From assembly GCA_913062955.1 (NCBI GenBank), contig CAJXZP010000019.1, positions 1 to 60,874 of the forward strand: DNA of 60,874 nucleotides. Reading direction: 5' to 3'. Positions 1 to 60,874 of this stretch are shown piece after piece. This stretch comes from an uncultured Flavobacteriales bacterium (lineage in GTDB: Bacteria; Bacteroidota; Bacteroidia; Flavobacteriales_G; Salibacteraceae). How positions within the stretch are numbered: position 1 is the first letter of the stretch; each line of letters starts with the position of its first letter. The notes under the pieces were generated by a model, which worked only from the letters and a program-made list of their open reading frames with translations, had not been told where the DNA came from and did no database searches. Made by a program: the position numbers and the translations under genes.

Positions 1-1
1 A

Positions 2-655
2 GTCGGGTGTGACTCTATTATAACGCTCGATTTTACTTTGCTTCCAGCAACTTCATTTACGGATGTCATCACCTCTTGTACTCCAATTACTTGGATAGAT
101 GGTATATCGTACAATCAAACCACAAATGGTCCCTCTTTTACTATTCCAAATAATCAAGGCTGTGATAGTATTGTCACCTTAAATTTTACTTTATTAGAAG
201 TAGACACTTCGGTTACTCGAAACTATTTAACGCTAACCGCCCAAGCTACTAGTGCCACCTATCAATGGATGGATTGTGACAATGGAAGTATAGCAGGAGA
301 AACGAGTACGAGTTTTACGGCTACCCAAAATGGTACTTATCAAGTAGAAATCACTCAAAATGGATGTGTGGATACTTCCGCCTGTTTTGCCATTTCGAAC
401 GTTGGAATTGGAGAATCAGAATTGATAGGTGTTTCTTTATTTCCAAATCCAACCAGTGATGTTTTACATATCAATAAAGGAAGTAATGCTTCATTAATAA
501 TTACGATTATGAATAGCACAGGAGCAATAGTTTACCAATCCACTTCAAAAAACCAAATCACCAGTATTAACATGGCTAAAATGGCTACGGGAATATATGT
601 GATTATATTGAAAAATGAATTAGGTAGGAAAGTAGAAAAAGTGGTGAAGAGGTAG
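2..655 (+). CDS. T9SS-secreted repeat adhesin, C-terminal part (5' end outside window)
   Basis: The reading frame is open from base 2, so the gene is cut by the window edge. The first visible codons already encode the end of a repeat module (GCDSIITLDFTL), and one further module follows (TWIDG...GCDSIVTLNFTL). The module is the same as in the adhesins at 6.3, 28.6 and 32.3 kb. An Ig-like segment (YQWMDCDNGS) and a type A sorting domain of about 85 residues (LFPNPTSDVLHI ... KVEKVVKR) complete it. By family knowledge the protein would be exported by Sec, then T9SS, and anchored or released at the cell surface. The substrate is unknown. A strong hairpin terminator follows the stop. The downstream pseudogene at 5.7-6.1 kb carries a decayed copy of this same sorting domain. 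Confidence 0.85.
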   Translation, partial: VGCDSIITLDFTLLPATSFTDVITSCTPITWIDGISYNQTTNGPSFTIPNNQGCDSIVTLNFTLLEVDTSVTRNYLTLTAQATSATYQWMDCDNGSIAGETSTSFTATQNGTYQVEITQNGCVDTSACFAISNVGIGESELIGVSLFPNPTSDVLHINKGSNASLIITIMNSTGAIVYQSTSKNQITSINMAKMATGIYVIILKNELGRKVEKVVKR

Positions 656-679
656 GGCATTCAATTAAATTAGTGCAAG

Positions 680-712
680 GGAGAATGCGTAGTGGTATTC
701 TCCTTTTTTTTT
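680..712 (+). terminator. Rho-independent terminator of the 5' adhesin gene
   Basis: A perfect 7-bp stem (GGAGAAT at 680-686, ATTCTCC at 697-703) with a 10-nt loop is followed by nine T residues. It lies 25 bases after the adhesin stop codon. Confidence 0.85.
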
Positions 713-806
713 GTCAATAAACCGATGAGCTAATAGTTTTTAGATATGTGAATAAGAAACCCATACTACCCACAAAATAAAAGGGTGCTCGGAGCCAAAG
801 AATAAC

Positions 807-847
807 AAAAGAGGCATTAAATCTAATCTAGAAATAATGCCTCTTTT
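807..847. terminator. Bidirectional terminator between adhesin and nrnA-like gene
   Basis: A perfect 13-bp inverted repeat (AAAAGAGGCATTA at 807-819 and its complement at 835-847) has A and T runs at its outer ends, so it can work on both strands. It lies 24 bases beyond the stop of the minus-strand phosphoesterase gene. Confidence 0.8.
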
Positions 848-870
848 AGGTTCAATAATTTAAGTTTCGA

Positions 871-1875
871 TTACAATACCGAAAAATATTGGGGTACCAA
901 GCTCTTGATTTTAGCTAAGGTTTCGGATACCGTTAAATCACTCATTCCTCCCGAAGCATTGGCGTGTCCACCGCCATGAAAGTGTTCAGAAGCCAGCACA
1001 TTCACTGGGTTTTCTTCTCCTTTGGAACGGAAAGATATTTTCATGATCCCATCTCTCTCAGAGAACACAATGGCTGCTTTCATTCCCTTAATAGACAAGG
1101 CTTGGTTGGCCAAGTTGTCGGTATCTCCTTTTTGGTAATCGTATTTTGCTAACTCTTCTTTCGATAATGAAATGACGGATACCATATAGTCTTCCATAAT
1201 CTCCAATTTTTCGCACATCGCATACCCTTGTAAACGTAAACGACTTGCCGTGTTGTTATCACTAAGTACTTCGTGTACTAAATGATGTTCTACACCCGCT
1301 CTAAGTAACTTGGCCAATACTTCGTGTGTTCGTGGTTTTGCCGATGGAAACCGGAAACTACCCGTATCAGTTAAAATACCAAGGTACAATGGTGTTCCAA
1401 TTTTTTGGTCCAGTAAGTCCCCATTCCCCGATTGTTCGATCAACTCTACAATCAACTCGGAGGTAGAGGAAGCAGTAGTTTCAGATACCGTTAAGGTTGG
1501 AAACTCTTCTGGGTTTAAGTGATGGTCAATCATGATTGTTTTGCAAGTTACGGCTTCTAATAAAGCTTGCATCTCCGGCCCAATCCGGTTAGTGGCATTG
1601 TAATCTAAACAAAACACCAAGTCCGCTTCTTGAAACGCAGTCGTCACTTCTTCGGGGTGATCTGTCATTAATCGAAAAGAAGACGTATCTAACCAATACA
1701 AAAAACTAGGGGCTGCATCTGGATGACAAACCGTGGCTGTTTTACCGAGTTTTTCAATAAAATGTAATAACCCTAATGAACTCCCTATGGAATCACCATC
1801 GGCCGATTTATGAGAGGTGATCACGATATGGGAAGCCGCTTTTATTTCCGCAACTATTTGTGTGTATATATTCAT
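871..1875 (-). CDS. nrnA: DHH-family phosphoesterase, NrnA-like (oligoribonuclease / pAp phosphatase)
   Basis: Cytosolic 334-residue DHH/DHHA1 protein. Visible motifs are the metal-binding motif I SHKSADGDS (residues 21-29), the LDYN motif (90-93), the signature IDHH (116-119) and the DHHA1 substrate-binding loop GGGHANASGG (301-310). Proteins of this length and motif set degrade 2-5-nt RNAs to mononucleotides and dephosphorylate 3'-phosphoadenosine 5'-phosphate; the exact substrate range here is inferred. It follows the rapA-like gene on the same strand (101 bp between), so the two may be co-transcribed, although an inverted repeat lies in the gap. The ATG start matches the usual family N-terminus. 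The family is confident, the gene symbol less so. Confidence 0.85.
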   Translation of the reverse strand: MNIYTQIVAEIKAASHIVITSHKSADGDSIGSSLGLLHFIEKLGKTATVCHPDAAPSFLYWLDTSSFRLMTDHPEEVTTAFQEADLVFCLDYNATNRIGPEMQALLEAVTCKTIMIDHHLNPEEFPTLTVSETTASSTSELIVELIEQSGNGDLLDQKIGTPLYLGILTDTGSFRFPSAKPRTHEVLAKLLRAGVEHHLVHEVLSDNNTASRLRLQGYAMCEKLEIMEDYMVSVISLSKEELAKYDYQKGDTDNLANQALSIKGMKAAIVFSERDGIMKISFRSKGEENPVNVLASEHFHGGGHANASGGMSDLTVSETLAKIKSLVPQYFSVL

Positions 1876-1897
1876 GCTAGTTTTTTTCGTGTAAAGT

Positions 1898-1917
1898 CCT
1901 ACTGTAAATTCAGTAGG
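1898..1917. promoter_or_regulatory. Inverted repeat in the nrnA-like leader
   Basis: A perfect 7-bp inverted repeat (CCTACTG, 6-nt spacer, CAGTAGG) lies 23 bases upstream of the nrnA-like start and downstream of the rapA stop. It has no T run on the transcribed strand, so an operator or leader hairpin is more likely than a terminator. The role is unknown. Confidence 0.35.
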
Positions 1918-1976
1918 TGTTTTGTATTTAAATAAGGAGTGGAGGTAAATCCTGTAACCTGTTGTTATGTTGTGTT

Positions 1977-4811
1977 TTATAGCTCTCCTTCCCGGATGAG
2001 TTGAAGGGAGTCTATTCGAATCTGTGCATTTTCAATTAAGGTAGTCAATACCATTTTCTCTTCTATCGCTTTACGAACTTCATCTGGTCGAATACCTTTG
2101 TTTCGTTTGTATAAATACGCTAAACGATCAATTTCATGGTCTAATGTTTGGTTCATTCGTGACAGACCACCATCTATTTTTTCCAGTTTTAGTTGGTCTG
2201 CAATTTCTATAGCCGTCTTAATCATTTCTGGAAAAATGATATCTACCAGTGTTTCATTTTCAATGAGATCATCAATTCTTCCGGGGATCAATTGTTGATG
2301 GAATAAGTCTACTGGATAATTATCGGTCACCTCATCGCCTGTATAGTTTACCACCACACGCAAAGGCGTTCCCGGTAGAAAACGATCAATATTTACGCCT
2401 TTTTTACCGGCTGATTCCAATACAAATAACACTTCTAATAAAATTCCCTTCTTAGCAGTTCCTTTCAAAATACCAAAACTTGCAGCTCCTGTACCTAAAC
2501 TAAGCATCATGTCTAAAGCACCCGTTACCATGGGATGATCCCAACTAATAAAGCTAACATCTTCTCTGCTTAGGGCACGTTTTCGGTCAAATGTTACCGA
2601 TATTCCATCCGCTGGAATAGAAGGAAAAGCCTCTCTATTGGATCCTGCTGGATGCAGCAAATAAGTACGTGGAGCCAAATCTTCCATTTCCACGCCAAAA
2701 TGAGTAAATACTTCGGTCATGTATTGCTCCAATTCTACCTCTTGGTCGGCCGCTTTTATTTGCTCGATTAACTTTTTAGCCACTATAGGTCTAAAGGAGT
2801 TCATTTCGAGTAACCTATCCCGACCCTTGGCTAATTTTTGTTTTAACTCTTTTTGATATTTAGACGTATCGGAAATTAAAGTATCCACCTTCGTATTTTG
2901 GTCCGGGGAGGAAACGGCCAATGTGCTATCTGACAATCGATCGCTAAATAAGTGTGCGATTTGATTTCCACCTTCTATATTCTCTTCAAAAGCATTTAAT
3001 CCCTCGTGGTACCAACGGACCACTATTTCTTGGGGACTCCCTTTCAAGTAAGGCACATGGATTTGAATATCTTTGGATTGCCCAATACGGTCTAAGCGAC
3101 CAATTCGTTGTTCTAATAACTCGGGGTGTAAGGGTAAATCAAACAATACTAAGTGATGGGCAAATTGAAAATTTCGGCCTTCACTACCTATTTCCGAACA
3201 TAACAATATTTGGGCGCCATCTTCTTCGGCAAACCAAGCCGCATTTCGATCCCGTTGTACAATGCTAAGATCTTCATGAAACACACCCACTTTTGAGGTG
3301 CTTCGTTTCTTTAACGCTTTTTCTAAAGCCAATACCTTCGTTTTGCTTTTGCAAATCAAGAGTACTTTGGCCGGGTTCAATTGCGTTAACAGGTCAACTA
3401 ACCAGGTCACGCGTGGGTCTGTCGAAAACCAGAACTGCTGCTTTACTTCTGTACCCAATTGTACTTCGGTGTCACTCGTATATTCCTCCGATAAACGTTG
3501 CATCCATTGCTTTGGCTGGGATGGAGCTTCCAACGCAATAATACGCGCTTTTCGTGTAGGGAAACCGCTCATAGCGGCACGTGTATTTCTAAATACCACA
3601 CGACCCGGGCCATGTTGATCCAATAAATTTTCTATTAATTGGTGGGTTGCCACAGGGTCTTTTTGGTCCATTTTAGAGATCCTACTTTTACCAAATAGGT
3701 TTTCTAATAAAGTAATGTCCTTTTTCTTTAAAGATTTCCCAACTGCCAAATGATCCACAATAGTGGCAATCTCTTTATGATCTTGCGATTCATTAATAAA
3801 TTGATCGTAATCCGCATAGCGGTCTGGATCGAGTAATCTTAAACGGGCAAAATGGCTTTCAACGCCCAATTGCTCTGGAGTAGCGGTTAAAAGTAATAAT
3901 CCTTTCGCTACTTTACTCAACAATTCAATAATGGCATATTCGGGGCTAACTTTCGTTAATGACCATTGCAAATGATGCGCTTCATCCACCACCAGCATAT
4001 CCCAATCGGCCGAAATTGCTTGATGAGCTCGGGTGGGCGAATTGGCTAAGAAGGAAGTACTACAAATAATCAATTGGTCATCTAAAAACGGGTTTCCCTC
4101 TGGAGCACTTTCGTCCAGTGCTGCACATCTTTCTTCATCAAAAATGTGGAACCATAAATTAAAACGCCTCAGCATTTCAACAAACCATTGATGGATTAAT
4201 GAATCTGGTACCACAATTAATACACGAGATACTTGACCACCTGATAACAAACGATGCAAGATTAAACCGGCTTCAATCGTTTTACCCAGTCCTACCTGAT
4301 CGGAGAGTAAAACCCGCGGTGCGTAACGAGAACTGACTTCGTGTGCCACGTATAACTGATGGGGAATAAGATCAATTCGGCCACCTACAAATCCATTGAT
4401 AGGTGATATTCTACGCATATGATCGTATTCCAATGTTTTTCTTCGTAATGAAAACACCTCTGGAGTTTCTACATCCCCCATAAGAAGACGGTCATGAGCG
4501 CCATACTTTGCCGAAACCGCTCCCAAATCGGCCTCCGACAAACTTCCCTTTTTTCCAATATATATAAACAGGTTTCCCTTGTTTTGAACGTGTTCAATAA
4601 CGAATGGGAGGTTATTGATATCTACAATGGTATCGCCCGGTTTAAAAACCACTCTTCGTAATGGTGCACTACCAGTAGCATATAGCCGTGTTTCATTGGA
4701 TGTAGGGAAATGTACCTGGACCCGATTTTTACTCGTTTCCGTAATCACACCCACGCCCAACTCTGGCTCACCCTCACTAGTCCATCTTTGATTTGGATAG
4801 AAATTCTCCAT
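1977..4811 (-). CDS. rapA: RapA-like Swi2/Snf2 ATPase (RNA polymerase-associated)
   Basis: A 944-residue protein, close to the 968 residues of E. coli RapA/HepA. An N-terminal Tudor-like region (residues about 1-110) precedes the Snf2 ATPase. Visible motifs are Walker A VGLGKT (173-178), DEAH (276-279), LLTATPEQLG (motif III region, characteristic of RapA) and the C-terminal helicase motifs GSEGRNFQF and QRIGRLDRIGQ. A long C-terminal domain follows. The known family binds core RNA polymerase and recycles stalled or post-termination complexes using ATP; that role here is by homology. It probably heads a transcription unit with the nrnA-like gene. RapA is best known from Gammaproteobacteria, so its occurrence in this lineage is worth a phylogenetic look. 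Confidence 0.9.
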   Translation of the reverse strand: MENFYPNQRWTSEGEPELGVGVITETSKNRVQVHFPTSNETRLYATGSAPLRRVVFKPGDTIVDINNLPFVIEHVQNKGNLFIYIGKKGSLSEADLGAVSAKYGAHDRLLMGDVETPEVFSLRRKTLEYDHMRRISPINGFVGGRIDLIPHQLYVAHEVSSRYAPRVLLSDQVGLGKTIEAGLILHRLLSGGQVSRVLIVVPDSLIHQWFVEMLRRFNLWFHIFDEERCAALDESAPEGNPFLDDQLIICSTSFLANSPTRAHQAISADWDMLVVDEAHHLQWSLTKVSPEYAIIELLSKVAKGLLLLTATPEQLGVESHFARLRLLDPDRYADYDQFINESQDHKEIATIVDHLAVGKSLKKKDITLLENLFGKSRISKMDQKDPVATHQLIENLLDQHGPGRVVFRNTRAAMSGFPTRKARIIALEAPSQPKQWMQRLSEEYTSDTEVQLGTEVKQQFWFSTDPRVTWLVDLLTQLNPAKVLLICKSKTKVLALEKALKKRSTSKVGVFHEDLSIVQRDRNAAWFAEEDGAQILLCSEIGSEGRNFQFAHHLVLFDLPLHPELLEQRIGRLDRIGQSKDIQIHVPYLKGSPQEIVVRWYHEGLNAFEENIEGGNQIAHLFSDRLSDSTLAVSSPDQNTKVDTLISDTSKYQKELKQKLAKGRDRLLEMNSFRPIVAKKLIEQIKAADQEVELEQYMTEVFTHFGVEMEDLAPRTYLLHPAGSNREAFPSIPADGISVTFDRKRALSREDVSFISWDHPMVTGALDMMLSLGTGAASFGILKGTAKKGILLEVLFVLESAGKKGVNIDRFLPGTPLRVVVNYTGDEVTDNYPVDLFHQQLIPGRIDDLIENETLVDIIFPEMIKTAIEIADQLKLEKIDGGLSRMNQTLDHEIDRLAYLYKRNKGIRPDEVRKAIEEKMVLTTLIENAQIRIDSLQLIREGEL

Positions 4812-5200
4812 ATTATCCGCTGTTTTACCTTCTGATTTTAACCTCTAGAAAGCCTCTTTTTATGAGGCGCAAGGTCTTCCATTTTTACGGCATCACCAAG
4901 AGCGGGAGATTTTAATTTTTTTAGGGTAATGCTCGAAAGAAACCGTTTAATCAAATAGGCATAGCGCTACTTTTATTGAAAGGTGGATGCGACAATTCTA
5001 GGTGCTCATTAGGTATCTGTTCCTGTTTTTTGGTAAATTGCGTATTGCGATCTAATCTTCCGTATATCTATCCGTTACGCAGGGTTAGGAAATGGTAAAC
5101 GGGTGGTGAAAATAGGAGGAATGCATAAAGTGAAAAAGGGTGCTAGGGGATAGGGTTTGAATGAATACTTCCTAAAGCATCAATTGAAAAATAAGAACCA
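4812..5200. other. 389-bp intergenic region upstream of rapA and the GNAT gene
   Basis: This is the divergent spacer between rapA (minus) and the GNAT gene (plus). It holds a short hairpin (GCCTC/GAGGC around 4850-4866) but no TAnnTTTG box, RNA gene or credible ORF that I can see. Promoters for both flanking genes should lie here but were not recognised. Confidence 0.4.
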
Positions 5201-5656
5201 ATGAACTTTAGAAAAGCGACAGAAAATGATATTTCAGCCATTGTAGAAATGATTGCGGATGATGAACTCGGTGAAAAAAGGGAAAATTATCAATATCCTT
5301 TACCGATGGAGTATCTAAAAGCATTTGAAAAAATAGATGCCGATGAAAATCAAGAATTAATGGTGGTCGAAAACGAAAACGCTGAAATTATTGGAACTTT
5401 ACAATTGTCATTTATCCAATACCTGACGTATCGAGGTGGTATTAGAGCACAAATAGAAGCCGTACGAATAAGAAAGGACCAACGAGGACTTGGGACGGGA
5501 AAAGCGATGTTTACATGGGCGATCCAAAGAGCGAAAGAACGAAAGGCTCATTTGTTACAATTAACCACGGATAAAAAAAGACCAAAGGCCCTTCAGTTTT
5601 ACCAAGATCTCGGATTCAAAGCCACGCATGAAGGAATGAAAATACACTTGGATTAA
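5201..5656 (+). CDS. GNAT-family N-acetyltransferase
   Basis: A 151-residue single-domain GNAT fold protein. The acetyl-CoA pyrophosphate-binding loop is visible as QRGLGTG (residues 94-100), followed by the C-terminal YQDLGF segment typical of the last strands. It would transfer acetyl from acetyl-CoA to an unknown amine. It stands alone between a long untranslated region and a pseudogene, and is isolated from any pathway genes. The ATG start gives the usual N-terminus (MNFRKATENDI). Confidence 0.85.
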   Translation: MNFRKATENDISAIVEMIADDELGEKRENYQYPLPMEYLKAFEKIDADENQELMVVENENAEIIGTLQLSFIQYLTYRGGIRAQIEAVRIRKDQRGLGTGKAMFTWAIQRAKERKAHLLQLTTDKKRPKALQFYQDLGFKATHEGMKIHLD

Positions 5657-5692
5657 AAAAATACCGTTTCCGATATTGTAGGTATAATACAT

Positions 5693-6118
5693 CTACCCAA
5701 CAATTTCCGATGCATCGTTACGTAAGCAATGGCCCATTTAATTTGTGTTTAACCATTGATGATGGCAATGGATGTGTAGATACCTATTGTGATTCTATTT
5801 CTAGCCAAGGGATTTGGTTTAGAACCTCTGGATTTGATCTACATGTGGAAGGGGCGGAACCGAACGGAATCGTTACTGTCAATCCTTCGAACAACATCCA
5901 TAATTTACACCAATCCAATTAGTGATTTTATAAACATCGATAAAGGAAGCAATACTTCTTTAGAAATTACCGTACTCAATAGCGATGGAGCAATCGCTCA
6001 TCTATCTAATTCAAAAGATCAAATCTCTATCATAAACATGGCTAAAATGGCCTCTGGTATCTATATAGTTACTTTGAAAAATGAATGGGGTGTTGAAGGT
6101 AACAAAAGTGATGAATAG
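5693..6118 (+). pseudogene. Chimeric remnant of T9SS adhesin genes (PKD end plus sorting domain)
   Basis: There is no start or signal peptide. Bases 5724-5864 are identical over 141 bp to 10684-10824 in the downstream adhesin, encoding the end of its second PKD domain. After that the homology switches to the type A sorting domain of the adhesin at the left edge (NPISDFINIDKGSN...KMASGIYIVTLKNEWG). The two parts are in different frames: the first ends at TAG around 5920 and the second reads from frame 2. The tail departs from the expected KVEKVVKR ending, suggesting a second indel. I read it as a recombination product between two adhesin genes that no longer codes for a protein. Confidence 0.8.
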
Positions 6119-6322
6119 GTAAGTTGTTTGCTTGATCTCCTGCTGATGGATTGGGTGAGATATAAGTTTCAAATCTAAATTTACTAATTCACAAATGTTT
6201 TAATAGTTATTTGTAACACTTTAGTGTAGAGAATATTAAATAAAATAATGTATCATTGTTGTTCAAAATACTTTGTCTCCTTTTTTAAATATTTAGAACT
6301 CTATTTAGTCCAATACTACCTT

Positions 6323-9300
6323 ATGAAAAAAATACTACTCTTTATTCTGCTTATAGCAAGCTTTTCTTCACAAGCACAAACAACCCATACAGTTACCAAT
6401 ACCAACGATGCGGGGGTTGGGTCCTTAAGAGCAGCAGCAGATAGTACGGTAGCAGGAGATACCATTCGTTTTGCATCTTCTTTAATTGCATCTGGATCTG
6501 ATTCTATTGTTTTAACCACTGGCGAAATTTCCTTTGGTAACAAAGGAATTACCATAAAAGGAGTCTACAACATTACAGATACTTTATTTATATCTGGAAA
6601 CAATAACTCACGGATCTTTTCATTTGATGAAGCAGGTAGAGTTAGTTTGGACTCTTTAGTGTTGATTAATGGCAACGGATTAGGAATTAATTCTTCAAGT
6701 AAGCAAGGGGGAGCAATTTACATTAGGAATTGTACTGATACTTTATTTGTGGTAAATTCTACCATATCAGGAAATTCTATTATACCCGTAAACTCTAATA
6801 CATCAGGAGGTTGGGGAGATGATGGGGGAGGAATTTATTCTTTTAACTCACCTTTAAGTCTAATAAATTCTACGATATCAGGAAATACAGCTCGTGGGGG
6901 TGGGGGGATTTTCTCTACTTCTTCTGTTAGTATCACCAATTCAAACATATTAGGAAATTCAGCTTTTACAGGTGGCGGGGTTTGTTCTATTATATCACCT
7001 ATAAGGATTCTAAACTCTACGATATCAGGAAATACAGCGACTATGTCTGGTGGGGGAATTCATTCTTCTTCTGTTAGCATAACAAACTCAACCATATCAG
7101 GTAATTCTGCTTATGCAGGTGGGGGGATTTGTTCCGATCCTTCTTATTTTTCTGATTCTTGCTCTATCATGATATTGAGTTCAACGATATCCGGAAATTC
7201 GGCTTATTCGACTTCAGGTGGGGGTATTTATTCTAGTTCTTTTGTTTATTCTTCTATTATGGTAAAAAGCTCTACAATATCTGGAAATACAGCTATTAAT
7301 GCAGGTGGGGGGATTTTTTCTTTTTCTTCTTTGTTTTCTTCTGTTAGCATAATAAATTCAAGTATACTAGGAAATTCACTTTCTGCTCATTATTCCACTG
7401 GGGGAGGGATTTGTTCTCAATCTGCTCCTACAGCTTCATCTCCATCTTCGTCTTCTTATTCTTCCTTGGTGAGCATTATAAACACTACCATTTCAGGAAA
7501 TTCAGCTTTTGATGGCGGAGGAGTTTATTCTTTTTCCAAATCTCATTCTTTTTCGTTCCCATCATCATCTTCTTCTTCTTCTTCTGTAAGTATAACCAGT
7601 TCTACCATATCAGGAAATACAGCAATACGAACAGGTGGGGGGATTTATTGTTATTCTATTACTGGTTCGTCTTCTTTTCCTGTTTCTTCTTCTGTGAATG
7701 TCACAAATTCTACGGTATCAGGAAATACTGCTTCTATCACAGGCGGGGGTGTTATGTCATATTGCATTCTTCCTGCTTCTAATCTTAATTCATCTGCTAC
7801 AGTTATGGTCACAAATTCTACTATAGCAGGAAATATTGCTTCTCTTGGCGAGGGGATTTACTGTCAATCCTACGGTACTTCTATTTCTCAATCATTCGGT
7901 CTACCTAATTCTTCTGTCATAACTATTACGAGTAGTATCGTGACAGAAAATGGGAGTAACGGTAGTGGAATATTTAGTAGTCATCCACCCACAATTACCT
8001 CAAATGGATACAATATTTTTAGTGATATACCCACGGGGGTTATAGGGACTGATAGTACAAACATAACAACTGCACAACTAAATTTACAAGTGTTAGCATT
8101 TAATGGGGGCTCTACTCAGACTATGCTGCCAGCTGTGGGGAGTATTGCCTTAGATCATGGGAATCCAAATGATAGCTCTGATGCACAAAATGCTCCCATT
8201 GTAGGAACAAGAAATGTGGGGGCTGCAGAAAGTTGTTATGCATCGCCATCTTCCATTAACGTAACTGAATGTTCTTTTTATACCGTCCCAAGTGGTAATT
8301 TATCATACACTCAAAGTGGTATATACAAAGATACCATTATAACTACCTGTGGAGCAGACAGTGTGATCACAATTAATTTAACCATTAATTCAACAACTTC
8401 TATTATTACAGAAATGGCTTGCGATAGCTATACCTCACCGAGTGGAAACTACGTTTGGACGAGTTCAAATACATATAAGGATACGATACCAAATGCAGTG
8501 AATTGTGATTCTATTATCACGATTAATTTAATTATTAATTCGACAACTGCTATTATTACAGAAACCGCTTGCAATAGTTATACTTCACCGAGTGGTAATT
8601 ATATTTGGACGAGTTCCAATACGTATATGGATACGATTCCCAATGCATCGAATTGTGATTCTATCATCACAATAATTTTGACAGTGAATTATCCATCAAC
8701 TGCCACTGTTACAGTAACCGCTTGTGATAGCTATACATCGCCTAGTGGAAATTATGTTTGGACGAGTTCCAATACGTATATGGATACCATCCCAAATGCA
8801 GCGAATTGTGATTCCATTATCACCATTAATTTGACTATTAAGAACTTCACAACTTCTACTATTAATGAAACAGCATGTAATAGCTATACATCCCCGAGTG
8901 GAAATTATGTTTGGACCAGTTCTAATACCTATTTAGATACCATCCCAAATGCAGCGAATTGTGACTCCATTCTCATCATTAATTTAATAATTAATAATAG
9001 CTCTCAAAGTACGGATATACTAACCGCTTGTGATTCCTTATTATGGATAGATGGCGTAACGTATACGGCAAGTAATAATACCGCTACGTATACATTAACA
9101 AACACTTTAGGTTGTGATAGTGTAGTGACCCTGGATTTAACCATCCATAACTCCTCTACCGGAACGGATGTATTGACCGCTTGTGATTCCGTAATATGGA
9201 TAGATGGCGTAACGTATACGGCAAGTAATAATACCGCTACGTATACATTAACTAACACTTTAGGTTGTGACAGTGTGGTTACTCTAGATTTAACGATTAC

Positions 9301-11098
9301 TAATTCCACTACGGGAACGGATGTATTGACCGCTTGTGATTCCTTAACATGGATAGATGGCGTAACGTATACCGGAAGTAATAATGCCGCTACGTATACA
9401 TTAACAAACACTTTAGGTTGTGATAGTGTAGTGACTCTAGATTTAACGATAACTAATTCCACTACAGGAACGGATGTATTGACCGCTTGTGATTCCTCAA
9501 CTTGGATAGATGGCGTAACATACACAGCAAGCAATAATACCGTTACGTATACATTAACAAACACTTTAGGTTGTGATAGTGTAGTGACCTTGGATTTAAC
9601 CATCCATAACTCCAATACCCAAACGGATGTTATTACCGCCTGTGATTCCTTAACTTGGATAGATGGCGTAACCTACACAGCAAGCAATAATGCCGTTACG
9701 TATACATTAACAAACACTTTAGGTTGTGATAGTGTAGTGACCTTGGATTTAACCATCCATAACTCCACTACCGGAACAGATGTTATTACGGGGTGTGATT
9801 CCTTAACATGGATAGATGGCGTAACGTATACGGCAAGTAATAATACCGCTACGTTTACATTAACCAACACTTTAGGATGTGATAGTGTAGTGACCTTGGA
9901 TTTAACCATCCATTATTCTTCTATGGGTATAGATGTAATCACTGCTTGTGATCGTTTGACTTGGATAAATGGAATTACGTATTATTCAGATAATAATACG
10001 GCCATAGACACTATTATGAATAGTTTAGGATGTGATAGTATAGTTACTTTAAACTTAACTATTCAAACGATTGATTCAACGGTGATTCAAAGTAACGATA
10101 CTTTAACAGCTGTTGAAATTGGCGCATCTTACCAATGGATGGATTGCACTACGAACACCCTAATTAATGGGGCCGTTTCCCAACAGTTTGTACCTACTGT
10201 AACTGGGACTTATAGGGTGGAGATTACCAAAGGGCTCTGTGTGGATTCATCTGCTTGTTTTCAGGTAATTGTATGCGTCAACGAAGCTTTATATTCCGTT
10301 ATAAATAATGGTGCAGGAAATTTCGATTTTACAGATGTATCGCTCGGATCGTACACACAAACCCATTGGTCTTTTGGAGACGGAGTGACTTCCATACTTA
10401 GTAACCCAAATCATGTATATCAAGCCAATGGCAATTACGTAGTGGTATTAACTATTAACGACTCATTAGCCAGTAATATATGTATGAGCTACTTTATGGA
10501 TACCATAAGTGTGACAGGTGTAGGTTCGTCTTTGGTATGTCAAGCGGGTTTCTCCGTGTATTTCGATACGACCGCTGGAACGGTTAATGTAGTGAATAGT
10601 TCCATGGGAAATAACTTGAGTTATTCCTGGGATTTTGGGGATGGAGCTTCATCTACCCAACAATTCCCTACACATAGTTACGCAAGCAATGGCCCATTTA
10701 ATTTGTGTTTAACCATTGATGATGGCAATGGATGTGTAGATACCTATTGTGATTCTATTTCTAGCCAAGGGATTTGGTTTAGAACCTCTGGATTTGATCT
10801 ACATGTGGAAGGGGCGGAACCGAATTCAATGACGAACGTGGAATTAACACAAAACCTGAACATCTACCCCAATCCAGTGCAGGATGAAGTCCATATTGAA
10901 ATGACTAATTGGCTAACAAATGGAGTGAATATCATCGTACGGGATATCACCGGAAAACTGATTTTCACACAAGAAGTAGCGCCCGTTTCAAACCAAGAAA
11001 CCATTTCCATTAACACTTCCAAATGGGCGAAGGGAACCTACTTTATCGAAGTAGGTGATGGCGTGAATGTGGTGATTGAAAAAATGGTGGTGCAGTAG
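6323..11098 (+). CDS. Large T9SS beta-helix/PKD surface adhesin
   Basis: About 1591 residues from the ATG at 6323. The frame is open from 6248, but only 6323 places a clean signal peptide (MKKILLFILLIASFSSQAQ) at the N-terminus. Domains in order are: a right-handed beta-helix of Chlamydia-PMP-like STISGNTA..GGGI repeats with Ser-rich linkers (about 40-590); a choice-of-anchor-Q-type stretch; four TSPSGNYVWTSSNTY modules; seven 51-residue WIDGVTYTASNN...GCDSVVTLDLTI modules (about 895-1245); an Ig-like segment; two PKD domains (WSFGDG, WDFGDG); and a type A sorting domain (about 1510-1591, IYPNPVQDEVHIEM). It is exported by Sec/T9SS by homology. Ligand unknown. The repeats are highly similar at DNA level, so copy number may vary. 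Confidence 0.9.
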   Translation: MKKILLFILLIASFSSQAQTTHTVTNTNDAGVGSLRAAADSTVAGDTIRFASSLIASGSDSIVLTTGEISFGNKGITIKGVYNITDTLFISGNNNSRIFSFDEAGRVSLDSLVLINGNGLGINSSSKQGGAIYIRNCTDTLFVVNSTISGNSIIPVNSNTSGGWGDDGGGIYSFNSPLSLINSTISGNTARGGGGIFSTSSVSITNSNILGNSAFTGGGVCSIISPIRILNSTISGNTATMSGGGIHSSSVSITNSTISGNSAYAGGGICSDPSYFSDSCSIMILSSTISGNSAYSTSGGGIYSSSFVYSSIMVKSSTISGNTAINAGGGIFSFSSLFSSVSIINSSILGNSLSAHYSTGGGICSQSAPTASSPSSSSYSSLVSIINTTISGNSAFDGGGVYSFSKSHSFSFPSSSSSSSSVSITSSTISGNTAIRTGGGIYCYSITGSSSFPVSSSVNVTNSTVSGNTASITGGGVMSYCILPASNLNSSATVMVTNSTIAGNIASLGEGIYCQSYGTSISQSFGLPNSSVITITSSIVTENGSNGSGIFSSHPPTITSNGYNIFSDIPTGVIGTDSTNITTAQLNLQVLAFNGGSTQTMLPAVGSIALDHGNPNDSSDAQNAPIVGTRNVGAAESCYASPSSINVTECSFYTVPSGNLSYTQSGIYKDTIITTCGADSVITINLTINSTTSIITEMACDSYTSPSGNYVWTSSNTYKDTIPNAVNCDSIITINLIINSTTAIITETACNSYTSPSGNYIWTSSNTYMDTIPNASNCDSIITIILTVNYPSTATVTVTACDSYTSPSGNYVWTSSNTYMDTIPNAANCDSIITINLTIKNFTTSTINETACNSYTSPSGNYVWTSSNTYLDTIPNAANCDSILIINLIINNSSQSTDILTACDSLLWIDGVTYTASNNTATYTLTNTLGCDSVVTLDLTIHNSSTGTDVLTACDSVIWIDGVTYTASNNTATYTLTNTLGCDSVVTLDLTITNSTTGTDVLTACDSLTWIDGVTYTGSNNAATYTLTNTLGCDSVVTLDLTITNSTTGTDVLTACDSSTWIDGVTYTASNNTVTYTLTNTLGCDSVVTLDLTIHNSNTQTDVITACDSLTWIDGVTYTASNNAVTYTLTNTLGCDSVVTLDLTIHNSTTGTDVITGCDSLTWIDGVTYTASNNTATFTLTNTLGCDSVVTLDLTIHYSSMGIDVITACDRLTWINGITYYSDNNTAIDTIMNSLGCDSIVTLNLTIQTIDSTVIQSNDTLTAVEIGASYQWMDCTTNTLINGAVSQQFVPTVTGTYRVEITKGLCVDSSACFQVIVCVNEALYSVINNGAGNFDFTDVSLGSYTQTHWSFGDGVTSILSNPNHVYQANGNYVVVLTINDSLASNICMSYFMDTISVTGVGSSLVCQAGFSVYFDTTAGTVNVVNSSMGNNLSYSWDFGDGASSTQQFPTHSYASNGPFNLCLTIDDGNGCVDTYCDSISSQGIWFRTSGFDLHVEGAEPNSMTNVELTQNLNIYPNPVQDEVHIEMTNWLTNGVNIIVRDITGKLIFTQEVAPVSNQETISINTSKWAKGTYFIEVGDGVNVVIEKMVVQ
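7561..7586 (+). repeat. TCA/TCT trinucleotide microsatellite encoding a poly-Ser tract
   Basis: An uninterrupted run of TCA then TCT codons inside the beta-helix part of the adhesin encodes consecutive serines. Similar shorter TCT/TTC-rich stretches recur at about 7430-7470 and 7680-7700. Slippage would change length in frame, not switch the gene off. Confidence 0.75.
9004..9930 (+). repeat. Tandem 153-bp (51-residue) coding repeats
   Basis: Six near-identical units of 153 bp, each with two Cys-Asp-Ser motifs (ACDS and GCDS), are followed by a diverged seventh. The period is visible from successive TGGATAGATGGCGTAAC starts (for example 9044 and 9197). The same module occurs in the genes at the left edge, 28.6 kb and 32.3 kb. 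Confidence 0.85.
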
Positions 11099-11277
11099 AT
11101 TTAGGATGGCTCTGAATCGTTGGATGGGGATAATGTATAAGCTAGCTTTAAAATAACCGAATAAAAACGAAAGTCAATTGAATGTACATTACCGAATATA
11201 GGGGAAACGTCCGGATGAAAATCTGCGGAAACTAGAGATTGTTTAATTTTGAATTTTTTGAGTAATTAAGAAAATCA

Positions 11278-11613
11278 ATGAACTATAATAACAAAACATT
11301 TAGACCCGTTCAAAACTCTGAAAACGGAGAAACAACGGAAGAAACTATTTTTGAATATAAACAAGAAGGAGAAATTTTGACTTCAGAATATAGTGGTGGT
11401 CAAATAAAACAAGGACATTTAATAGGGTTAGTAGACAAAAACGGAAATATAGAAATGAGTTACCACCAAATAAACACGCAGGGTGAGTTGATGACCGGAA
11501 TTTGTTTCTCAAAACCAGAAATTATGCAGAACGGGAAAATTAGGCTCTACGAAATATGGGAATGGACTTCTGGAGACCATTCAAAAGGGAATTCGATTCT
11601 AGAGGAAATTTAA
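11278..11613 (+). CDS. Small conserved beta-rich protein, function unknown
   Basis: 111 residues, soluble, with no signal peptide or membrane segment. The pattern (YSGGQIKQGHLIGLVDKNGNIEMSYH ... GKIRLYEIWEWTSGDH, motifs quoted in part) matches a small widespread family that databases often label N-acetylglutamate synthase. Nothing in the sequence supports that enzyme role: there is no GNAT loop and the protein is far too short. The repeated short strands suggest a small beta-sheet fold. It is the first + strand gene of the accessory cassette-like region, and an unusual hexamer-repeat region follows it. Confidence 0.7.
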   Translation: MNYNNKTFRPVQNSENGETTEETIFEYKQEGEILTSEYSGGQIKQGHLIGLVDKNGNIEMSYHQINTQGELMTGICFSKPEIMQNGKIRLYEIWEWTSGDHSKGNSILEEI

Positions 11614-11640
11614 TAAACGACTATCCTTTCTGCTGTTTTT

Positions 11641-12130
11641 CGTTAACTCTGACAATGACTATGACTATGACAATGACAATGACTCTGACGATGACCTTAA
11701 TTTTTCCGTTAATATTTAAAGGTTAATAGTTATTTAGAATACTCTTACACCGACTTTGACAATGAATCTGGCTATGGTCTTTTTTTTAGCCTTAGCCTTT
11801 GTTTTAGTTTTAGCTGTTAATAGTTAATGGTTAACAGTCAATAGTTATTTTGACGCTGACGCTGACGCTGACAATGACCTTGATTTTCCGTTAATGGTTA
11901 AAAGTTAACAGTTATTAATTATACTCTTCAATGACAATGAATCTGGTCTTAGTCTTAGTCCAAGTCATAGTCTTTTTTTTACCCTTAGCTTTTGTTTTAA
12001 TTTTAGCTGTTAATAGTTAACGGTCAGGAGTTAACAGTTCTTTATACTACTCTTACAATGACAATGAATCTGGCCTTTGTCTTAGTCCAAGTCTTAGTCA
12101 TAGTGTTTTTTTTCAGCCTTAGCTTTAGCT
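11641..12130. repeat. Composite hexamer/heptamer repeat region in a 679-bp gene-free spacer
   Basis: The spacer between 11613 and 12293 is low-complexity but ordered. Hexamer arrays of the form GACNNT occur at 11651-11696 and 11852-11879. The inverse form (GTCNNA) occurs around 11945-11980 and 12075-12105. A heptamer run of GTTAATA-like units begins at 11816. A larger unit (ACTCTTAC... GACAATGAATCTGG ... poly-T ... TTTTAGCTG) is repeated about three times, starting near 11740, 11920 and 12050. No promoter or RNA gene was recognised. Confidence 0.75.
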
Positions 12131-12292
12131 GTGAATTTTCATATTGAATTTGTGGCTTTTTTCTTTCCCATTTTTAGAATTACCCTCCACATATGAGACA
12201 GAACCGGATATTTCGACTTCTAAAATGTCCGTAAATAGGCTCTTTCTTGTGTCTGGCATAATTATGAAATACCCTGTAGGAAAATAGAAATT

Positions 12293-12487
12293 ATGAACGT
12301 ACTAAAAGAACAATTCAAACAAATGCTGAAAAGCAAATGCTTGTCAAAAGCAGAAAAAAAATACATCCTTAAAATCGTCAAAGATTTGATTAATAAACGA
12401 GAGATTATGGCTAGGAACCCAGTCAGCTTTATAGAGGATAGTGATTTTGGTCAAGATTTCAAATTAGATTCAATCACAGGTGGTTAA
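12293..12487 (+). CDS. Possible small protein, unknown
   Basis: 64 residues, strongly basic at the N-terminus (MNVLKEQFKQMLKSKC...) with an acidic C-terminus. The first 35 residues look amphipathic-helical. I recognise no family. It has an ATG start and same-strand placement like its neighbours, but no convincing ribosome site. It could be a chance ORF in AT-rich DNA. Confidence 0.35.
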   Translation: MNVLKEQFKQMLKSKCLSKAEKKYILKIVKDLINKREIMARNPVSFIEDSDFGQDFKLDSITGG

Positions 12488-12541
12488 CCCATTTTTTATT
12501 TCCTTTTACTGAAAATAAAGGACCCCAACATCGAAGTGAAT

Positions 12542-12740
12542 GGCTAGTTAATACTTCAGAATATGCGTTTTCAACGTGCATTCTTTGGAGTATTGATCGT
12601 GCTTAAATCACCGCATGAATATCCAGTGGAATAATTCAATTATTGGAGTAGGTGGCAAGTCCTTAAAAATTACACCATCGAATTAGGTACTTTTGCATCC
12701 GGAAAAACGAGAAGAAATATCTTGTTTTGTGCGAGTATGT
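12542..12740 (+). repeat. Recurrent intergenic element, copy 1 (all blocks present)
   Basis: Four ordered blocks shared with other spacers of this region: A GGCTAGTTAATACTTCAGAA (12542), B ATTGGAGTAGGTGG (12642), C GGTACTTTTG (12686) and D TTGTTTTGTGCGAGTAT (12722). C to D is 36 bp, the same spacing as in the copies at 13.6 and 16.8 kb. Block D lies 56 bases before the next start codon. The 290-bp spacer 12488-12777 contains nothing else recognisable. Confidence 0.65.
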
Positions 12741-12777
12741 AGCAGTTTTCGGTAATTAAGGCATAACAAACTAAATA

Positions 12778-13467
12778 ATGGATAGGGATATTAAATATAT
12801 AACTGAAAATTTTATTGACTCCAATATGGTCTGTGAAATATCACAGATTTCTCATCAAGAATTAGAAAAATTAATAACCGATAAATTAATTCCTAATAGT
12901 TCCTATGAGATTAACATGACCTATAAAATTAATTCGCCATTGGGGGATGAAAAGGTAATTTCGGAAGCCAAAAAATACTTTCCTAAAAGTGTGCTAAATT
13001 TAATACAGGAGAATACTAAACGAAGTTCATCTGAATTCAAAGAAGTGTTGAAAACGGAATTTATGGAAGCATTTATCCAAAATGCGAATAACCAATTCGC
13101 TTACGATGGCATTTTAAAGAAAAATGGAAGTGTAGACATGGAGAAGTTAACGATAGCATTCGAACAAGAATGGCAATACTATCTCCAAGGAATTTATGGA
13201 ATTTGTACGATCAACGGGACCGGGACAGAAATTGCGAAAAAGGAAATAGCCGTGAAACGATTAATGGCATTTAATAAAAAACATGGGGAGAACAAGTTGG
13301 TAGATAAGGATAAAGAAATGCTGCGTATTTTGAACGATGAGTTTAATGAAGTATCTAGTTTATTTGCACCCTATCAACGTATAAGTAGTAGTAGAGGGAA
13401 ATACCTGGACAAAATTTTGAAATTAAACGCCTTATCTGGATGGATTAAAAACTACGCTAACGACTAG
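12778..13467 (+). CDS. DUF6058 family protein
   Basis: 229 residues, predicted soluble. The N-terminal pattern (MDRDIKYITENFI.. followed by a coiled/helical segment), the central WQYYLQGIYGICTINGTG block and the C-terminal FNEVSSLFAPYQRISSSRGK block match DUF6058, an uncharacterised family that has been labelled a natural-product biosynthesis protein. I see no catalytic motif, and there is no biosynthetic cluster around it. It stands alone as a single-gene unit between two copies of the recurrent intergenic element; the stop codon overlaps block A of the following copy. Function unknown. Confidence 0.75.
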   Translation: MDRDIKYITENFIDSNMVCEISQISHQELEKLITDKLIPNSSYEINMTYKINSPLGDEKVISEAKKYFPKSVLNLIQENTKRSSSEFKEVLKTEFMEAFIQNANNQFAYDGILKKNGSVDMEKLTIAFEQEWQYYLQGIYGICTINGTGTEIAKKEIAVKRLMAFNKKHGENKLVDKDKEMLRILNDEFNEVSSLFAPYQRISSSRGKYLDKILKLNALSGWIKNYAND

Positions 13468-13679
13468 TTTCTACTTTAGAGGATGTTAAGTAATGGCCTT
13501 TTTTTTCTAGATGATCACTCCTGCTCCGAAATGAATATCGTGGGTATTAATCAAATTAGAGTGGTCGGCATAAATCAACGGTGTTATAAGTAGCCAATCC
13601 GTAGATTTTACAAAACTGGAAATAGGGGGCTTTTGCCTCTGGGATAACGAGATAAATGGTCTTGTTATTTGCGAGTATT
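13462..13679 (+). repeat. Recurrent intergenic element, copy 2
   Basis: Blocks: A GACTAGTTTCTACTTTAGAG (13462, overlapping the DUF6058 stop), B ATTAGAGTGGTCGG (13555), C GGGGCTTTTG (13626) and D TTGTTATTTGCGAGTAT (13662). C to D is again 36 bp, and A to B is 93 bp. D lies 62 bases before the next start. Confidence 0.6.
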
Positions 13680-13723
13680 ATTAAGGAAAAAAAATTAAAC
13701 CGTAAACAACGCACAAAGCAAAT

Positions 13724-14068
13724 ATGGAAAAACGACTACAAATTTGGGGCCTATTGGCACTCTCGATGGCTTTTGGAAGTACCATATCCGGACAAACTAT
13801 TTACGAAGTCTCCTATGAATCGCAAGCGGACATTAAGGTGTTTGTGGTGGCGTACGAATCGCAATGCGACCTGAAAGTATTCAAAGTAAAGTATGCGTCA
13901 CAAGCAAACGAAGAGGGGCTATGGTACGTAGTTGCATATGAATCCCAAGCGGATAAAACAATCTACTTTGTAGATTATGAGTCGCAAGCTGATCTCAAAA
14001 TTTACTATGTAGATTATGAATCACAGGTAGGTTGGAGAAATAATTCGAAGGAGCATTTGTTGAAGTGA
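13724..14068 (+). CDS. DUF6150 / 7(1) septoil-knot-type repeat protein, secreted
   Basis: 114 residues with a signal peptide (MEKRLQIWGLLALSMAFGSTISG, partly quoted; cleavage near residue 23). Six repeats of about 12-15 residues follow, built on the motif (V/F)xxYESQAD (YESQAD, YESQCD, YASQAN, YESQAD, YESQAD, YESQVG). This pattern matches the small family whose predicted and later solved members form a 7_1 torus-knotted backbone (named septoil knot in Pfam, from memory). Biological function unknown. Envelope or extracellular location is inferred from the signal peptide. The chosen ATG (13724) gives the signal peptide; the longer frame starting upstream at 13656 is a different frame and is not used. 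Confidence 0.8.
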   Translation: MEKRLQIWGLLALSMAFGSTISGQTIYEVSYESQADIKVFVVAYESQCDLKVFKVKYASQANEEGLWYVVAYESQADKTIYFVDYESQADLKIYYVDYESQVGWRNNSKEHLLK

Positions 14069-14119
14069 CACCCAATTCTCCATAAAACAAACACCCTATG
14101 CAATGGCAACGTTTTTTAT

Positions 14120-14432
14120 ACCAAACGTTATACACGCTAATAAAACACACTTATGATAAACGAACTTCTTCGACATAAAGTATCCACTGTCCAATATTGA
14201 TTCGAAAAATCCGTATGAGATAGTCATGAAAAATTGGGGGAGTTTACTTATAGAAAAGGGAGTGAAAATCCCATGGGGACAAATGAAACATTGGAGTAGC
14301 GTGGGGGTGAAAAATACGGGGTGAAAATGCTGCCCCATTTAATTTATGTAACCGATTAAAGGGTACTTTGGCCGTCTTCAATTTTAAGGGGGAAACCTTG
14401 AAAGAAGCATTGTTTTGTGGGTATATATCTAG
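14120..14432 (+). repeat. Recurrent intergenic element, copy 3, with imperfect terminal inverted repeats
   Basis: This lies in the 391-bp gene-free spacer 14069-14459. Block A-like sequence is near 14177, B ATTGGAGTAGC at 14290, C GGTACTTTGG at 14362, D TTGTTTTGTGGGTATAT at 14410 (C to D 48 bp). The left end (AAACGTTATACACGCTAATA, about 14126) is roughly complementary to the right end around block D, so the element could fold back on itself. Confidence 0.55.
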
Positions 14433-14459
14433 GTACTCTATCATTCAATTAGAATACAA

Positions 14460-15020
14460 ATGGTAAATGAATTTGACATAACAGTACGAGAAATTCAATT
14501 AAAAGACATCGATCTAATAGCCGACTATTGGCTTGAATCGGAACCGGATTTTTTAGTTCAAATGGGAGTTGATTTAAACAAATTACCTACAAGAAAAGCA
14601 TTGAAAGAAATGCTTTCGGTACAATGCGCTAATCCATTGATGTACAAGAAGTCGTATGCTTTGATCTGGGAGCTTAACGGAGCCCAAGTTGGACACTCCA
14701 ATGTGAATCAAATCGAATTCGGTGAGGTAGCCACGATGCATTTACATTTATGGCAAGCAACAAATAGAAAAAAGGGAATGGGAACCGAATTGGTGAAAAA
14801 ATCAATCCCCTTTTATTTTGAGAGTTTAAAAATTAAAAAATTGATCTGTGAACCCTATGCTTTAAATCCGGCACCCAACGAAACCTTAAGAAAAGTAGGG
14901 TTTGAATTCCTAAAAAGACACCGGACGATTCCGGGCTCCTTAAATTTTGAGCAAGAAGTGAATCGTTGGGAATTAAGCCGAGAGAAGTATGAAAAAATGA
15001 GCGAAAGGCACTTAAAATAA
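14460..15020 (+). CDS. GNAT-family N-acetyltransferase (RimJ-like)
   Basis: 186 residues. The acetyl-CoA loop is NRKKGMGTE (102-110); the C-terminal block EPYALNPAPNETLRKVGFEF is typical of Acetyltransf_3/RimJ-type members, which acetylate protein N-termini, ribosomal proteins or small molecules. The acceptor here is unknown. It is a single-gene unit with recurrent elements on both sides. The ATG at 14460 is 50 bases after block D of the preceding element. Confidence 0.8.
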   Translation: MVNEFDITVREIQLKDIDLIADYWLESEPDFLVQMGVDLNKLPTRKALKEMLSVQCANPLMYKKSYALIWELNGAQVGHSNVNQIEFGEVATMHLHLWQATNRKKGMGTELVKKSIPFYFESLKIKKLICEPYALNPAPNETLRKVGFEFLKRHRTIPGSLNFEQEVNRWELSREKYEKMSERHLK

Positions 15021-15187
15021 AGGGCTTTAAAACGCATTTTATTCATTGGAGACGAAGGACCCCCACGATCAAATATCATCAATTTACACCTAATTTAACT
15101 TAGGAACCCGTTTCTAAAAACTAGAGGAATAATTGAGAGTTTAATTTTTTTAATGAAAAATGTCCTAGCTCCAATTACGATGCATAC

Positions 15188-15425
15188 GGCTAGTTTCTAC
15201 CTCAGAATATGCAAGGTCTCTTTTTTTCTTGTAGCCCCACTTGGATTCATAAACAAGTAGTACCTCCTTTTGAACATGTACTATGGGAGGAGGGTAAATC
15301 AGTAAATAACACAACAAGAAAAGCCTGCCATTGATTTTAGGGATCCGACAAAAGAGTCCTTTAAAAGACACTTTTCCGAAAGGATAATAAACCGCCAAAT
15401 AGAGGCTGTTTTGTGCGGATAATTG
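15188..15425 (+). repeat. Recurrent intergenic element, copy 4
   Basis: This sits in the 420-bp spacer 15021-15440. Block A GGCTAGTTTCTACCTCAGAA (15188) is followed after about 94 bp by a B-like TATGGGAGGAGGGTAA (15282). D is CTGTTTTGTGCGGAT (15406), then GTACGTTAGTAG directly before the next start. Block C is diverged. The rest of the spacer shows no gene. Confidence 0.55.
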
Positions 15426-15440
15426 TACGTTAGTAGTTCC

Positions 15441-15872
15441 ATGAAAAGAATCGAAAAAAATTTCGTTGAAAAAGATAAATTGGATATTGATAAATTAACA
15501 AATCGTTTCTTTGATTTATTTACCAATAAAGAGGACAGAATCCCAAATGTGGCGGATATAAAAAAACTCTTTATTAAAGAGGGGGTGATCATAAATAACA
15601 CTTCTGGTCAACCTTTGGTTTATGGTCTACAAGATTTCATTGCACCCAGAGAAAAAATACTGAAGGACGGAACATTAATGGAGTTTAGTGAATATGAAAC
15701 ATCCCATAAAACGGACGTATTTCAAAATATAGCCCAACGATTTTGTCGGTATAAAAAATCGGGGATTCTGAACGGAGAATTCTTTGAATCTGAAGGAATG
15801 AAAGCAATTCAATTCATTAAAATAGATACGCAATGGAAAATGGTCAGTGTCATCTGGAGTGATACAGATTAA
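15441..15872 (+). CDS. NTF2-like / SnoaL-type small protein
   Basis: 143 residues from ATG 15441; the frame is open from a TTG at 15423, but that codon lies within the end of the recurrent element, so the ATG is preferred. Helical N-terminus, then a pattern (TNRFFDLFTNKE ... ADIKKLFIKEGVIIN ... SEYETSHKTDVFQNIAQRF, quoted in part ... WKMVSVIWSD) that resembles the cone-shaped NTF2-like fold of DUF4440/SnoaL proteins. No catalytic residues are evident, so a ligand-binding or small-molecule-modifying role can only be guessed. Single-gene unit. Confidence 0.65.
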   Translation: MKRIEKNFVEKDKLDIDKLTNRFFDLFTNKEDRIPNVADIKKLFIKEGVIINNTSGQPLVYGLQDFIAPREKILKDGTLMEFSEYETSHKTDVFQNIAQRFCRYKKSGILNGEFFESEGMKAIQFIKIDTQWKMVSVIWSDTD

Positions 15873-16150
15873 ATACCACAGCCAATAAATCCAAGTAAAG
15901 CCAAATAAATCAAGTATCTCCAATTAACCAAAACCCATGGTTAGGTATCTCCAAATTTATTGCTCCGCAATAAATAGACCGGGTAACTTTAGTTCGTAAG
16001 CCGCAATAATCTTAATTTTATAGGATGGGGTAGATCAGACTCATTTGGAAATGAGCGAATTATTTAAATGGTATAGAGCTGTGATGCGTGTTTTTAAGAG
16101 GTTTCAAAACCCCATTGGTAAGTTCTCAGCGATAAGCAAAAAATGATGAA
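15873..16150. other. 278-bp spacer with small hairpins
   Basis: Contains a direct repeat (GTATCTCCAA twice, about 15930-15955), an 8-bp hairpin (ATTTATTG/CAATAAAT with loop CTCCG, about 15956-15976) and a 7-bp hairpin (CTCATTT/AAATGAG, about 16040-16055). A weak block-B-like GGGGTAGATC is near 16028. The full recurrent element is not recognisable. Confidence 0.45.
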
Positions 16151-16684
16151 ATGATAAAACAGATAGAATTTCCATCCAGAAATGAATATCCAATATATGC
16201 AGAAATGTATATGAAATTAGTCACTAAAGACGGTACACTTATTCAACAATTGAAATCTAGTTTGGAGAGAACGAAAGCTTTAATTAATGATTTACCGAAG
16301 GATAAACTGAATTATAGATACGCAAAAAATAAATGGTCCATAAAGGAAGTCTTGGTTCATATAATGGATGATGAAAGAATTTATGGATATAGAGCTCTTT
16401 GCTTTGCTAGAAATGATAAAACCAATCTTCCCGGGTTTGAACAAGAAGCGTATAATTATAACTCGGATTCCGCAGAGCGAAGCATCGAGAATATCATGGC
16501 GGAATATGAAGCATTAAGATTATCCACTATCGCTTTGTTTAATGGACTTTCAGATACGTCTCTAATGCGAATTGGAATTGCGAATGGGAATCCCGCAAGT
16601 GCCAGAGCATTAGGGTATCATATTCTTGGACACGAATTACATCATATTAAAATTATGGAAGATGTCTATTTAAAAAACACCTAA
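16151..16684 (+). CDS. DinB/YfiT-like putative metal-dependent enzyme
   Basis: 177 residues, four-helix-bundle family (DinB_2/DfsB type, unrelated to DNA polymerase IV despite the name). The metal triad is visible: His70 in VLVHIMDDER and His161/His165 in HELHHIKIM. Trp62 of NKWSIKEVLVH is also typical. Known relatives include bacillithiol and mycothiol S-transferases and damage-inducible proteins; the substrate here is unknown. The gene is a single unit; the stop is followed at once by sequence resembling the left end of the recurrent element. Confidence 0.8.
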   Translation: MIKQIEFPSRNEYPIYAEMYMKLVTKDGTLIQQLKSSLERTKALINDLPKDKLNYRYAKNKWSIKEVLVHIMDDERIYGYRALCFARNDKTNLPGFEQEAYNYNSDSAERSIENIMAEYEALRLSTIALFNGLSDTSLMRIGIANGNPASARALGYHILGHELHHIKIMEDVYLKNT

Positions 16685-16861
16685 TAACCAACACGCTATA
16701 AACAAGCAAACACTTAACCTTAATTATTATGCAGGTCTATTAATTGGACGAACTATGATGGAGGGGCTTTTGAAGGCAATCTATAAAGTATAAAAGCAGT
16801 GTTTTGTATGGATATAACTACTTTAGCAACCATTTATACACAACTTCAATCGAATATTTTG
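16685..16861 (+). repeat. Recurrent intergenic element, copy 5 (partial)
   Basis: Block C GGGGCTTTTG (16763) and D GTGTTTTGTATGGATATAAC (16799) are spaced 36 bp as in copies 1 and 2. Block A is absent. The left end (AACACGCTATAAACAAG, about 16690) loosely complements the D end. Because D is intergenic in the other copies, the GTG at 16799 is unlikely to be the start of the following gene. Confidence 0.5.
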
Positions 16862-17200
16862 ATGGATACTAAGGATACGATTTACATCACCCAATTAATT
16901 TTTGTGAAGGAAGGCAAAGAAAAAACATTTCTTGAATTTGAAAAATTCGCCATTCCTCTGATGGAGAAATATAAAGGGAGAATAATTTATAGGTTAAGAC
17001 CGACTAAAGAAACTTTTATCTCCGAAGAAAAAGAATTACCCTATGAAATTCACTTTATATCTTTTGATTCTGAAAAGGATTTTAATGAATTTATGAAGGA
17101 TGATAGTCGATTGGACTTTATTCATTTAAAAGAGGAATCTGTGAGTTCCATGATGCTCGTTAAAGGACAGGAAATATACGGAGATGAAAATGGAGATTAA
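16862..17200 (+). CDS. Dimeric alpha/beta-barrel protein, DUF1330-like
   Basis: 112 residues from ATG 16862; upstream in-frame GTG 16799 and ATG 16808 fall in the recurrent element and are rejected. The pattern YITQLIFVKEGKEKTFLEFE.. (quoted in part), IPLMEKYKGRIIYRLRP and FDSEKDFNEFMKDDSR resembles DUF1330 and antibiotic-biosynthesis-monooxygenase-type ferredoxin-like folds. No cofactor motif is visible. Its end overlaps the next gene by 17 bp, so the two are translated from one transcript, an exception to the single-gene pattern here. Confidence 0.65.
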   Translation: MDTKDTIYITQLIFVKEGKEKTFLEFEKFAIPLMEKYKGRIIYRLRPTKETFISEEKELPYEIHFISFDSEKDFNEFMKDDSRLDFIHLKEESVSSMMLVKGQEIYGDENGD

Positions 17201-17630
17201 AGAAATAAAGGCTCAAGAAACGTATAGTCTTAGACAGCAGGTGATGTGGCCGGATAAGCCACTAGAATTTGTTATGCTGAATAACGATGAAGAGGGGGTG
17301 CATTTTGGACTTTGGAAAGATTCAAATATTATTTCTGTAGTGTCCTTATTTAGGAATGGGAATGTGGCACAATTCAGGAAATTTGCGACTAAAACTTCTG
17401 AACAAGGAAATGGATTTGGGACACTTTTATTGGAGTATGTAATGACTTTTGTCTCTAACGAAAAAATAGAGAAACTATGGTGTAACGCTAGAGCAGATAA
17501 AACTTCATTTTACGAAAGGTTAGGAATGACTCAAACTCCCAAAACATTTATGAAAGAGGGTATTGACTATATACTAATGGAAAAAACATTTGCGAACAAT
17601 GATTCTCAAAGGGAAACTACATTCCGTTAA
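17184..17630 (+). CDS. GNAT-family N-acetyltransferase
   Basis: 148 residues; a start at the ATG two codons further on (17190) is equally possible. N-terminal SLRQQVMWPDKPLEF is a hallmark of a small GNAT subgroup, and the acetyl-CoA loop is QGNGFGT (74-80). The C-terminal FYERLGM segment completes the fold. Acceptor unknown. Translationally coupled to the DUF1330-like gene by a 17-bp overlap, so the pair may act together. Confidence 0.8.
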   Translation: MKMEIKEIKAQETYSLRQQVMWPDKPLEFVMLNNDEEGVHFGLWKDSNIISVVSLFRNGNVAQFRKFATKTSEQGNGFGTLLLEYVMTFVSNEKIEKLWCNARADKTSFYERLGMTQTPKTFMKEGIDYILMEKTFANNDSQRETTFR

Positions 17631-17674
17631 AGCAAACGAAATCATTTATATCCGGTTTTTAAAAAACTAAAATT

Positions 17675-19393
17675 TTGAAGAATTTTATTTCAGTATTTCT
17701 AATAAGCTTAATAGGGCTTTTGTGTCCGTCAATTCTGGCTCAATCGGTCAATTTTGAATGGGTTACCCCTCTGGGTAAATCCACGAGTGCGAGTGGCTTT
17801 GGTTCCACCAACGATTTTGGAAATGCCATCACTACCGATGCACTAGGCCATGTTTATAGCACCGGCTTTTTTCACGATACGGTGGATTTTGATCCCGGGG
17901 TAGGCGTTCATAATTTGATTTCAATAGGACTGCATGATGTTTTTATCCAAAAGTTAGATGGTTCCGGGAATTTGCTTTGGGCGCATTCTATAGAAGGACC
18001 TTTATCCAGTGAAGGTCATTCCATCACCATCGGTCCTTCTGGAAACGTGTATGTCACAGGAACTTTTTACGGTACCGTAGATTTTGATCCTGGTGCGGGA
18101 GTTTTCACCTTGACTTCCACAGGAAACAGTGTGTTTATTGAAAAATTAGATAGCCAAGGTAATTTTTTGTGGGCTAAATTACTGGATGAAACCTCCGGGT
18201 ATTCTGGAAGTTTTGTTTCCACAGATGACTTGGGATATGTATATGTTACCGGAGCTTTTAATGATACGGTAGATTTTGATCCGGGTACGGGCGTTTTTAA
18301 CCTGGTTTCAAATGGGGGGCGGGATATTTTTGTCGAAAAGCTAGATTCTAACGGCTATTTTGTATGGGCGCATTCCATGGGCGGGATCGCGGATGATTAC
18401 AGTACGAACATAGCTACAGATGTATGGGGCAATATGTATATTATTGGGGAGTTTGAAGATACTGCAGATTTTGATCCAGGTGCCGGAACGTTTCATCTAG
18501 CATCCTCTTCATCCGTTAAGGATGCGTTTATTTTAAAGTTGGGTTTAAACGGGAATTTCGTTTCAGCCCGATCCATGGATGCTCATTGTTATGCGATCAC
18601 TGCAGATATTTCTGGAAATATATACATCACCGGAAAGTACTATGGCACCATTGACTTCGATCCAAGCGCTGGAGTTTTTAATCTAACAGCAGGTTATTAT
18701 GATGCCTTTATCCAAAAAATAGATAGGTACGAGAATTTTATTTGGGCAAAATCAATCGGAGGTGAGGCTCAAGATAATACGGTAGGAATTTCCATTACCA
18801 CCGATATCGTTGGGAATGTATATATCACAGGAACTTATGATGGTAAAGTAGATTTTGATCCGGGCATGGGAATTTTTCATCAAACCGCAAATGGTTGGAG
18901 AGCGGATGTTTTTATTGAGAAATTAGATACCCATGGCAATTTTCTATGGGTCGCAACCGTGGGAGGTTTAGGACAAAATTCCGGCAATTCAATAACCGTA
19001 GATACCGAGGGTAATGTGTATACCACCGGTGCCTTTGAAGAAACCGTAGATTTTGATCCCAGCTCTGGGTCAATGATCTTGACCTCCAAAAGTGAAGGGG
19101 ATGTATTTATTCTGAAGTTGAGCCAGTCCCCCCCTTTGCGGACAGAAGAAAGCCCTTTGTTTACGAATGTATCCATCTTCCCAAATCCAAATACGGGCCA
19201 GGTAAATATTAATTTAGATCACCTCAAAAACGTATCTGTTAAAGTTGTTAATGCGAAGGGGCAATGCATTTACCAAAAAGAAAATATCAACACTTCCATT
19301 TTGCAACTAGAATTAAATGAGGCGCCCGGTATTTACATTATTGAAATAGATGCACATGGAAAGAAGGAGTACTATAAACTAGTGAAGAAGTAG
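17675..19393 (+). CDS. SBBP-repeat beta-propeller protein with T9SS sorting domain
   Basis: 572 residues. The only usable start is TTG 17675: an in-frame TAA lies a few codons upstream and no ATG/GTG follows early, while TTG gives a clean signal peptide (MKNFISVFLISLIGLLCPSI, ending SILAQ). Seven to eight repeats of about 55-60 residues follow, with the signature GxVYxTGxFxxTVDFDPGxG...VFIQKLDxxGNFLWA (SBBP type), likely forming a propeller. A type A sorting domain ends the protein (FPNPNTGQVNINLDHLKN ... YYKLVKK). Surface-exposed by homology; ligand unknown. The same SBBP-like repeat opens the adhesin at 32.3 kb. Confidence 0.88.
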   Translation: MKNFISVFLISLIGLLCPSILAQSVNFEWVTPLGKSTSASGFGSTNDFGNAITTDALGHVYSTGFFHDTVDFDPGVGVHNLISIGLHDVFIQKLDGSGNLLWAHSIEGPLSSEGHSITIGPSGNVYVTGTFYGTVDFDPGAGVFTLTSTGNSVFIEKLDSQGNFLWAKLLDETSGYSGSFVSTDDLGYVYVTGAFNDTVDFDPGTGVFNLVSNGGRDIFVEKLDSNGYFVWAHSMGGIADDYSTNIATDVWGNMYIIGEFEDTADFDPGAGTFHLASSSSVKDAFILKLGLNGNFVSARSMDAHCYAITADISGNIYITGKYYGTIDFDPSAGVFNLTAGYYDAFIQKIDRYENFIWAKSIGGEAQDNTVGISITTDIVGNVYITGTYDGKVDFDPGMGIFHQTANGWRADVFIEKLDTHGNFLWVATVGGLGQNSGNSITVDTEGNVYTTGAFEETVDFDPSSGSMILTSKSEGDVFILKLSQSPPLRTEESPLFTNVSIFPNPNTGQVNINLDHLKNVSVKVVNAKGQCIYQKENINTSILQLELNEAPGIYIIEIDAHGKKEYYKLVKK

Positions 19394-19555
19394 GTGCTTA
19401 TGTAGGATTATTTCATGTCCGTTTTTGGAGGTGCTAGATTTGAAACAGCAAAGGGAATCAACTATAATGGTTCGGATGAAAATAAGGACGGGCCTAAATA
19501 AAACTATATCCTTAAAAGGACGTTTACTCCGTACGTTATCCATAAAAGAAAGAAA

Positions 19556-20863
19556 ATGAATAAAGTAATATTGATCTTCTGGAGTATTTTCATGTTTACA
19601 GGTATAGAAGCACAAGTAGGCAGAAGTTTTAGTTCTTTAGAAAAAGCGTTGAAAAATCCAGCGAGTGTATCGAATCTTTATTTGACAGGAAAGGGCCTCG
19701 AAAGTTTGCCGGAATCCATTGGAGATTTAACTAATTTAAAAATACTTCGTTTAGAAGTCAATAATTTAAGTGAGATTCCAGAATCTATTGGGAAGTTAAC
19801 GCAATTAACAGAACTCCATATTAGTACGAACAAGCTAACAAGTCTACCTGAATCCATCGGTGATTTATCAAATTTAATCCTATTGGATGTTCGATTTAAT
19901 AAAATAACAAAGCTCCCAAAATCCATTGGGAATTTAAAAAACTTACAACAGCTTCTTCTTAGCGATAACCATTTAACGAGCCTTCCTGAATCGATAGCCG
20001 ATTTAAAAAAATTAAGAACCCTTTTACTGGATAAAAACCAACTAACGAGTTTGTCTGAATCGGTCACGAATTTGGAATACTTAGAAATACTTTCTCTTAA
20101 CGAGAATCAGTTAACGAGCTTGCCCGAATCTATCGGACGATTAAGCGCTTTGTCAAGTTTATCAATTTATGGTAACCCGGTAAGCACATTACCAAATTCG
20201 CTATTTAATTTATCGAAATTATCAAAACTTCATTTGAGTAGTAATCATTTAACAAGCCTACCCAAATCATTTGGATATTTAAAGAGTTTAAAGGAGCTTC
20301 ATATTCTAAATACTCCCATATCTACCTTACCGGAATCCATTTGGAACTTAACAAATTTGACCCATCTGGCTATTAACGGAACCAAGATATCCAAGCTATC
20401 AGAATCCATTGGGAATTTAAAAAACCTAAATATCCTTTCTCTGACGGATAACGAATTAACAAAGGTACCCGAATCTATAGGTAATTTAACGAAGGTAACA
20501 CGACTCAGCCTAGATGGCAATAAATTAACAAGCTTGCCAGAATCTATAGGGAACTTAACTCAGTTACACACCTTGCGTGTAGAAAACAACAAGTTAACAA
20601 GCCTACCGGAAGCATTGGGTAACTTGAACCAGTTAGGAGTGTTTAATGCCAAAAGGAATCAATTAGTGGATGTTCCAAACACCATTGGGAATTTGACTAA
20701 ATTAAATAGCCTCAACCTGGAAGACAATAAATTAACCCAATTACCAGAATCCATTGAGAATTTAACAAGCTTAAGATACTTTTATCTTCACTCCAATAAT
20801 TTTTCTATAAAAGAAATGGAGCAGATAAAAAACGCATTACCTAGATGTAGAATTTCATTGTAA
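19556..20863 (+). CDS. Secreted leucine-rich-repeat protein
   Basis: 435 residues with signal peptide (MNKVILIFWSIFMFTGIEAQ). After a short SLEKALKNPASVSNL linker come about 16 leucine-rich repeats of 23 residues with consensus LxxLxLxxNxLxxLPESIGNL, the plant-intracellular-Ras-group type of LRR. There is no transmembrane segment and no T9SS sorting domain, so periplasmic or outer-membrane-associated location is a guess. Likely a protein-protein interaction scaffold. Only 16 bp separate it from the next LRR gene, which starts its LRR part with the same SLEEALKRPERVFKL linker, so the two form an operon of paralogous parts. Confidence 0.88.
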   Translation: MNKVILIFWSIFMFTGIEAQVGRSFSSLEKALKNPASVSNLYLTGKGLESLPESIGDLTNLKILRLEVNNLSEIPESIGKLTQLTELHISTNKLTSLPESIGDLSNLILLDVRFNKITKLPKSIGNLKNLQQLLLSDNHLTSLPESIADLKKLRTLLLDKNQLTSLSESVTNLEYLEILSLNENQLTSLPESIGRLSALSSLSIYGNPVSTLPNSLFNLSKLSKLHLSSNHLTSLPKSFGYLKSLKELHILNTPISTLPESIWNLTNLTHLAINGTKISKLSESIGNLKNLNILSLTDNELTKVPESIGNLTKVTRLSLDGNKLTSLPESIGNLTQLHTLRVENNKLTSLPEALGNLNQLGVFNAKRNQLVDVPNTIGNLTKLNSLNLEDNKLTQLPESIENLTSLRYFYLHSNNFSIKEMEQIKNALPRCRISL

Positions 20864-20879
20864 TAGGAGGGTTTGGAAA

Positions 20880-23087
20880 ATGGATAAAATAAAATTCGTA
20901 CTGTTTGTTTCTCTTGTCATTTTTAGCTTTTTGTCCAAAGGTCAAAAGCGGGATACAAAAATCAAAAGATTCATCCCGGAGCCGATATTAATCGGTCTTT
21001 GGGATTTAAATGAGATCGAGAGTAATTATTTTCTGTACGATGTTTCTGGAAATAATAAGCACTTCTATAATGGGAATAAAATTAGCCATTGGAAAAGAGA
21101 TAGTTTAAACCATTTTATTTTTCATAAAGAAACGCACTTTTCTTCTGGAAGCTTAATTCTTAATAAATTCCCCTATACTATTTTAATTAAATTCAAAGTC
21201 ACTAAAAGCAAAGGCAAAAACACCTTAATTTCCTGTCGGAATTATTTTAGATCGGCTTATTCTATCCAACTTATTAATGAGTCGGATGAGAATTGGATTG
21301 AAATAGATTATTTAGGCGAAACTATTCGGGCTAAAAAGAAGTGTGAAATAGATAAATGGTATACCGTGGTTGCCGTTTTTACGGAAAAAGAAATGTCCTT
21401 ATATATGAATGGGGAACAGGTGGGGAGTAGAAGTCATACACCCTATGTAGCCATAAATGATGTGAATTTAAGTTTTGGAAATCATAAAACCAATCCAAAT
21501 CAAGAGTTTGAGGGGGTAATAGATGAATTAGCTTTATGGGAAGGAGTACTTACAGAAAAACAATTAAGTAACATTACTTATCCTATAAGTACGCAGACAA
21601 ATATCCACGATATAAAAATCATCATTTATTTAAATCAAGGCCGACATCCCTTTAAGAATACGGAAATAGAAGAAAATGAAATATTCAGTTCACTGGAAAC
21701 TATGGATTTTATGAGTCAGTACCCGTATACTAGCAATCCAAAAGAATTTAATGCTTTAGCAGATCCATTCGGTTACCATTGTGATTATTCTAAAAGAGAA
21801 GAGCTACTGAAATATGTTCGTGATAACCCGGGTAGTATTAAAAATCCATTCTTCTTTTTGGGTGATTTATGTCTGGAAATGACGCCTTATATACTAGAGT
21901 ACTATTCATTTCTAGTGTATTACAATCAAAATGTAAATGAGCGTTTATTCGACATGGTAATTGAATTGTATTTTAATTATCCGGACTTGCAATTGTTAAA
22001 TGGAAGTCGTTCAGAATTGTCCCATTTTAAACGATTAGATGACAACGGAAAAACCCCCTTAATGTACGCCACTGAATTTGGGTATTTGGGCTCAGCAAAA
22101 AAAATAATAGGTTTTTCGAATGTAAACCAACAAAACTTTTTAGGACAAACAGCCTTAAGCAACGCCTGTAAGAATAATGACCTTCAGTTAATGAGCTTAC
22201 TTTGGGATTATGGAGCGAACGAGAATATAAAAGACCAATATGGAAAAAAACCAATGGATTATTGCACCACAACAGAAGCTAAGAATCTATTTTTTAATCT
22301 TTTAATTGCGGCAGAAAAGGACCAGAAAGTGTATCACTCCCTGGAGGAAGCTTTAAAGAGACCTGAAAGGGTATTCAAACTAAATCTTTCGAATCAGTAT
22401 CTCACCCAACTACCCGAAAACATCGTGAAATTTAAGAATTTAAAAGAACTAGATCTTTCTAATAACCTATTCACCCATTTTCCCGAAGGTATTTCTGAGC
22501 TCACAAATTTAGTTTCACTTAACCTTTCCAAAAACCAATTGACCCGTCTACCGGAAAGTATCTATAAAATGGATAGTTTAAAATCTCTTCTTCTTTCACG
22601 GAACCAACTGACTCGCCTTCCGGAGAATATCCATAAAATGAGTACGTTAGAATCTCTGGATATTTCGTTCAACCTGCTGACCCACTTATCGGATAATATC
22701 TTTAAGATAAAGAGTTTAAAAGTGCTCAATCTTTCCAATAACCAACTGTCTAGTCTTGGTGCAGGGATCCATAACTTGAAAAATTTAACAAAGCTTCGGC
22801 TTTCGGGTAACCAGCTCACTAGCCTTCCTGAAAAGATGTATACGATGAAAAATATAACTTACCTGGATCTTTCGTTTAACCTATTGATTCATATTTCGGA
22901 AGACATTCAACAAATGGAGCGTTTAACGTATCTCTGGCTTTCCAATAACCAACTGACTCGCCTTCCTGAGAGTCTCAATAAAATGCATACGATCAAATAC
23001 CTGAATATTAAGGGGAACCATTTTTTACAAGAAGAAAAGGAAAAAATCAAAAAACTACCGTTCTATTATGAATACGAGTTTAAATAA
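20880..23087 (+). CDS. Multi-domain secreted protein: LamG-like, ankyrin, leucine-rich repeats
   Basis: 735 residues with signal peptide (MDKIKFVLFVSLVIFSFLSK, cut after KGQ). Domains: LamG/concanavalin-like lectin fold (about 35-235; KWYTVVAVFTEKEMSLYMNG and GVIDELALWEGVL are diagnostic); an unassigned segment (about 240-370); two to three ankyrin repeats (about 380-470; DDNGKTPLMYATEFGYL, NFLGQTALSNACKNNDLQLM); the SLEEALKRPERV linker; and eight to nine LRRs (about 495-725). The combination of carbohydrate-binding-like, ankyrin and LRR modules in one exported protein is unusual. No sorting domain. In operon with the LRR gene just upstream. Confidence 0.8.
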   Translation: MDKIKFVLFVSLVIFSFLSKGQKRDTKIKRFIPEPILIGLWDLNEIESNYFLYDVSGNNKHFYNGNKISHWKRDSLNHFIFHKETHFSSGSLILNKFPYTILIKFKVTKSKGKNTLISCRNYFRSAYSIQLINESDENWIEIDYLGETIRAKKKCEIDKWYTVVAVFTEKEMSLYMNGEQVGSRSHTPYVAINDVNLSFGNHKTNPNQEFEGVIDELALWEGVLTEKQLSNITYPISTQTNIHDIKIIIYLNQGRHPFKNTEIEENEIFSSLETMDFMSQYPYTSNPKEFNALADPFGYHCDYSKREELLKYVRDNPGSIKNPFFFLGDLCLEMTPYILEYYSFLVYYNQNVNERLFDMVIELYFNYPDLQLLNGSRSELSHFKRLDDNGKTPLMYATEFGYLGSAKKIIGFSNVNQQNFLGQTALSNACKNNDLQLMSLLWDYGANENIKDQYGKKPMDYCTTTEAKNLFFNLLIAAEKDQKVYHSLEEALKRPERVFKLNLSNQYLTQLPENIVKFKNLKELDLSNNLFTHFPEGISELTNLVSLNLSKNQLTRLPESIYKMDSLKSLLLSRNQLTRLPENIHKMSTLESLDISFNLLTHLSDNIFKIKSLKVLNLSNNQLSSLGAGIHNLKNLTKLRLSGNQLTSLPEKMYTMKNITYLDLSFNLLIHISEDIQQMERLTYLWLSNNQLTRLPESLNKMHTIKYLNIKGNHFLQEEKEKIKKLPFYYEYEFK

Positions 23088-23199
23088 CAAGGTTCCAATG
23101 GCGATTAACCCAGCAAACCTTTCGCTTTCCTGGTACTTTAATTATTGAGTATAAGCACTTGGAAACCCCATAAAGAAAGCCCCAAGAGGCAAACAAAAT

Positions 23200-23339
23200 A
23201 TTGGAGTAGGGTAGATCCGGAAATAATGGGACTAAAAACCAAGTCCATTGATTTGATACCCCCGAATTTATGGTACTTTAGGATCCTTAATATATCACAT
23301 GAAAGTCTCTTGAAAAATGAGGTGTTTTGTGGATATTGA
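23200..23339 (+). repeat. Recurrent intergenic element, copy 6
   Basis: B ATTGGAGTAGGGTAGATCC (23200), C GGTACTTTAGG (23272) and D TGTTTTGTGGATAT (23323) occur in the same order as in the 12.6 and 14.3 kb copies. C to D is about 50 bp. D ends directly at the start of the five-gene operon. Block A was not found. Confidence 0.55.
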
Positions 23340-24128
23340 ATGGTTCAAATTATTAAACAAAACAGATTGAAAAAGAAAAAATTAGGGTACGTAATTTTGG
23401 GTGTCATCGGAATTATAGCCTTAATAATTTTAGCATTCTCTTCCCCGATTGAACAAAATGAGGGATACCATAATTTTAGTGATACCTTAACCATTGGAGG
23501 GGTGCCATATTTTTGGAATGTGATTTCTAATTTCCCCTTTCTGATAGTTGGGGTTTTCGGAATTATTCGGCTGAAAAAAATGGATCGCGTAAATTTTCAA
23601 TTTGTTACATTTTTTATTGGGATTTCTTTTGTTGCCGTTGGTTCAGGATATTATCATTTCAATCCCGATAGCAGCACATTAGTTTGGGATAGATTACCAA
23701 TGACCATTGCTTTTACGGCATTAATGTCAATTGTGATCTCTGAGTTTATAGATGACAAAAAAGGAAAATTGTTATTCGTTCCATTCGTTTTACTTGGAAT
23801 AATTTCCATTGTTTACTGGATAGAATTAGGCGATTTACGATTATATGCATTCGTCCAATTTTATCCGATTCTAGCCATTCCAGTTATTTTAATTTTATTC
23901 AAATCGGAAAAGAATTCACCCAATGGATTTTGGCTTCTGTTAATCGCTTATATAGGCGCCAAATTATTGGAGACATATGATTTTGAAATTCATAATGCAT
24001 TGAAACTGGTAAGTGGTCATTCGTTAAAACACATTTCTGCCTCTGTAGGGATTTACTTATGGATAGATTCCTATATTCGACAAAATAAAAGGCCTGAGGT
24101 TACTAAAACTGCGTTAAATACAGCTTAG
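23340..24128 (+). CDS. CREST-superfamily membrane hydrolase, alkaline ceramidase-like
   Basis: 262 residues with about seven predicted membrane helices. Candidate metal/catalytic residues fit the CREST pattern: His106 and Asp117 in YYHFNPDSSTLVWDRLP and the pair His227/His231 in HSLKHISAS. YHNFSD (43-48) precedes the second helix. CREST members include alkaline ceramidases, PAQR receptors and PGAP3-like proteins, which hydrolyse amide or ester bonds of lipids. A lipid amidase is a plausible inference but the substrate is not shown. It opens a five-gene run whose later genes overlap. Confidence 0.75.
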   Translation: MVQIIKQNRLKKKKLGYVILGVIGIIALIILAFSSPIEQNEGYHNFSDTLTIGGVPYFWNVISNFPFLIVGVFGIIRLKKMDRVNFQFVTFFIGISFVAVGSGYYHFNPDSSTLVWDRLPMTIAFTALMSIVISEFIDDKKGKLLFVPFVLLGIISIVYWIELGDLRLYAFVQFYPILAIPVILILFKSEKNSPNGFWLLLIAYIGAKLLETYDFEIHNALKLVSGHSLKHISASVGIYLWIDSYIRQNKRPEVTKTALNTA

Positions 24129-24143
24129 GTCTATGTGGCGAAT

Positions 24144-24536
24144 ATGTTGAAAAACAAAAATATACATAATGTTTTAACAGTTTTGATAGCGGCCGTTTGG
24201 CTGGTGAATGGGCTTATGTGTAAAGTGTTACATCTGGTACCTCGACACGAACAAATTGTGGTGGAAATTCTAGGTAAAGATTATTCAGGGACATGGACCG
24301 TTCTTATCGGACTTTCGGAGATTGGAATGGCTCTATGGATTTTGACAAAGTATAAATCGAATTTAAGTGCCATTACGCAAATAGCAATCGTTATGACCAT
24401 GAATGTTTTAGAATTTTTTCTTGTTCCTGACCTTTTACTTTGGGGGAAGTTTAATTCTATTTTCGCTCTACTATTTATCGGATTGGTTTACGCGAATGAA
24501 TTTGTTTGGAACCCTAATAAACTCTTAAGTAAATGA
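24144..24536 (+). CDS. DoxX-like small membrane protein
   Basis: 130 residues from ATG 24144; the GTG at 24135 is also in frame but lies only 7 bases after the previous stop. Four hydrophobic helices with the HLVPRHEQIV segment after helix 1 match the DoxX-like_3 type family, found next to various oxidoreductase or lipid genes. Its own activity is unknown. The stop overlaps the next start (ATGA type), so it is translationally coupled. Confidence 0.7.
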   Translation: MLKNKNIHNVLTVLIAAVWLVNGLMCKVLHLVPRHEQIVVEILGKDYSGTWTVLIGLSEIGMALWILTKYKSNLSAITQIAIVMTMNVLEFFLVPDLLLWGKFNSIFALLFIGLVYANEFVWNPNKLLSK

Positions 24537-25267
24537 AGTTTTTAAAAAATCACCCCTTTGCCGTAGAAGCTTATTTTGAGAGTTCATTGGTTCTCACTTT
24601 TGCGGTTCCAAAAGAAGAGCTTCAAGAGCTTGTCCCGGATTATCTTGAATTGGATACGTTTCAAGACAAATGGGCGTTTATAGCCGTTGCGATGGTTCAA
24701 ACAAAGGGCTTGCGGCCCAAGGGACTTCCCCCGTTTATGGGAAACGATTTTTTCCTTATTGGATATCGAATTTTTGTACGTTATACAAACAAAGCAGGGA
24801 AACGACTAAGGGGGTTGTTCATTATTAAGTCTGAAACAGATCGAAAGAAAATGGCGTATATGGGAAATGTTTTTACCCATTACAATTACACGACAACGGA
24901 TATTTCACAAAGTATGGATAGAGGTTTAAAAATCATCCGTTCTAAAAAATCAAATTTTAAACTGGTAATTGAACACCCAGAAGGGGAGGTGAATATTCCT
25001 GCCGGGTCGCCTTTTTCAGACTGGAAAGAAGCGAGAAAGTTTGCGGGCCCATTGCCCTACACTTTTACGGTTGATAAAGAGGCTAAATCAGTGGTAATTA
25101 TTGAAGGCGTGAGACAAAATTGGAAACCGGAACCGGTAAAAGTCAAAAACTATCATTTTGATTTTTTAAGTTCACTCCACCTTCAAAATGTGGTCTTGGC
25201 AAATGCCTTTGAGATTAGGAATATTCCCTATCACTGGAAAAAAGGAAGAGTAGAAAAATGGACGTAA
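24533..25267 (+). CDS. DUF2071 (YqjF-like, acetoacetate-decarboxylase-fold) protein
   Basis: 244 residues, soluble. YFESSLVLTFAVPKEELQELVPDYLELDTF (quoted as VPDYLELDTF), the FFLIGYRIFVRY strand and the basic centre SETDRKKMAYMGN are typical of DUF2071, which shares the acetoacetate decarboxylase fold. No Schiff-base lysine can be assigned with confidence. It overlaps the DoxX-like gene by 4 bp and the methyltransferase gene by 10 bp. Confidence 0.75.
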   Translation: MKFLKNHPFAVEAYFESSLVLTFAVPKEELQELVPDYLELDTFQDKWAFIAVAMVQTKGLRPKGLPPFMGNDFFLIGYRIFVRYTNKAGKRLRGLFIIKSETDRKKMAYMGNVFTHYNYTTTDISQSMDRGLKIIRSKKSNFKLVIEHPEGEVNIPAGSPFSDWKEARKFAGPLPYTFTVDKEAKSVVIIEGVRQNWKPEPVKVKNYHFDFLSSLHLQNVVLANAFEIRNIPYHWKKGRVEKWT

Positions 25268-26013
25268 AACGGAAACCTTTTCAAGGGGTATATAATATCA
25301 TTCGATTTAACTGGCACTTTTATTTTATTTCTGGGCTTACTCTCGTTTGCCTAGTGATATTCAAACACCATTTACCAGAGTTCATGCACCCTTTTGCTTT
25401 TGGATTCACCTTATTGGGGGTGTTGGCCCTAAGTGTTTCCCTTCTTATTTCCTTTTATATATACGATCTTTCGGATCTTTATCATTTAAAAGGGTTGAAA
25501 AACACGGATGAAGGACGTCTTTTAAACATTAATGCAGGTTTTGATGAGATCAGTGAAATAATTAAAACTAGATTTCCAAAAATAGAATTGACGATTTGTG
25601 ATTTTTATAATGCTGAAAAACATACGGAAATATCCATCCAAAGAGCCAGAAAAGCATATCCGCCCATAAATGGTACATTTCACGTGTCCACCCATAAACT
25701 TCCTTTTAAAGATAATTCTTTTGAATACGCTTTAGCCCAATTATCGGCACACGAAATCAGAGATAGTAGGGAGAGAGTTCAATTTTTTAAAGAGCTTAAT
25801 CGGGTGACAAAAACCACAGGCCTTATCTTGGTAACAGAACATTTGAGAGACTGGAATAACTTTATGGTCTATTCTATTGGTTTTTTTCATTTTCATTCTA
25901 AATCAGACTGGTTAGAAACTTTTAAAGAAGCGAATTTGAAAATAAAGAGTGAAACGAAAGTCACACCATTTATTACCACATTTACACTTGAAAATAATGG
26001 AGATACATTTTAA
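25258..26013 (+). CDS. Membrane-anchored class I SAM-dependent methyltransferase
   Basis: 251 residues with two N-terminal membrane helices (about 18-38 and 45-68), then a Rossmann-like methyltransferase domain. The SAM-binding region is degenerate (LLNINAGFDEISE instead of a clear GxGxG), while the post-I segment LTICDFYNAEKH and motif KLPFKDNSFEYALAQLSAHE are recognisable. The membrane tether suggests a hydrophobic substrate, perhaps a lipid, fitting the ceramidase-like gene in the same run. Starts within the previous gene. Confidence 0.75.
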   Translation: MDVKRKPFQGVYNIIRFNWHFYFISGLTLVCLVIFKHHLPEFMHPFAFGFTLLGVLALSVSLLISFYIYDLSDLYHLKGLKNTDEGRLLNINAGFDEISEIIKTRFPKIELTICDFYNAEKHTEISIQRARKAYPPINGTFHVSTHKLPFKDNSFEYALAQLSAHEIRDSRERVQFFKELNRVTKTTGLILVTEHLRDWNNFMVYSIGFFHFHSKSDWLETFKEANLKIKSETKVTPFITTFTLENNGDTF

Positions 26014-26392
26014 AATAACAGGTGTTTTGCTAATGGCTTTGGCTGGGGTTCACGTCATTTTTCCAAGATATTTTAAATGGAAAGAAGAGCTGAAGGCATT
26101 GAGTTTAATTAACCGACAAATGATGACCGTTCATACTTTTTTCATCGCACTTGTTGTTTTTCTGATGGGCTTACTCTGCCTGACTTCAGCACCTGAATTA
26201 ATAGAAACCAAACTGGGTAAGACACTTTCATTGGGTTTTGGAGTTTTCTGGTTTATGAGGCTTCTGATTCAGTTCTTCGGCTACTCATCAGAATTATGGA
26301 AAGGAAAGATTTTCGAAACTATTATCCATTTAGTATTTACTGCTTTTTGGCTATATTTAAGTGTCTTGTTTTTGCTTAATTATTTTAATTAA
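25997..26392 (+). CDS. Small four-helix membrane protein
   Basis: 131 residues from ATG 25997, overlapping the methyltransferase end by 17 bp; the in-frame GTG further upstream (25949) is less likely because it would add a charged, non-membrane tail. Four hydrophobic segments (TGVLLMALAGVHVIF; FFIALVVFLMGLLCL; LGFGVFWFMRLLIQF; FTAFWLYLSVLFLLN). Recognised only as a generic Bacteroidota membrane protein. Last gene of the five-gene run; no clear terminator follows. Confidence 0.65.
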   Translation: MEIHFKITGVLLMALAGVHVIFPRYFKWKEELKALSLINRQMMTVHTFFIALVVFLMGLLCLTSAPELIETKLGKTLSLGFGVFWFMRLLIQFFGYSSELWKGKIFETIIHLVFTAFWLYLSVLFLLNYFN

Positions 26393-26446
26393 CCAATGCA
26401 GGGGTACATCCGCCACATCATCTGTAAAGCCCTCGTTTAAGATTTT

Positions 26447-26558
26447 CTATGCGCATCGAATAATGGGACTTACCTGTTAACGGATGACTCATTTGTCCTT
26501 CACCTTTGGTATTCAGTCCCGATCGGTTAATGACTCCTTGAGCAAATCTAAGGGCTCA
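26447..26558 (-). pseudogene. Decayed fragment of a dinB 3' end
   Basis: Begins CTATGCGCA like the bases next to the dinB stop (40072-40080). It then tracks the dinB C-terminal coding sequence for about 110 bp: GACTCATTTGTCC, CACCTTTGGTAT and CTCCTTGAGCAAATCTA all have close counterparts at 40100-40190. Substitutions and small indels destroy the frame. It occupies most of the 301-bp spacer 26393-26693 and lies in the same orientation as dinB. Confidence 0.7.
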
Positions 26559-26596
26559 AAAAAACGATTTCCCTAATGCAGAATATAGTGGGGTAG

Positions 26597-26620
26597 TCCA
26601 TTTAATTTCAATTAAATGGA
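26597..26620. promoter_or_regulatory. Perfect 11-bp palindrome upstream of the TPR-LuxR regulator gene
   Basis: TCCATTTAATT and its exact complement are separated by 2 nt, 74 bases before the regulator start. It has the shape of a dimer-binding operator, with no T run for termination. The binding protein is unknown; autoregulation by the downstream gene is possible. Confidence 0.45.
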
Positions 26621-26693
26621 GAATAGAAGAAGGACAGGTGTAGGATCGAGTTTCTATTTTGAAATAGGCTACTAAATCTTATATTGTGCAGCA

Positions 26694-28496
26694 ATGAGTG
26701 TAACCCGAAAACTAGAATTGAAATTGGATGCCATGAGAAAAGTAAGTCACACCCTATTGTTGATGTGTGGACTTATCATGACAAATTTATCGATATCACA
26801 AGTTAACCAGATCGATAGTGTTCAAAATGAACTTCTAAAAGGGGGTGATATCAATCGTACACTTTCGTACATATCAGAACGTACTCGGATCCATGATCCC
26901 AGTACCATTGCGTTCGCAAATCTGGGATTGGAATATGCGGTTGAAAACAATTTAAAGGATTGGCAAGTCGATTTTTTGTTAGGTCGTGCAAGGGGGAATA
27001 AATTTCTAAAAAATTATTCGAAAATGCTTTTGGGTGCGCTAGAAGCCATCCAAATCATTGAAGAGAATGCATTAGGCGGGGAATGGAAGAGTCAGGCTAA
27101 TTTCATGGCTGCAGTTGCTCTTAAAGAGTTGGGCGCCTATAGTGAGGCGATAGAAGTCCGAAAAAGTCAGCTAGATTGGGCCAAGGAGTCTAAGCAAAAA
27201 GGAAGGTATTTGAATCACATTAATTCCATTGGGTTGATTTTTTACCGTATTCCTCAATACGATTCAGCCATTGTCTATTTTAAACAGGTATTAAAGTATG
27301 CCGAAGAAAAGTCGATGTGGGCCGAAAAAGCGAGTGCCTTAAATAACATTGGCCTAGGATATTATCAGCAACGTAAACTGGATTCTGCCAAGTATTATTT
27401 TGAGCGTGCGCATCCGCTATTTATGCAAGGGAATACCCAAACAGATCGTTTGATGGCGAGTTTGGTTGGGGGTAACTTATCGCAATGTTATTCGATTCAA
27501 GGAAATGAGGTACGCATTAAAAGCTTACTAAATACGGAAATAAGGGTGACTAAAAAATACGCGGAGTATTCATCCTTACCCACTGCATATTTACGAATGG
27601 CTACGCTTTATGAGGCTCTAAAAAATTACAATACAGCAATTTCATATGTTGATTCCGCTTATCAAGTACTTACTTCCTCGGAAAAATCTGGGAATTCAAA
27701 CCTTCTTTATCTGGAGGTTCTTGAACGATACGTAGCGTTATTAGATAAAGTGAACGATTCAAAATCTGCTTTAACCTATGCCCGTAAATACATAGAGATA
27801 TATAAAGGGCTTTATGGGGAGGATGCCACTAGAGCATTGGCTTTGAGTAAGGTTTCGTATCAAGTTTCAGGAATTCAACGCGAGTTAGAATTAAAAAAGA
27901 CACGGGTCTTGAAGTTGGAAAAGGAGGAACAATACTCCACGTTGAAAATGGGTTTAATCATCGCCATTTGTATTTCTATTATTCTTATCGCTTTAATGAT
28001 CATCTTAAAAATGAAAAGTGAGTATAAGAAGAAAAGGGTGGTGGAAGACTATTCCAAACAACTTTTGGAAAATTCGATTGAAAATAAAAATCAGATGTTA
28101 ACCCAGACCATGCTCAATTTAACACGAAAGAAGGAATTTGCAGAAGAGCTTTTGACTCGCTTAAAGGGCATTGTTGGTGTGGATAAAAAATTTGATACCT
28201 CTATTCAAATGTTTATCGCTAATGAGATTAAAATGGATGAATCCTTACTGGGTACGAATAAGTTCATGTCTAAATTGGACAAGGATTTTTTCACCAAGTT
28301 AAAACTCCAATTCCCGCAACTTTCCGAAAGTGATTGTAAACTATGTGGTCTTATACGAATGGATTTGTCCAATAAAGAATTGGCTATTGTGATGAATATA
28401 ACACACGAATCCATGAAAAGCCGTAAAACTAGAATGAGTCGGAAAATGAACTTGCCACCCGGAACTATATTATTTGAAATCCTTAAAAATATTTAG
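26694..28496 (+). CDS. Membrane-anchored TPR regulator with C-terminal LuxR-like HTH
   Basis: 600 residues. If ATG 26733 is used instead, the protein starts at MRKVSHTLLLMCGLIMTNLS with a clean signal peptide; the start is therefore uncertain. About six TPR repeats (about 130-390, for example SALNNIGLGYYQQRKLDSAK), a single membrane helix (about 419-439), a coiled coil, and a C-terminal winged/HTH region (about 540-600; FPQLSESDCKLCGLIRMDLS, NKELAIVMNIT). This is the familiar Bacteroidota one-component architecture that senses a periplasmic signal and binds DNA in the cytoplasm. Its target is unknown. It sits directly upstream of the T9SS adhesin at 28.6 kb, a plausible target. Confidence 0.82.
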   Translation: MSVTRKLELKLDAMRKVSHTLLLMCGLIMTNLSISQVNQIDSVQNELLKGGDINRTLSYISERTRIHDPSTIAFANLGLEYAVENNLKDWQVDFLLGRARGNKFLKNYSKMLLGALEAIQIIEENALGGEWKSQANFMAAVALKELGAYSEAIEVRKSQLDWAKESKQKGRYLNHINSIGLIFYRIPQYDSAIVYFKQVLKYAEEKSMWAEKASALNNIGLGYYQQRKLDSAKYYFERAHPLFMQGNTQTDRLMASLVGGNLSQCYSIQGNEVRIKSLLNTEIRVTKKYAEYSSLPTAYLRMATLYEALKNYNTAISYVDSAYQVLTSSEKSGNSNLLYLEVLERYVALLDKVNDSKSALTYARKYIEIYKGLYGEDATRALALSKVSYQVSGIQRELELKKTRVLKLEKEEQYSTLKMGLIIAICISIILIALMIILKMKSEYKKKRVVEDYSKQLLENSIENKNQMLTQTMLNLTRKKEFAEELLTRLKGIVGVDKKFDTSIQMFIANEIKMDESLLGTNKFMSKLDKDFFTKLKLQFPQLSESDCKLCGLIRMDLSNKELAIVMNITHESMKSRKTRMSRKMNLPPGTILFEILKNI

Positions 28497-28622
28497 AAAA
28501 ATCAGGCTTGATCACCTCATGCTACCCCCTTGATTACCCTTTGATTACCCACTTGCCATTGACGCGGGGAGTGTGAATCACTATCGTTGCAGTTAATTTA
28601 AAATTAACTTATTCGTAACGAA

Positions 28623-31600
28623 ATGAAAAAAATAAATCTACTTTTTATTGGGGTAATGATGCTCCTGATAACGCCCGAGATATATGCCCAAATGACAGGT
28701 GTATATACCATTGACTCCGCTTCGGTAACCGGGGGGACCAATTACCAAACATTCTCTGCTGCAATTACCGACTTAACCACCAATGGCGTTTCTGGACCGG
28801 TCACATTTAATGTGTTGCAAGGAACGTATTCTGAACAAATTTCAATTCCTTCCATAACAGGGTCTAGTGTTACTAACACCATAACCTTTAAAGGGATGGG
28901 AGATAATACACTCCTTACGGCTGCGCCAGCCACTACTAATTTACCCGTAGTAAGTTTAAATGCAACGAGCCACATTACCTTGGATAGTTTGAAAATTGAA
29001 GTCACCGGTCCTCAAGGTTGGGGGGTTCATTTCATGAATCAAACCGATTCGGTAACGGTACAAAATTGTCACATTATAGTACCTGCTTTAACGCCTTGTT
29101 ATGGGGTGATTGCTTCAAGTTCTGTCACGTCCACTTCAGCTACCTCTAACAATGCCGAGTATACTTCATTGATAAATAATCATATTGAAGGAGGATACTA
29201 CGGAATTTTGATAAAAGGAGTGACGACACCATTAACTACACCGTCTAAAAAAATTAACTACGGTACAGATATTACCCTCAGTGGCAATACGATTGTTGAT
29301 TTTTCATTAAGGGGAATTGATTTGAGTTATAATCACAATGTAAATATCTTGGGGAATGTTGTTTCCTCTTCGGTAACCACAGCTAACTACGCTTTGAGAT
29401 ACTGGGATGCAGGAGATAACGCCATTATCAGTGGGAATACGTTTTATCTCGCTTCCAATACCAACAATACACGCGTTGTTGCTTTATCCATGGCACCACC
29501 TAATGGTCCGGCTGGCGATATTTTATTACCCATAATTGTATCGAATAACTTTATTCAATATGAAGGAACAAACACCACAACACCTACCGGGTTATTGTTA
29601 AAGAATAAAGGCTATTTAAAAGTATATAACAATACCATAAAGGTGAAAAACCAGGGAGCAAATGCGAATTGTATTTGGTTTGATGCGTCTGGATCTAGAG
29701 GAGATATTTTTGGTTTAGAAATTAGAAATAACATCTTAAGTTTAGATAATAGTGGATCGGGTCATTTTTTCTTTAATGCAGCCAATGGAACCTCTTTTGA
29801 CAATATGGTCATTGATCATAATAATTACTACGCGCCTTCTAATTATTTTAGTATGAAACTTCCAAATGGTGTTAATAATATCATTTCTACGTATACTTCT
29901 TTAACAGCCTATCAAGCCAATACTTTTGGTTACGGAGCAGGAGCTTTAAATGTGGATCCACAATTTGTATCCACAACGGATCTGCACTGTACAAGTGTAG
30001 CCATGGAAGATAACGGAGCGGTTATCAGTGCAGTTACCCACGATATTGATGGGGATGTAAGAAGTTTAACAACGCCTGATATGGGAGCTGATGAGTATTC
30101 TACTGCCTTGGTTATCTGTTTGGGACCCACCCAAACATTTGTAGAATGTGATGGATTTACTATTACTGTGGGTAGTCATACTTATTCTACAACGGGTATT
30201 TACACCGATACTTTGGTGGGGGCTGGATGCGACTCTGTGGTAGTGACCGATTTGACGATAAATTTACCCAGTACTTTTACACAAACTCTTTTTGAATGTA
30301 CAGGTTATAGTATTACGGTAGGAGGTAACACGTATTCTACGACTGGGATTTATATGGATACATTGTCCCTTGCTGCAGCCAATGGGTGCGATTCTATTGT
30401 GACTACGGATTTAACCATTAATGGGATCTCTAGTTTTACACAAACCTTTAATGAGTGTACTGGTTTTTCGATTACTGTAAATGGAAATACCTATTCCACT
30501 ACAGGTGTATATACGGATACTTTGGTTACGGGCGCTTCCACAGGGTGTGATTCGGTGATTGTAACCGATTTAACCGTGAGTAGCGCTATTGTGAACACGC
30601 AAACCTTTAGTGAGTGTACGGGTTTTTCTATTGTCGTAAATGGAAACACCTATTCAACTACTGGAGTATATAATGATACGGTTGTCAATGGTTCGGCTGC
30701 GGGATGTGATTCGGTAATTGTAACGGATCTAACCATTAAGCTCGCCACTGCAAGTACAGATACTCAAACAGCTTGTGATAGTTTAGTTTGGATGGATGGT
30801 GTTACGTATACCGCCAGTAATTCTACTGCTACGGATACTTTAGTAAATGCAGCGGGTTGTGATTCCGTGATTACATTGAATTTGACCATTAATAACAGTA
30901 CTGCAGCAACCGATACCCAAGTTGCATGTGATTCGTATACTTGGATGGATGGTATTACTTATACTGCGAATAATACTACCGCTATAGATACTTTAGTAAA
31001 TGCAGCAGGTTGTGATTCGGTAGTGACATTGGATTTAACCATAACTATTAGTACTTCAGGTATCGATGTGCAAAGTGCATGTGATTCGTATACTTGGATG
31101 GATGGTGTTACGTATACGGCCAGCAATTCTACTGCTACGGATACTTTAGTAAATGCAGCGGGTTGTGATTCGGTAGTGACATTGAATTTAACCATAAATA
31201 ATAGTACAACGAGTATCGATGTGCAAAGTGCTTGTGGATCTTATACTTGGATGGATGGTGTTACGTATACGGCCAGTAATTTTACTGCTACGGATACTTT
31301 AGTGAATGCAGCGGGTTGTGATTCGGTGGTGACATTGAATTTAACGATTAACAACAGTACCACAGGAGTGGATACCCAAATTGCTTGTGATACCTATACT
31401 TGGATGGATGGGAATACCTATACGACTAATAATACAACTGCTACACATACGATAAGTAATGCCGCAGGTTGTGATTCTGTAATTACTTTGGATTTAACGA
31501 TTTCAAGTGTGGATGTAACGACAACTACGAGTGGGGATACGATTATTGCAAATGCAACGGGTTTCGTATATCAATGGATAGATTGTAGTGATAATAGCGA

Positions 31601-31973
31601 AATTGATGGGGAGACTAACTCTCGTTTTATCGCTTCGATGAATGGGAGTTATGCCGTAGTAATTACGGATGGTAATTGCTCAGATACATCTGTTTGTGTG
31701 AATTTAACTAATGTGGGAATAAATGAAGGTGAGTTTAATACTTCTATTCGTTTGTATCCGAATCCGACTCATGGAAAAGTGAATTTAACTTTTGGCGATA
31801 ATACAGGTAGGGTCCAAATTAATGTGTTAGATATGTCTGGCAAGTCATTATTAGAAATGTATAGTGAGCACAAAAATGTAGAACTGGATTTGAGTAATTT
31901 CGAATCGGGAATGTATTTTGTACGTGTTATTACACCTACCGGACAAAGAACCATTCGATTGGTGAAAATGTAA
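28623..31973 (+). CDS. T9SS beta-helix adhesin
   Basis: 1116 residues with signal peptide (MKKINLLFIGVMMLLITPEI, ending YAQ). A right-handed parallel beta-helix (about 40-480; strands with ISGNT, NNI and NYY turns) is followed by four modules of the ECTGFSITVNGNTYSTTGVY type, five to six 51-residue WMDGVTYTAS...GCDSVVTLNLTI modules (about 715-960), an Ig-like segment (YQWIDCSDNS) and a type A sorting domain (about 1040-1116; RLYPNPTHGKVNLTF ... TIRLVKM). Exported by Sec/T9SS by homology. A strong terminator follows. Two TTGATTACCC copies lie just upstream in the 126-bp spacer. Confidence 0.9.
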   Translation: MKKINLLFIGVMMLLITPEIYAQMTGVYTIDSASVTGGTNYQTFSAAITDLTTNGVSGPVTFNVLQGTYSEQISIPSITGSSVTNTITFKGMGDNTLLTAAPATTNLPVVSLNATSHITLDSLKIEVTGPQGWGVHFMNQTDSVTVQNCHIIVPALTPCYGVIASSSVTSTSATSNNAEYTSLINNHIEGGYYGILIKGVTTPLTTPSKKINYGTDITLSGNTIVDFSLRGIDLSYNHNVNILGNVVSSSVTTANYALRYWDAGDNAIISGNTFYLASNTNNTRVVALSMAPPNGPAGDILLPIIVSNNFIQYEGTNTTTPTGLLLKNKGYLKVYNNTIKVKNQGANANCIWFDASGSRGDIFGLEIRNNILSLDNSGSGHFFFNAANGTSFDNMVIDHNNYYAPSNYFSMKLPNGVNNIISTYTSLTAYQANTFGYGAGALNVDPQFVSTTDLHCTSVAMEDNGAVISAVTHDIDGDVRSLTTPDMGADEYSTALVICLGPTQTFVECDGFTITVGSHTYSTTGIYTDTLVGAGCDSVVVTDLTINLPSTFTQTLFECTGYSITVGGNTYSTTGIYMDTLSLAAANGCDSIVTTDLTINGISSFTQTFNECTGFSITVNGNTYSTTGVYTDTLVTGASTGCDSVIVTDLTVSSAIVNTQTFSECTGFSIVVNGNTYSTTGVYNDTVVNGSAAGCDSVIVTDLTIKLATASTDTQTACDSLVWMDGVTYTASNSTATDTLVNAAGCDSVITLNLTINNSTAATDTQVACDSYTWMDGITYTANNTTAIDTLVNAAGCDSVVTLDLTITISTSGIDVQSACDSYTWMDGVTYTASNSTATDTLVNAAGCDSVVTLNLTINNSTTSIDVQSACGSYTWMDGVTYTASNFTATDTLVNAAGCDSVVTLNLTINNSTTGVDTQIACDTYTWMDGNTYTTNNTTATHTISNAAGCDSVITLDLTISSVDVTTTTSGDTIIANATGFVYQWIDCSDNSEIDGETNSRFIASMNGSYAVVITDGNCSDTSVCVNLTNVGINEGEFNTSIRLYPNPTHGKVNLTFGDNTGRVQINVLDMSGKSLLEMYSEHKNVELDLSNFESGMYFVRVITPTGQRTIRLVKM

Positions 31974-32000
31974 TTTCAGTCATTTAAATGAATAGAAAAG

Positions 32001-32035
32001 AGGGAGGATGCTGTATGGTGTCCTCCCTTTTTTTT
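32001..32035 (+). terminator. Rho-independent terminator of the 28.6-kb adhesin
   Basis: An 8-bp GC-rich stem (AGGGAGGA 32001-32008, TCCTCCCT 32021-32028) is followed by seven T, 28 bases after the stop. Confidence 0.9.
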
Positions 32036-32183
32036 GTTTGTTTCGATGCCATGTACTGAATGTTTGAGTGTAATTGTTTTATTATTGCAGCCTAATAAAT
32101 TGACTCTGTAACATCTATATCCTTTTTGTAAACTTAGTTTATGTAAAAACTATTATTCATCTTTTGTGCAAACAACTTGAACC

Positions 32184-32198
32184 GTTGATAGTATCAAC
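32184..32198. promoter_or_regulatory. 15-bp palindrome upstream of the 32.3-kb adhesin promoter
   Basis: GTTGATA-G-TATCAAC is perfectly symmetrical and lies about 65 bp upstream of the -33 element at 32264. It could be an activator or repressor site. The remainder of the 376-bp spacer 31974-32349 holds only the terminator and the promoter. Confidence 0.4.
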
Positions 32199-32263
32199 AA
32201 TGCGGGTTATGGCCCACTGTCCTGTCCTGAATTTGCGACCAAAACTTTTGAAAAAATGACTTT

Positions 32264-32291
32264 TTGAGATTAATTATATGAGTTATATTTG
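32264..32291 (+). promoter_or_regulatory. Bacteroidota-type promoter of the 32.3-kb adhesin
   Basis: TTG at 32264-32266, a 17-bp spacer and TATATTTG at 32284-32291 match the primary sigma factor consensus of this phylum (TTTG/TTG, 17-20 bp, TAnnTTTG). The box ends 58 bases before the first ATG. Confidence 0.65.
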
Positions 32292-32349
32292 TTACTGATA
32301 AATCACTAAGATTTACCCTGTTATTTTTATTCAAATATCTTACCCTCAA

Positions 32350-35300
32350 ATGTTAGGCATGAAATTTCGATTCAACCAATTATTTATAACTACATTAATT
32401 CTATTATTTTCACATTTGTCTTTTGGGCAAGACCTTAATTATAGGTGGGCTCAGCATGTGGGGGGGCAAAACTTGTTAGAAGGCAAAGCTGTTAATATTG
32501 ATATGGATGGGAATGTAATTTCTGGAGGGACTTGGGGAGACAATGTGGATTTTGATCCACCTAATAACTTAGATACAGTTGGTAGTAGCACGTATGCTGA
32601 ATCAATCTTTATTGTGAAAAATGATTATTACGGAAATTACCTCTGGAGTTTTACTCTTGAAAGTGTGGGGAGTAATAATTATGACTTAGATCTTGCTGAT
32701 ATAGAAACAGATCAAGCAGGAAACATTTATATAGGAGGTTCGTATCGTGCAAATTTTGATTTGGATCCATCCCCAACCAATATAGTAATGACCACAAAAA
32801 CTGGAAATACGGATGCTTTTTTAGCTAAATATAGCTCAGATGGAGAGTATTTGTGGTCTGTTCTGTTAAAAAGTTCATCTGGGGGTGGGGTGAATTTATT
32901 AAAAGATATAGAAATAGATCATTTAAATAATGTTTTTATTACGGGTAGCTTTGAGCATTATGTCGATTTTGATCCCAGTAGTGCTATTCAAAGTGTAAAT
33001 GGCTCAAGTAATTCTATTTTTGTTTCTAAATACAGTTCCAGTGGCGGATTCTTAGATATGCATTACTTTTATAGTCCAGGAGCTGGGGATAGTTATCCTA
33101 CCGATATGGCTGTTGACTCTATTGGTAGTGTATATGTAACTGGTGCATTAAACAGTTACAGTTTTTATTTAAATGGATTCACATACCCTAATGGCAGTAA
33201 GTTAGTAACAAAAGGATTTGGTGATATTTTCCTAATAAAACTAGATTTCAATTTAGATGTTAACTGGGCTCATGGAATTGGTTCAAGTAATAGTGATAAA
33301 CCCTATGCCATGGAAATTGATGATAGTGCAAATGTGTATATCACGGGTGGGTTTTCAGCTGCCATGGACATGGATCCTAGCGTAACAGGTGTTCTGACTT
33401 TGAGCAAATTAACGACTAGTAATTTTGGGATTTTTATTGCAAAGTATGATTCCGCAGGTGCAATAAAATGGGCTAAGGAATTTGGTGGGAAATCGAATAC
33501 AGGTAAGACTATTGACTTGGATGCTGAAAATAATGTCTATGTAAGTTTAATTTTAAACGGAACGTCTTATTTAAATCCTGGAGTTAATAACCTAAGTGTT
33601 TCTGCCCCTATTAGTGGATTAACTATTATAAAACTTAATCCACAAGGAATAGCTATTGGTAGTACAGTTTTAGAAGGTGTTTCATTTCCAAATTTACAGG
33701 CGAGTATTGATGTGGATAATTTTGGAAATGTTGCCTTTACAGGTAGATTTTCTGGTCAGGATGATTTAGACCCATCTACTGGTACAGCTAATTTTAGTGC
33801 GAGTCATCATTTTGATGCAATTACAGGAATGTACGCACATTGCGATATTATAGTAGATTCCGTTATGAGTTCTTACAATTACTCAGTTTGTATTGGGGAT
33901 ACACTTTCACTTTTTGTTGACTCAACCTCAGTTTCTAACGTTGTTTGGTCCAATAATAATACTGGATTTAACTCGGGTTATTTTGCAGAAGATGTTGGCT
34001 ATGTTCTGGTGGGTTCGGAATGTGTTTATTACTTTTATATAGACCAAATAGAAAATATTTTTGATACGACCGTATCCGCTTGCGATAGCTTTACTTGGTC
34101 GATAAATAATCAAACGTATTACCAATCAGGTACATATATTGATACCATTTCATCGATAAATGCATGTGACTCTGTTTTTATTTTGCATTTACAACTTAAT
34201 GCAAGTGACTCTACGCAATTTAATATTACCAATTGCTTCAATTATTATTGGTCCCAAAACGGCTTAACTTATTATAGTAGTGGCATTTATAAGGATACAG
34301 TTTTAAATCAAATTGGGTGTGATAGTATTCTAACCTTAGATTTAACGATCAATTTTGCTACTACCGGAACAGAGGTAATTACGGCTTGTGATTCTTACCA
34401 ATGGATAAATGGAGTTACTTATTATTCTAGTAATAGCGCGGCCATGGATACTTTAACGAATTCATTAGGCTGTGATAGTATAGTGACTTTAGATTTAACG
34501 ATCAATTTTGCTACTGCCGAAACAGATGTAATTATGGCTTGTGATTTTTACCAATGGATAAATGGAGTTACTTATTATTCTAGTAATAATACGGCCATGG
34601 ATACTTTGACGAATTCATTAGGCTGTGATAGTATAGTGACTTTAGATTTAACAATCAATTTTGCCACCACTGCAACGGATGTGATTAGTGCATGTGATTC
34701 TTACCAATGGATAAATGGAGTTACTTATTATTCTAGTAATAACACGGCCATGGATACTTTAACGAATTCATTAGGCTGTGATAGTATAGTGACTTTAGAT
34801 CTAACGATCAATTTCGCTACTGCCGGAACAGATGTAATTACGGCTTGTGATTCATTGGGCTGGATAAATGGGGTAATGTACTATTCCAGTAATAATACAG
34901 CTAAGGATACTTTAGTTAATGCTTTAGGCTGTGATAGTATAGTGACTTTAGATTTAACGATCAATTTTTCTACTGCCGAAACAGATGTAATTACGGCTTG
35001 TGATTCTTACCAATGGATAAATGGAGCAACTTATTATTCTAGTAATAACACGGCTATGGATACTTTAACGAATTCATTAGGCTGTGATAGTATAGTGACT
35101 TTAGATTTAACGATCAATTACACGACTACTGCAACGGATGTGATTGCTACATGTGATAGTTTAACTTGGATTGATGGAGTAACTTACTTTTCGAATAACA
35201 ATACGGCAATGGATACTTTAACCACTGTTAGTGGTTGTGATAGTGTGCTTACTTTAAACCTAACGATTAATACCATTGATTCAACCGTTATTCAAAGTAT

Positions 35301-36303
35301 GGATACGTTAACAGCCCTTAAAATTGGCGCATCTTATCAATGGATGGATTGTAATACGAATACCTTAATTTCAGGAGCAGTTTCACAACAGTTTGTTCCA
35401 ACGGTAACAGGTAGTTATAGGGTGGAGATTACCGAAGGAGCATGTGTAGATACATCGGCTTGTATGCAAGTTTTCATTTGCGATATTGAAGCCGCATATA
35501 CATTTACCAATAATGGATTAGGTGATATTGATTTTACAGATATTTCTTTAGGCACGTATACCCAAGTTTATTGGTCGTTTGGAGATGGTAACACATCTAC
35601 CATTGCTAACCCTAGTCATGTATACCACGCAAATGGAAATTATGTGGTGGTATTAACGCTTAACGATTCAATTGCAAGTACCGGTTGTTTAAGTTACTTT
35701 ATGGATACCATTAGTGTAACGGGAATAAGCTCCCCTGTAATATGTCAGGCGGGATTCTCAGTATATTATGACTCTGTAAACGCCTCTGTGAATGTTGTTC
35801 ATAGTTCAGTGGGGACTAACCTATCTTATTTATGGGACTTTGGAGATGGAAGTACATCTACTTTACAATTCCCTGTGCATAGCTATCTTACAAATGGTCC
35901 ATTCAATTTATGTTTAAGCATTGATAATGGCAATGGTTGTACAGATACGTATTGTGATTCCGTTTCAAACACCGGAGTATGGTTTAGAGCCTCTGGTTTT
36001 GACTTAAATGTAGAGGGGGCTGAACCAGTTGGGGTTGTAAATATTAACCTTTCCAACAACATCAATATCTACCCAAACCCAGTACATGATCAAGTAAATA
36101 TAGAAATAGCTAATTGGCCTACAAACGGAGTTGAAATTGTGGTAAGAGATATTACTGGAAAGCAAATTTACACGCGAGAAGTAGCGCCTGTTTCAAATAA
36201 AGAAACTATTCAAATTAATACCTCTAAATGGGCCAAAGGAACTTACTTTATTGAGGTGAGAAATAATTTAAGTAAGGTTATTGAAAAGATTGTTATTCAG
36301 TAA
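32350..36303 (+). CDS. T9SS adhesin: SBBP-like propeller, CDS modules, PKD domains
   Basis: 1317 residues; ATG 32350, or 32359 three codons later, both give a signal peptide ending LSFGQ. An N-terminal SBBP-like propeller (about 25-490; NVFITGSFEHYVDFDP, NVYITGGFSAAMDMDP) resembles the protein at 17.7 kb. Then come two diverged and six close 51-residue modules (WINGVTYYSSNN...GCDSIVTLDLTI, about 570-975), an Ig-like segment, two PKD domains (WSFGDG, WDFGDG) and a type A sorting domain (about 1237-1317). The last 430 residues closely parallel the adhesin at 6.3 kb, so the two share a common C-terminal half with different N-terminal sensor or adhesive parts. Promoter and terminator are both visible. 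Confidence 0.9.
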   Translation: MLGMKFRFNQLFITTLILLFSHLSFGQDLNYRWAQHVGGQNLLEGKAVNIDMDGNVISGGTWGDNVDFDPPNNLDTVGSSTYAESIFIVKNDYYGNYLWSFTLESVGSNNYDLDLADIETDQAGNIYIGGSYRANFDLDPSPTNIVMTTKTGNTDAFLAKYSSDGEYLWSVLLKSSSGGGVNLLKDIEIDHLNNVFITGSFEHYVDFDPSSAIQSVNGSSNSIFVSKYSSSGGFLDMHYFYSPGAGDSYPTDMAVDSIGSVYVTGALNSYSFYLNGFTYPNGSKLVTKGFGDIFLIKLDFNLDVNWAHGIGSSNSDKPYAMEIDDSANVYITGGFSAAMDMDPSVTGVLTLSKLTTSNFGIFIAKYDSAGAIKWAKEFGGKSNTGKTIDLDAENNVYVSLILNGTSYLNPGVNNLSVSAPISGLTIIKLNPQGIAIGSTVLEGVSFPNLQASIDVDNFGNVAFTGRFSGQDDLDPSTGTANFSASHHFDAITGMYAHCDIIVDSVMSSYNYSVCIGDTLSLFVDSTSVSNVVWSNNNTGFNSGYFAEDVGYVLVGSECVYYFYIDQIENIFDTTVSACDSFTWSINNQTYYQSGTYIDTISSINACDSVFILHLQLNASDSTQFNITNCFNYYWSQNGLTYYSSGIYKDTVLNQIGCDSILTLDLTINFATTGTEVITACDSYQWINGVTYYSSNSAAMDTLTNSLGCDSIVTLDLTINFATAETDVIMACDFYQWINGVTYYSSNNTAMDTLTNSLGCDSIVTLDLTINFATTATDVISACDSYQWINGVTYYSSNNTAMDTLTNSLGCDSIVTLDLTINFATAGTDVITACDSLGWINGVMYYSSNNTAKDTLVNALGCDSIVTLDLTINFSTAETDVITACDSYQWINGATYYSSNNTAMDTLTNSLGCDSIVTLDLTINYTTTATDVIATCDSLTWIDGVTYFSNNNTAMDTLTTVSGCDSVLTLNLTINTIDSTVIQSMDTLTALKIGASYQWMDCNTNTLISGAVSQQFVPTVTGSYRVEITEGACVDTSACMQVFICDIEAAYTFTNNGLGDIDFTDISLGTYTQVYWSFGDGNTSTIANPSHVYHANGNYVVVLTLNDSIASTGCLSYFMDTISVTGISSPVICQAGFSVYYDSVNASVNVVHSSVGTNLSYLWDFGDGSTSTLQFPVHSYLTNGPFNLCLSIDNGNGCTDTYCDSVSNTGVWFRASGFDLNVEGAEPVGVVNINLSNNINIYPNPVHDQVNIEIANWPTNGVEIVVRDITGKQIYTREVAPVSNKETIQINTSKWAKGTYFIEVRNNLSKVIEKIVIQ

Positions 36304-36327
36304 TTTATGGTGTTTAACTGTAAAGAA

Positions 36328-36367
36328 ATTAAAAGGGTGGAAGCGAGTTCGTTTCCACCCTTTTAAT
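36328..36367 (+). terminator. Terminator of the 32.3-kb adhesin
   Basis: A 15-bp stem (ATTAAAAGGGTGGAA 36328-36342 and its complement 36353-36367) with a 10-nt loop, flanked by A and T runs, lies 25 bases after the stop. Confidence 0.88.
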
Positions 36368-36382
36368 TTTCATCTATTTTTC

Positions 36383-36428
36383 CTCCCAACTCCCAACTTC
36401 CGTCTTCTGTCTCCCGTCTTCCGACTCC
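36383..36428 (+). repeat. Heptamer tandem array 1 (CTYCYRW units)
   Basis: Six exact 7-bp units (CTCCCAA, CTCCCAA, CTTCCGT, CTTCTGT and so on) plus a partial one run straight into the dinB fragment that starts at 36427. Same family as the arrays at 40.0, 41.4 and 41.7 kb. Confidence 0.85.
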
Positions 36429-36535
36429 ATAGTTACAGCTCGTTTAACGGCTCCTTGACCAAACCGGTTGCGGACTTTGTCCATCGCTTGAAAGTGCGCT
36501 CAAAATCTTCAAATAAATTGATTTGATAGCCCCCA
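36427..36535 (-). pseudogene. Fragment of dinB 3' region
   Basis: Bases 36427-36535 align with 40138-40258 of dinB: CCATAGTTACAGCTCGTTTAACGG (quoted in part), GACTTTGTCCATCGCTTGA and CAAATAAATTGATTTGATAG all have near-exact counterparts. It is truncated at both ends, lacks the stop-proximal 70 bp, and is fused to a heptamer array on one side and to a sorting-domain fragment on the other. Not functional. Confidence 0.85.
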
Positions 36536-36624
36536 TTAACACTTCTAAATGGACCAAAGGAACTTACTTTATTGAATGAAGTGATGGCGCCAACCATGTT
36601 ACAGAAAAGATGGTGGTATGGTAA
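36535..36624 (+). pseudogene. Fragment of a T9SS type A sorting domain
   Basis: ATTAACACTTCTAAATGG at 36535 onward encodes INTSKWTKGTYFIE, matching the last 30 residues of the adhesins ending at 11098 and 36303. A one-base shift after TTTATTGAA and a TGA break the frame. Its 3' part (GAAAAGATGGTGGTA) is closer to the 6.3-kb gene end. It completes the 474-bp spacer 36304-36777; the last 150 bp hold nothing else recognised apart from an isolated TACCTTTG box at 36676. Confidence 0.75.
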
Positions 36625-36777
36625 TTTTGGCTATGAATGAATTGGAAAGGAAATATTTAGATTTGGTGTAGAGATTACCTTTGGCTTTAGCCCAGGTTAT
36701 TTTTTGAATGGGAAAAGAACCCTTCATTCATATAAAACACTACTTCAAGCCGTAGAAAAATAGTAGTTTTCCCCTTT

Positions 36778-39700
36778 ATGAAAGGCAAACAAATGAAACG
36801 CATACTTATTGGGGTGGTTTTGGTTCCTATTGTGGTGCTATCTTCTATTATTCTGGTAGCGTATTTGAAGCAAGACGCCATTGTGCAATCTGTAATAAAG
36901 AGTTTAAATACCACTTATACGGGTAAAATTTCCGTGGGGGATGTGCATTTGGCACCCTTTGCAAATTTTCCAAGTATCTCTTTAAAGGTAGATGATGTGC
37001 ATATTTATGAAACCAAAGATGTGAATGCTGTACCAATTGTAGAAGTGGCAGATATTTACATAGGGTTTGGGTTGTTTGATATTTTATCGGGCCATTATGA
37101 TATTCATTCATTGGTAGTAGAAGATGGCTTTATTGATTTGATATTACACCCGGATGGTAGAACCAATGTAGAAAATGCGTTGTCCATCACATCCAATAAC
37201 GAAGACGAAGAAGACCCTATCCATGTTCATTTACGGAATATTGAACTTCATAATATTGATATTCATCAAAGAGAAGAGGCTACTAAAACCGATATTGAAA
37301 CCTTAATTTACCACGCAAAAGGAGGATTCAGAACTAATAATGATGTTATTGCATCGCATATTGATAGTAAGTTTGAGCTAAATGTGATGAATGACGGGGA
37401 TACTACTTACCTAAAGCATAAACATTTTGAGTTCCATACCGATTTAGAGTTTGAAAAAATAACTGGAATGCTACGTTTTAAACCTTCGGGTATTACCATG
37501 GAGCATGGTAACTTTGAATTGGAAGGCAGCATTGATACCAAAAATGAAATGACGTTGGATATTGTGCTAAATGGAACCAAACCCAACTTTGATATGTTTA
37601 TTGCATTCGCGCCAGAAGAGGTTATTCCAGTTTTAGAACGGTATGAAAATGCGGGGAATATTTATTTTAATGCGGTATTGCAAGGCCCAACAACTAATGG
37701 TCGTCAGCCTTTTATTGATGCTAAATTTGGAGCTTCGGAAGCGTTTTTAGAAAACGCTACCGAAAAAAAGCGAATAGATCATATGGGATTCTCAGGGCAT
37801 TTTACGAATGGTGAAAAACGAAACCTTGAATCCATGGAATTCTCCCTTACGGATATGGTGGGGGATTTAGAAAAAGGAAGGTTTATTGGGAGTATTGAAG
37901 TTAAAAACTTTGAAGCTCCCGAAATTGATATGCAGCTAGAAGCCGATTTTGATATTCCGTTTATTGTAGGATTTCTTAATCTGGAAGAGGTGGAGGATGC
38001 GAAAGGAAGCGTAGAGATGAAATTGAAATTCCACGATGTTATTGATCTTGATCATCCTGAAAAAGCGTTGAATGAATTAAATCAAGCTTATTTTGCGGAA
38101 CTTAAAATTGAAGATTTAACCTTTGATGCCAGTGGTTTACCCGCTCCACTTAAAGATTTAGATATGCATTTAGAAATGAACGGAAAACAGGCAGATTTAG
38201 ATCATTTTTATTTGGAAATGGGGAATTCAAATCTATCGCTATCTGGCACTCTTTCTGATTTGCCTGCTATTGTACATCATACACCAACACTGGTAGAAGC
38301 ACATCTATATATTAAATCTACCCAACTAGATATAGCCGAATTAACCCAATTCTCGGAACAAGGCGCTATCGGAGTAAATGAGCAAATCGAGAATATGAGT
38401 TTGGCTTTTTCATTCAACGCTTTAGGTAATGCTTTTACCGAATTCAAGTATTTACCAAAAGGAGAGTTTTTTATAGATGATTTCTATGCTGATTTAAAAC
38501 ATTACCCACACACATTACACGATTTTCATGCAGATGTTATTATTAAAGATGACGACCTCAATATTGTAGACTTTAAAGGAGAAATAGATTCTTCCGACTT
38601 CCACTTTAATGGTCTTATACACGATTATAGTTTTTGGATGCAAGAACAGTTAAATGGTGATGTAGACTTAGATATCACATTGGAATCGGATTTATTGAAG
38701 TTTGATAACCTCTTTGCGTATAAAGGGGAGAATTATGTACCCAAAGATTACCGCCACGAGGAGATAGAAAGGTTAACGTTACATTTATCCAGTAGTATGC
38801 ATTACAAAGAAAATGCCTTGCACAGTATTGATATGCAGTTAGATAGGTTAGATGGTAAAATGCACGTTCATCCCTTACGATTTGAGAAATTTAATGGCCG
38901 TTTTCATTATGAAGATGAGCATATTATGGTTCAAAAGTTTAAAGGCAAAATGGGACGTACCCAATTTGAAATGGATATGAATTACTATTTGGGTGAGGAT
39001 GAAACCATTCAAAAGCGTGATAATCATTTGAGTTTGAAATCAGGTTTTATTGATTTTGATGCCCTATCTAGTTTTAATGATAAGGCACAAACTGGGGTAG
39101 CCGATTCAGCAAAATCTATTCATACCACTAAGGATATGACAGAACATGCCGAGGCTTTTAATCTGTACGAAATGCCTTTTACCGATATGCAGTTTAATGT
39201 AGATGTAGGCCATTTTATATATCACCATCTAGATTTAAAGAATATTCAGGCGCAATTAAGAACTACCAAAACTCACTACATTTATTTAGATACGGTAAGT
39301 TTAGATGCTGCTGGAGGTCATGTAGCTATGAATGGTTATTTTAATGGAAGTGATCCTAAACATATTTATTTAAAACCGCAAATGGATCTTACGGAGGTAG
39401 ATTTAGATAAACTCTTATTCAAATTTGAGAACTTCGGTCAAGAAGAGGTAGTGTCTGAGAATCTTCATGGTCAGTTAACAGCTCGTATTACGGGTAATAT
39501 TCGCGTGTATCCTGATTTAATGGTGGATTTAGATCAATCAGTGGTGCATATGGATTTGATGGTATTGAATGGTCGCTTAGAAAATTACGGTCCGGTACTG
39601 ATGCTTTCCGATTACTTTGGCGATAAAGATTTAACCAATATAAAGTTTGATACGCTACAAAACCATATGGACATTACCAATGGTGTAGTGACGATTCCTA

Positions 39701-39966
39701 AAATGACGATTGAATCTACGTTGGGACATATGGATATTTCGGGTACTCAGGATATGGAGGATAATATTGATTACTACTTCCGTATTCCATGGAGTTTGGT
39801 GAAACAAGCAGCAAAAAACAGGCTGTTTGGAGTTAAAGCTTCAGATAAAAATAAAGAAGACGAAATAATAGAAGTGGACTCCAACAAAAAAACAAAGTAC
39901 TTAAATATTAACGTGACGGGTACTTTTGACGATTATAACGTAAAGGCTAAAAAGCAAAAGAAGTAA
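36778..39966 (+). CDS. AsmA-family inner-membrane-anchored protein
   Basis: 1062 residues; start ATG 36778, with ATG 36793 an alternative. One N-terminal membrane helix (MKRILIGVVLVPIVVLSSII, about 6-28), then a long periplasmic region of beta-strand-rich repeats typical of AsmA/TamB/YhdP-like bridge proteins, ending in an AsmA C-terminal-like domain (about 870-1010, LNGRLENYGPVLMLSDYF region). Such proteins are implicated in phospholipid or outer-membrane component transport; that role is inferred by family. Many acidic and His residues (DIHQ, HLHLS). A heptamer array starts 34 bases after the stop. No obvious operon partner. Confidence 0.82.
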   Translation: MKGKQMKRILIGVVLVPIVVLSSIILVAYLKQDAIVQSVIKSLNTTYTGKISVGDVHLAPFANFPSISLKVDDVHIYETKDVNAVPIVEVADIYIGFGLFDILSGHYDIHSLVVEDGFIDLILHPDGRTNVENALSITSNNEDEEDPIHVHLRNIELHNIDIHQREEATKTDIETLIYHAKGGFRTNNDVIASHIDSKFELNVMNDGDTTYLKHKHFEFHTDLEFEKITGMLRFKPSGITMEHGNFELEGSIDTKNEMTLDIVLNGTKPNFDMFIAFAPEEVIPVLERYENAGNIYFNAVLQGPTTNGRQPFIDAKFGASEAFLENATEKKRIDHMGFSGHFTNGEKRNLESMEFSLTDMVGDLEKGRFIGSIEVKNFEAPEIDMQLEADFDIPFIVGFLNLEEVEDAKGSVEMKLKFHDVIDLDHPEKALNELNQAYFAELKIEDLTFDASGLPAPLKDLDMHLEMNGKQADLDHFYLEMGNSNLSLSGTLSDLPAIVHHTPTLVEAHLYIKSTQLDIAELTQFSEQGAIGVNEQIENMSLAFSFNALGNAFTEFKYLPKGEFFIDDFYADLKHYPHTLHDFHADVIIKDDDLNIVDFKGEIDSSDFHFNGLIHDYSFWMQEQLNGDVDLDITLESDLLKFDNLFAYKGENYVPKDYRHEEIERLTLHLSSSMHYKENALHSIDMQLDRLDGKMHVHPLRFEKFNGRFHYEDEHIMVQKFKGKMGRTQFEMDMNYYLGEDETIQKRDNHLSLKSGFIDFDALSSFNDKAQTGVADSAKSIHTTKDMTEHAEAFNLYEMPFTDMQFNVDVGHFIYHHLDLKNIQAQLRTTKTHYIYLDTVSLDAAGGHVAMNGYFNGSDPKHIYLKPQMDLTEVDLDKLLFKFENFGQEEVVSENLHGQLTARITGNIRVYPDLMVDLDQSVVHMDLMVLNGRLENYGPVLMLSDYFGDKDLTNIKFDTLQNHMDITNGVVTIPKMTIESTLGHMDISGTQDMEDNIDYYFRIPWSLVKQAAKNRLFGVKASDKNKEDEIIEVDSNKKTKYLNINVTGTFDDYNVKAKKQKK

Positions 39967-39999
39967 GCCAAAGCCCCGAAATTGTTGATTTGATTTTTC

Positions 40000-40062
40000 C
40001 TTCCGTCTCCCGTCTTCCGACTCCCGTCTTCTGACTCCCGACTTCTGACTTCTAACTGTTCC
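40000..40062 (+). repeat. Heptamer tandem array 2, abutting the dinB stop codon
   Basis: Eight exact 7-bp units (CTTCCGT, CTCCCGT, CTTCCGA and so on to CTTCTAA) at 40000-40055, then a degenerate tail reaching the dinB stop at 40062. Written on the + strand it has the same orientation as array 4 and the opposite orientation to array 3, so dinB is bracketed by inverted arrays. Confidence 0.88.
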
Positions 40063-41387
40063 TAACTCCTCCTATGCGCAGGAATAATAGGCGCTTGCCC
40101 ATTAAACGGATTACTCATTTGTCCGACCCCTTTGGTATCCATAGTTACGGCTCGTTTTACGGCTCCTTGGCCAAATCTATTTCTCACTTTATCCATCGCT
40201 TGATAGAGCTTGATGGTACGTTCCGAATCTTCAAACAAATTGATTTGATAGCCCCCACCTACAAGTCCGCTAAAACGAACACCTACCAGTCGGGCCATTA
40301 CTCTACGTTGATACAACTGGTCAAATAAACGCATTACCGTAGCAATCAAAGTATGATCGTTGGCGGTGTAAGCAATACGCATTTGACGACTTCGAGTATC
40401 AAAATCAGAATAACGAACAGTTACCGTAACAATAGATGTGAGTTTGTCACCATTACGGAGGTAGAACGCTAGTTTTTCGGCCATGGTAGTCAGTATTTCT
40501 TTGAGTTTACGTACGTCAATGGTGTCTTTTTCAAACGTGAGCGAAGAGGAGATCGACTTTCGTTCATGAAATGGAATTACTGGACTATTGTCAATACCAT
40601 TGGCTTTTTTCCATATGATCACTCCATTTTTACCAAATACACGCTCCATTAATTCGAGCGGCATTTCTTGTACGGTTTGAATTTTTTCAATTCCCATACT
40701 TCGAAATTTTTGGTAGGTTTTATCGCCCACCATAGGAATCTTTTTAATGGATAAAGGCGCTAAAAAGGCCTTTTCTAAGCCTCTTAATACATTAATCTGC
40801 CCATTGGGTTTGGCTTCTCCAGTTCCTACCTTAGAAACCGTTTTACTGGTCGACATCCCAAACGAAATAGGGAGGTGGGTTTCTTGCATGATTCGCTGAC
40901 GCAATTCAGTCGCCCATTTGTAACTACCATGAAAACGATCCATACCCGTAATATCAATGTAAAACTCATCAATAGAAGACTTCTCGTACACTGGCGATTC
41001 CTCTTTAATGATGTCGGTGACCATATCGGAATACTTGCTATAAATAGCGCTATTGCCTCGAATCACAATCGCTTCGGGACATAATTGACGCGCCATGCGC
41101 ATAGGCATCGCAGAGTGTACTCCAAATTGTCGGGCTTCGTAACTACATGCCGAAACAACACCCCGGTCGCTTGTACCACCTACGAGTACCGGTTTGCCGT
41201 TTAACTTGGGCTCTAACAACCTTTCGCACGATACAAAAAAAGTGTCGAGGTCCATGTGAACGATAGTGTTGGGAGATCGAAGTTCGATATCCGAAGTCGG
41301 AAGATCCAAATTGGGTGTGTTTATAGATTCGGAGTCTGGCGTTTCTAAATCGGTAATGATATCAATGTTATGTGTGGTGGTTTTCAT
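40062..41387 (-). CDS. dinB: DNA polymerase IV (Y-family, DinB)
   Basis: 441 residues. The polymerase begins around residue 41; its catalytic motifs are visible: IVHMDLDTFFVSCER (Asp46, Asp48), YEARQFGVHSAM (84-95) and SSIDEFYIDITG (Asp140, Glu141). The thumb/HhH segment (KKIPMVGDKTYQKF) and little-finger domain follow, ending in an extended tail (GQAPIIPAHRRS). It performs error-prone translesion synthesis. The first 40 residues are a non-conserved extension, and residues 29-40 are read from heptamer-like repeat DNA (41268-41303). Internal starts are possible, for example Met45. It is divergent from the S24 regulator at 41.9 kb. No TAnnTTTG promoter was seen; its leader is heptamer array 3. 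Confidence 0.92.
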   Translation of the reverse strand: MKTTTHNIDIITDLETPDSESINTPNLDLPTSDIELRSPNTIVHMDLDTFFVSCERLLEPKLNGKPVLVGGTSDRGVVSACSYEARQFGVHSAMPMRMARQLCPEAIVIRGNSAIYSKYSDMVTDIIKEESPVYEKSSIDEFYIDITGMDRFHGSYKWATELRQRIMQETHLPISFGMSTSKTVSKVGTGEAKPNGQINVLRGLEKAFLAPLSIKKIPMVGDKTYQKFRSMGIEKIQTVQEMPLELMERVFGKNGVIIWKKANGIDNSPVIPFHERKSISSSLTFEKDTIDVRKLKEILTTMAEKLAFYLRNGDKLTSIVTVTVRYSDFDTRSRQMRIAYTANDHTLIATVMRLFDQLYQRRVMARLVGVRFSGLVGGGYQINLFEDSERTIKLYQAMDKVRNRFGQGAVKRAVTMDTKGVGQMSNPFNGQAPIIPAHRRS

Positions 41388-41393
41388 GTAGTA

Positions 41394-41475
41394 AAGTTGG
41401 AAGTTGGAAGTTGGAAGACCGAAGACCGAAGTCCGAAGTTTTTTTAGTTAGGAGCTAGGAGTTCGTAGACCGAAG
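41394..41475 (-). repeat. Heptamer tandem array 3, in the dinB leader
   Basis: Read on the minus strand: CTTCGGT, CTACGAA, CTCCTAG, CTCCTAA, one 9-bp unit, then CTTCGGA, two CTTCGGT and three CTTCCAA. It ends 6 bases before the dinB ATG and starts inside the truncated four-helix-bundle ORF. Confidence 0.85.
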
Positions 41476-41628
41476 TTTTAACTTTAGTAGTGTAATATAA
41501 CTGCGCCTAATCTGAGACGAGAGGTTATAGGTTTCCTCTTTAGGGAAAACTTTGCTCATTTTATAGATGTTCTCCCCTAAATCCATCGCTTTCTGCCAGA
41601 TAATTAATTTCTCAAATTTGAACTTCAT
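41455..41628 (-). pseudogene. Truncated four-helix-bundle (S23/IVP-type) protein gene
   Basis: ATG at 41628 opens a 57-residue frame: MKFKFEKLIIWQKAMDLG, then IYKMSKVFPKEETYNLSSQIRR. This is the conserved N-terminal half of the small four-helix-bundle family found as 23S rRNA intervening-sequence proteins and as stand-alone chromosomal genes (normally about 115-125 residues). After residue 51 the sequence becomes heptamer array 3, and the stop codon TAG is part of a CTCCTAG unit. The C-terminal helices are missing, so it is probably non-functional. It is bracketed by arrays 3 and 4 in opposite orientation. Confidence 0.8.
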
Positions 41629-41659
41629 AGCTATCCTTTTTTATATTAATAGAGTTATT

Positions 41660-41838
41660 CTCCCGACTTCCGTCTCCCGACTTCCGTCTCCTGACTTCTA
41701 ACTCCCGTCTCCCGACTTCCGTCTCCCGTCTCCCGACTTCGGTCTTCGGACTTCTGACTTCTAACTTCGGTCTCCCGTCTCCCGACTTCGGTCTTCGGAC
41801 TTCTGACTTCTAACTCCCGTCTCCCAGCTTCCGTCTTC
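41660..41838 (+). repeat. Heptamer tandem array 4 (25 exact units)
   Basis: Twenty-five consecutive 7-bp units with no indel, consensus CT[TC]C[CGT][GA][AT], end in a partial CTTC. Units 10-15 (from 41723) are identical to units 17-22 (from 41772), a 42-bp higher-order repeat at 49-bp spacing. The minus-strand ORF that crosses it is a by-product of the repeat. It ends 8 bases before the promoter of the S24 regulator. With array 3 and the gene remnant it fills the 514-bp gap 41388-41901. Confidence 0.92.
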
Positions 41839-41845
41839 AAAAGAA

Positions 41846-41876
41846 TTTGGAATTACAAAGAAAGTTAATATATTTG
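41846..41876 (+). promoter_or_regulatory. Promoter of the XRE-S24 regulator gene
   Basis: TTTG at 41846-41849, a 19-bp spacer and TATATTTG at 41869-41876 match the phylum consensus exactly. The box ends 25 bases before the ATG, giving a short leader. Confidence 0.75.
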
Positions 41877-41901
41877 TCATTCACTGTTAAAATATTTTAC
41901 A

Positions 41902-42678
41902 ATGTTGAATTTCGCAAGTAATATCAAGTATCTAAGAAATAAGAAAGCCTGGTCACAACAAGCTTTAGCTGATTATTTTGATTTAACCCGAGGGCAGGTA
42001 GCGTCTTATGAAGATCATCGAGCAGAGCCGAGTCAGCAAACGTTGATTAAGTACTCTAACTTTTTTAAGTTGCCTATTGATGCTATGATTCGTCATGATT
42101 TAACGATGTCCAAAGACGATGTATATATTGATATTGGTACTAATAGAGTCTTGTTTCCGGTAATTATTAACGATGACAATGAAGATACTATTGAAGTGAT
42201 TTCCATCAAAGCGTCTGCAGGTTATTTGAGTGGGTATGATGATCCCGAATACATTTCAGAGTTACCGCAAATGAAATTGCCGTTTATTCCCACGGGTAAA
42301 CATCGTGCGTTTCCAATAAAAGGAGATTCTATGGAACCATGGGTAAAGGAAGGTGCTTTTGTAGTCGGTAAGTTTGTAGAGTCGCCCGATTATATTCGTG
42401 ATGGACAAACCTATATTGTGGTCACGCATAATGAAGGTTTGGTGTATAAACGCATATTTAAAAACGAAAACAATAAAAATGTATTGACCTTTAAATCGGA
42501 TAATGCGTTTTACGCTCCATATGAAGTACGAGTAGAAGAAATAATAGAGTTATGGGAGTATACCTGTAAGATTGATACCCAGAATTACGATAACGATGAC
42601 TTAAACTTGTCGAGTATTATGCAGATGATGCGTAGTTTCCAGGTAGAGTTGAAGGATATCAAGAAGAAGTTGAATTAA
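41902..42678 (+). CDS. XRE-HTH / S24 peptidase-domain regulator (LexA/UmuD-like)
   Basis: 258 residues. N-terminal XRE helix-turn-helix (about 5-60; WSQQALADYFDLTRGQVASYE) is followed by an S24 LexA/UmuD/CI-type domain (about 95-220). The Ser/Lys dyad is visible: Ser143 in KGDSMEPW and Lys183 in GLVYKRIF. A candidate self-cleavage bond is Ala106-Gly107 in ASAGYLSG. It could act as a RecA-triggered repressor of a damage response including the divergent dinB 515 bp away; that link is inferred from position and family, not shown. The C-terminal 35 residues form a coiled-coil-like tail. Own promoter visible. Confidence 0.88.
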   Translation: MLNFASNIKYLRNKKAWSQQALADYFDLTRGQVASYEDHRAEPSQQTLIKYSNFFKLPIDAMIRHDLTMSKDDVYIDIGTNRVLFPVIINDDNEDTIEVISIKASAGYLSGYDDPEYISELPQMKLPFIPTGKHRAFPIKGDSMEPWVKEGAFVVGKFVESPDYIRDGQTYIVVTHNEGLVYKRIFKNENNKNVLTFKSDNAFYAPYEVRVEEIIELWEYTCKIDTQNYDNDDLNLSSIMQMMRSFQVELKDIKKKLN

Positions 42679-42898
42679 AGTAATCGGGTCTATTTGAGAG
42701 GTCGTAAAAGAAAGATCAGATCAACGATATATCCGATACCGGGAAAAAAAACCACCGTATCATTGGGTGTGGTAAGAGGTCGTATCATTGGTATGTGTAT
42801 TATCTGATGGCAATATTTATGCATGTTTATTTCATATCCCAAAGAGTAATGGGTGAAAGTAAGCATGATTTGAAATTTGAAGTGCCTAATTACTGCCT

Positions 42899-43642
42899 CT
42901 AAACACTCCGCATATCCGGATGATATTTCAATGCCGTAAAACTATTGGTCCATGCCATGGTTACATGTACTAAAAAGGCAATCCAAATGGTTCCGGTTTG
43001 AAGGGTTAATAAACTTAATACAATTCCTAAGGGAATAGCCCCCAGGGTTTCGTCCAGTCCTTTTGGAATATGCGTGGCAGAGTAGAGCGCTACATTTATG
43101 GCAATAGCAGGCCATACCCCAAATTCAGCGACTAGGGGAAATAGGAGGATCCCTCTAAACAGGATTTCATACCCAAATAAATACGCTGCCCATCCCAAGG
43201 CATTTTTTATTTTTAAGGAGGTATCCCATTCGGTGGCTCTAATTTGAGGATAGTTTACCAGGTTTTTTGGTTTTTTAGCACTGATCGTAGCAATGGGAAC
43301 AATAATAACCGCCAAGCCCAAAATCCAAGCCATAGAAGTAAGGGTCGTTTCGGGTAGGAAGGTGAGTCCGTAATCGGCTAATCCATACTGAGGCAGTACC
43401 ATGAGTGACACTATCAGTGGGATTATACCCATCCATAGAAGCCCCATATACTTGGTAAATAAGATATGTTTTATGGAAGCCTGATCTGAGAAATTAGAAG
43501 CGTAAAAACGGGATTTAATTTTATCCGATTTGGAGATAAACCAATACACAATAAACCCAATGCTAGCCACAATAATGGGATAGAAGCTATTCATATCTCC
43601 TGTTTGCCAGGATAAATCTATTCCGGTGGTTCCCAATTCCAT
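42899..43642 (-). CDS. CPBP-family intramembrane metalloprotease
   Basis: 247 residues with about seven membrane helices. The Abi/CPBP core is visible as GYEILFRGILLFPL (normally EExxxR; here the first Glu is Tyr, the second Glu and the Arg are kept), SATHIPKG and AFLVHVTMAW for the histidine motifs. Family members cleave or process membrane proteins or peptides, some as immunity proteins; the role here is unknown. It ends a two-gene unit with the upstream acyltransferase (26 bp between). The missing first Glu may alter activity. Confidence 0.78.
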   Translation of the reverse strand: MELGTTGIDLSWQTGDMNSFYPIIVASIGFIVYWFISKSDKIKSRFYASNFSDQASIKHILFTKYMGLLWMGIIPLIVSLMVLPQYGLADYGLTFLPETTLTSMAWILGLAVIIVPIATISAKKPKNLVNYPQIRATEWDTSLKIKNALGWAAYLFGYEILFRGILLFPLVAEFGVWPAIAINVALYSATHIPKGLDETLGAIPLGIVLSLLTLQTGTIWIAFLVHVTMAWTNSFTALKYHPDMRSV

Positions 43643-43668
43643 ATAATTTTATTAAATCGTTTAATTTC

Positions 43669-44571
43669 TTATTGCCCCGGAAAGCGTTTGGATATAAATC
43701 GGTCCGGAGTATCCGTAGGCCGTTTGTGCTTCCATCGTTTATGACTCCATAGCCATAAATGAGGTTTAGTCTGAATTTGTTTTTCAAGTTTTTTGGTATG
43801 AAACTCTGTAATCTCCCCATCTTCGGTGTCTCTAGGATTTTCAAATACGGTTTCAAAACTCATGCTGTATTGTCCACGACTCGTTTGGTCTAAAGAGGCA
43901 AACAAAACAGGGAAATTATAATCTTTAGCCAGCTTTTCAGCACCTCTAAATACCGGGGTGTCTTGATTTAAAAAATCCATCCAATACCCACGGTTTGCTG
44001 CTGGGGTTTGATCACCAATCAACATAATGGCCACTTTATCGCCTTTATCGGTGTATTCTTTAATGATGTCATAGGCATCAAACAATGGAACTAAAATCAT
44101 ACCGTACCGGGTCCGATATCTGGCTAAAAGTTTTTCGAAATCAGGATTACTTAATGGTTTGTAAATACCCAAAACAGTATGTTTGGTATCTCTTGAATAA
44201 GCGGTTACTAAATATTCCCAATTTCCATAATGCCCTAAAACCGTAATAATGGACTGGCCTTTATCAAAATAGGAATTGGGAAGGTCTACGTTGGAAGTTT
44301 TAAATCCATTTTGCCAATCCTGATCACTCATGGTAATGGCTTTAATAGATTCCATAAACATATCGGCAAGGAATCTAAAAAAATCATTAGAAATAACTTT
44401 AATTTCCCGTGTTGATTTATCAGGAAATGAACGAGTTAAGTTATCGAAAACAACTTGTTTTCGATAGCCAATGAAGCGAAAGGCAACCCAGTACATGAAG
44501 GTGCTTATTCCGTATAAAACGCTCCAAGGAAGGCGTGAAAATGCTTTGGTAATTGGAACCCCAATATTCAT
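43669..44571 (-). CDS. Lipid A biosynthesis (LpxL/HtrB-type) acyltransferase
   Basis: 300 residues with an N-terminal membrane helix. The acyltransferase motif HYGNWE supplies His114 and Glu119 (HX4E). IGDQTPAANRGYWMDFLNQDT and the TPVFRGAEKLA block are typical of this family, which adds a secondary acyl chain to lipid A at the inner membrane. In some Bacteroidota a close relative acts on other lipids, so the exact acceptor is inferred. It is probably co-transcribed with the CPBP protease. Confidence 0.85.
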   Translation of the reverse strand: MNIGVPITKAFSRLPWSVLYGISTFMYWVAFRFIGYRKQVVFDNLTRSFPDKSTREIKVISNDFFRFLADMFMESIKAITMSDQDWQNGFKTSNVDLPNSYFDKGQSIITVLGHYGNWEYLVTAYSRDTKHTVLGIYKPLSNPDFEKLLARYRTRYGMILVPLFDAYDIIKEYTDKGDKVAIMLIGDQTPAANRGYWMDFLNQDTPVFRGAEKLAKDYNFPVLFASLDQTSRGQYSMSFETVFENPRDTEDGEITEFHTKKLEKQIQTKPHLWLWSHKRWKHKRPTDTPDRFISKRFPGQ

Positions 44572-44591
44572 ATGAAACTCAATTTGAAAAT

Positions 44592-44599
44592 CAAAAGTA
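44592..44599 (-). promoter_or_regulatory. Possible -7 box for the acyltransferase/CPBP unit
   Basis: TACTTTTG on the minus strand fits TAnnTTTG and lies 21-28 bases from the start, but no TTG is found at the proper -33 distance. Confidence 0.3.
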
Positions 44600-44688
44600 C
44601 CATGAAATAGAGAAATAAAAAGGAATAGGTGATAAAGCTTATTAACGAGTCCTTGTGAGGTAATACAGAATTGTTCACTTTTGAGTTT

Positions 44689-45375
44689 ATGGCAACAACG
44701 GGACAGAAAATAATGGATTTTTATACCGGTATTTCACTCGCGTCCGTAAAGGAAAAGGGAGTGGAGGTAATGAACCCATTTAGCAATGCGGAAGTGGAAG
44801 AAATTAATACCGTTTTTTACAATCGGTTTTACAATGATGAAGGGAAACGATTTTTCTTAATAGCCATAAACCCAGGGCGTTTTGGAGCGGGTGTTACCGG
44901 TTTGCCATTTACGGATCCCGTTATTTTACAAGACACTTTAGGTATTCCAAATACATTTCAAAAACGAAAGGAACTTTCAGCGGTGTTCATTTATGAGCTG
45001 ATCGAAGCTCTGGGTGGGGTCGAAGCTTTTTACAATCAATTCTATCTTACCAATGTTTCTCCATTAGGTTTTGTAAAAGACGGAAAGAATTTAAATTATT
45101 ACGATATCGCCTCTTTACAAAAGGAGTTAACTCCATTTATTGTGGAAACTATGAATCACCAAGTAGCAGAATGGGGTAGGCAAGAGGTGGCTTTTACGAT
45201 CGGGAAAGGAAGCAATCATAAAGCGATGGTTAAGCTCAATGAAACCCATAAATGGTTTGATAAAATTGTGGCTTTACCCCATCCTCGTTGGGTCATGCAA
45301 TACCGCTTAAAACATAAAGACACCCTATTAGACGAAGTAAAAACCACCATTAACCAAAGCATTTTAATGAAGTAA
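44689..45375 (+). CDS. SMUG2-like DNA glycosylase family protein (DUF4918)
   Basis: 228 residues from ATG 44689; an in-frame TTG at 44671 is less likely. IAINPGRFGAGVTGLPFTDP is the uracil-DNA-glycosylase superfamily motif 1 in the SMUG2/DUF4918 form, and VALPHPRWVMQYR is the motif with the catalytic-loop His. YLTNVSPLGFVKDGKN supports the same family. Such enzymes excise uracil or oxidised bases; the substrate for this subfamily is less certain. Divergent from the acyltransferase unit; no partner gene. Confidence 0.82.
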   Translation: MATTGQKIMDFYTGISLASVKEKGVEVMNPFSNAEVEEINTVFYNRFYNDEGKRFFLIAINPGRFGAGVTGLPFTDPVILQDTLGIPNTFQKRKELSAVFIYELIEALGGVEAFYNQFYLTNVSPLGFVKDGKNLNYYDIASLQKELTPFIVETMNHQVAEWGRQEVAFTIGKGSNHKAMVKLNETHKWFDKIVALPHPRWVMQYRLKHKDTLLDEVKTTINQSILMK

Positions 45376-45571
45376 CGTGTGCATTTATAATGAAACTATA
45401 TTACCGTATACTTAAATGCCAAATTTAGCGGTTCCTTTATCTTTACCTCAGTATTGGACGTGAGAAACCCAATGCTATTAATGGAACCAAACAAACAACT
45501 ATTTCTGTAATTGCTGCTTTAAAAATGCACGGGTATAGCTTTTTAGCTTGTTCGTTTATGTTGGTGATTTT

Positions 45572-48500
45572 ATGAGGGACGGGGTTATAAAATATTTTAA
45601 GGCGAAATTTTTGCTCATTTTCTTGGGCTTAATTTCATTTTCTGCTAAGGCGACTCATATTTCGGGAGCCGATTTCAACTACCAGTGTGTGGGTCAAGAT
45701 TCGTTTTGGGTCACCCTAAATTTATTTCGAGATTGTACCGGTATTGGTGCACCAAGAAATGCGAATGTCGATTTCTTTAGCTCATGTGGTCAGTCTTTTT
45801 CAGTCCGGCTTACCAAACAAAATGGCGCTAATGGAACGGAGATTTCCCAATTATGTCCGGGAAGTTTAAATCAATCTACTTGTTCCGGAGGAGCTTTACC
45901 CGGAATGCAGCAACATATTTATGGCGCATTGGTGGTATTGAGTCCCGTATGTGATTTCTGGACCATGCAATGGGGATTATGTTGTAGAAATACAACCGTT
46001 AATCTAGTAGGTCAACCAGAAATGCTGGTGAATGCGACTCTTTATTCGCAAACCGATTCTTGCAATAATTCTCCGGTATTTAATGCGCAACCAATTTTAT
46101 ACGTTTGTTTGAATCAAAATGTAAACTATAATTTTGCGGTTACCGAAGCAGATGGGGATAGTTTATTTTATCGTTTTATTGAACCCTTGGATCAAATGGT
46201 TGGGGGTACAGCGCAAGCCGTAAATTTTATTCCGGGGTATACATTTACCAGCCCAATTCCCGGTATAATTTTAAATTCAGCTACCGGTCAACTTCAATTT
46301 ACACCCACCATTCAAGGTAATTTTGTGTTGGCGGTTGAAGTTTGCGAGTATGATTATGTCACAGGGGCTTTACAAGGGTGCGTGATTCGGGATATTCAAT
46401 TTGTGATTATTCAATGTGCCAATTTACCTCCAGAACCTCCAGTTATTGGAATTTCTTCCTTTACAGGTACCGGAAGTTTAATGGCTCCAGATTCGGTGTT
46501 GGTATGTGAAGGAAATACATTCAATTTTGATATTGTTTTTACCGATCCGAATGTGGCAGACTCGATAATTTTAACGACCAATGTAGCACAGGTTATTCCG
46601 GGAGCTACATTTTCAATTACTAATGGAAACCCAGCTACCGTTCATATATCGGGAACAGCTACCTCCAATATGCCCATCCAAAATACTTTTGTGGTAAATG
46701 CAAATGATGGGGCCTGTCCAATTCCTGCAACCGCCACTTCGGCATATAATATCATCGTTCAACCCAAGCCTATTGTAAATGCAGGGGGAGATCAGATTGT
46801 GTGTAAAAGTAATTTGCCTGTAAATATCGCTGGATCGATCCAGAATGCAACAGGTGGGATTTGGTCTGGAGCTGGGGCTTTTGGGAATAATGTCACCCAA
46901 TTAAACACTACCTATACACCCACACCCGCAGAAATTATGGCGGGTTCTGCCCAACTCATTTTAAGTTCTACGGGCAACCAAAACTGTAGCCAAGTGCATG
47001 ATACCATAGAGGTGCAACTGGTTAGCTTTGATGCAAGTTTAACAATAGCGATTACCGATGTGAGTTGCCATGCGGGAACGGATGGTGAAATTGGAATAAG
47101 TTACCTTGGAGGGGTACTACCCATTAATGTAGTTTGGAATACCACTCCGGTGCAAATAGGGGATACAGCCACAAACCTAGGGGCAGGAACGTATACCGCA
47201 ACTTTGACCGATGGTAATGGTTGTGATACTATGATAACAGCAACCATTGCGGAACCCACTGCATTAACCAGTTCGGTCCAGTCCGTGTTGAATGTTACTT
47301 GTACAGGAGGAAATAATGGAAGTGCTACGCTAGCCATTAATGGAGGCGTAACTCCCTATACTTATTTATGGAGTGTTTCGGCACAAAGTCAAACTACTCT
47401 AACGGCCAATAATTTATTTGCGGCAACCCATCAAGTTTCTATTTCAGATGCGAATGGGTGTGTGGTGGTTCAAACCGTGAATGTAGTTCAACCTAATTAC
47501 CCTATGGGAGTAAATGTGACCACATCTGATGTCATATGTTTTGGGGATAGTGATGGTTCGGCATCAGCCATTCCTTGGGGAGGGACCGCTCCTTATAATT
47601 TTACTTGGGGGCCCAACGGACAAACGGCCAACCCATTAACGAACATAAGTGGTGGGGTTTATTCCATTACCGTGGTCGATAATAGTGGAATGTGCGTAGT
47701 TCAAACCGGGATAATAGTGAACGAACCTGTACAGATTACCGGAGTAAATTCATCGACTTCAATTTTGTGTCATGGAGATACCACCGGAATAGTTTCCTTT
47801 ATTCCAAATGGCGGAACAGCTCCATTTGCATACCAATGGGGAGCCAATGCAGGGAACCTTACGACTAATACCGTTTCAAATTTAGGGGTTGGTTTTTACG
47901 CCCTAACATTGACCGATGGAAACGGATGTATATTTGATACGACCGTGGGTATTACGGAACCCAATAAGTTAATGGTCAATGTTTCTCAATCGATAGTTTC
48001 GTGTAACGGAGGGAATAACGGAACAGCGAGTGTCGCTTTAACGGGAGGAGTATTGCCGTATACGATAAACTGGAATACGACCCCGGTTCAAACCAGTTTA
48101 ACCGCAAGTAATTTGATTACAGGGAGCTATCAAGCAAATATTATAGATGCACAGGGTTGCGATACATCCATTTCGGTCACCATTATTGAACCAACGGTAC
48201 TCTCGGGAACCATTGTGTCTCAAACGGATGTGAGTTGCACCGGTGGATTTAATGGAGAGGCTACCGTATCTGGAGTTGGAGGAATGCCCCCTTATTCTTA
48301 CCAATGGGGAGTAAACGCTCAAAGTGCAACAACCGCAACCGTAGATAGTCTATTCGCTGGAAATTATTCGATTACCATAACAGATACGTTAGGATGTACA
48401 TTCATCCAAAACCTTACTTTAACGCAACCCATTTTTGCATTAACGGTTAATCTTTCGGTCACCGATATTACGTGTAATGGGCTCATAAATGGTTCCGTTA

Positions 48501-51500
48501 CCGCTATCGCTTCAGGTGGAACGGGCCCTTATGGATATAACTGGATGCCCAGTAACCAATCAGGGGCTACCATTTCCAATTTACCGGTAAGCTCTAATAC
48601 GATCACCGTTACAGATAACAGTGGCCAATGTATTGTTCAAACCGGAATTCAAATTAACCAACCCGAACCGATTTCAACTTTGGGTATAACAAATCCTGTT
48701 CTTTGTTTTGGTGGCAATACGGGAAATGCGTCCGTAAATGGGTATGGGGGAGTACGACCATTTACGTATCAATGGGATGCGAATACCGGAAGTCAAACGG
48801 ATTCCGTTGCCAATAATTTAACTGCAAATACATTTTCGTTTTCTATTACAGACGCCAATGGATGTGCGTACGATTCAACGGTAATTGTAGATCAACCTGA
48901 TGCCCTTGCTATGGCAGGAAATCCAATTCAGCCCCTTTGTTTTGGGAATGCCAATGGGAGTATCGATGCGGTTGTTTTGGGAGGTGTAGCTCCATTTAGC
49001 TTTATTTGGGATGCCAATGCCGCCAATCAAACAACACAAGTAGCTACCGGTTTGGTTATCGGCAGTTATTCCGTAAGTATTTCGGATAGTAATGGATGTA
49101 ATTTGGATAGTGTTTTTACGTTATTGGAACCTTCACCATTAACTACCGGGTTAATTAACCTTACCCCGGTGGGATGTTTTGGAGATTCTACTGGAATGGT
49201 AACCATTGTGGGTGCTGGAGGAGTTGGACCCTATGATTATACTTGGAACACATCTTCGGGCTTAGAGGCTTCAGGAAGTGTTTTTGGCCTTTATGCAGGA
49301 ACCTATACCGTTACGGTATCCGATACCAATGGGTGCGAATTTGATACTATGATTGTTATGACCCAGCCTAATGCACCTCTAAGTATTCTTTCTACAGAAA
49401 TTAATGTGGCTTGTTTTGGCGATAGTACCGCAAGTATTACGGCAATTCCAAGTGGTGGAACCACGCCTTATTTGTACCAATGGGATTCCATCGCATGGAA
49501 TCAAACTACGGCCATAGCCTCGGGTTTATTCCCGGGTAGTTTTGAAGTATTTGTAACAGATTCTAATGGGTGTACAGATTCCTTGTTGGCTGATATTACC
49601 CAACCAACAAGTCCATTATCTGTAACAGTTTCAAGTACAGATGTTTTGTGTTATGGGGATTCTACAGGAATAGCATCTGCATCCGGTATAGGGGGAACAT
49701 CTCCTTACAGTTATCAATGGGATGCATTTGCTAATAATCAAATTACGGCTACTGCGGATAGTTTACCTATTGGAACTTTCGCTGTCACAGTTACGGATAC
49801 CTTAGGGTGTACTTCAGATACGGTGATGGAAGTGTTTGAACCATCGGCTTTAGCGATGAGTGTTATTTCTACCCTGCCACTTTGTAAAGATGGAACAGAC
49901 GGGGCTTTACAAGCTTTGGCAACAGGGGGAGTTGGACCGTTTTCATATGTATGGGATGCGAATGCTGGAAATCAAACCACCAGTATGGCTACGGGTCTAG
50001 GAGCGGGTAGTTATGAGGTCATCGTAACCGATAGTAATGGATGTTCTTTGGACAGTATCTTTATATTAGACGAGCCGACTTTATTAACAGCCACAGTCAC
50101 CCATATGGAATCAGTAGGTTGTTTTGCAGATTCATCCGGGGCGGCCGCTGTATTAGCTCTTGGCGGAACAGCACCGTATGTTTATCAATGGAATACAATG
50201 ATCCAACCTTTGGATACGGGATATGTCGTGAATTTATGGGCTGGGGCACACGTGGTAACAGTAACGGATACCAATGGATGTGTGTTTGATACGAATGTAA
50301 TTATCACACAACCTTTAGCTGCATTGACTATTTCTAACACGACTTTAAATGTGGCTTGTTTTGGCGATAGTACCGCAAGTATTACGGCAATTCTTAGTGG
50401 TGGAACTACGCCTTATTTATACCAATGGGATTCCTTAGCATTTAATCAAACTACAGCCATAGCCACGGGTTTATATCAAGGGTCGTTTCAAGTTATGGTA
50501 ACGGATTCCAATGGATGTACAGATTCCTTGTTGGCTGTTATTACTCAACCTACCAATCCATTATCTGTAACAGTTTCAAGTACGGATGTGTTATGTTATG
50601 GAGATTCTACGGGTACAGCATCTGCATCCGGGATAGGGGGAACATCCCCTTACAGCTATCAATGGGATGCATTTGCTAATAATCAAATTACGGCTACCGC
50701 TGGAAGTTTACCTATCGGAACTTATTCTGTAACGGTTACGGATACTTTAGGGTGTATTTCAGATACGGTGATGGAAGTTATAGAGCCAGATTCACTTGAA
50801 TTTACAGGAGTGTCTATAAACAACGTGAATTGTTATGGTGGCCAAGATGCGAGTGCAACAATGATTATAATTGGGGGAGTAACTCCTTATGTATACAACT
50901 GGGGAATAAGTGCGAATAATCAAACCAGTTCCATGGCCAGTAATTTGGTAGCAGGTATGCATCGTGTTATTGTTTCGGATAGTAATGGATGTAGTATCGA
51001 TTCCCTAATAGAAATCTTACAACCCCAAATATCCTTACAATTAGACTCCAACCAGTTGGGCGTGTCCTGTTTTGGAGGTAGTGATGGGGTAGCCATAGCC
51101 TTATTATCTGGCGGAACAAGTCCTTATTCTTGTTATTGGAATGGGAGTCCAAATGTAGGCGGAGATTCTTTAGTGAATGTCATAGCTGGGTGGAACAAAG
51201 TATGGGTAATAGATGCCAATGGTTGTCTAGATTCATTGATGGTAGAGGTCCTAGAACCTTCTTTATTATTAGCCACTGAAACTCAAAATATACCCGTAAG
51301 TTGTTTTGGTAATCTAGAAGGAAGTGCTACCGTTTTAGGAAGTGGAGGCGTATTTCCATATCAATACCAGTGGCCCATAAATGCGAATTATCAAACGGAT
51401 TCCACGGCTAACCAATTAGGATATGGGTCGTATATCGTGACGGTTACAGATACCAATGGATGTAATACGCAAACTACGGTGTTCATTACCCAACCCCAAG

Positions 51501-53722
51501 CGGCATTAACCAATTCCGTTACTATTACAATTCCATTATGTTACAATGATACCAACGGAAATTTGGTAAGTACCCCAATGGGTGGAACGGCTCCTTATTC
51601 GTATCAATGGTCCGCAAGCCTGAACAGTCAAATGGATAGCGTCAATCAAGTAGGTGCCGGAAATTATAGTGTCACCATTACAGATACGAATGGGTGTACG
51701 GCTCAGACAATCATTCAAGTTACCGAGCCCGTGCAACTAACAATTTCTTCGTTAACCTCTAGATCTGCGTTATGCTATGGAGATAATAGTGGTATTTCTG
51801 AAGTGATAGTTACGGGTGGTACGCTACCATATACCTATGGTTGGGGGGCGTCTAGTAATTACCAATCTACGGCAACTGCGGTGAATCTAAGTACCGGAAC
51901 GTACCAGGTAATAATTACCGATTTGAATGGCTGTGAAATAGATAGTAATATATGGGTAGATCAACCCACCGACTCTCTTAATATTATGGGAACTCCTACC
52001 GATGTCAGTTGCTTTTCAGGGACTAGTGGGGCCATTGCTACCACCGTAACTGGAGGTACTCAACCCTATGTAGTAAGTTGGGGAGTGAATGTAACCAACC
52101 CAGTGGGAGCTAATGCCATAAATCTTCCGCAAGGAACTTACGAAGCATTTGTAATAGATGCCAATGGCTGTTTGGACACTGTTTCGGTGGTTATTAGTCA
52201 ACCTAGCACCCCCATATCTATGACTGCTAATTCACTGGATGTTAGTTGTTTTAGTTATTCAGATGGATCCGCCACCTTAAATATAACCGGAGGAACGCTA
52301 CCGTATTTATGTTCTTGGGGAGCAAATTCAGGGTTTCAGGTAGGTTCAGGTGCAGGTAATCTAAATGCGGGTAATTATTCGGGTTATGTAACGGATGGTA
52401 ATGGGTGTCAAGATTCCCTGGGGATAACGGTAGATCAACCCATGCCAATTACCTTACAAGTTACTCCCGATAATATTGTCTGTACCCAAACAAACTTTAA
52501 TGTAGAAGCCTTTGTAACTGGTGGAGATGGAAATTATTCCTACGCTTGGAATAATGGATTACCAAATTTGGATTTCCATACGGTCAGTCCAATCGGTTCA
52601 ACCGTGTATTCGGTGTCTGTAACCGATGGGATAGGATGTCCAGGTCAATCGGCATCTATTACCATTACGGTATTTCAAATACAGAGTGATAGCTTAACAG
52701 CATGGACCGATGGTGATATTTGTTTGGGTGAATCTTCCAATCTATTTGCTAATTATGCGAGCCAATTTGCCGGTTTCACCTATCAATGGAGTCATGGTTT
52801 GGGTACTGGAAGTGGTCCCAAGTCGGTAAGTCCAGTGCAAACTACCATTTATCAAGTCACTGCTACGGATCAGTGTGGCTCTTCCGTATCCGATTTTGTT
52901 GTGGTAAATATATTACAGGCTCCTGTAGTAAATTTACCAGAAATTGTCGCACAAGGTTGTGGTCCCTTAACAGTATTGTTTGAAGATCATATTAATGATT
53001 CAGGAACCTTTTCCTATGTATGGAATTTTGGGGATGGAACCTCTTCAAATTTAAAAAACCCTTCGCACACCTACACCCAAGCGGGAACCTATCCGGTTTC
53101 GGTTACAAAAATTTCAACCCTTGGATGTCAAGGACAATTATCTGGACCGAGTTCTGTTACGGTATATCCAACGCCAGTGGCTTATGGTGTGGCAGACAAG
53201 TATATCACTGATATTACGCAGCCCACTTTTAATCTTACGGATCAATCAACAGGAGCGAATAGTATCCTTTGGGAGTTTTCACCCATTGATTTTGCAACCA
53301 CTCCCAATACCAGTTATATGTATCCGGATACAGGTACTTACTTCGTCTTGTTAACCGCAAGCAATTCCTATGGCTGTGTATCCGATTTTGAATTTAGTGT
53401 TGCTGTAATTAGTCAAAACCAATTATCCGTTCCCAATGCATTTACTCCAAATCCTTCTGGTGGGAATGGGGGTAGTTATGATGCCTCCTCCTTATCTAAT
53501 GAGGTGTTTTTTGCTAGAATGGGTTCGGTTTCACAGTTTCATATGATTGTTTACAATCGCTGGGGAGAATTAATTTTTGAGACTTTTGATGTCAATGTAG
53601 GATGGGATGGGTATTATAGAGGCGAATTATCTCCTCAAGATGTATACGTTTGGAAAATTGAAGCCCATTTTGAAGATGGTTCTCAAGTTTCGGATGTAGG
53701 TAGTTTAACTTTATTACGCTAA
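45572..53722 (+). CDS. Giant SprB-repeat protein with gliding-associated CHU_C domain
   Basis: About 2716 residues from ATG 45572; the TTG further up (45548) would only add eight residues in front of the signal peptide (MRDGVIKYFKAKFLLIFLGL, ending SAKA). The N-terminal HISGADFNYQC region is common in such proteins. From about residue 490 there are 23 SprB-type repeats (C[FYH]GDSTG..S....GGT.PY.YQW), then Ig-like and PKD domains (WNFGDGTSSN, about 2470) and a C-terminal CHU_C/type B sorting domain (about 2620-2716; VPNAFTPN, VYNRWGELIFE, GWDGYYRG). Relatives include the surface adhesin SprB moved by the gliding motor. T9SS-dependent surface display is inferred. A terminator follows. Confidence 0.92.
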   Translation: MRDGVIKYFKAKFLLIFLGLISFSAKATHISGADFNYQCVGQDSFWVTLNLFRDCTGIGAPRNANVDFFSSCGQSFSVRLTKQNGANGTEISQLCPGSLNQSTCSGGALPGMQQHIYGALVVLSPVCDFWTMQWGLCCRNTTVNLVGQPEMLVNATLYSQTDSCNNSPVFNAQPILYVCLNQNVNYNFAVTEADGDSLFYRFIEPLDQMVGGTAQAVNFIPGYTFTSPIPGIILNSATGQLQFTPTIQGNFVLAVEVCEYDYVTGALQGCVIRDIQFVIIQCANLPPEPPVIGISSFTGTGSLMAPDSVLVCEGNTFNFDIVFTDPNVADSIILTTNVAQVIPGATFSITNGNPATVHISGTATSNMPIQNTFVVNANDGACPIPATATSAYNIIVQPKPIVNAGGDQIVCKSNLPVNIAGSIQNATGGIWSGAGAFGNNVTQLNTTYTPTPAEIMAGSAQLILSSTGNQNCSQVHDTIEVQLVSFDASLTIAITDVSCHAGTDGEIGISYLGGVLPINVVWNTTPVQIGDTATNLGAGTYTATLTDGNGCDTMITATIAEPTALTSSVQSVLNVTCTGGNNGSATLAINGGVTPYTYLWSVSAQSQTTLTANNLFAATHQVSISDANGCVVVQTVNVVQPNYPMGVNVTTSDVICFGDSDGSASAIPWGGTAPYNFTWGPNGQTANPLTNISGGVYSITVVDNSGMCVVQTGIIVNEPVQITGVNSSTSILCHGDTTGIVSFIPNGGTAPFAYQWGANAGNLTTNTVSNLGVGFYALTLTDGNGCIFDTTVGITEPNKLMVNVSQSIVSCNGGNNGTASVALTGGVLPYTINWNTTPVQTSLTASNLITGSYQANIIDAQGCDTSISVTIIEPTVLSGTIVSQTDVSCTGGFNGEATVSGVGGMPPYSYQWGVNAQSATTATVDSLFAGNYSITITDTLGCTFIQNLTLTQPIFALTVNLSVTDITCNGLINGSVTAIASGGTGPYGYNWMPSNQSGATISNLPVSSNTITVTDNSGQCIVQTGIQINQPEPISTLGITNPVLCFGGNTGNASVNGYGGVRPFTYQWDANTGSQTDSVANNLTANTFSFSITDANGCAYDSTVIVDQPDALAMAGNPIQPLCFGNANGSIDAVVLGGVAPFSFIWDANAANQTTQVATGLVIGSYSVSISDSNGCNLDSVFTLLEPSPLTTGLINLTPVGCFGDSTGMVTIVGAGGVGPYDYTWNTSSGLEASGSVFGLYAGTYTVTVSDTNGCEFDTMIVMTQPNAPLSILSTEINVACFGDSTASITAIPSGGTTPYLYQWDSIAWNQTTAIASGLFPGSFEVFVTDSNGCTDSLLADITQPTSPLSVTVSSTDVLCYGDSTGIASASGIGGTSPYSYQWDAFANNQITATADSLPIGTFAVTVTDTLGCTSDTVMEVFEPSALAMSVISTLPLCKDGTDGALQALATGGVGPFSYVWDANAGNQTTSMATGLGAGSYEVIVTDSNGCSLDSIFILDEPTLLTATVTHMESVGCFADSSGAAAVLALGGTAPYVYQWNTMIQPLDTGYVVNLWAGAHVVTVTDTNGCVFDTNVIITQPLAALTISNTTLNVACFGDSTASITAILSGGTTPYLYQWDSLAFNQTTAIATGLYQGSFQVMVTDSNGCTDSLLAVITQPTNPLSVTVSSTDVLCYGDSTGTASASGIGGTSPYSYQWDAFANNQITATAGSLPIGTYSVTVTDTLGCISDTVMEVIEPDSLEFTGVSINNVNCYGGQDASATMIIIGGVTPYVYNWGISANNQTSSMASNLVAGMHRVIVSDSNGCSIDSLIEILQPQISLQLDSNQLGVSCFGGSDGVAIALLSGGTSPYSCYWNGSPNVGGDSLVNVIAGWNKVWVIDANGCLDSLMVEVLEPSLLLATETQNIPVSCFGNLEGSATVLGSGGVFPYQYQWPINANYQTDSTANQLGYGSYIVTVTDTNGCNTQTTVFITQPQAALTNSVTITIPLCYNDTNGNLVSTPMGGTAPYSYQWSASLNSQMDSVNQVGAGNYSVTITDTNGCTAQTIIQVTEPVQLTISSLTSRSALCYGDNSGISEVIVTGGTLPYTYGWGASSNYQSTATAVNLSTGTYQVIITDLNGCEIDSNIWVDQPTDSLNIMGTPTDVSCFSGTSGAIATTVTGGTQPYVVSWGVNVTNPVGANAINLPQGTYEAFVIDANGCLDTVSVVISQPSTPISMTANSLDVSCFSYSDGSATLNITGGTLPYLCSWGANSGFQVGSGAGNLNAGNYSGYVTDGNGCQDSLGITVDQPMPITLQVTPDNIVCTQTNFNVEAFVTGGDGNYSYAWNNGLPNLDFHTVSPIGSTVYSVSVTDGIGCPGQSASITITVFQIQSDSLTAWTDGDICLGESSNLFANYASQFAGFTYQWSHGLGTGSGPKSVSPVQTTIYQVTATDQCGSSVSDFVVVNILQAPVVNLPEIVAQGCGPLTVLFEDHINDSGTFSYVWNFGDGTSSNLKNPSHTYTQAGTYPVSVTKISTLGCQGQLSGPSSVTVYPTPVAYGVADKYITDITQPTFNLTDQSTGANSILWEFSPIDFATTPNTSYMYPDTGTYFVLLTASNSYGCVSDFEFSVAVISQNQLSVPNAFTPNPSGGNGGSYDASSLSNEVFFARMGSVSQFHMIVYNRWGELIFETFDVNVGWDGYYRGELSPQDVYVWKIEAHFEDGSQVSDVGSLTLLR
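48922..50800 (+). repeat. Higher-order duplication of four SprB repeats
   Basis: SprB repeats 9-12 correspond in order to repeats 13-16 with an offset of 945 bp (315 residues), as seen from GTGGCTTGTTTTGGCGATAG at 49406 and 50351. The second half of the unit (repeats 11-12 versus 15-16) is nearly identical in DNA; the first half has diverged. Confidence 0.8.
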
Positions 53723-53724
53723 TA

Positions 53725-53761
53725 AAAAGCCAGTTACCGAGCAAGGAGGTAACTGGCTTTT
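53725..53761. terminator. Bidirectional terminator between the SprB-repeat and lipoprotein genes
   Basis: A perfect 14-bp stem (AAAAGCCAGTTACC 53725-53738 and its complement 53748-53761) with a 9-nt loop lies 2 bases after one stop and 9 bases before the other. Confidence 0.9.
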
Positions 53762-53770
53762 ATTTGGTGA

Positions 53771-54436
53771 TTAATCCGTGTTAACGGTCACCTGAGAACG
53801 AATTAACCTCCGTTCAATATGGGATGACTCACTTAAGAATGCTATCGAAGATTGAATTAACCCTATACCTGATCCGTAATAATGATGAAATATTCTTGGG
53901 TTTATAGGACTAATATTTTGGTACATAACAAATGTTTGTTGCAAATCCAAACAATCCAAAGTACCGCTTGGAACGGTTATTTGAGTGGGTGTGGATGCCA
54001 TTTTATTATAGGTGAAATAAAGGGTATCTGAATGATTAATTAAATAATGAGAATCTAAAGTATCCCTATTATTTATACTGGAAAAAATTATTTTTCCTAC
54101 GGAATTAATAAGTTCTCCATTAGACTCTCGTAAAATTTGCAAGATTTCACCGGGTCGTTGATGAACAGGGTAGTGGGTTCCTCTCAATACATAATAGGTG
54201 CTACCGTCAATAACAGTGTCATTGCTGATATATACACTATCCATTATTTGAAGGGACGAATCATTTCCTAGGGTATCTACTTTAAAGTTTTCATAAATCC
54301 AATAGTCGCCAATACGCATTGGGGTGTATCTAAGGGGTGTTTCGGTCATCGGATCAGGAGATTCTATAATTTCATCTTTTTTACACGAACTGCTTAACAG
54401 GAGGATTAAGGCAATAAGGCCTTGAAACTTTTTCAT
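53771..54436 (-). CDS. Putative lipoprotein, unknown
   Basis: 221 residues with a lipoprotein signal peptide: MKKFQGLIALILLLSSSC, lipidated Cys18, followed by KKDE. The rest is soluble and beta-rich (PMRIGDYWIYENFKVDT; SGTLDCLDLQQTFVM; YGSGIGLIQSS). The phrase MRIGDYWIY with a late YYGSGIGLI recurs in uncharacterised Bacteroidota lipoproteins. Likely outer-membrane or periplasmic. No catalytic motif. It converges on the SprB-repeat gene. Confidence 0.75.
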   Translation of the reverse strand: MKKFQGLIALILLLSSSCKKDEIIESPDPMTETPLRYTPMRIGDYWIYENFKVDTLGNDSSLQIMDSVYISNDTVIDGSTYYVLRGTHYPVHQRPGEILQILRESNGELINSVGKIIFSSINNRDTLDSHYLINHSDTLYFTYNKMASTPTQITVPSGTLDCLDLQQTFVMYQNISPINPRIFHHYYGSGIGLIQSSIAFLSESSHIERRLIRSQVTVNTD

Positions 54437-54552
54437 AATACTTAGATTTTAGGTTGGTGAAAATTTAAGTGAAGTCTCTACATACTATCTGGTTTTGTTG
54501 TTTGTTAAGGGGATAACCAAATTGTTGGATAGTTATTGTGTCGGTTATGAAA

Positions 54553-55896
54553 TTAAATTTCTTTCAACTTCCAATTCCCCCACTTCAAATAACTCCAAGA
54601 CAGAATGGTCATGAATCCAAAATATACAAATTCACTCGCCCAAACTAAATGGAGTGGAAGCACGGCAATTACAGAAGCGTAATAGGTATAACTCAAGTAA
54701 ATAATAACGCTCATAGTTTCAATAAGCAATGCTGTTCTTGTATTTCCAGTACCCGAAATAACTCGAAAAGGAATGAACCCTAAAGTGAATAAAAACATCG
54801 AAAATGTGGTTAGTTTAAGCGAGGTAATGGCCTCCCCATATACCGTGATATCTTGGGTGAAAAAGCCCATCACAAATTCTGGAAATAGGTTAATTAGACT
54901 AAATGAAATTGCATTGACTAAAATACCCAATACCATCGTTTTCCGAACGATTGGCATCACCTTTTCAAAGTTTTTCTCTCCCATTAGGTTACTCACAAAG
55001 GTGTTTGCCGCATCTGCTAAGGAAAAAACGGGAACCATAATAAAAATATAAATACCTCGTATCATTTGTGAAATGGCTAATGCCCGTTCTCCAAGGTTTT
55101 CAACAAACACAAAAAAGGTAAACCAAGCCCCAATACTCACAATATTCTGGATCATTATCGGGGCGGAAACCTCAAAAATAACCTTTGTTCGTTCCCAATT
55201 AAAAGCCATGAATTTTCCGAGTCCATACTTCTCCAAATCCACAAACTTTAGTGTGTAAATGATAAACAGCAAACTTCCAGCTCCTTCAGAAATAACAGAA
55301 GCTAAGGCGGCTCCTTCAACTCCCAATTGCGGAAAAGGCCCATACCCATTAATAAGAGCCAAGTCTAACCCAATATTCAAAGCCGAAATAAAAGGCGTAA
55401 AATATCCAAGAATCTTTGTTTTGGTAATCCCAACAAAGAAGCCAATAAATAATAAGTTAATCAAGGTGAATAATATTCCCCACCCTCTAGTAGTCATGTA
55501 TATAGAGGCGTATTTAACTACGTTTTTGGAGTCGAATAATGCATCCAAAAAATCGGGAACTACCCATTGAATAAATACAAATAGCCCCAGGGAAAAGGCC
55601 AGTACAAAATAAAGTCCCTGAAAAAATAGCGGTCCAATTTTCTTATAATCTTGGGAACCATTTCTTCGTCCCACAATAATTTGCATACCGGAGGTAAAAC
55701 CCATTCCCACCACAAAGAGTAATCCGTAAAGCAATTGTCCATTACCGGTACCGCCAACTTGCGCTTCCCCTAATCCTGCGACTAGAATTAAATCAATAAC
55801 TCCGACCAAGTTCATAGCTATCCCAGCAATGATTAATGGAGTCGTTACTTTAAGTAATCCAGAAAATGAGGTATTCAATTTTTGCATGCGCTGCAA
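54553..55896 (-). CDS. MATE-family efflux transporter
   Basis: 447 residues with 12 predicted membrane helices. TTPLIIAGIAMNLVGVIDLI opens helix 1, and the internal two-fold repeat of the MatE family is visible (ISEGAGSLLFIIYTL near the middle, then SAPIMIQNIVSIGAWF opening the second half). MATE proteins export organic cations or drugs driven by Na+ or H+. Substrate unknown. Met4 is an alternative start. It lies 75 bp downstream of the kinase gene, on the same strand. Confidence 0.88.
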   Translation of the reverse strand: MQRMQKLNTSFSGLLKVTTPLIIAGIAMNLVGVIDLILVAGLGEAQVGGTGNGQLLYGLLFVVGMGFTSGMQIIVGRRNGSQDYKKIGPLFFQGLYFVLAFSLGLFVFIQWVVPDFLDALFDSKNVVKYASIYMTTRGWGILFTLINLLFIGFFVGITKTKILGYFTPFISALNIGLDLALINGYGPFPQLGVEGAALASVISEGAGSLLFIIYTLKFVDLEKYGLGKFMAFNWERTKVIFEVSAPIMIQNIVSIGAWFTFFVFVENLGERALAISQMIRGIYIFIMVPVFSLADAANTFVSNLMGEKNFEKVMPIVRKTMVLGILVNAISFSLINLFPEFVMGFFTQDITVYGEAITSLKLTTFSMFLFTLGFIPFRVISGTGNTRTALLIETMSVIIYLSYTYYASVIAVLPLHLVWASEFVYFGFMTILSWSYLKWGNWKLKEI

Positions 55897-55971
55897 AAGT
55901 GGTCGTTTTTTTGGGGATTCGGGTATACTATCTTTAGTTTCCCTTGAAATACCTGTAATAAAGGGTGGATC

Positions 55972-58815
55972 CTAATCCTGTTGTAATAAATAGGGGATAC
56001 TAAATTGGATGGAAGTTCCTACAAAACCTGTTTTTATCGCTTCAGGGTGGGTTTCCTGGGTACTAACTTCCGACATTTGCGAGTGTAATTCTGCGACCAA
56101 TTCTATTCTGTTTTTGGTAATCTTGGCACCCATGGATTTATGTCCAGACTTACTATCTTTTTTGAAGCTTAAGGTTTTTTTAATTCCAATTCCATTGTCC
56201 GATATTTGAATGGTAAGTAGTTCATTTATACGCTCAATTCTAACTTTTATTTCGCCTTCCGGGTTCCTATATACCTGCCCATGCCAAATGGAATTTTCTA
56301 CATAGGGTTGTATTAATAAACACGGAATTTCGCATTGAGATAAATCAATATCTCCGATCAATTCCACGGTATATCCAAATGGTTTACGAAGCCTCTTCTT
56401 TTCGAGTTCTACATACATTTCCAATATTTCCATCTCTTTTGAAAGTAGAATCGAACTATTTTCAGCGTTTTTTAAAATGGATCGAATGAGTCGACTAAAA
56501 TCAATTAGGTATTCATTGGCTTTCATTTTATTATTGGTTAAAATGTAATTCTGGATGGAGTTCAAAGAATTGAATATAAAATGAGGACTCATTTTAGATT
56601 GCAAGGATAGCATCTGTAACTCATTAATTTTTCTTTGAATAGCCGCCTGTTTTTGGTAAAAAGAAATGATTTTAAACACACTCCAAGTAATAATGGAAAG
56701 TATCAAGATTAAGCACAGTCCGATAAACCACCAAGACTGCCAATAAGGAGCAAGGATGGTGAATTTCAAATGTTGAATCACACTTTGAACACCCTGTACA
56801 TTAATTGCTGATAATTCCAAGTGATACTCCCCAGGTTCCAATGAATTGAAGGTTAACGTAGAATTTCTTGAAGTGCGCCAAGAATACTGAGGGTTAAGTC
56901 GGAAGGAATAAATGAATTTGTTTTGAGATTTATACCCAATGGCCTGGAAACTAATATCAAATGTATTCGAATCAAATGGAATCGTTATTGGTTGTGTTAA
57001 ATCGTATGATCGTTGTTGGGTTTGTAAACTCTTAATGGTCAAAAATGGAGGGATGAAACTTTGCTTTATAGTTTCTAAGTCTACTTTTCCAACCCCTTTA
57101 TTATTCGCATAAAATAAGATGTTATTTTTTATGCGTATTTGACGAATATCGGTGAGGGCTAGGCAATCATTCTTGGATAGGATAGCCCTATAATCCCATT
57201 TCTGGTGGTTTTGAAACAATTCATATACCCCAAAGTTGGTCGCAACAAAAATTCGATTTCCCTCCGTATCTAAAAGTAACTGATTGATGGCATTCGTTTC
57301 TCCATTGGTTTGAATGTCAATTTGAAATTGTGTACCCTCTTTTAATCCAATAATACCATTTCCTTTAGTCGCAAAAAGAAGCGTGTGGTCTGGGGTCCGA
57401 ATAATATCCTGAATACGGGTGGAATTATTGTTCCCCAGTAAATTGGACTTTTGAATTTCTTTTGAAGGTAAGTCCAATTCGTACAATCCCTCCAAAGTGG
57501 CTAAAAGCACCTTGGTTTCAGAAAATCTAAATAAGCGAAGAATTCGAGGTGTTTTGGTTTCGAATGGCTTCTCTGTTTGAACAAAATCTTTTTCCCAGGT
57601 TTTATATATCCGTCCATCTTCTGTCCAAAATTTAAAGCCATCGTAATTAGGGCTCGTTCCTATTTTACGATTCGTTTCCTTTTTGTTCCATTTGACTCGA
57701 GAAATATCTATTAAACCAAAGGTTGAACTAGCCAAAAACGTACAAGAATCATTAATTTTTAATACGGAATTAAAATCCGCATAAACTTCTTTAACGAATA
57801 TGGTATTTTCCAATTTAAAGCCTCGTGCCAAATTGGAGGAGTCTACATCATAAATTTGTAAAGGTTCGGTATATGGAAGTAGTAAGGATTGGTTCGCATT
57901 AAAAATGAAATTGTCTGCTCTTCCATAATAACAAAAAACATATTCGTTTTTTTGAGGAATAATCCCATTGATGTGCGATCGGCTAGCATCTAATAGTTTA
58001 AAGGTGCTGATATTGGGGCTGGCAATGTAAAAAATCCCATTGTACAAGGAGGAACACCACAAACCGCCTTCAAAATCTACTGTTATGGAAGTAATAAAGG
58101 CATTAATAAGTACATGCCTTATTATTTTATTTGCTGGAGATGAAAAGGTATAGAGTCCATTTTCTGTACCGAAATAAAACAAGGTATCCAATTTAAATAC
58201 TCGTATTCGACCAAAATGTTTGGTCTGAATAAGTTTATTCCAATGATTTGGTTTTTGAGCATACTCCTCACTAAATGCATGGAATAATTTTTGAAGGTTT
58301 TCTATTAATTGTAATTCCAAAAACAAATCCGGGTCTTTTTCAGGCGGTAGGCTATGACATATTCCCAAAGAGTCAATCTCTATTTGTGGGGTTACCCTAG
58401 ATAATATAGATACAAAACTAATATGAACCTCCTTATTTTTATTTACAGAAAATTCAGTAATGGTATTGGATACGCCAATATTTTCAGTCGTTATATTTAA
58501 GTTTTTATTAAAGGAATACGGTGTTATCTTATTATTCCATAAATAACAAAGTTTCCGGTTATAGGTGATAAACCAAATTCTCCCCAAATAATCCTCATAG
58601 ATTTTAAAAACGGTGTTATCCGTTAACCCGTCTTGAGTGGTAAAGGTTTCAAAATTAGCCCCATCATATCGGACTACCCCGTTATCGGTACCTATCCAAA
58701 TATATCCTTTGGAATCTTGAAAAACATCATAGGTTTCCGCACTAGGTAAACCATCCGAAATAGAATAGTTAATATAGTTAACCGATTCCTGGATGCCTTG
58801 AGAATTCAATTCCAA
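55972..58815 (-). CDS. LytS-type hybrid sensor histidine kinase (Reg_prop, Y_Y_Y, HATPase), full copy
   Basis: 947 residues as read from TTG 58815. Two-component-regulator propeller repeats (YIWIGTDNGVVRYDG, then blades to about 620), a Y_Y_Y Ig-like domain, one membrane helix (WWFIGLCLILILSIITW, about 710) and a LytS-type kinase domain: phosphoacceptor His in SKMSPHFIFNSLNSIQNYIL, N box QPYVENSIWHG, G box SDNGIGIKK. The signal-peptide-like stretch KSVFLIGFLLLNY lies upstream in frame before TTG, yet no ATG/GTG/TTG precedes it, so the true start may be non-canonical. No response regulator gene is in the window. Tandem paralogue of the next gene. Confidence 0.85.
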   Translation of the reverse strand: MELNSQGIQESVNYINYSISDGLPSAETYDVFQDSKGYIWIGTDNGVVRYDGANFETFTTQDGLTDNTVFKIYEDYLGRIWFITYNRKLCYLWNNKITPYSFNKNLNITTENIGVSNTITEFSVNKNKEVHISFVSILSRVTPQIEIDSLGICHSLPPEKDPDLFLELQLIENLQKLFHAFSEEYAQKPNHWNKLIQTKHFGRIRVFKLDTLFYFGTENGLYTFSSPANKIIRHVLINAFITSITVDFEGGLWCSSLYNGIFYIASPNISTFKLLDASRSHINGIIPQKNEYVFCYYGRADNFIFNANQSLLLPYTEPLQIYDVDSSNLARGFKLENTIFVKEVYADFNSVLKINDSCTFLASSTFGLIDISRVKWNKKETNRKIGTSPNYDGFKFWTEDGRIYKTWEKDFVQTEKPFETKTPRILRLFRFSETKVLLATLEGLYELDLPSKEIQKSNLLGNNNSTRIQDIIRTPDHTLLFATKGNGIIGLKEGTQFQIDIQTNGETNAINQLLLDTEGNRIFVATNFGVYELFQNHQKWDYRAILSKNDCLALTDIRQIRIKNNILFYANNKGVGKVDLETIKQSFIPPFLTIKSLQTQQRSYDLTQPITIPFDSNTFDISFQAIGYKSQNKFIYSFRLNPQYSWRTSRNSTLTFNSLEPGEYHLELSAINVQGVQSVIQHLKFTILAPYWQSWWFIGLCLILILSIITWSVFKIISFYQKQAAIQRKINELQMLSLQSKMSPHFIFNSLNSIQNYILTNNKMKANEYLIDFSRLIRSILKNAENSSILLSKEMEILEMYVELEKKRLRKPFGYTVELIGDIDLSQCEIPCLLIQPYVENSIWHGQVYRNPEGEIKVRIERINELLTIQISDNGIGIKKTLSFKKDSKSGHKSMGAKITKNRIELVAELHSQMSEVSTQETHPEAIKTGFVGTSIQFSIPYLLQQD

Positions 58816-58963
58816 GCAATAATTGAGTAAAAGAAAACCGATCAGGAATACCGATTTAAAATTATTTATTGCTTTGCGAATATTGGCTATTGATTTGATA
58901 ATGAATGGTATGTTGATTGCGTAACTGTTTTCAGAGTAAATTTACTGACCATGGGGTAGAATC

Positions 58964-60874
58964 TTAATTAGGATTTAATATGTAAGGAACACTAAATAGA
59001 ATACGGGTACCAATAAATCCGGAGTTACCATTTCCAGGATCATTTTCTTCAATAAGCACATCCGACATTTGGTTATTTAATTCTGAAACTAATTCAATTC
59101 TATTTTTGGTAATTTGAGTTCCCATGGATTCATGATCTGGTAATCTGATTTTTTTGAAGCTCATTGCCTTTTTAATCCCAATTCCATTATCTGAAATAAT
59201 AAAGTCAAGCCGGTTATTTACTCTAGAAATATGGATCCTAATTTCGCCTTCTGGATTATTGTAAATTTGACCATGCCAAATGGCATTTTCTACATACGGC
59301 TGAACAAGTAAGGATGGAATTTCACAGTTTACCAAATCAATTTCCCCTTTTATCTGTACATTATATTTAAAACCCTTACGAAGCCTCTTTTTCTCTAATT
59401 CTACATACATGTTTAGGATTTCTAATTCTTTAGATAGTAATATGGTGCTCTTTTCAGAAGTTTTTAAAATGGTTCGAATGAGTCGACTAAAGTCAATGAG
59501 GTATTCATTGGCTTCCTTTTTATTATTGGTTAGAATATAGTTCTGGATGGAGTTAAGAGAGTTAAAAATAAAGTGAGGGTTCATTTTTGATTGGAGAGAT
59601 AACACCTGTAATTCGTTAATTTTCCGTTGGACTGCCGTTTTGTTTTTATAAATTGAAATGATCCAAAAAATGAGACTAATAACGCTGGCAATTATACCGA
59701 TGACTAGCAGGGTTAAAAACCACCATGTTTGCCAATAGGGGGGGGTAATCGTAAAGGAAATAGTCTGGACTAGACTAGAAACCCCTTGCACGTTTATTGC
59801 TTTTATCTCAACGGTGTATGGACCTGGATTTAAAGAGTTAAAAGAAATGGATGGACTAGTGGTTTTAGTCCAATTCTTCTCATTATTTAAACGATAGTAA
59901 TAAATAAAGTCATTTTGTGATTTGTAACTAATGGCATGGAAATTAACTTCAAAGGAATTAGAATCATAAGGTATTTGAAGGACGTCAGTTAAATGAGGAG
60001 AAGTCCCAATTGTAATGGGGGTGATGTATAAAAATGGAACCCTTTGGGGTGTTTTTAAGTCTTTTAGTGAAATTTTACCTACTCCGCTATTACTCGCATA
60101 ATAAAGCTGATTTTTCAGGATTCGAATCTGCCTGATATCGGGAGTACTAATCCCGTCATAGGAGGTGATAATAGGTTGATAATTCCAATTTTCATTGGAT
60201 TTTATTAATTGCAAAAGACCATGGTTGGTGGCTACAAGAATAGAATGATTCAAAGAGTCATAGAGCAATTGGTTTACGGAATAGATGTGTTTTTTGTTTT
60301 TTATTTGAATCTGAAATTTCTTTCCGTTTTTTAGTCCCCAAATTCCATCTGCTTTGGTGGCAAATAAAAGCGTAGAATCAGGTGTCCTGATTATATCTTG
60401 AATTCGGGTCGTGTTATTGCTCCCTAATAAATTAGATTTTGAAATGGATCTATTGGTTAAATTCATTTCATAAAGACCATTCAAGGTTGCAATTAATACA
60501 ACGTCTTTGGAGAGTCGGAAAAGTTTTTTGATTTGTGGCATCCCGGGCATAAATACCTCAATTGCATGATATCGATTAGGAGCATATTTTCGAGCTCCAA
60601 TAGTAGCTGTCCTGGTTTCAGAAATGTTCCAAATGGAAGAGAAGGTATCTTTTACTTCGATTAATTTATTGGGAGGTGTAGCTTCTATATTTTTACTTTG
60701 TACGCTTAAAAAAAGGAGTTCCAAAGAAGGGCAAGAAACTAAAAATGTAGAATCTGTCAATTTTACGATGGAATTTATTTCAAAAATTGATTCTAAAAGA
60801 TAAATAGGGTTTTCAAATTTAATTCCTTCCATGACGTCTGTTTCAAAGAATGACTCCTTTGAAATAGGAATAGT
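58964..60874 (-). CDS. LytS-type sensor histidine kinase, tandem paralogue (5' end outside window)
   Basis: The frame is open to the last base of the window, giving at least 636 residues, so the gene is cut. Remaining parts: propeller-like sensor blades, a Y_Y_Y domain, membrane helix (WWFLTLLVIGIIASVISLIF), kinase domain with NPHFIFNSLNSIQNYIL (His phosphoacceptor), QPYVENAIWHG and SDNGIGIKK. Close to the neighbour throughout; the neighbour has SPHFIFN where this has NPHFIFN. Likely part of a LytTR-type two-component system whose regulator lies outside the window. Confidence 0.85.
   Translation of the reverse strand, partial: TIPISKESFFETDVMEGIKFENPIYLLESIFEINSIVKLTDSTFLVSCPSLELLFLSVQSKNIEATPPNKLIEVKDTFSSIWNISETRTATIGARKYAPNRYHAIEVFMPGMPQIKKLFRLSKDVVLIATLNGLYEMNLTNRSISKSNLLGSNNTTRIQDIIRTPDSTLLFATKADGIWGLKNGKKFQIQIKNKKHIYSVNQLLYDSLNHSILVATNHGLLQLIKSNENWNYQPIITSYDGISTPDIRQIRILKNQLYYASNSGVGKISLKDLKTPQRVPFLYITPITIGTSPHLTDVLQIPYDSNSFEVNFHAISYKSQNDFIYYYRLNNEKNWTKTTSPSISFNSLNPGPYTVEIKAINVQGVSSLVQTISFTITPPYWQTWWFLTLLVIGIIASVISLIFWIISIYKNKTAVQRKINELQVLSLQSKMNPHFIFNSLNSIQNYILTNNKKEANEYLIDFSRLIRTILKTSEKSTILLSKELEILNMYVELEKKRLRKGFKYNVQIKGEIDLVNCEIPSLLVQPYVENAIWHGQIYNNPEGEIRIHISRVNNRLDFIISDNGIGIKKAMSFKKIRLPDHESMGTQITKNRIELVSELNNQMSDVLIEENDPGNGNSGFIGTRILFSVPYILNPN

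Follow-up and report, generated by a model that had tools for sequence, protein, structure and literature searches.

Published surveys find integrons in the Bacteroidetes to be rare or of varying prevalence. IntegronFinder 2.0 has for this group only the array-less integrases of its earlier survey and one complete integron, in Salinibacter ruber (PMC9024848), and a survey of attC models for 11 taxa includes none for the Bacteroidetes (PMC8352920). The locus described here is like a CALIN, a set of integron cassettes with no integrase, or a sedentary chromosomal integron in having small accessory genes in tandem on one strand, a recurrent site at their junctions and a recombinase elsewhere in the genome. 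It lies in a window of 60,874 nucleotides, the entire contig C19 in a draft assembly of 3.9 Mb from an uncultured Flavobacteriales bacterium. An original prediction, made from the letters of the window, had read it as a gene-capture array.

A recurrent element at gene junctions

Spacers at 12.5, 13.5, 14.2, 15.2, 16.8 and 23.2 kb in the window have blocks A to D in common, in order, with similarity well above that of shuffled controls. When relocated in the window sequence, the blocks were found at the predicted positions. Two models of the element were built. R1 is a sequence-only model of the C-D part made from the window copies alone, and R2 is a longer model whose training set includes two copies on contig C31 found by R1. 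The features of the array are as follows.

11149..11205, +, element, weak seventh copy (R2, E 0.026 genome-wide), upstream of the first small gene; the same spacer holds the motif TAACCGAA
11278..11613, +, gene for a 111-aa protein, of patchy distribution in the family (64-71% aa at best)
12542..12566, +, block A, copy 1, 22/25 identical to the 15188 copy
12627..12743, +, element B-C-D, copy 1 (B 12642, C 12686 with TACTTTTG, D 12722)
12778..13467, +, DUF6058 gene (Pfam), present in 1/149 relatives
13462..13486, +, block A, copy 2, overlapping the DUF6058 stop codon
13554..13685, +, element B-C-D, copy 2 (R2 72 bits; 93-bp alignment with copy 1)
13724..14068, +, DUF6150 gene (Pfam), the 'knot protein' of the original prediction
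14111..14130, +, possible hairpin-site right-arm remnant GTTTTTTATACCAAACGTTA, 2 mismatches to TTTTNATATACYAAACGTTA
14281..14433, +, element B-C-D, copy 3 (R2 82 bits)
14460..15020, +, GNAT acetyltransferase gene (Pfam)
15188..15212, +, block A, copy 3 (block comparison, alignment)
15274..15429, +, element B-C-D, copy 4 (R2 71 bits)
15441..15872, +, 143-aa gene, predicted as NTF2-like; no Pfam match
16151..16684, +, DinB_2 (YfiT-like) gene; upstream spacer 15873-16150 without element
16729..16820, +, element C-D, copy 5 (short; R2 32.6 bits, E 2e-7)
16862..17200, +, gene of 112 aa without a Pfam match, DUF1330-like on visual inspection
17184..17630, +, GNAT gene, overlapping the preceding 112-aa gene
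23192..23342, +, element B-C-D, copy 6 (R2 78 bits)
23340..24128, +, ceramidase-family gene, directly after element copy 6

Block A is found at 12542, 13462 and 15188. Block B is exact at 12642 and has three mismatches each at 14290 and 23200. Block C, GGTACTTTTG, is exact at 12686, nearly so at 14362 and 23272, and weaker at 13.6, 15.4 and 16.8 kb; block D lies at 12722, 13662, 14410, 15406, ~16799 and 23322. The spacing from C to D is 36 bp in three copies (12.7, 13.6 and 16.8 kb), as predicted, and 48-50 bp in three more, of which two had been counted. As also predicted, a start codon follows block D at a distance of 18-63 bp, and all copies are oriented alike relative to the downstream gene. 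The element is absent from the spacer 15873-16150 and from the stretch 17.2-23.1 kb of the window.

Local alignments between the spacers beat dinucleotide shuffles. The 12.5 and 13.5 kb spacers align over 93 bp with z = 12-13, and z is 6-8 for the 12.5/15 kb pair, 5-7 for 15/23 kb, 4-5 for 14/23 kb and 3-4 for 14/16.8 kb. A control pair in the window (36.3/41.4 kb) also gives a high z, caused by a low-complexity CTCCC repeat. The z value alone is therefore no proof; the consistent block order and the genome-wide scans provide it. A small hairpin ending in block D exhibits compensatory changes across the six window copies, in the same alignment on which the hairpin was picked. A large hairpin in block A was strong in one copy only, and was discarded. 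A search of Rfam gave no match to a curated RNA family.

Further copies are present in the genome. R1 finds an independent copy on C31 (E 1.2e-5) plus a weak one nearby, and R2, applied genome-wide, places copies only on C19 and C31. There are two strong copies on C31 under R2 and one weak (C31:22223, E 0.038), and the weak copies C19:11149 and C31:22223 both lie in spacers upstream of small genes. On C31 the copies are always upstream of a same-strand gene, within a second, nearly one-stranded array of similar content, comprising methyltransferase, DinB-like, GNAT, WG-repeat and several unknown small genes. The window elements form one family, copied on C31. Single-box matches inspected elsewhere in the genome appear within coding sequence, and a match on C47 lies inside a gene. 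Across 395 further genomes of the class no convincing copy was found; the weak R1 and R2 matches inspected there were mostly inside coding sequence, none of them convincing. BLAST searches of relatives, phages and plasmids likewise gave no convincing copy, and the array has no relatives among the phages and plasmids.

Genes of the array

The units have the composition that had been predicted, with one small accessory gene (once two) on one strand and a recurrent junction element. The 112-aa and GNAT genes overlap, and are therefore two genes in one unit. A fixed gene order across relatives was looked for and not found; the genes are patchy, with no shared order. Homologues are scattered over the family at differing places, only the DUF2071 operon (24.1-26.0 kb) staying together, and around them no recurrent spacers resembling those of the window were found. 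Homologues of the DUF6058 protein that are 55-72% identical occur in Tenacibaculum, Spongiivirga and Roseivirga with no element beside them, and DUF6058 was rejected on this ground as a marker of the element. The window genes look like horizontally acquired accessory genes.

The window also contains other repeats. Between a large secreted protein and the array lies a simple-sequence tract (11638-12120) of TGACAATGAC-type and TTAGTC-type repeats. Tandem repeats of 153 bp are found in very large secreted proteins, at 9011-10075 and in the repeat proteins of 28.6-36.3 kb, and these very large proteins have C-terminal sorting-like domains. Such a protein content, and the relatives of the genome, would place it in the Bacteroidota.

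A tyrosine recombinase with repeat arrays behind it

There is no integrase in the window, as had been noted, and the genome encodes a recombinase elsewhere. This is a tyrosine recombinase of 382 aa on C57 (2344-3492, minus strand). Its best family is NF040815, which bears the name 'site-specific tyrosine recombinase/integron integrase', at 213 bits against a cut-off of 220, and its closest solved structures are XerC-like 4a8e, XerA 5hxy and IntI4 2a3v. Where IntI4 2a3v has 67 residues (179-246) the C57 recombinase has 20 (285-305), and thus the IntI-specific additional domain is missing. TIGR02249 matches the protein over two stretches. A TIGR02249 search of 36 genomes gave no match above cut-off, and most of the 36 encode sub-threshold proteins of 360-425 residues besides the ordinary Xer of 300 residues.

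On C57 the recombinase is followed by two genes, with 240-bp spacers that are 95% identical, at the contig end (L124:1-3492, minus strand). Spacers of this type occur in 12 copies with 73-100% identity on C57, C50, C23, C82 and C77. In the genomes G001, G018 and G003 strongly recurrent spacers likewise lie downstream of a recombinase, and repeats in the same position in G010 and G042 probably reflect the same layout. The contig ends less than 3 kb downstream of the recombinase at 17/25 loci, against 2/25 upstream (the latter read from the contig extents); such an excess is expected if repeats lie downstream. In the downstream arrays AAC..GTT palindromes have a density of 1.0 per 10 kb; shuffling lowers this to 0.25, and the controls, among them the opposite flank of some recombinases, give 0.06. 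As a rule, arrays in this genome mix site families; C82 and C23 carry that of C57 together with others. C82 (L219:2488-6787) also has four copies of another recurrent spacer family, 350-465 bp long, next to other site types.

Relatives of the recombinase were observed on two plasmids. In Acinetobacter plasmid NZ_CP039146.1 (L221) a fragment sharing 53% identity with the C57 recombinase reaches the start of tet(X3) on the same strand; this gene may have stood first among the cassettes behind a recombinase of this kind before it left the Bacteroidota. The recombinase family is also present on the Persicobacter (Cytophagales) plasmid CP012862.1 (L222); hairpin sites follow it at 24193 and 28404, among genes that resemble transposases and a reverse transcriptase.

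A hairpin site across the class

Seven sites from three genera give a 72% alignment with a 17-bp stem containing unpaired positions, and AAC and GTT at its ends. Eight of the 17 pairs have changes on both sides. Pairing holds in 97% of cells, compared with 83% in shuffles, and the covariation score was reached by none of 500 shuffles. The G001, G018 and G003 sites fold as imperfect hairpins, and the C57 sites do so in part (z = -2.3).

A covariance model of the hairpin site (R3) gives matches at E ≤ 1e-4 in 219 of the 395 class genomes; the site counts are lower bounds, as no more than eight candidates per genome were scored. Locus L237 has ~14 sites in 17 kb, and L239 and L241 have 8 each, with toxin-antitoxin-like genes, small regulators and unknowns between the sites. 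Among 46 hairpin sites AAC is at the left end in 40 and GTT at the right end in 41, and RYYYAAC and GTTRRRY occur together in none. The lack of this attC consensus would explain why attC-based tools miss the sites. A literature search, which left preprints and most subscription journals outside its range, found no paper describing them, and hairpin sites forming dense cassette arrays across the class are apparently undescribed.

Relation of the window elements to the hairpin sites

The expectation of gene capture was borne out in part, by the recurrent element, the patchy one-strand genes, the second array and a real recombinase and hairpin system; it did not hold in that the window sites are unmatched to the hairpin model. 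On C19 and C31 R3 finds nothing at E ≤ 5, and the window junctions have no consistent long AAC..GTT palindrome. Pairwise alignment and a position matrix gave no significant similarity between window elements and hairpin sites; for three G001 spacers the best matrix position is at the expected place, and the overall result is not significant. Within 21 spacers of the window and C31 there are 2 RYYYAAC/GTTRRRY pairs where ~1 is expected, so that these are not enriched. Shuffling the whole window 100 times produced at least one match like the possible right-arm remnant at 14111..14130 in 21 cases.

Three observations tie the window to the hairpin system, namely mixed junctions on C31, mixed arrays in the genome and the motif TAACCGAA. 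On C31 the junction at 11874-12163 (L108 coordinates) belongs to the G001/C82/C23 site type: two 27-mers match it in the right order, one with 5 mismatches and one with 4 (z = 8.7-10.3). Other junctions of this gene run are window-type. On C77 an R3 site lies beside a C57-type site. Association with a recombinase is direct for C57, G001, G018 and G003; for the window it is only via the mixed C31 array. TAACCGAA lies inside the hairpin sites of G001, G018 and G003, and in 5.2 kb of window and C31 spacers it occurs four times on the gene strand and not at all on the other, with ~0.15 expected at the control rate. The Poisson p for this enrichment is ~2e-5, for a motif that was picked with both sets in view. 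Block D also looks similar to the right-hand end of certain hairpin sites (TGTTTTGTGCGGAT compared with CGTTGTGCGGCAT).

The recombinase with its recurrent spacers, the covarying hairpin site found class-wide and the mixed array on C31 are direct observations. The window elements are an undescribed site family of uncertain membership, which probably, though not demonstrably, belongs to the hairpin system.

Origin of the array

We give about even odds to the reading that the window holds a cassette array, diverged or decayed and lacking a local integrase, with units gathered by an integron-like system of the Bacteroidota. Each unit would be one small accessory gene (once two) with a junction element of 150-250 bp. 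The Xer/IntI-like tyrosine recombinase from C57 would recombine hairpin sites folded from single strands, with AAC and GTT ends, and would thereby string the genes head to tail, acting on the window in trans or in the past. The window-type elements may have descended from hairpin sites or replaced them, the recombinase may have acted upon them, and block D would be the right end of the recombination site.

The main rival is that the spacers are a shared regulatory region of co-regulated accessory genes, with a promoter in block C and a leader hairpin ending in D, and that there was no capture. The Bacteroidota promoter is TTG-N-TAnnTTTG. It had been stated that the element does not match TAnnTTTG, which is wrong for block C; the 12.7 kb copy has TACTTTTG, an exact TAnnTTTG, with near-matches in other copies, and because of this box block C probably doubles as the promoter of the next gene. 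The constant position of D 18-63 bp before a start codon, the compensatory changes in the small hairpin and the single orientation of the copies relative to the downstream gene also fit regulation, although the six sequences showing these changes are also those from which the hairpin was drawn. Yet the window element is 3-5 times longer than the Bacteroidota promoter and spans the end of the preceding gene; homology extends 100-200 bp upstream through blocks A and B, with A overlapping the stop codon of the gene before. Moreover the copies are confined to two gene clusters of this genome and occur in no relative, unlike a regulon. We regard regulation without capture as rather unlikely. A promoter in the element need not exclude capture, because each unit may carry its own.

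It is a little harder to believe that the spacers arose by old local duplication, or are remnants of promoter-carrying miniature transposons, and that the genes were inserted later by ordinary recombination at the repeats. The copies are diverged and clustered in two places, and homologous recombination between repeats could exchange genes. However, there is no transposase in the window, no terminal inverted repeats were noticed, and the copies all point one way directly before genes. A miniature transposon should scatter, whereas the genome-wide scan finds none elsewhere. Very improbable is an ordinary integron of IntI and attC sites with its integrase on another contig. Layout and gene content are those of an integrase-less attC cluster, and the recombinase matches TIGR02249 over its two stretches, but the 36 genomes contain no above-cut-off match and the recombinase has 20 residues in place of the 67 of IntI4. 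RYYYAAC/GTTRRRY is not enriched in the window spacers, and the two motifs are together in 0/46 hairpin sites. In its strict form the ordinary integron is refuted by these integrase-domain and attC-consensus tests.

Significance and comparison with known systems

The cassette-array reading would place the window within something larger. We put a little short of even the chance that the Bacteroidota have a widespread, integron-like capture system, with a Xer-like recombinase lacking the IntI domain and non-attC hairpins missed by the finders, of which the window is an old, diverged array with its own site family. This looks like an overlooked integron-like capture system, present in over half the genomes sampled from the class. 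A hairpin site in 219/395 genomes would change the view of integrons as rare in the Bacteroidetes, would offer a mechanism by which toxin-antitoxin, defence and stress genes spread through a phylum that ranks among the most abundant, and would put to the test the need for the IntI-specific domain in cassette recombination.

The C57 recombinase is like XerA/XerC/XerD-type recombinases in its best family and its best structures (4a8e and 5hxy). It differs from them in lying below the NF040815 cut-off, in an N-terminal extension of ~100 residues and in its link to repeat arrays. Compared with CALIN and sedentary integrons, the recombinase has no IntI-specific additional domain, the sites lack RYYYAAC/GTTRRRY, and the window elements themselves have no hairpin. 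The sites of the relatives share with those systems their hairpins, AAC and GTT ends, unpaired positions and arrays placed right behind a tyrosine recombinase.
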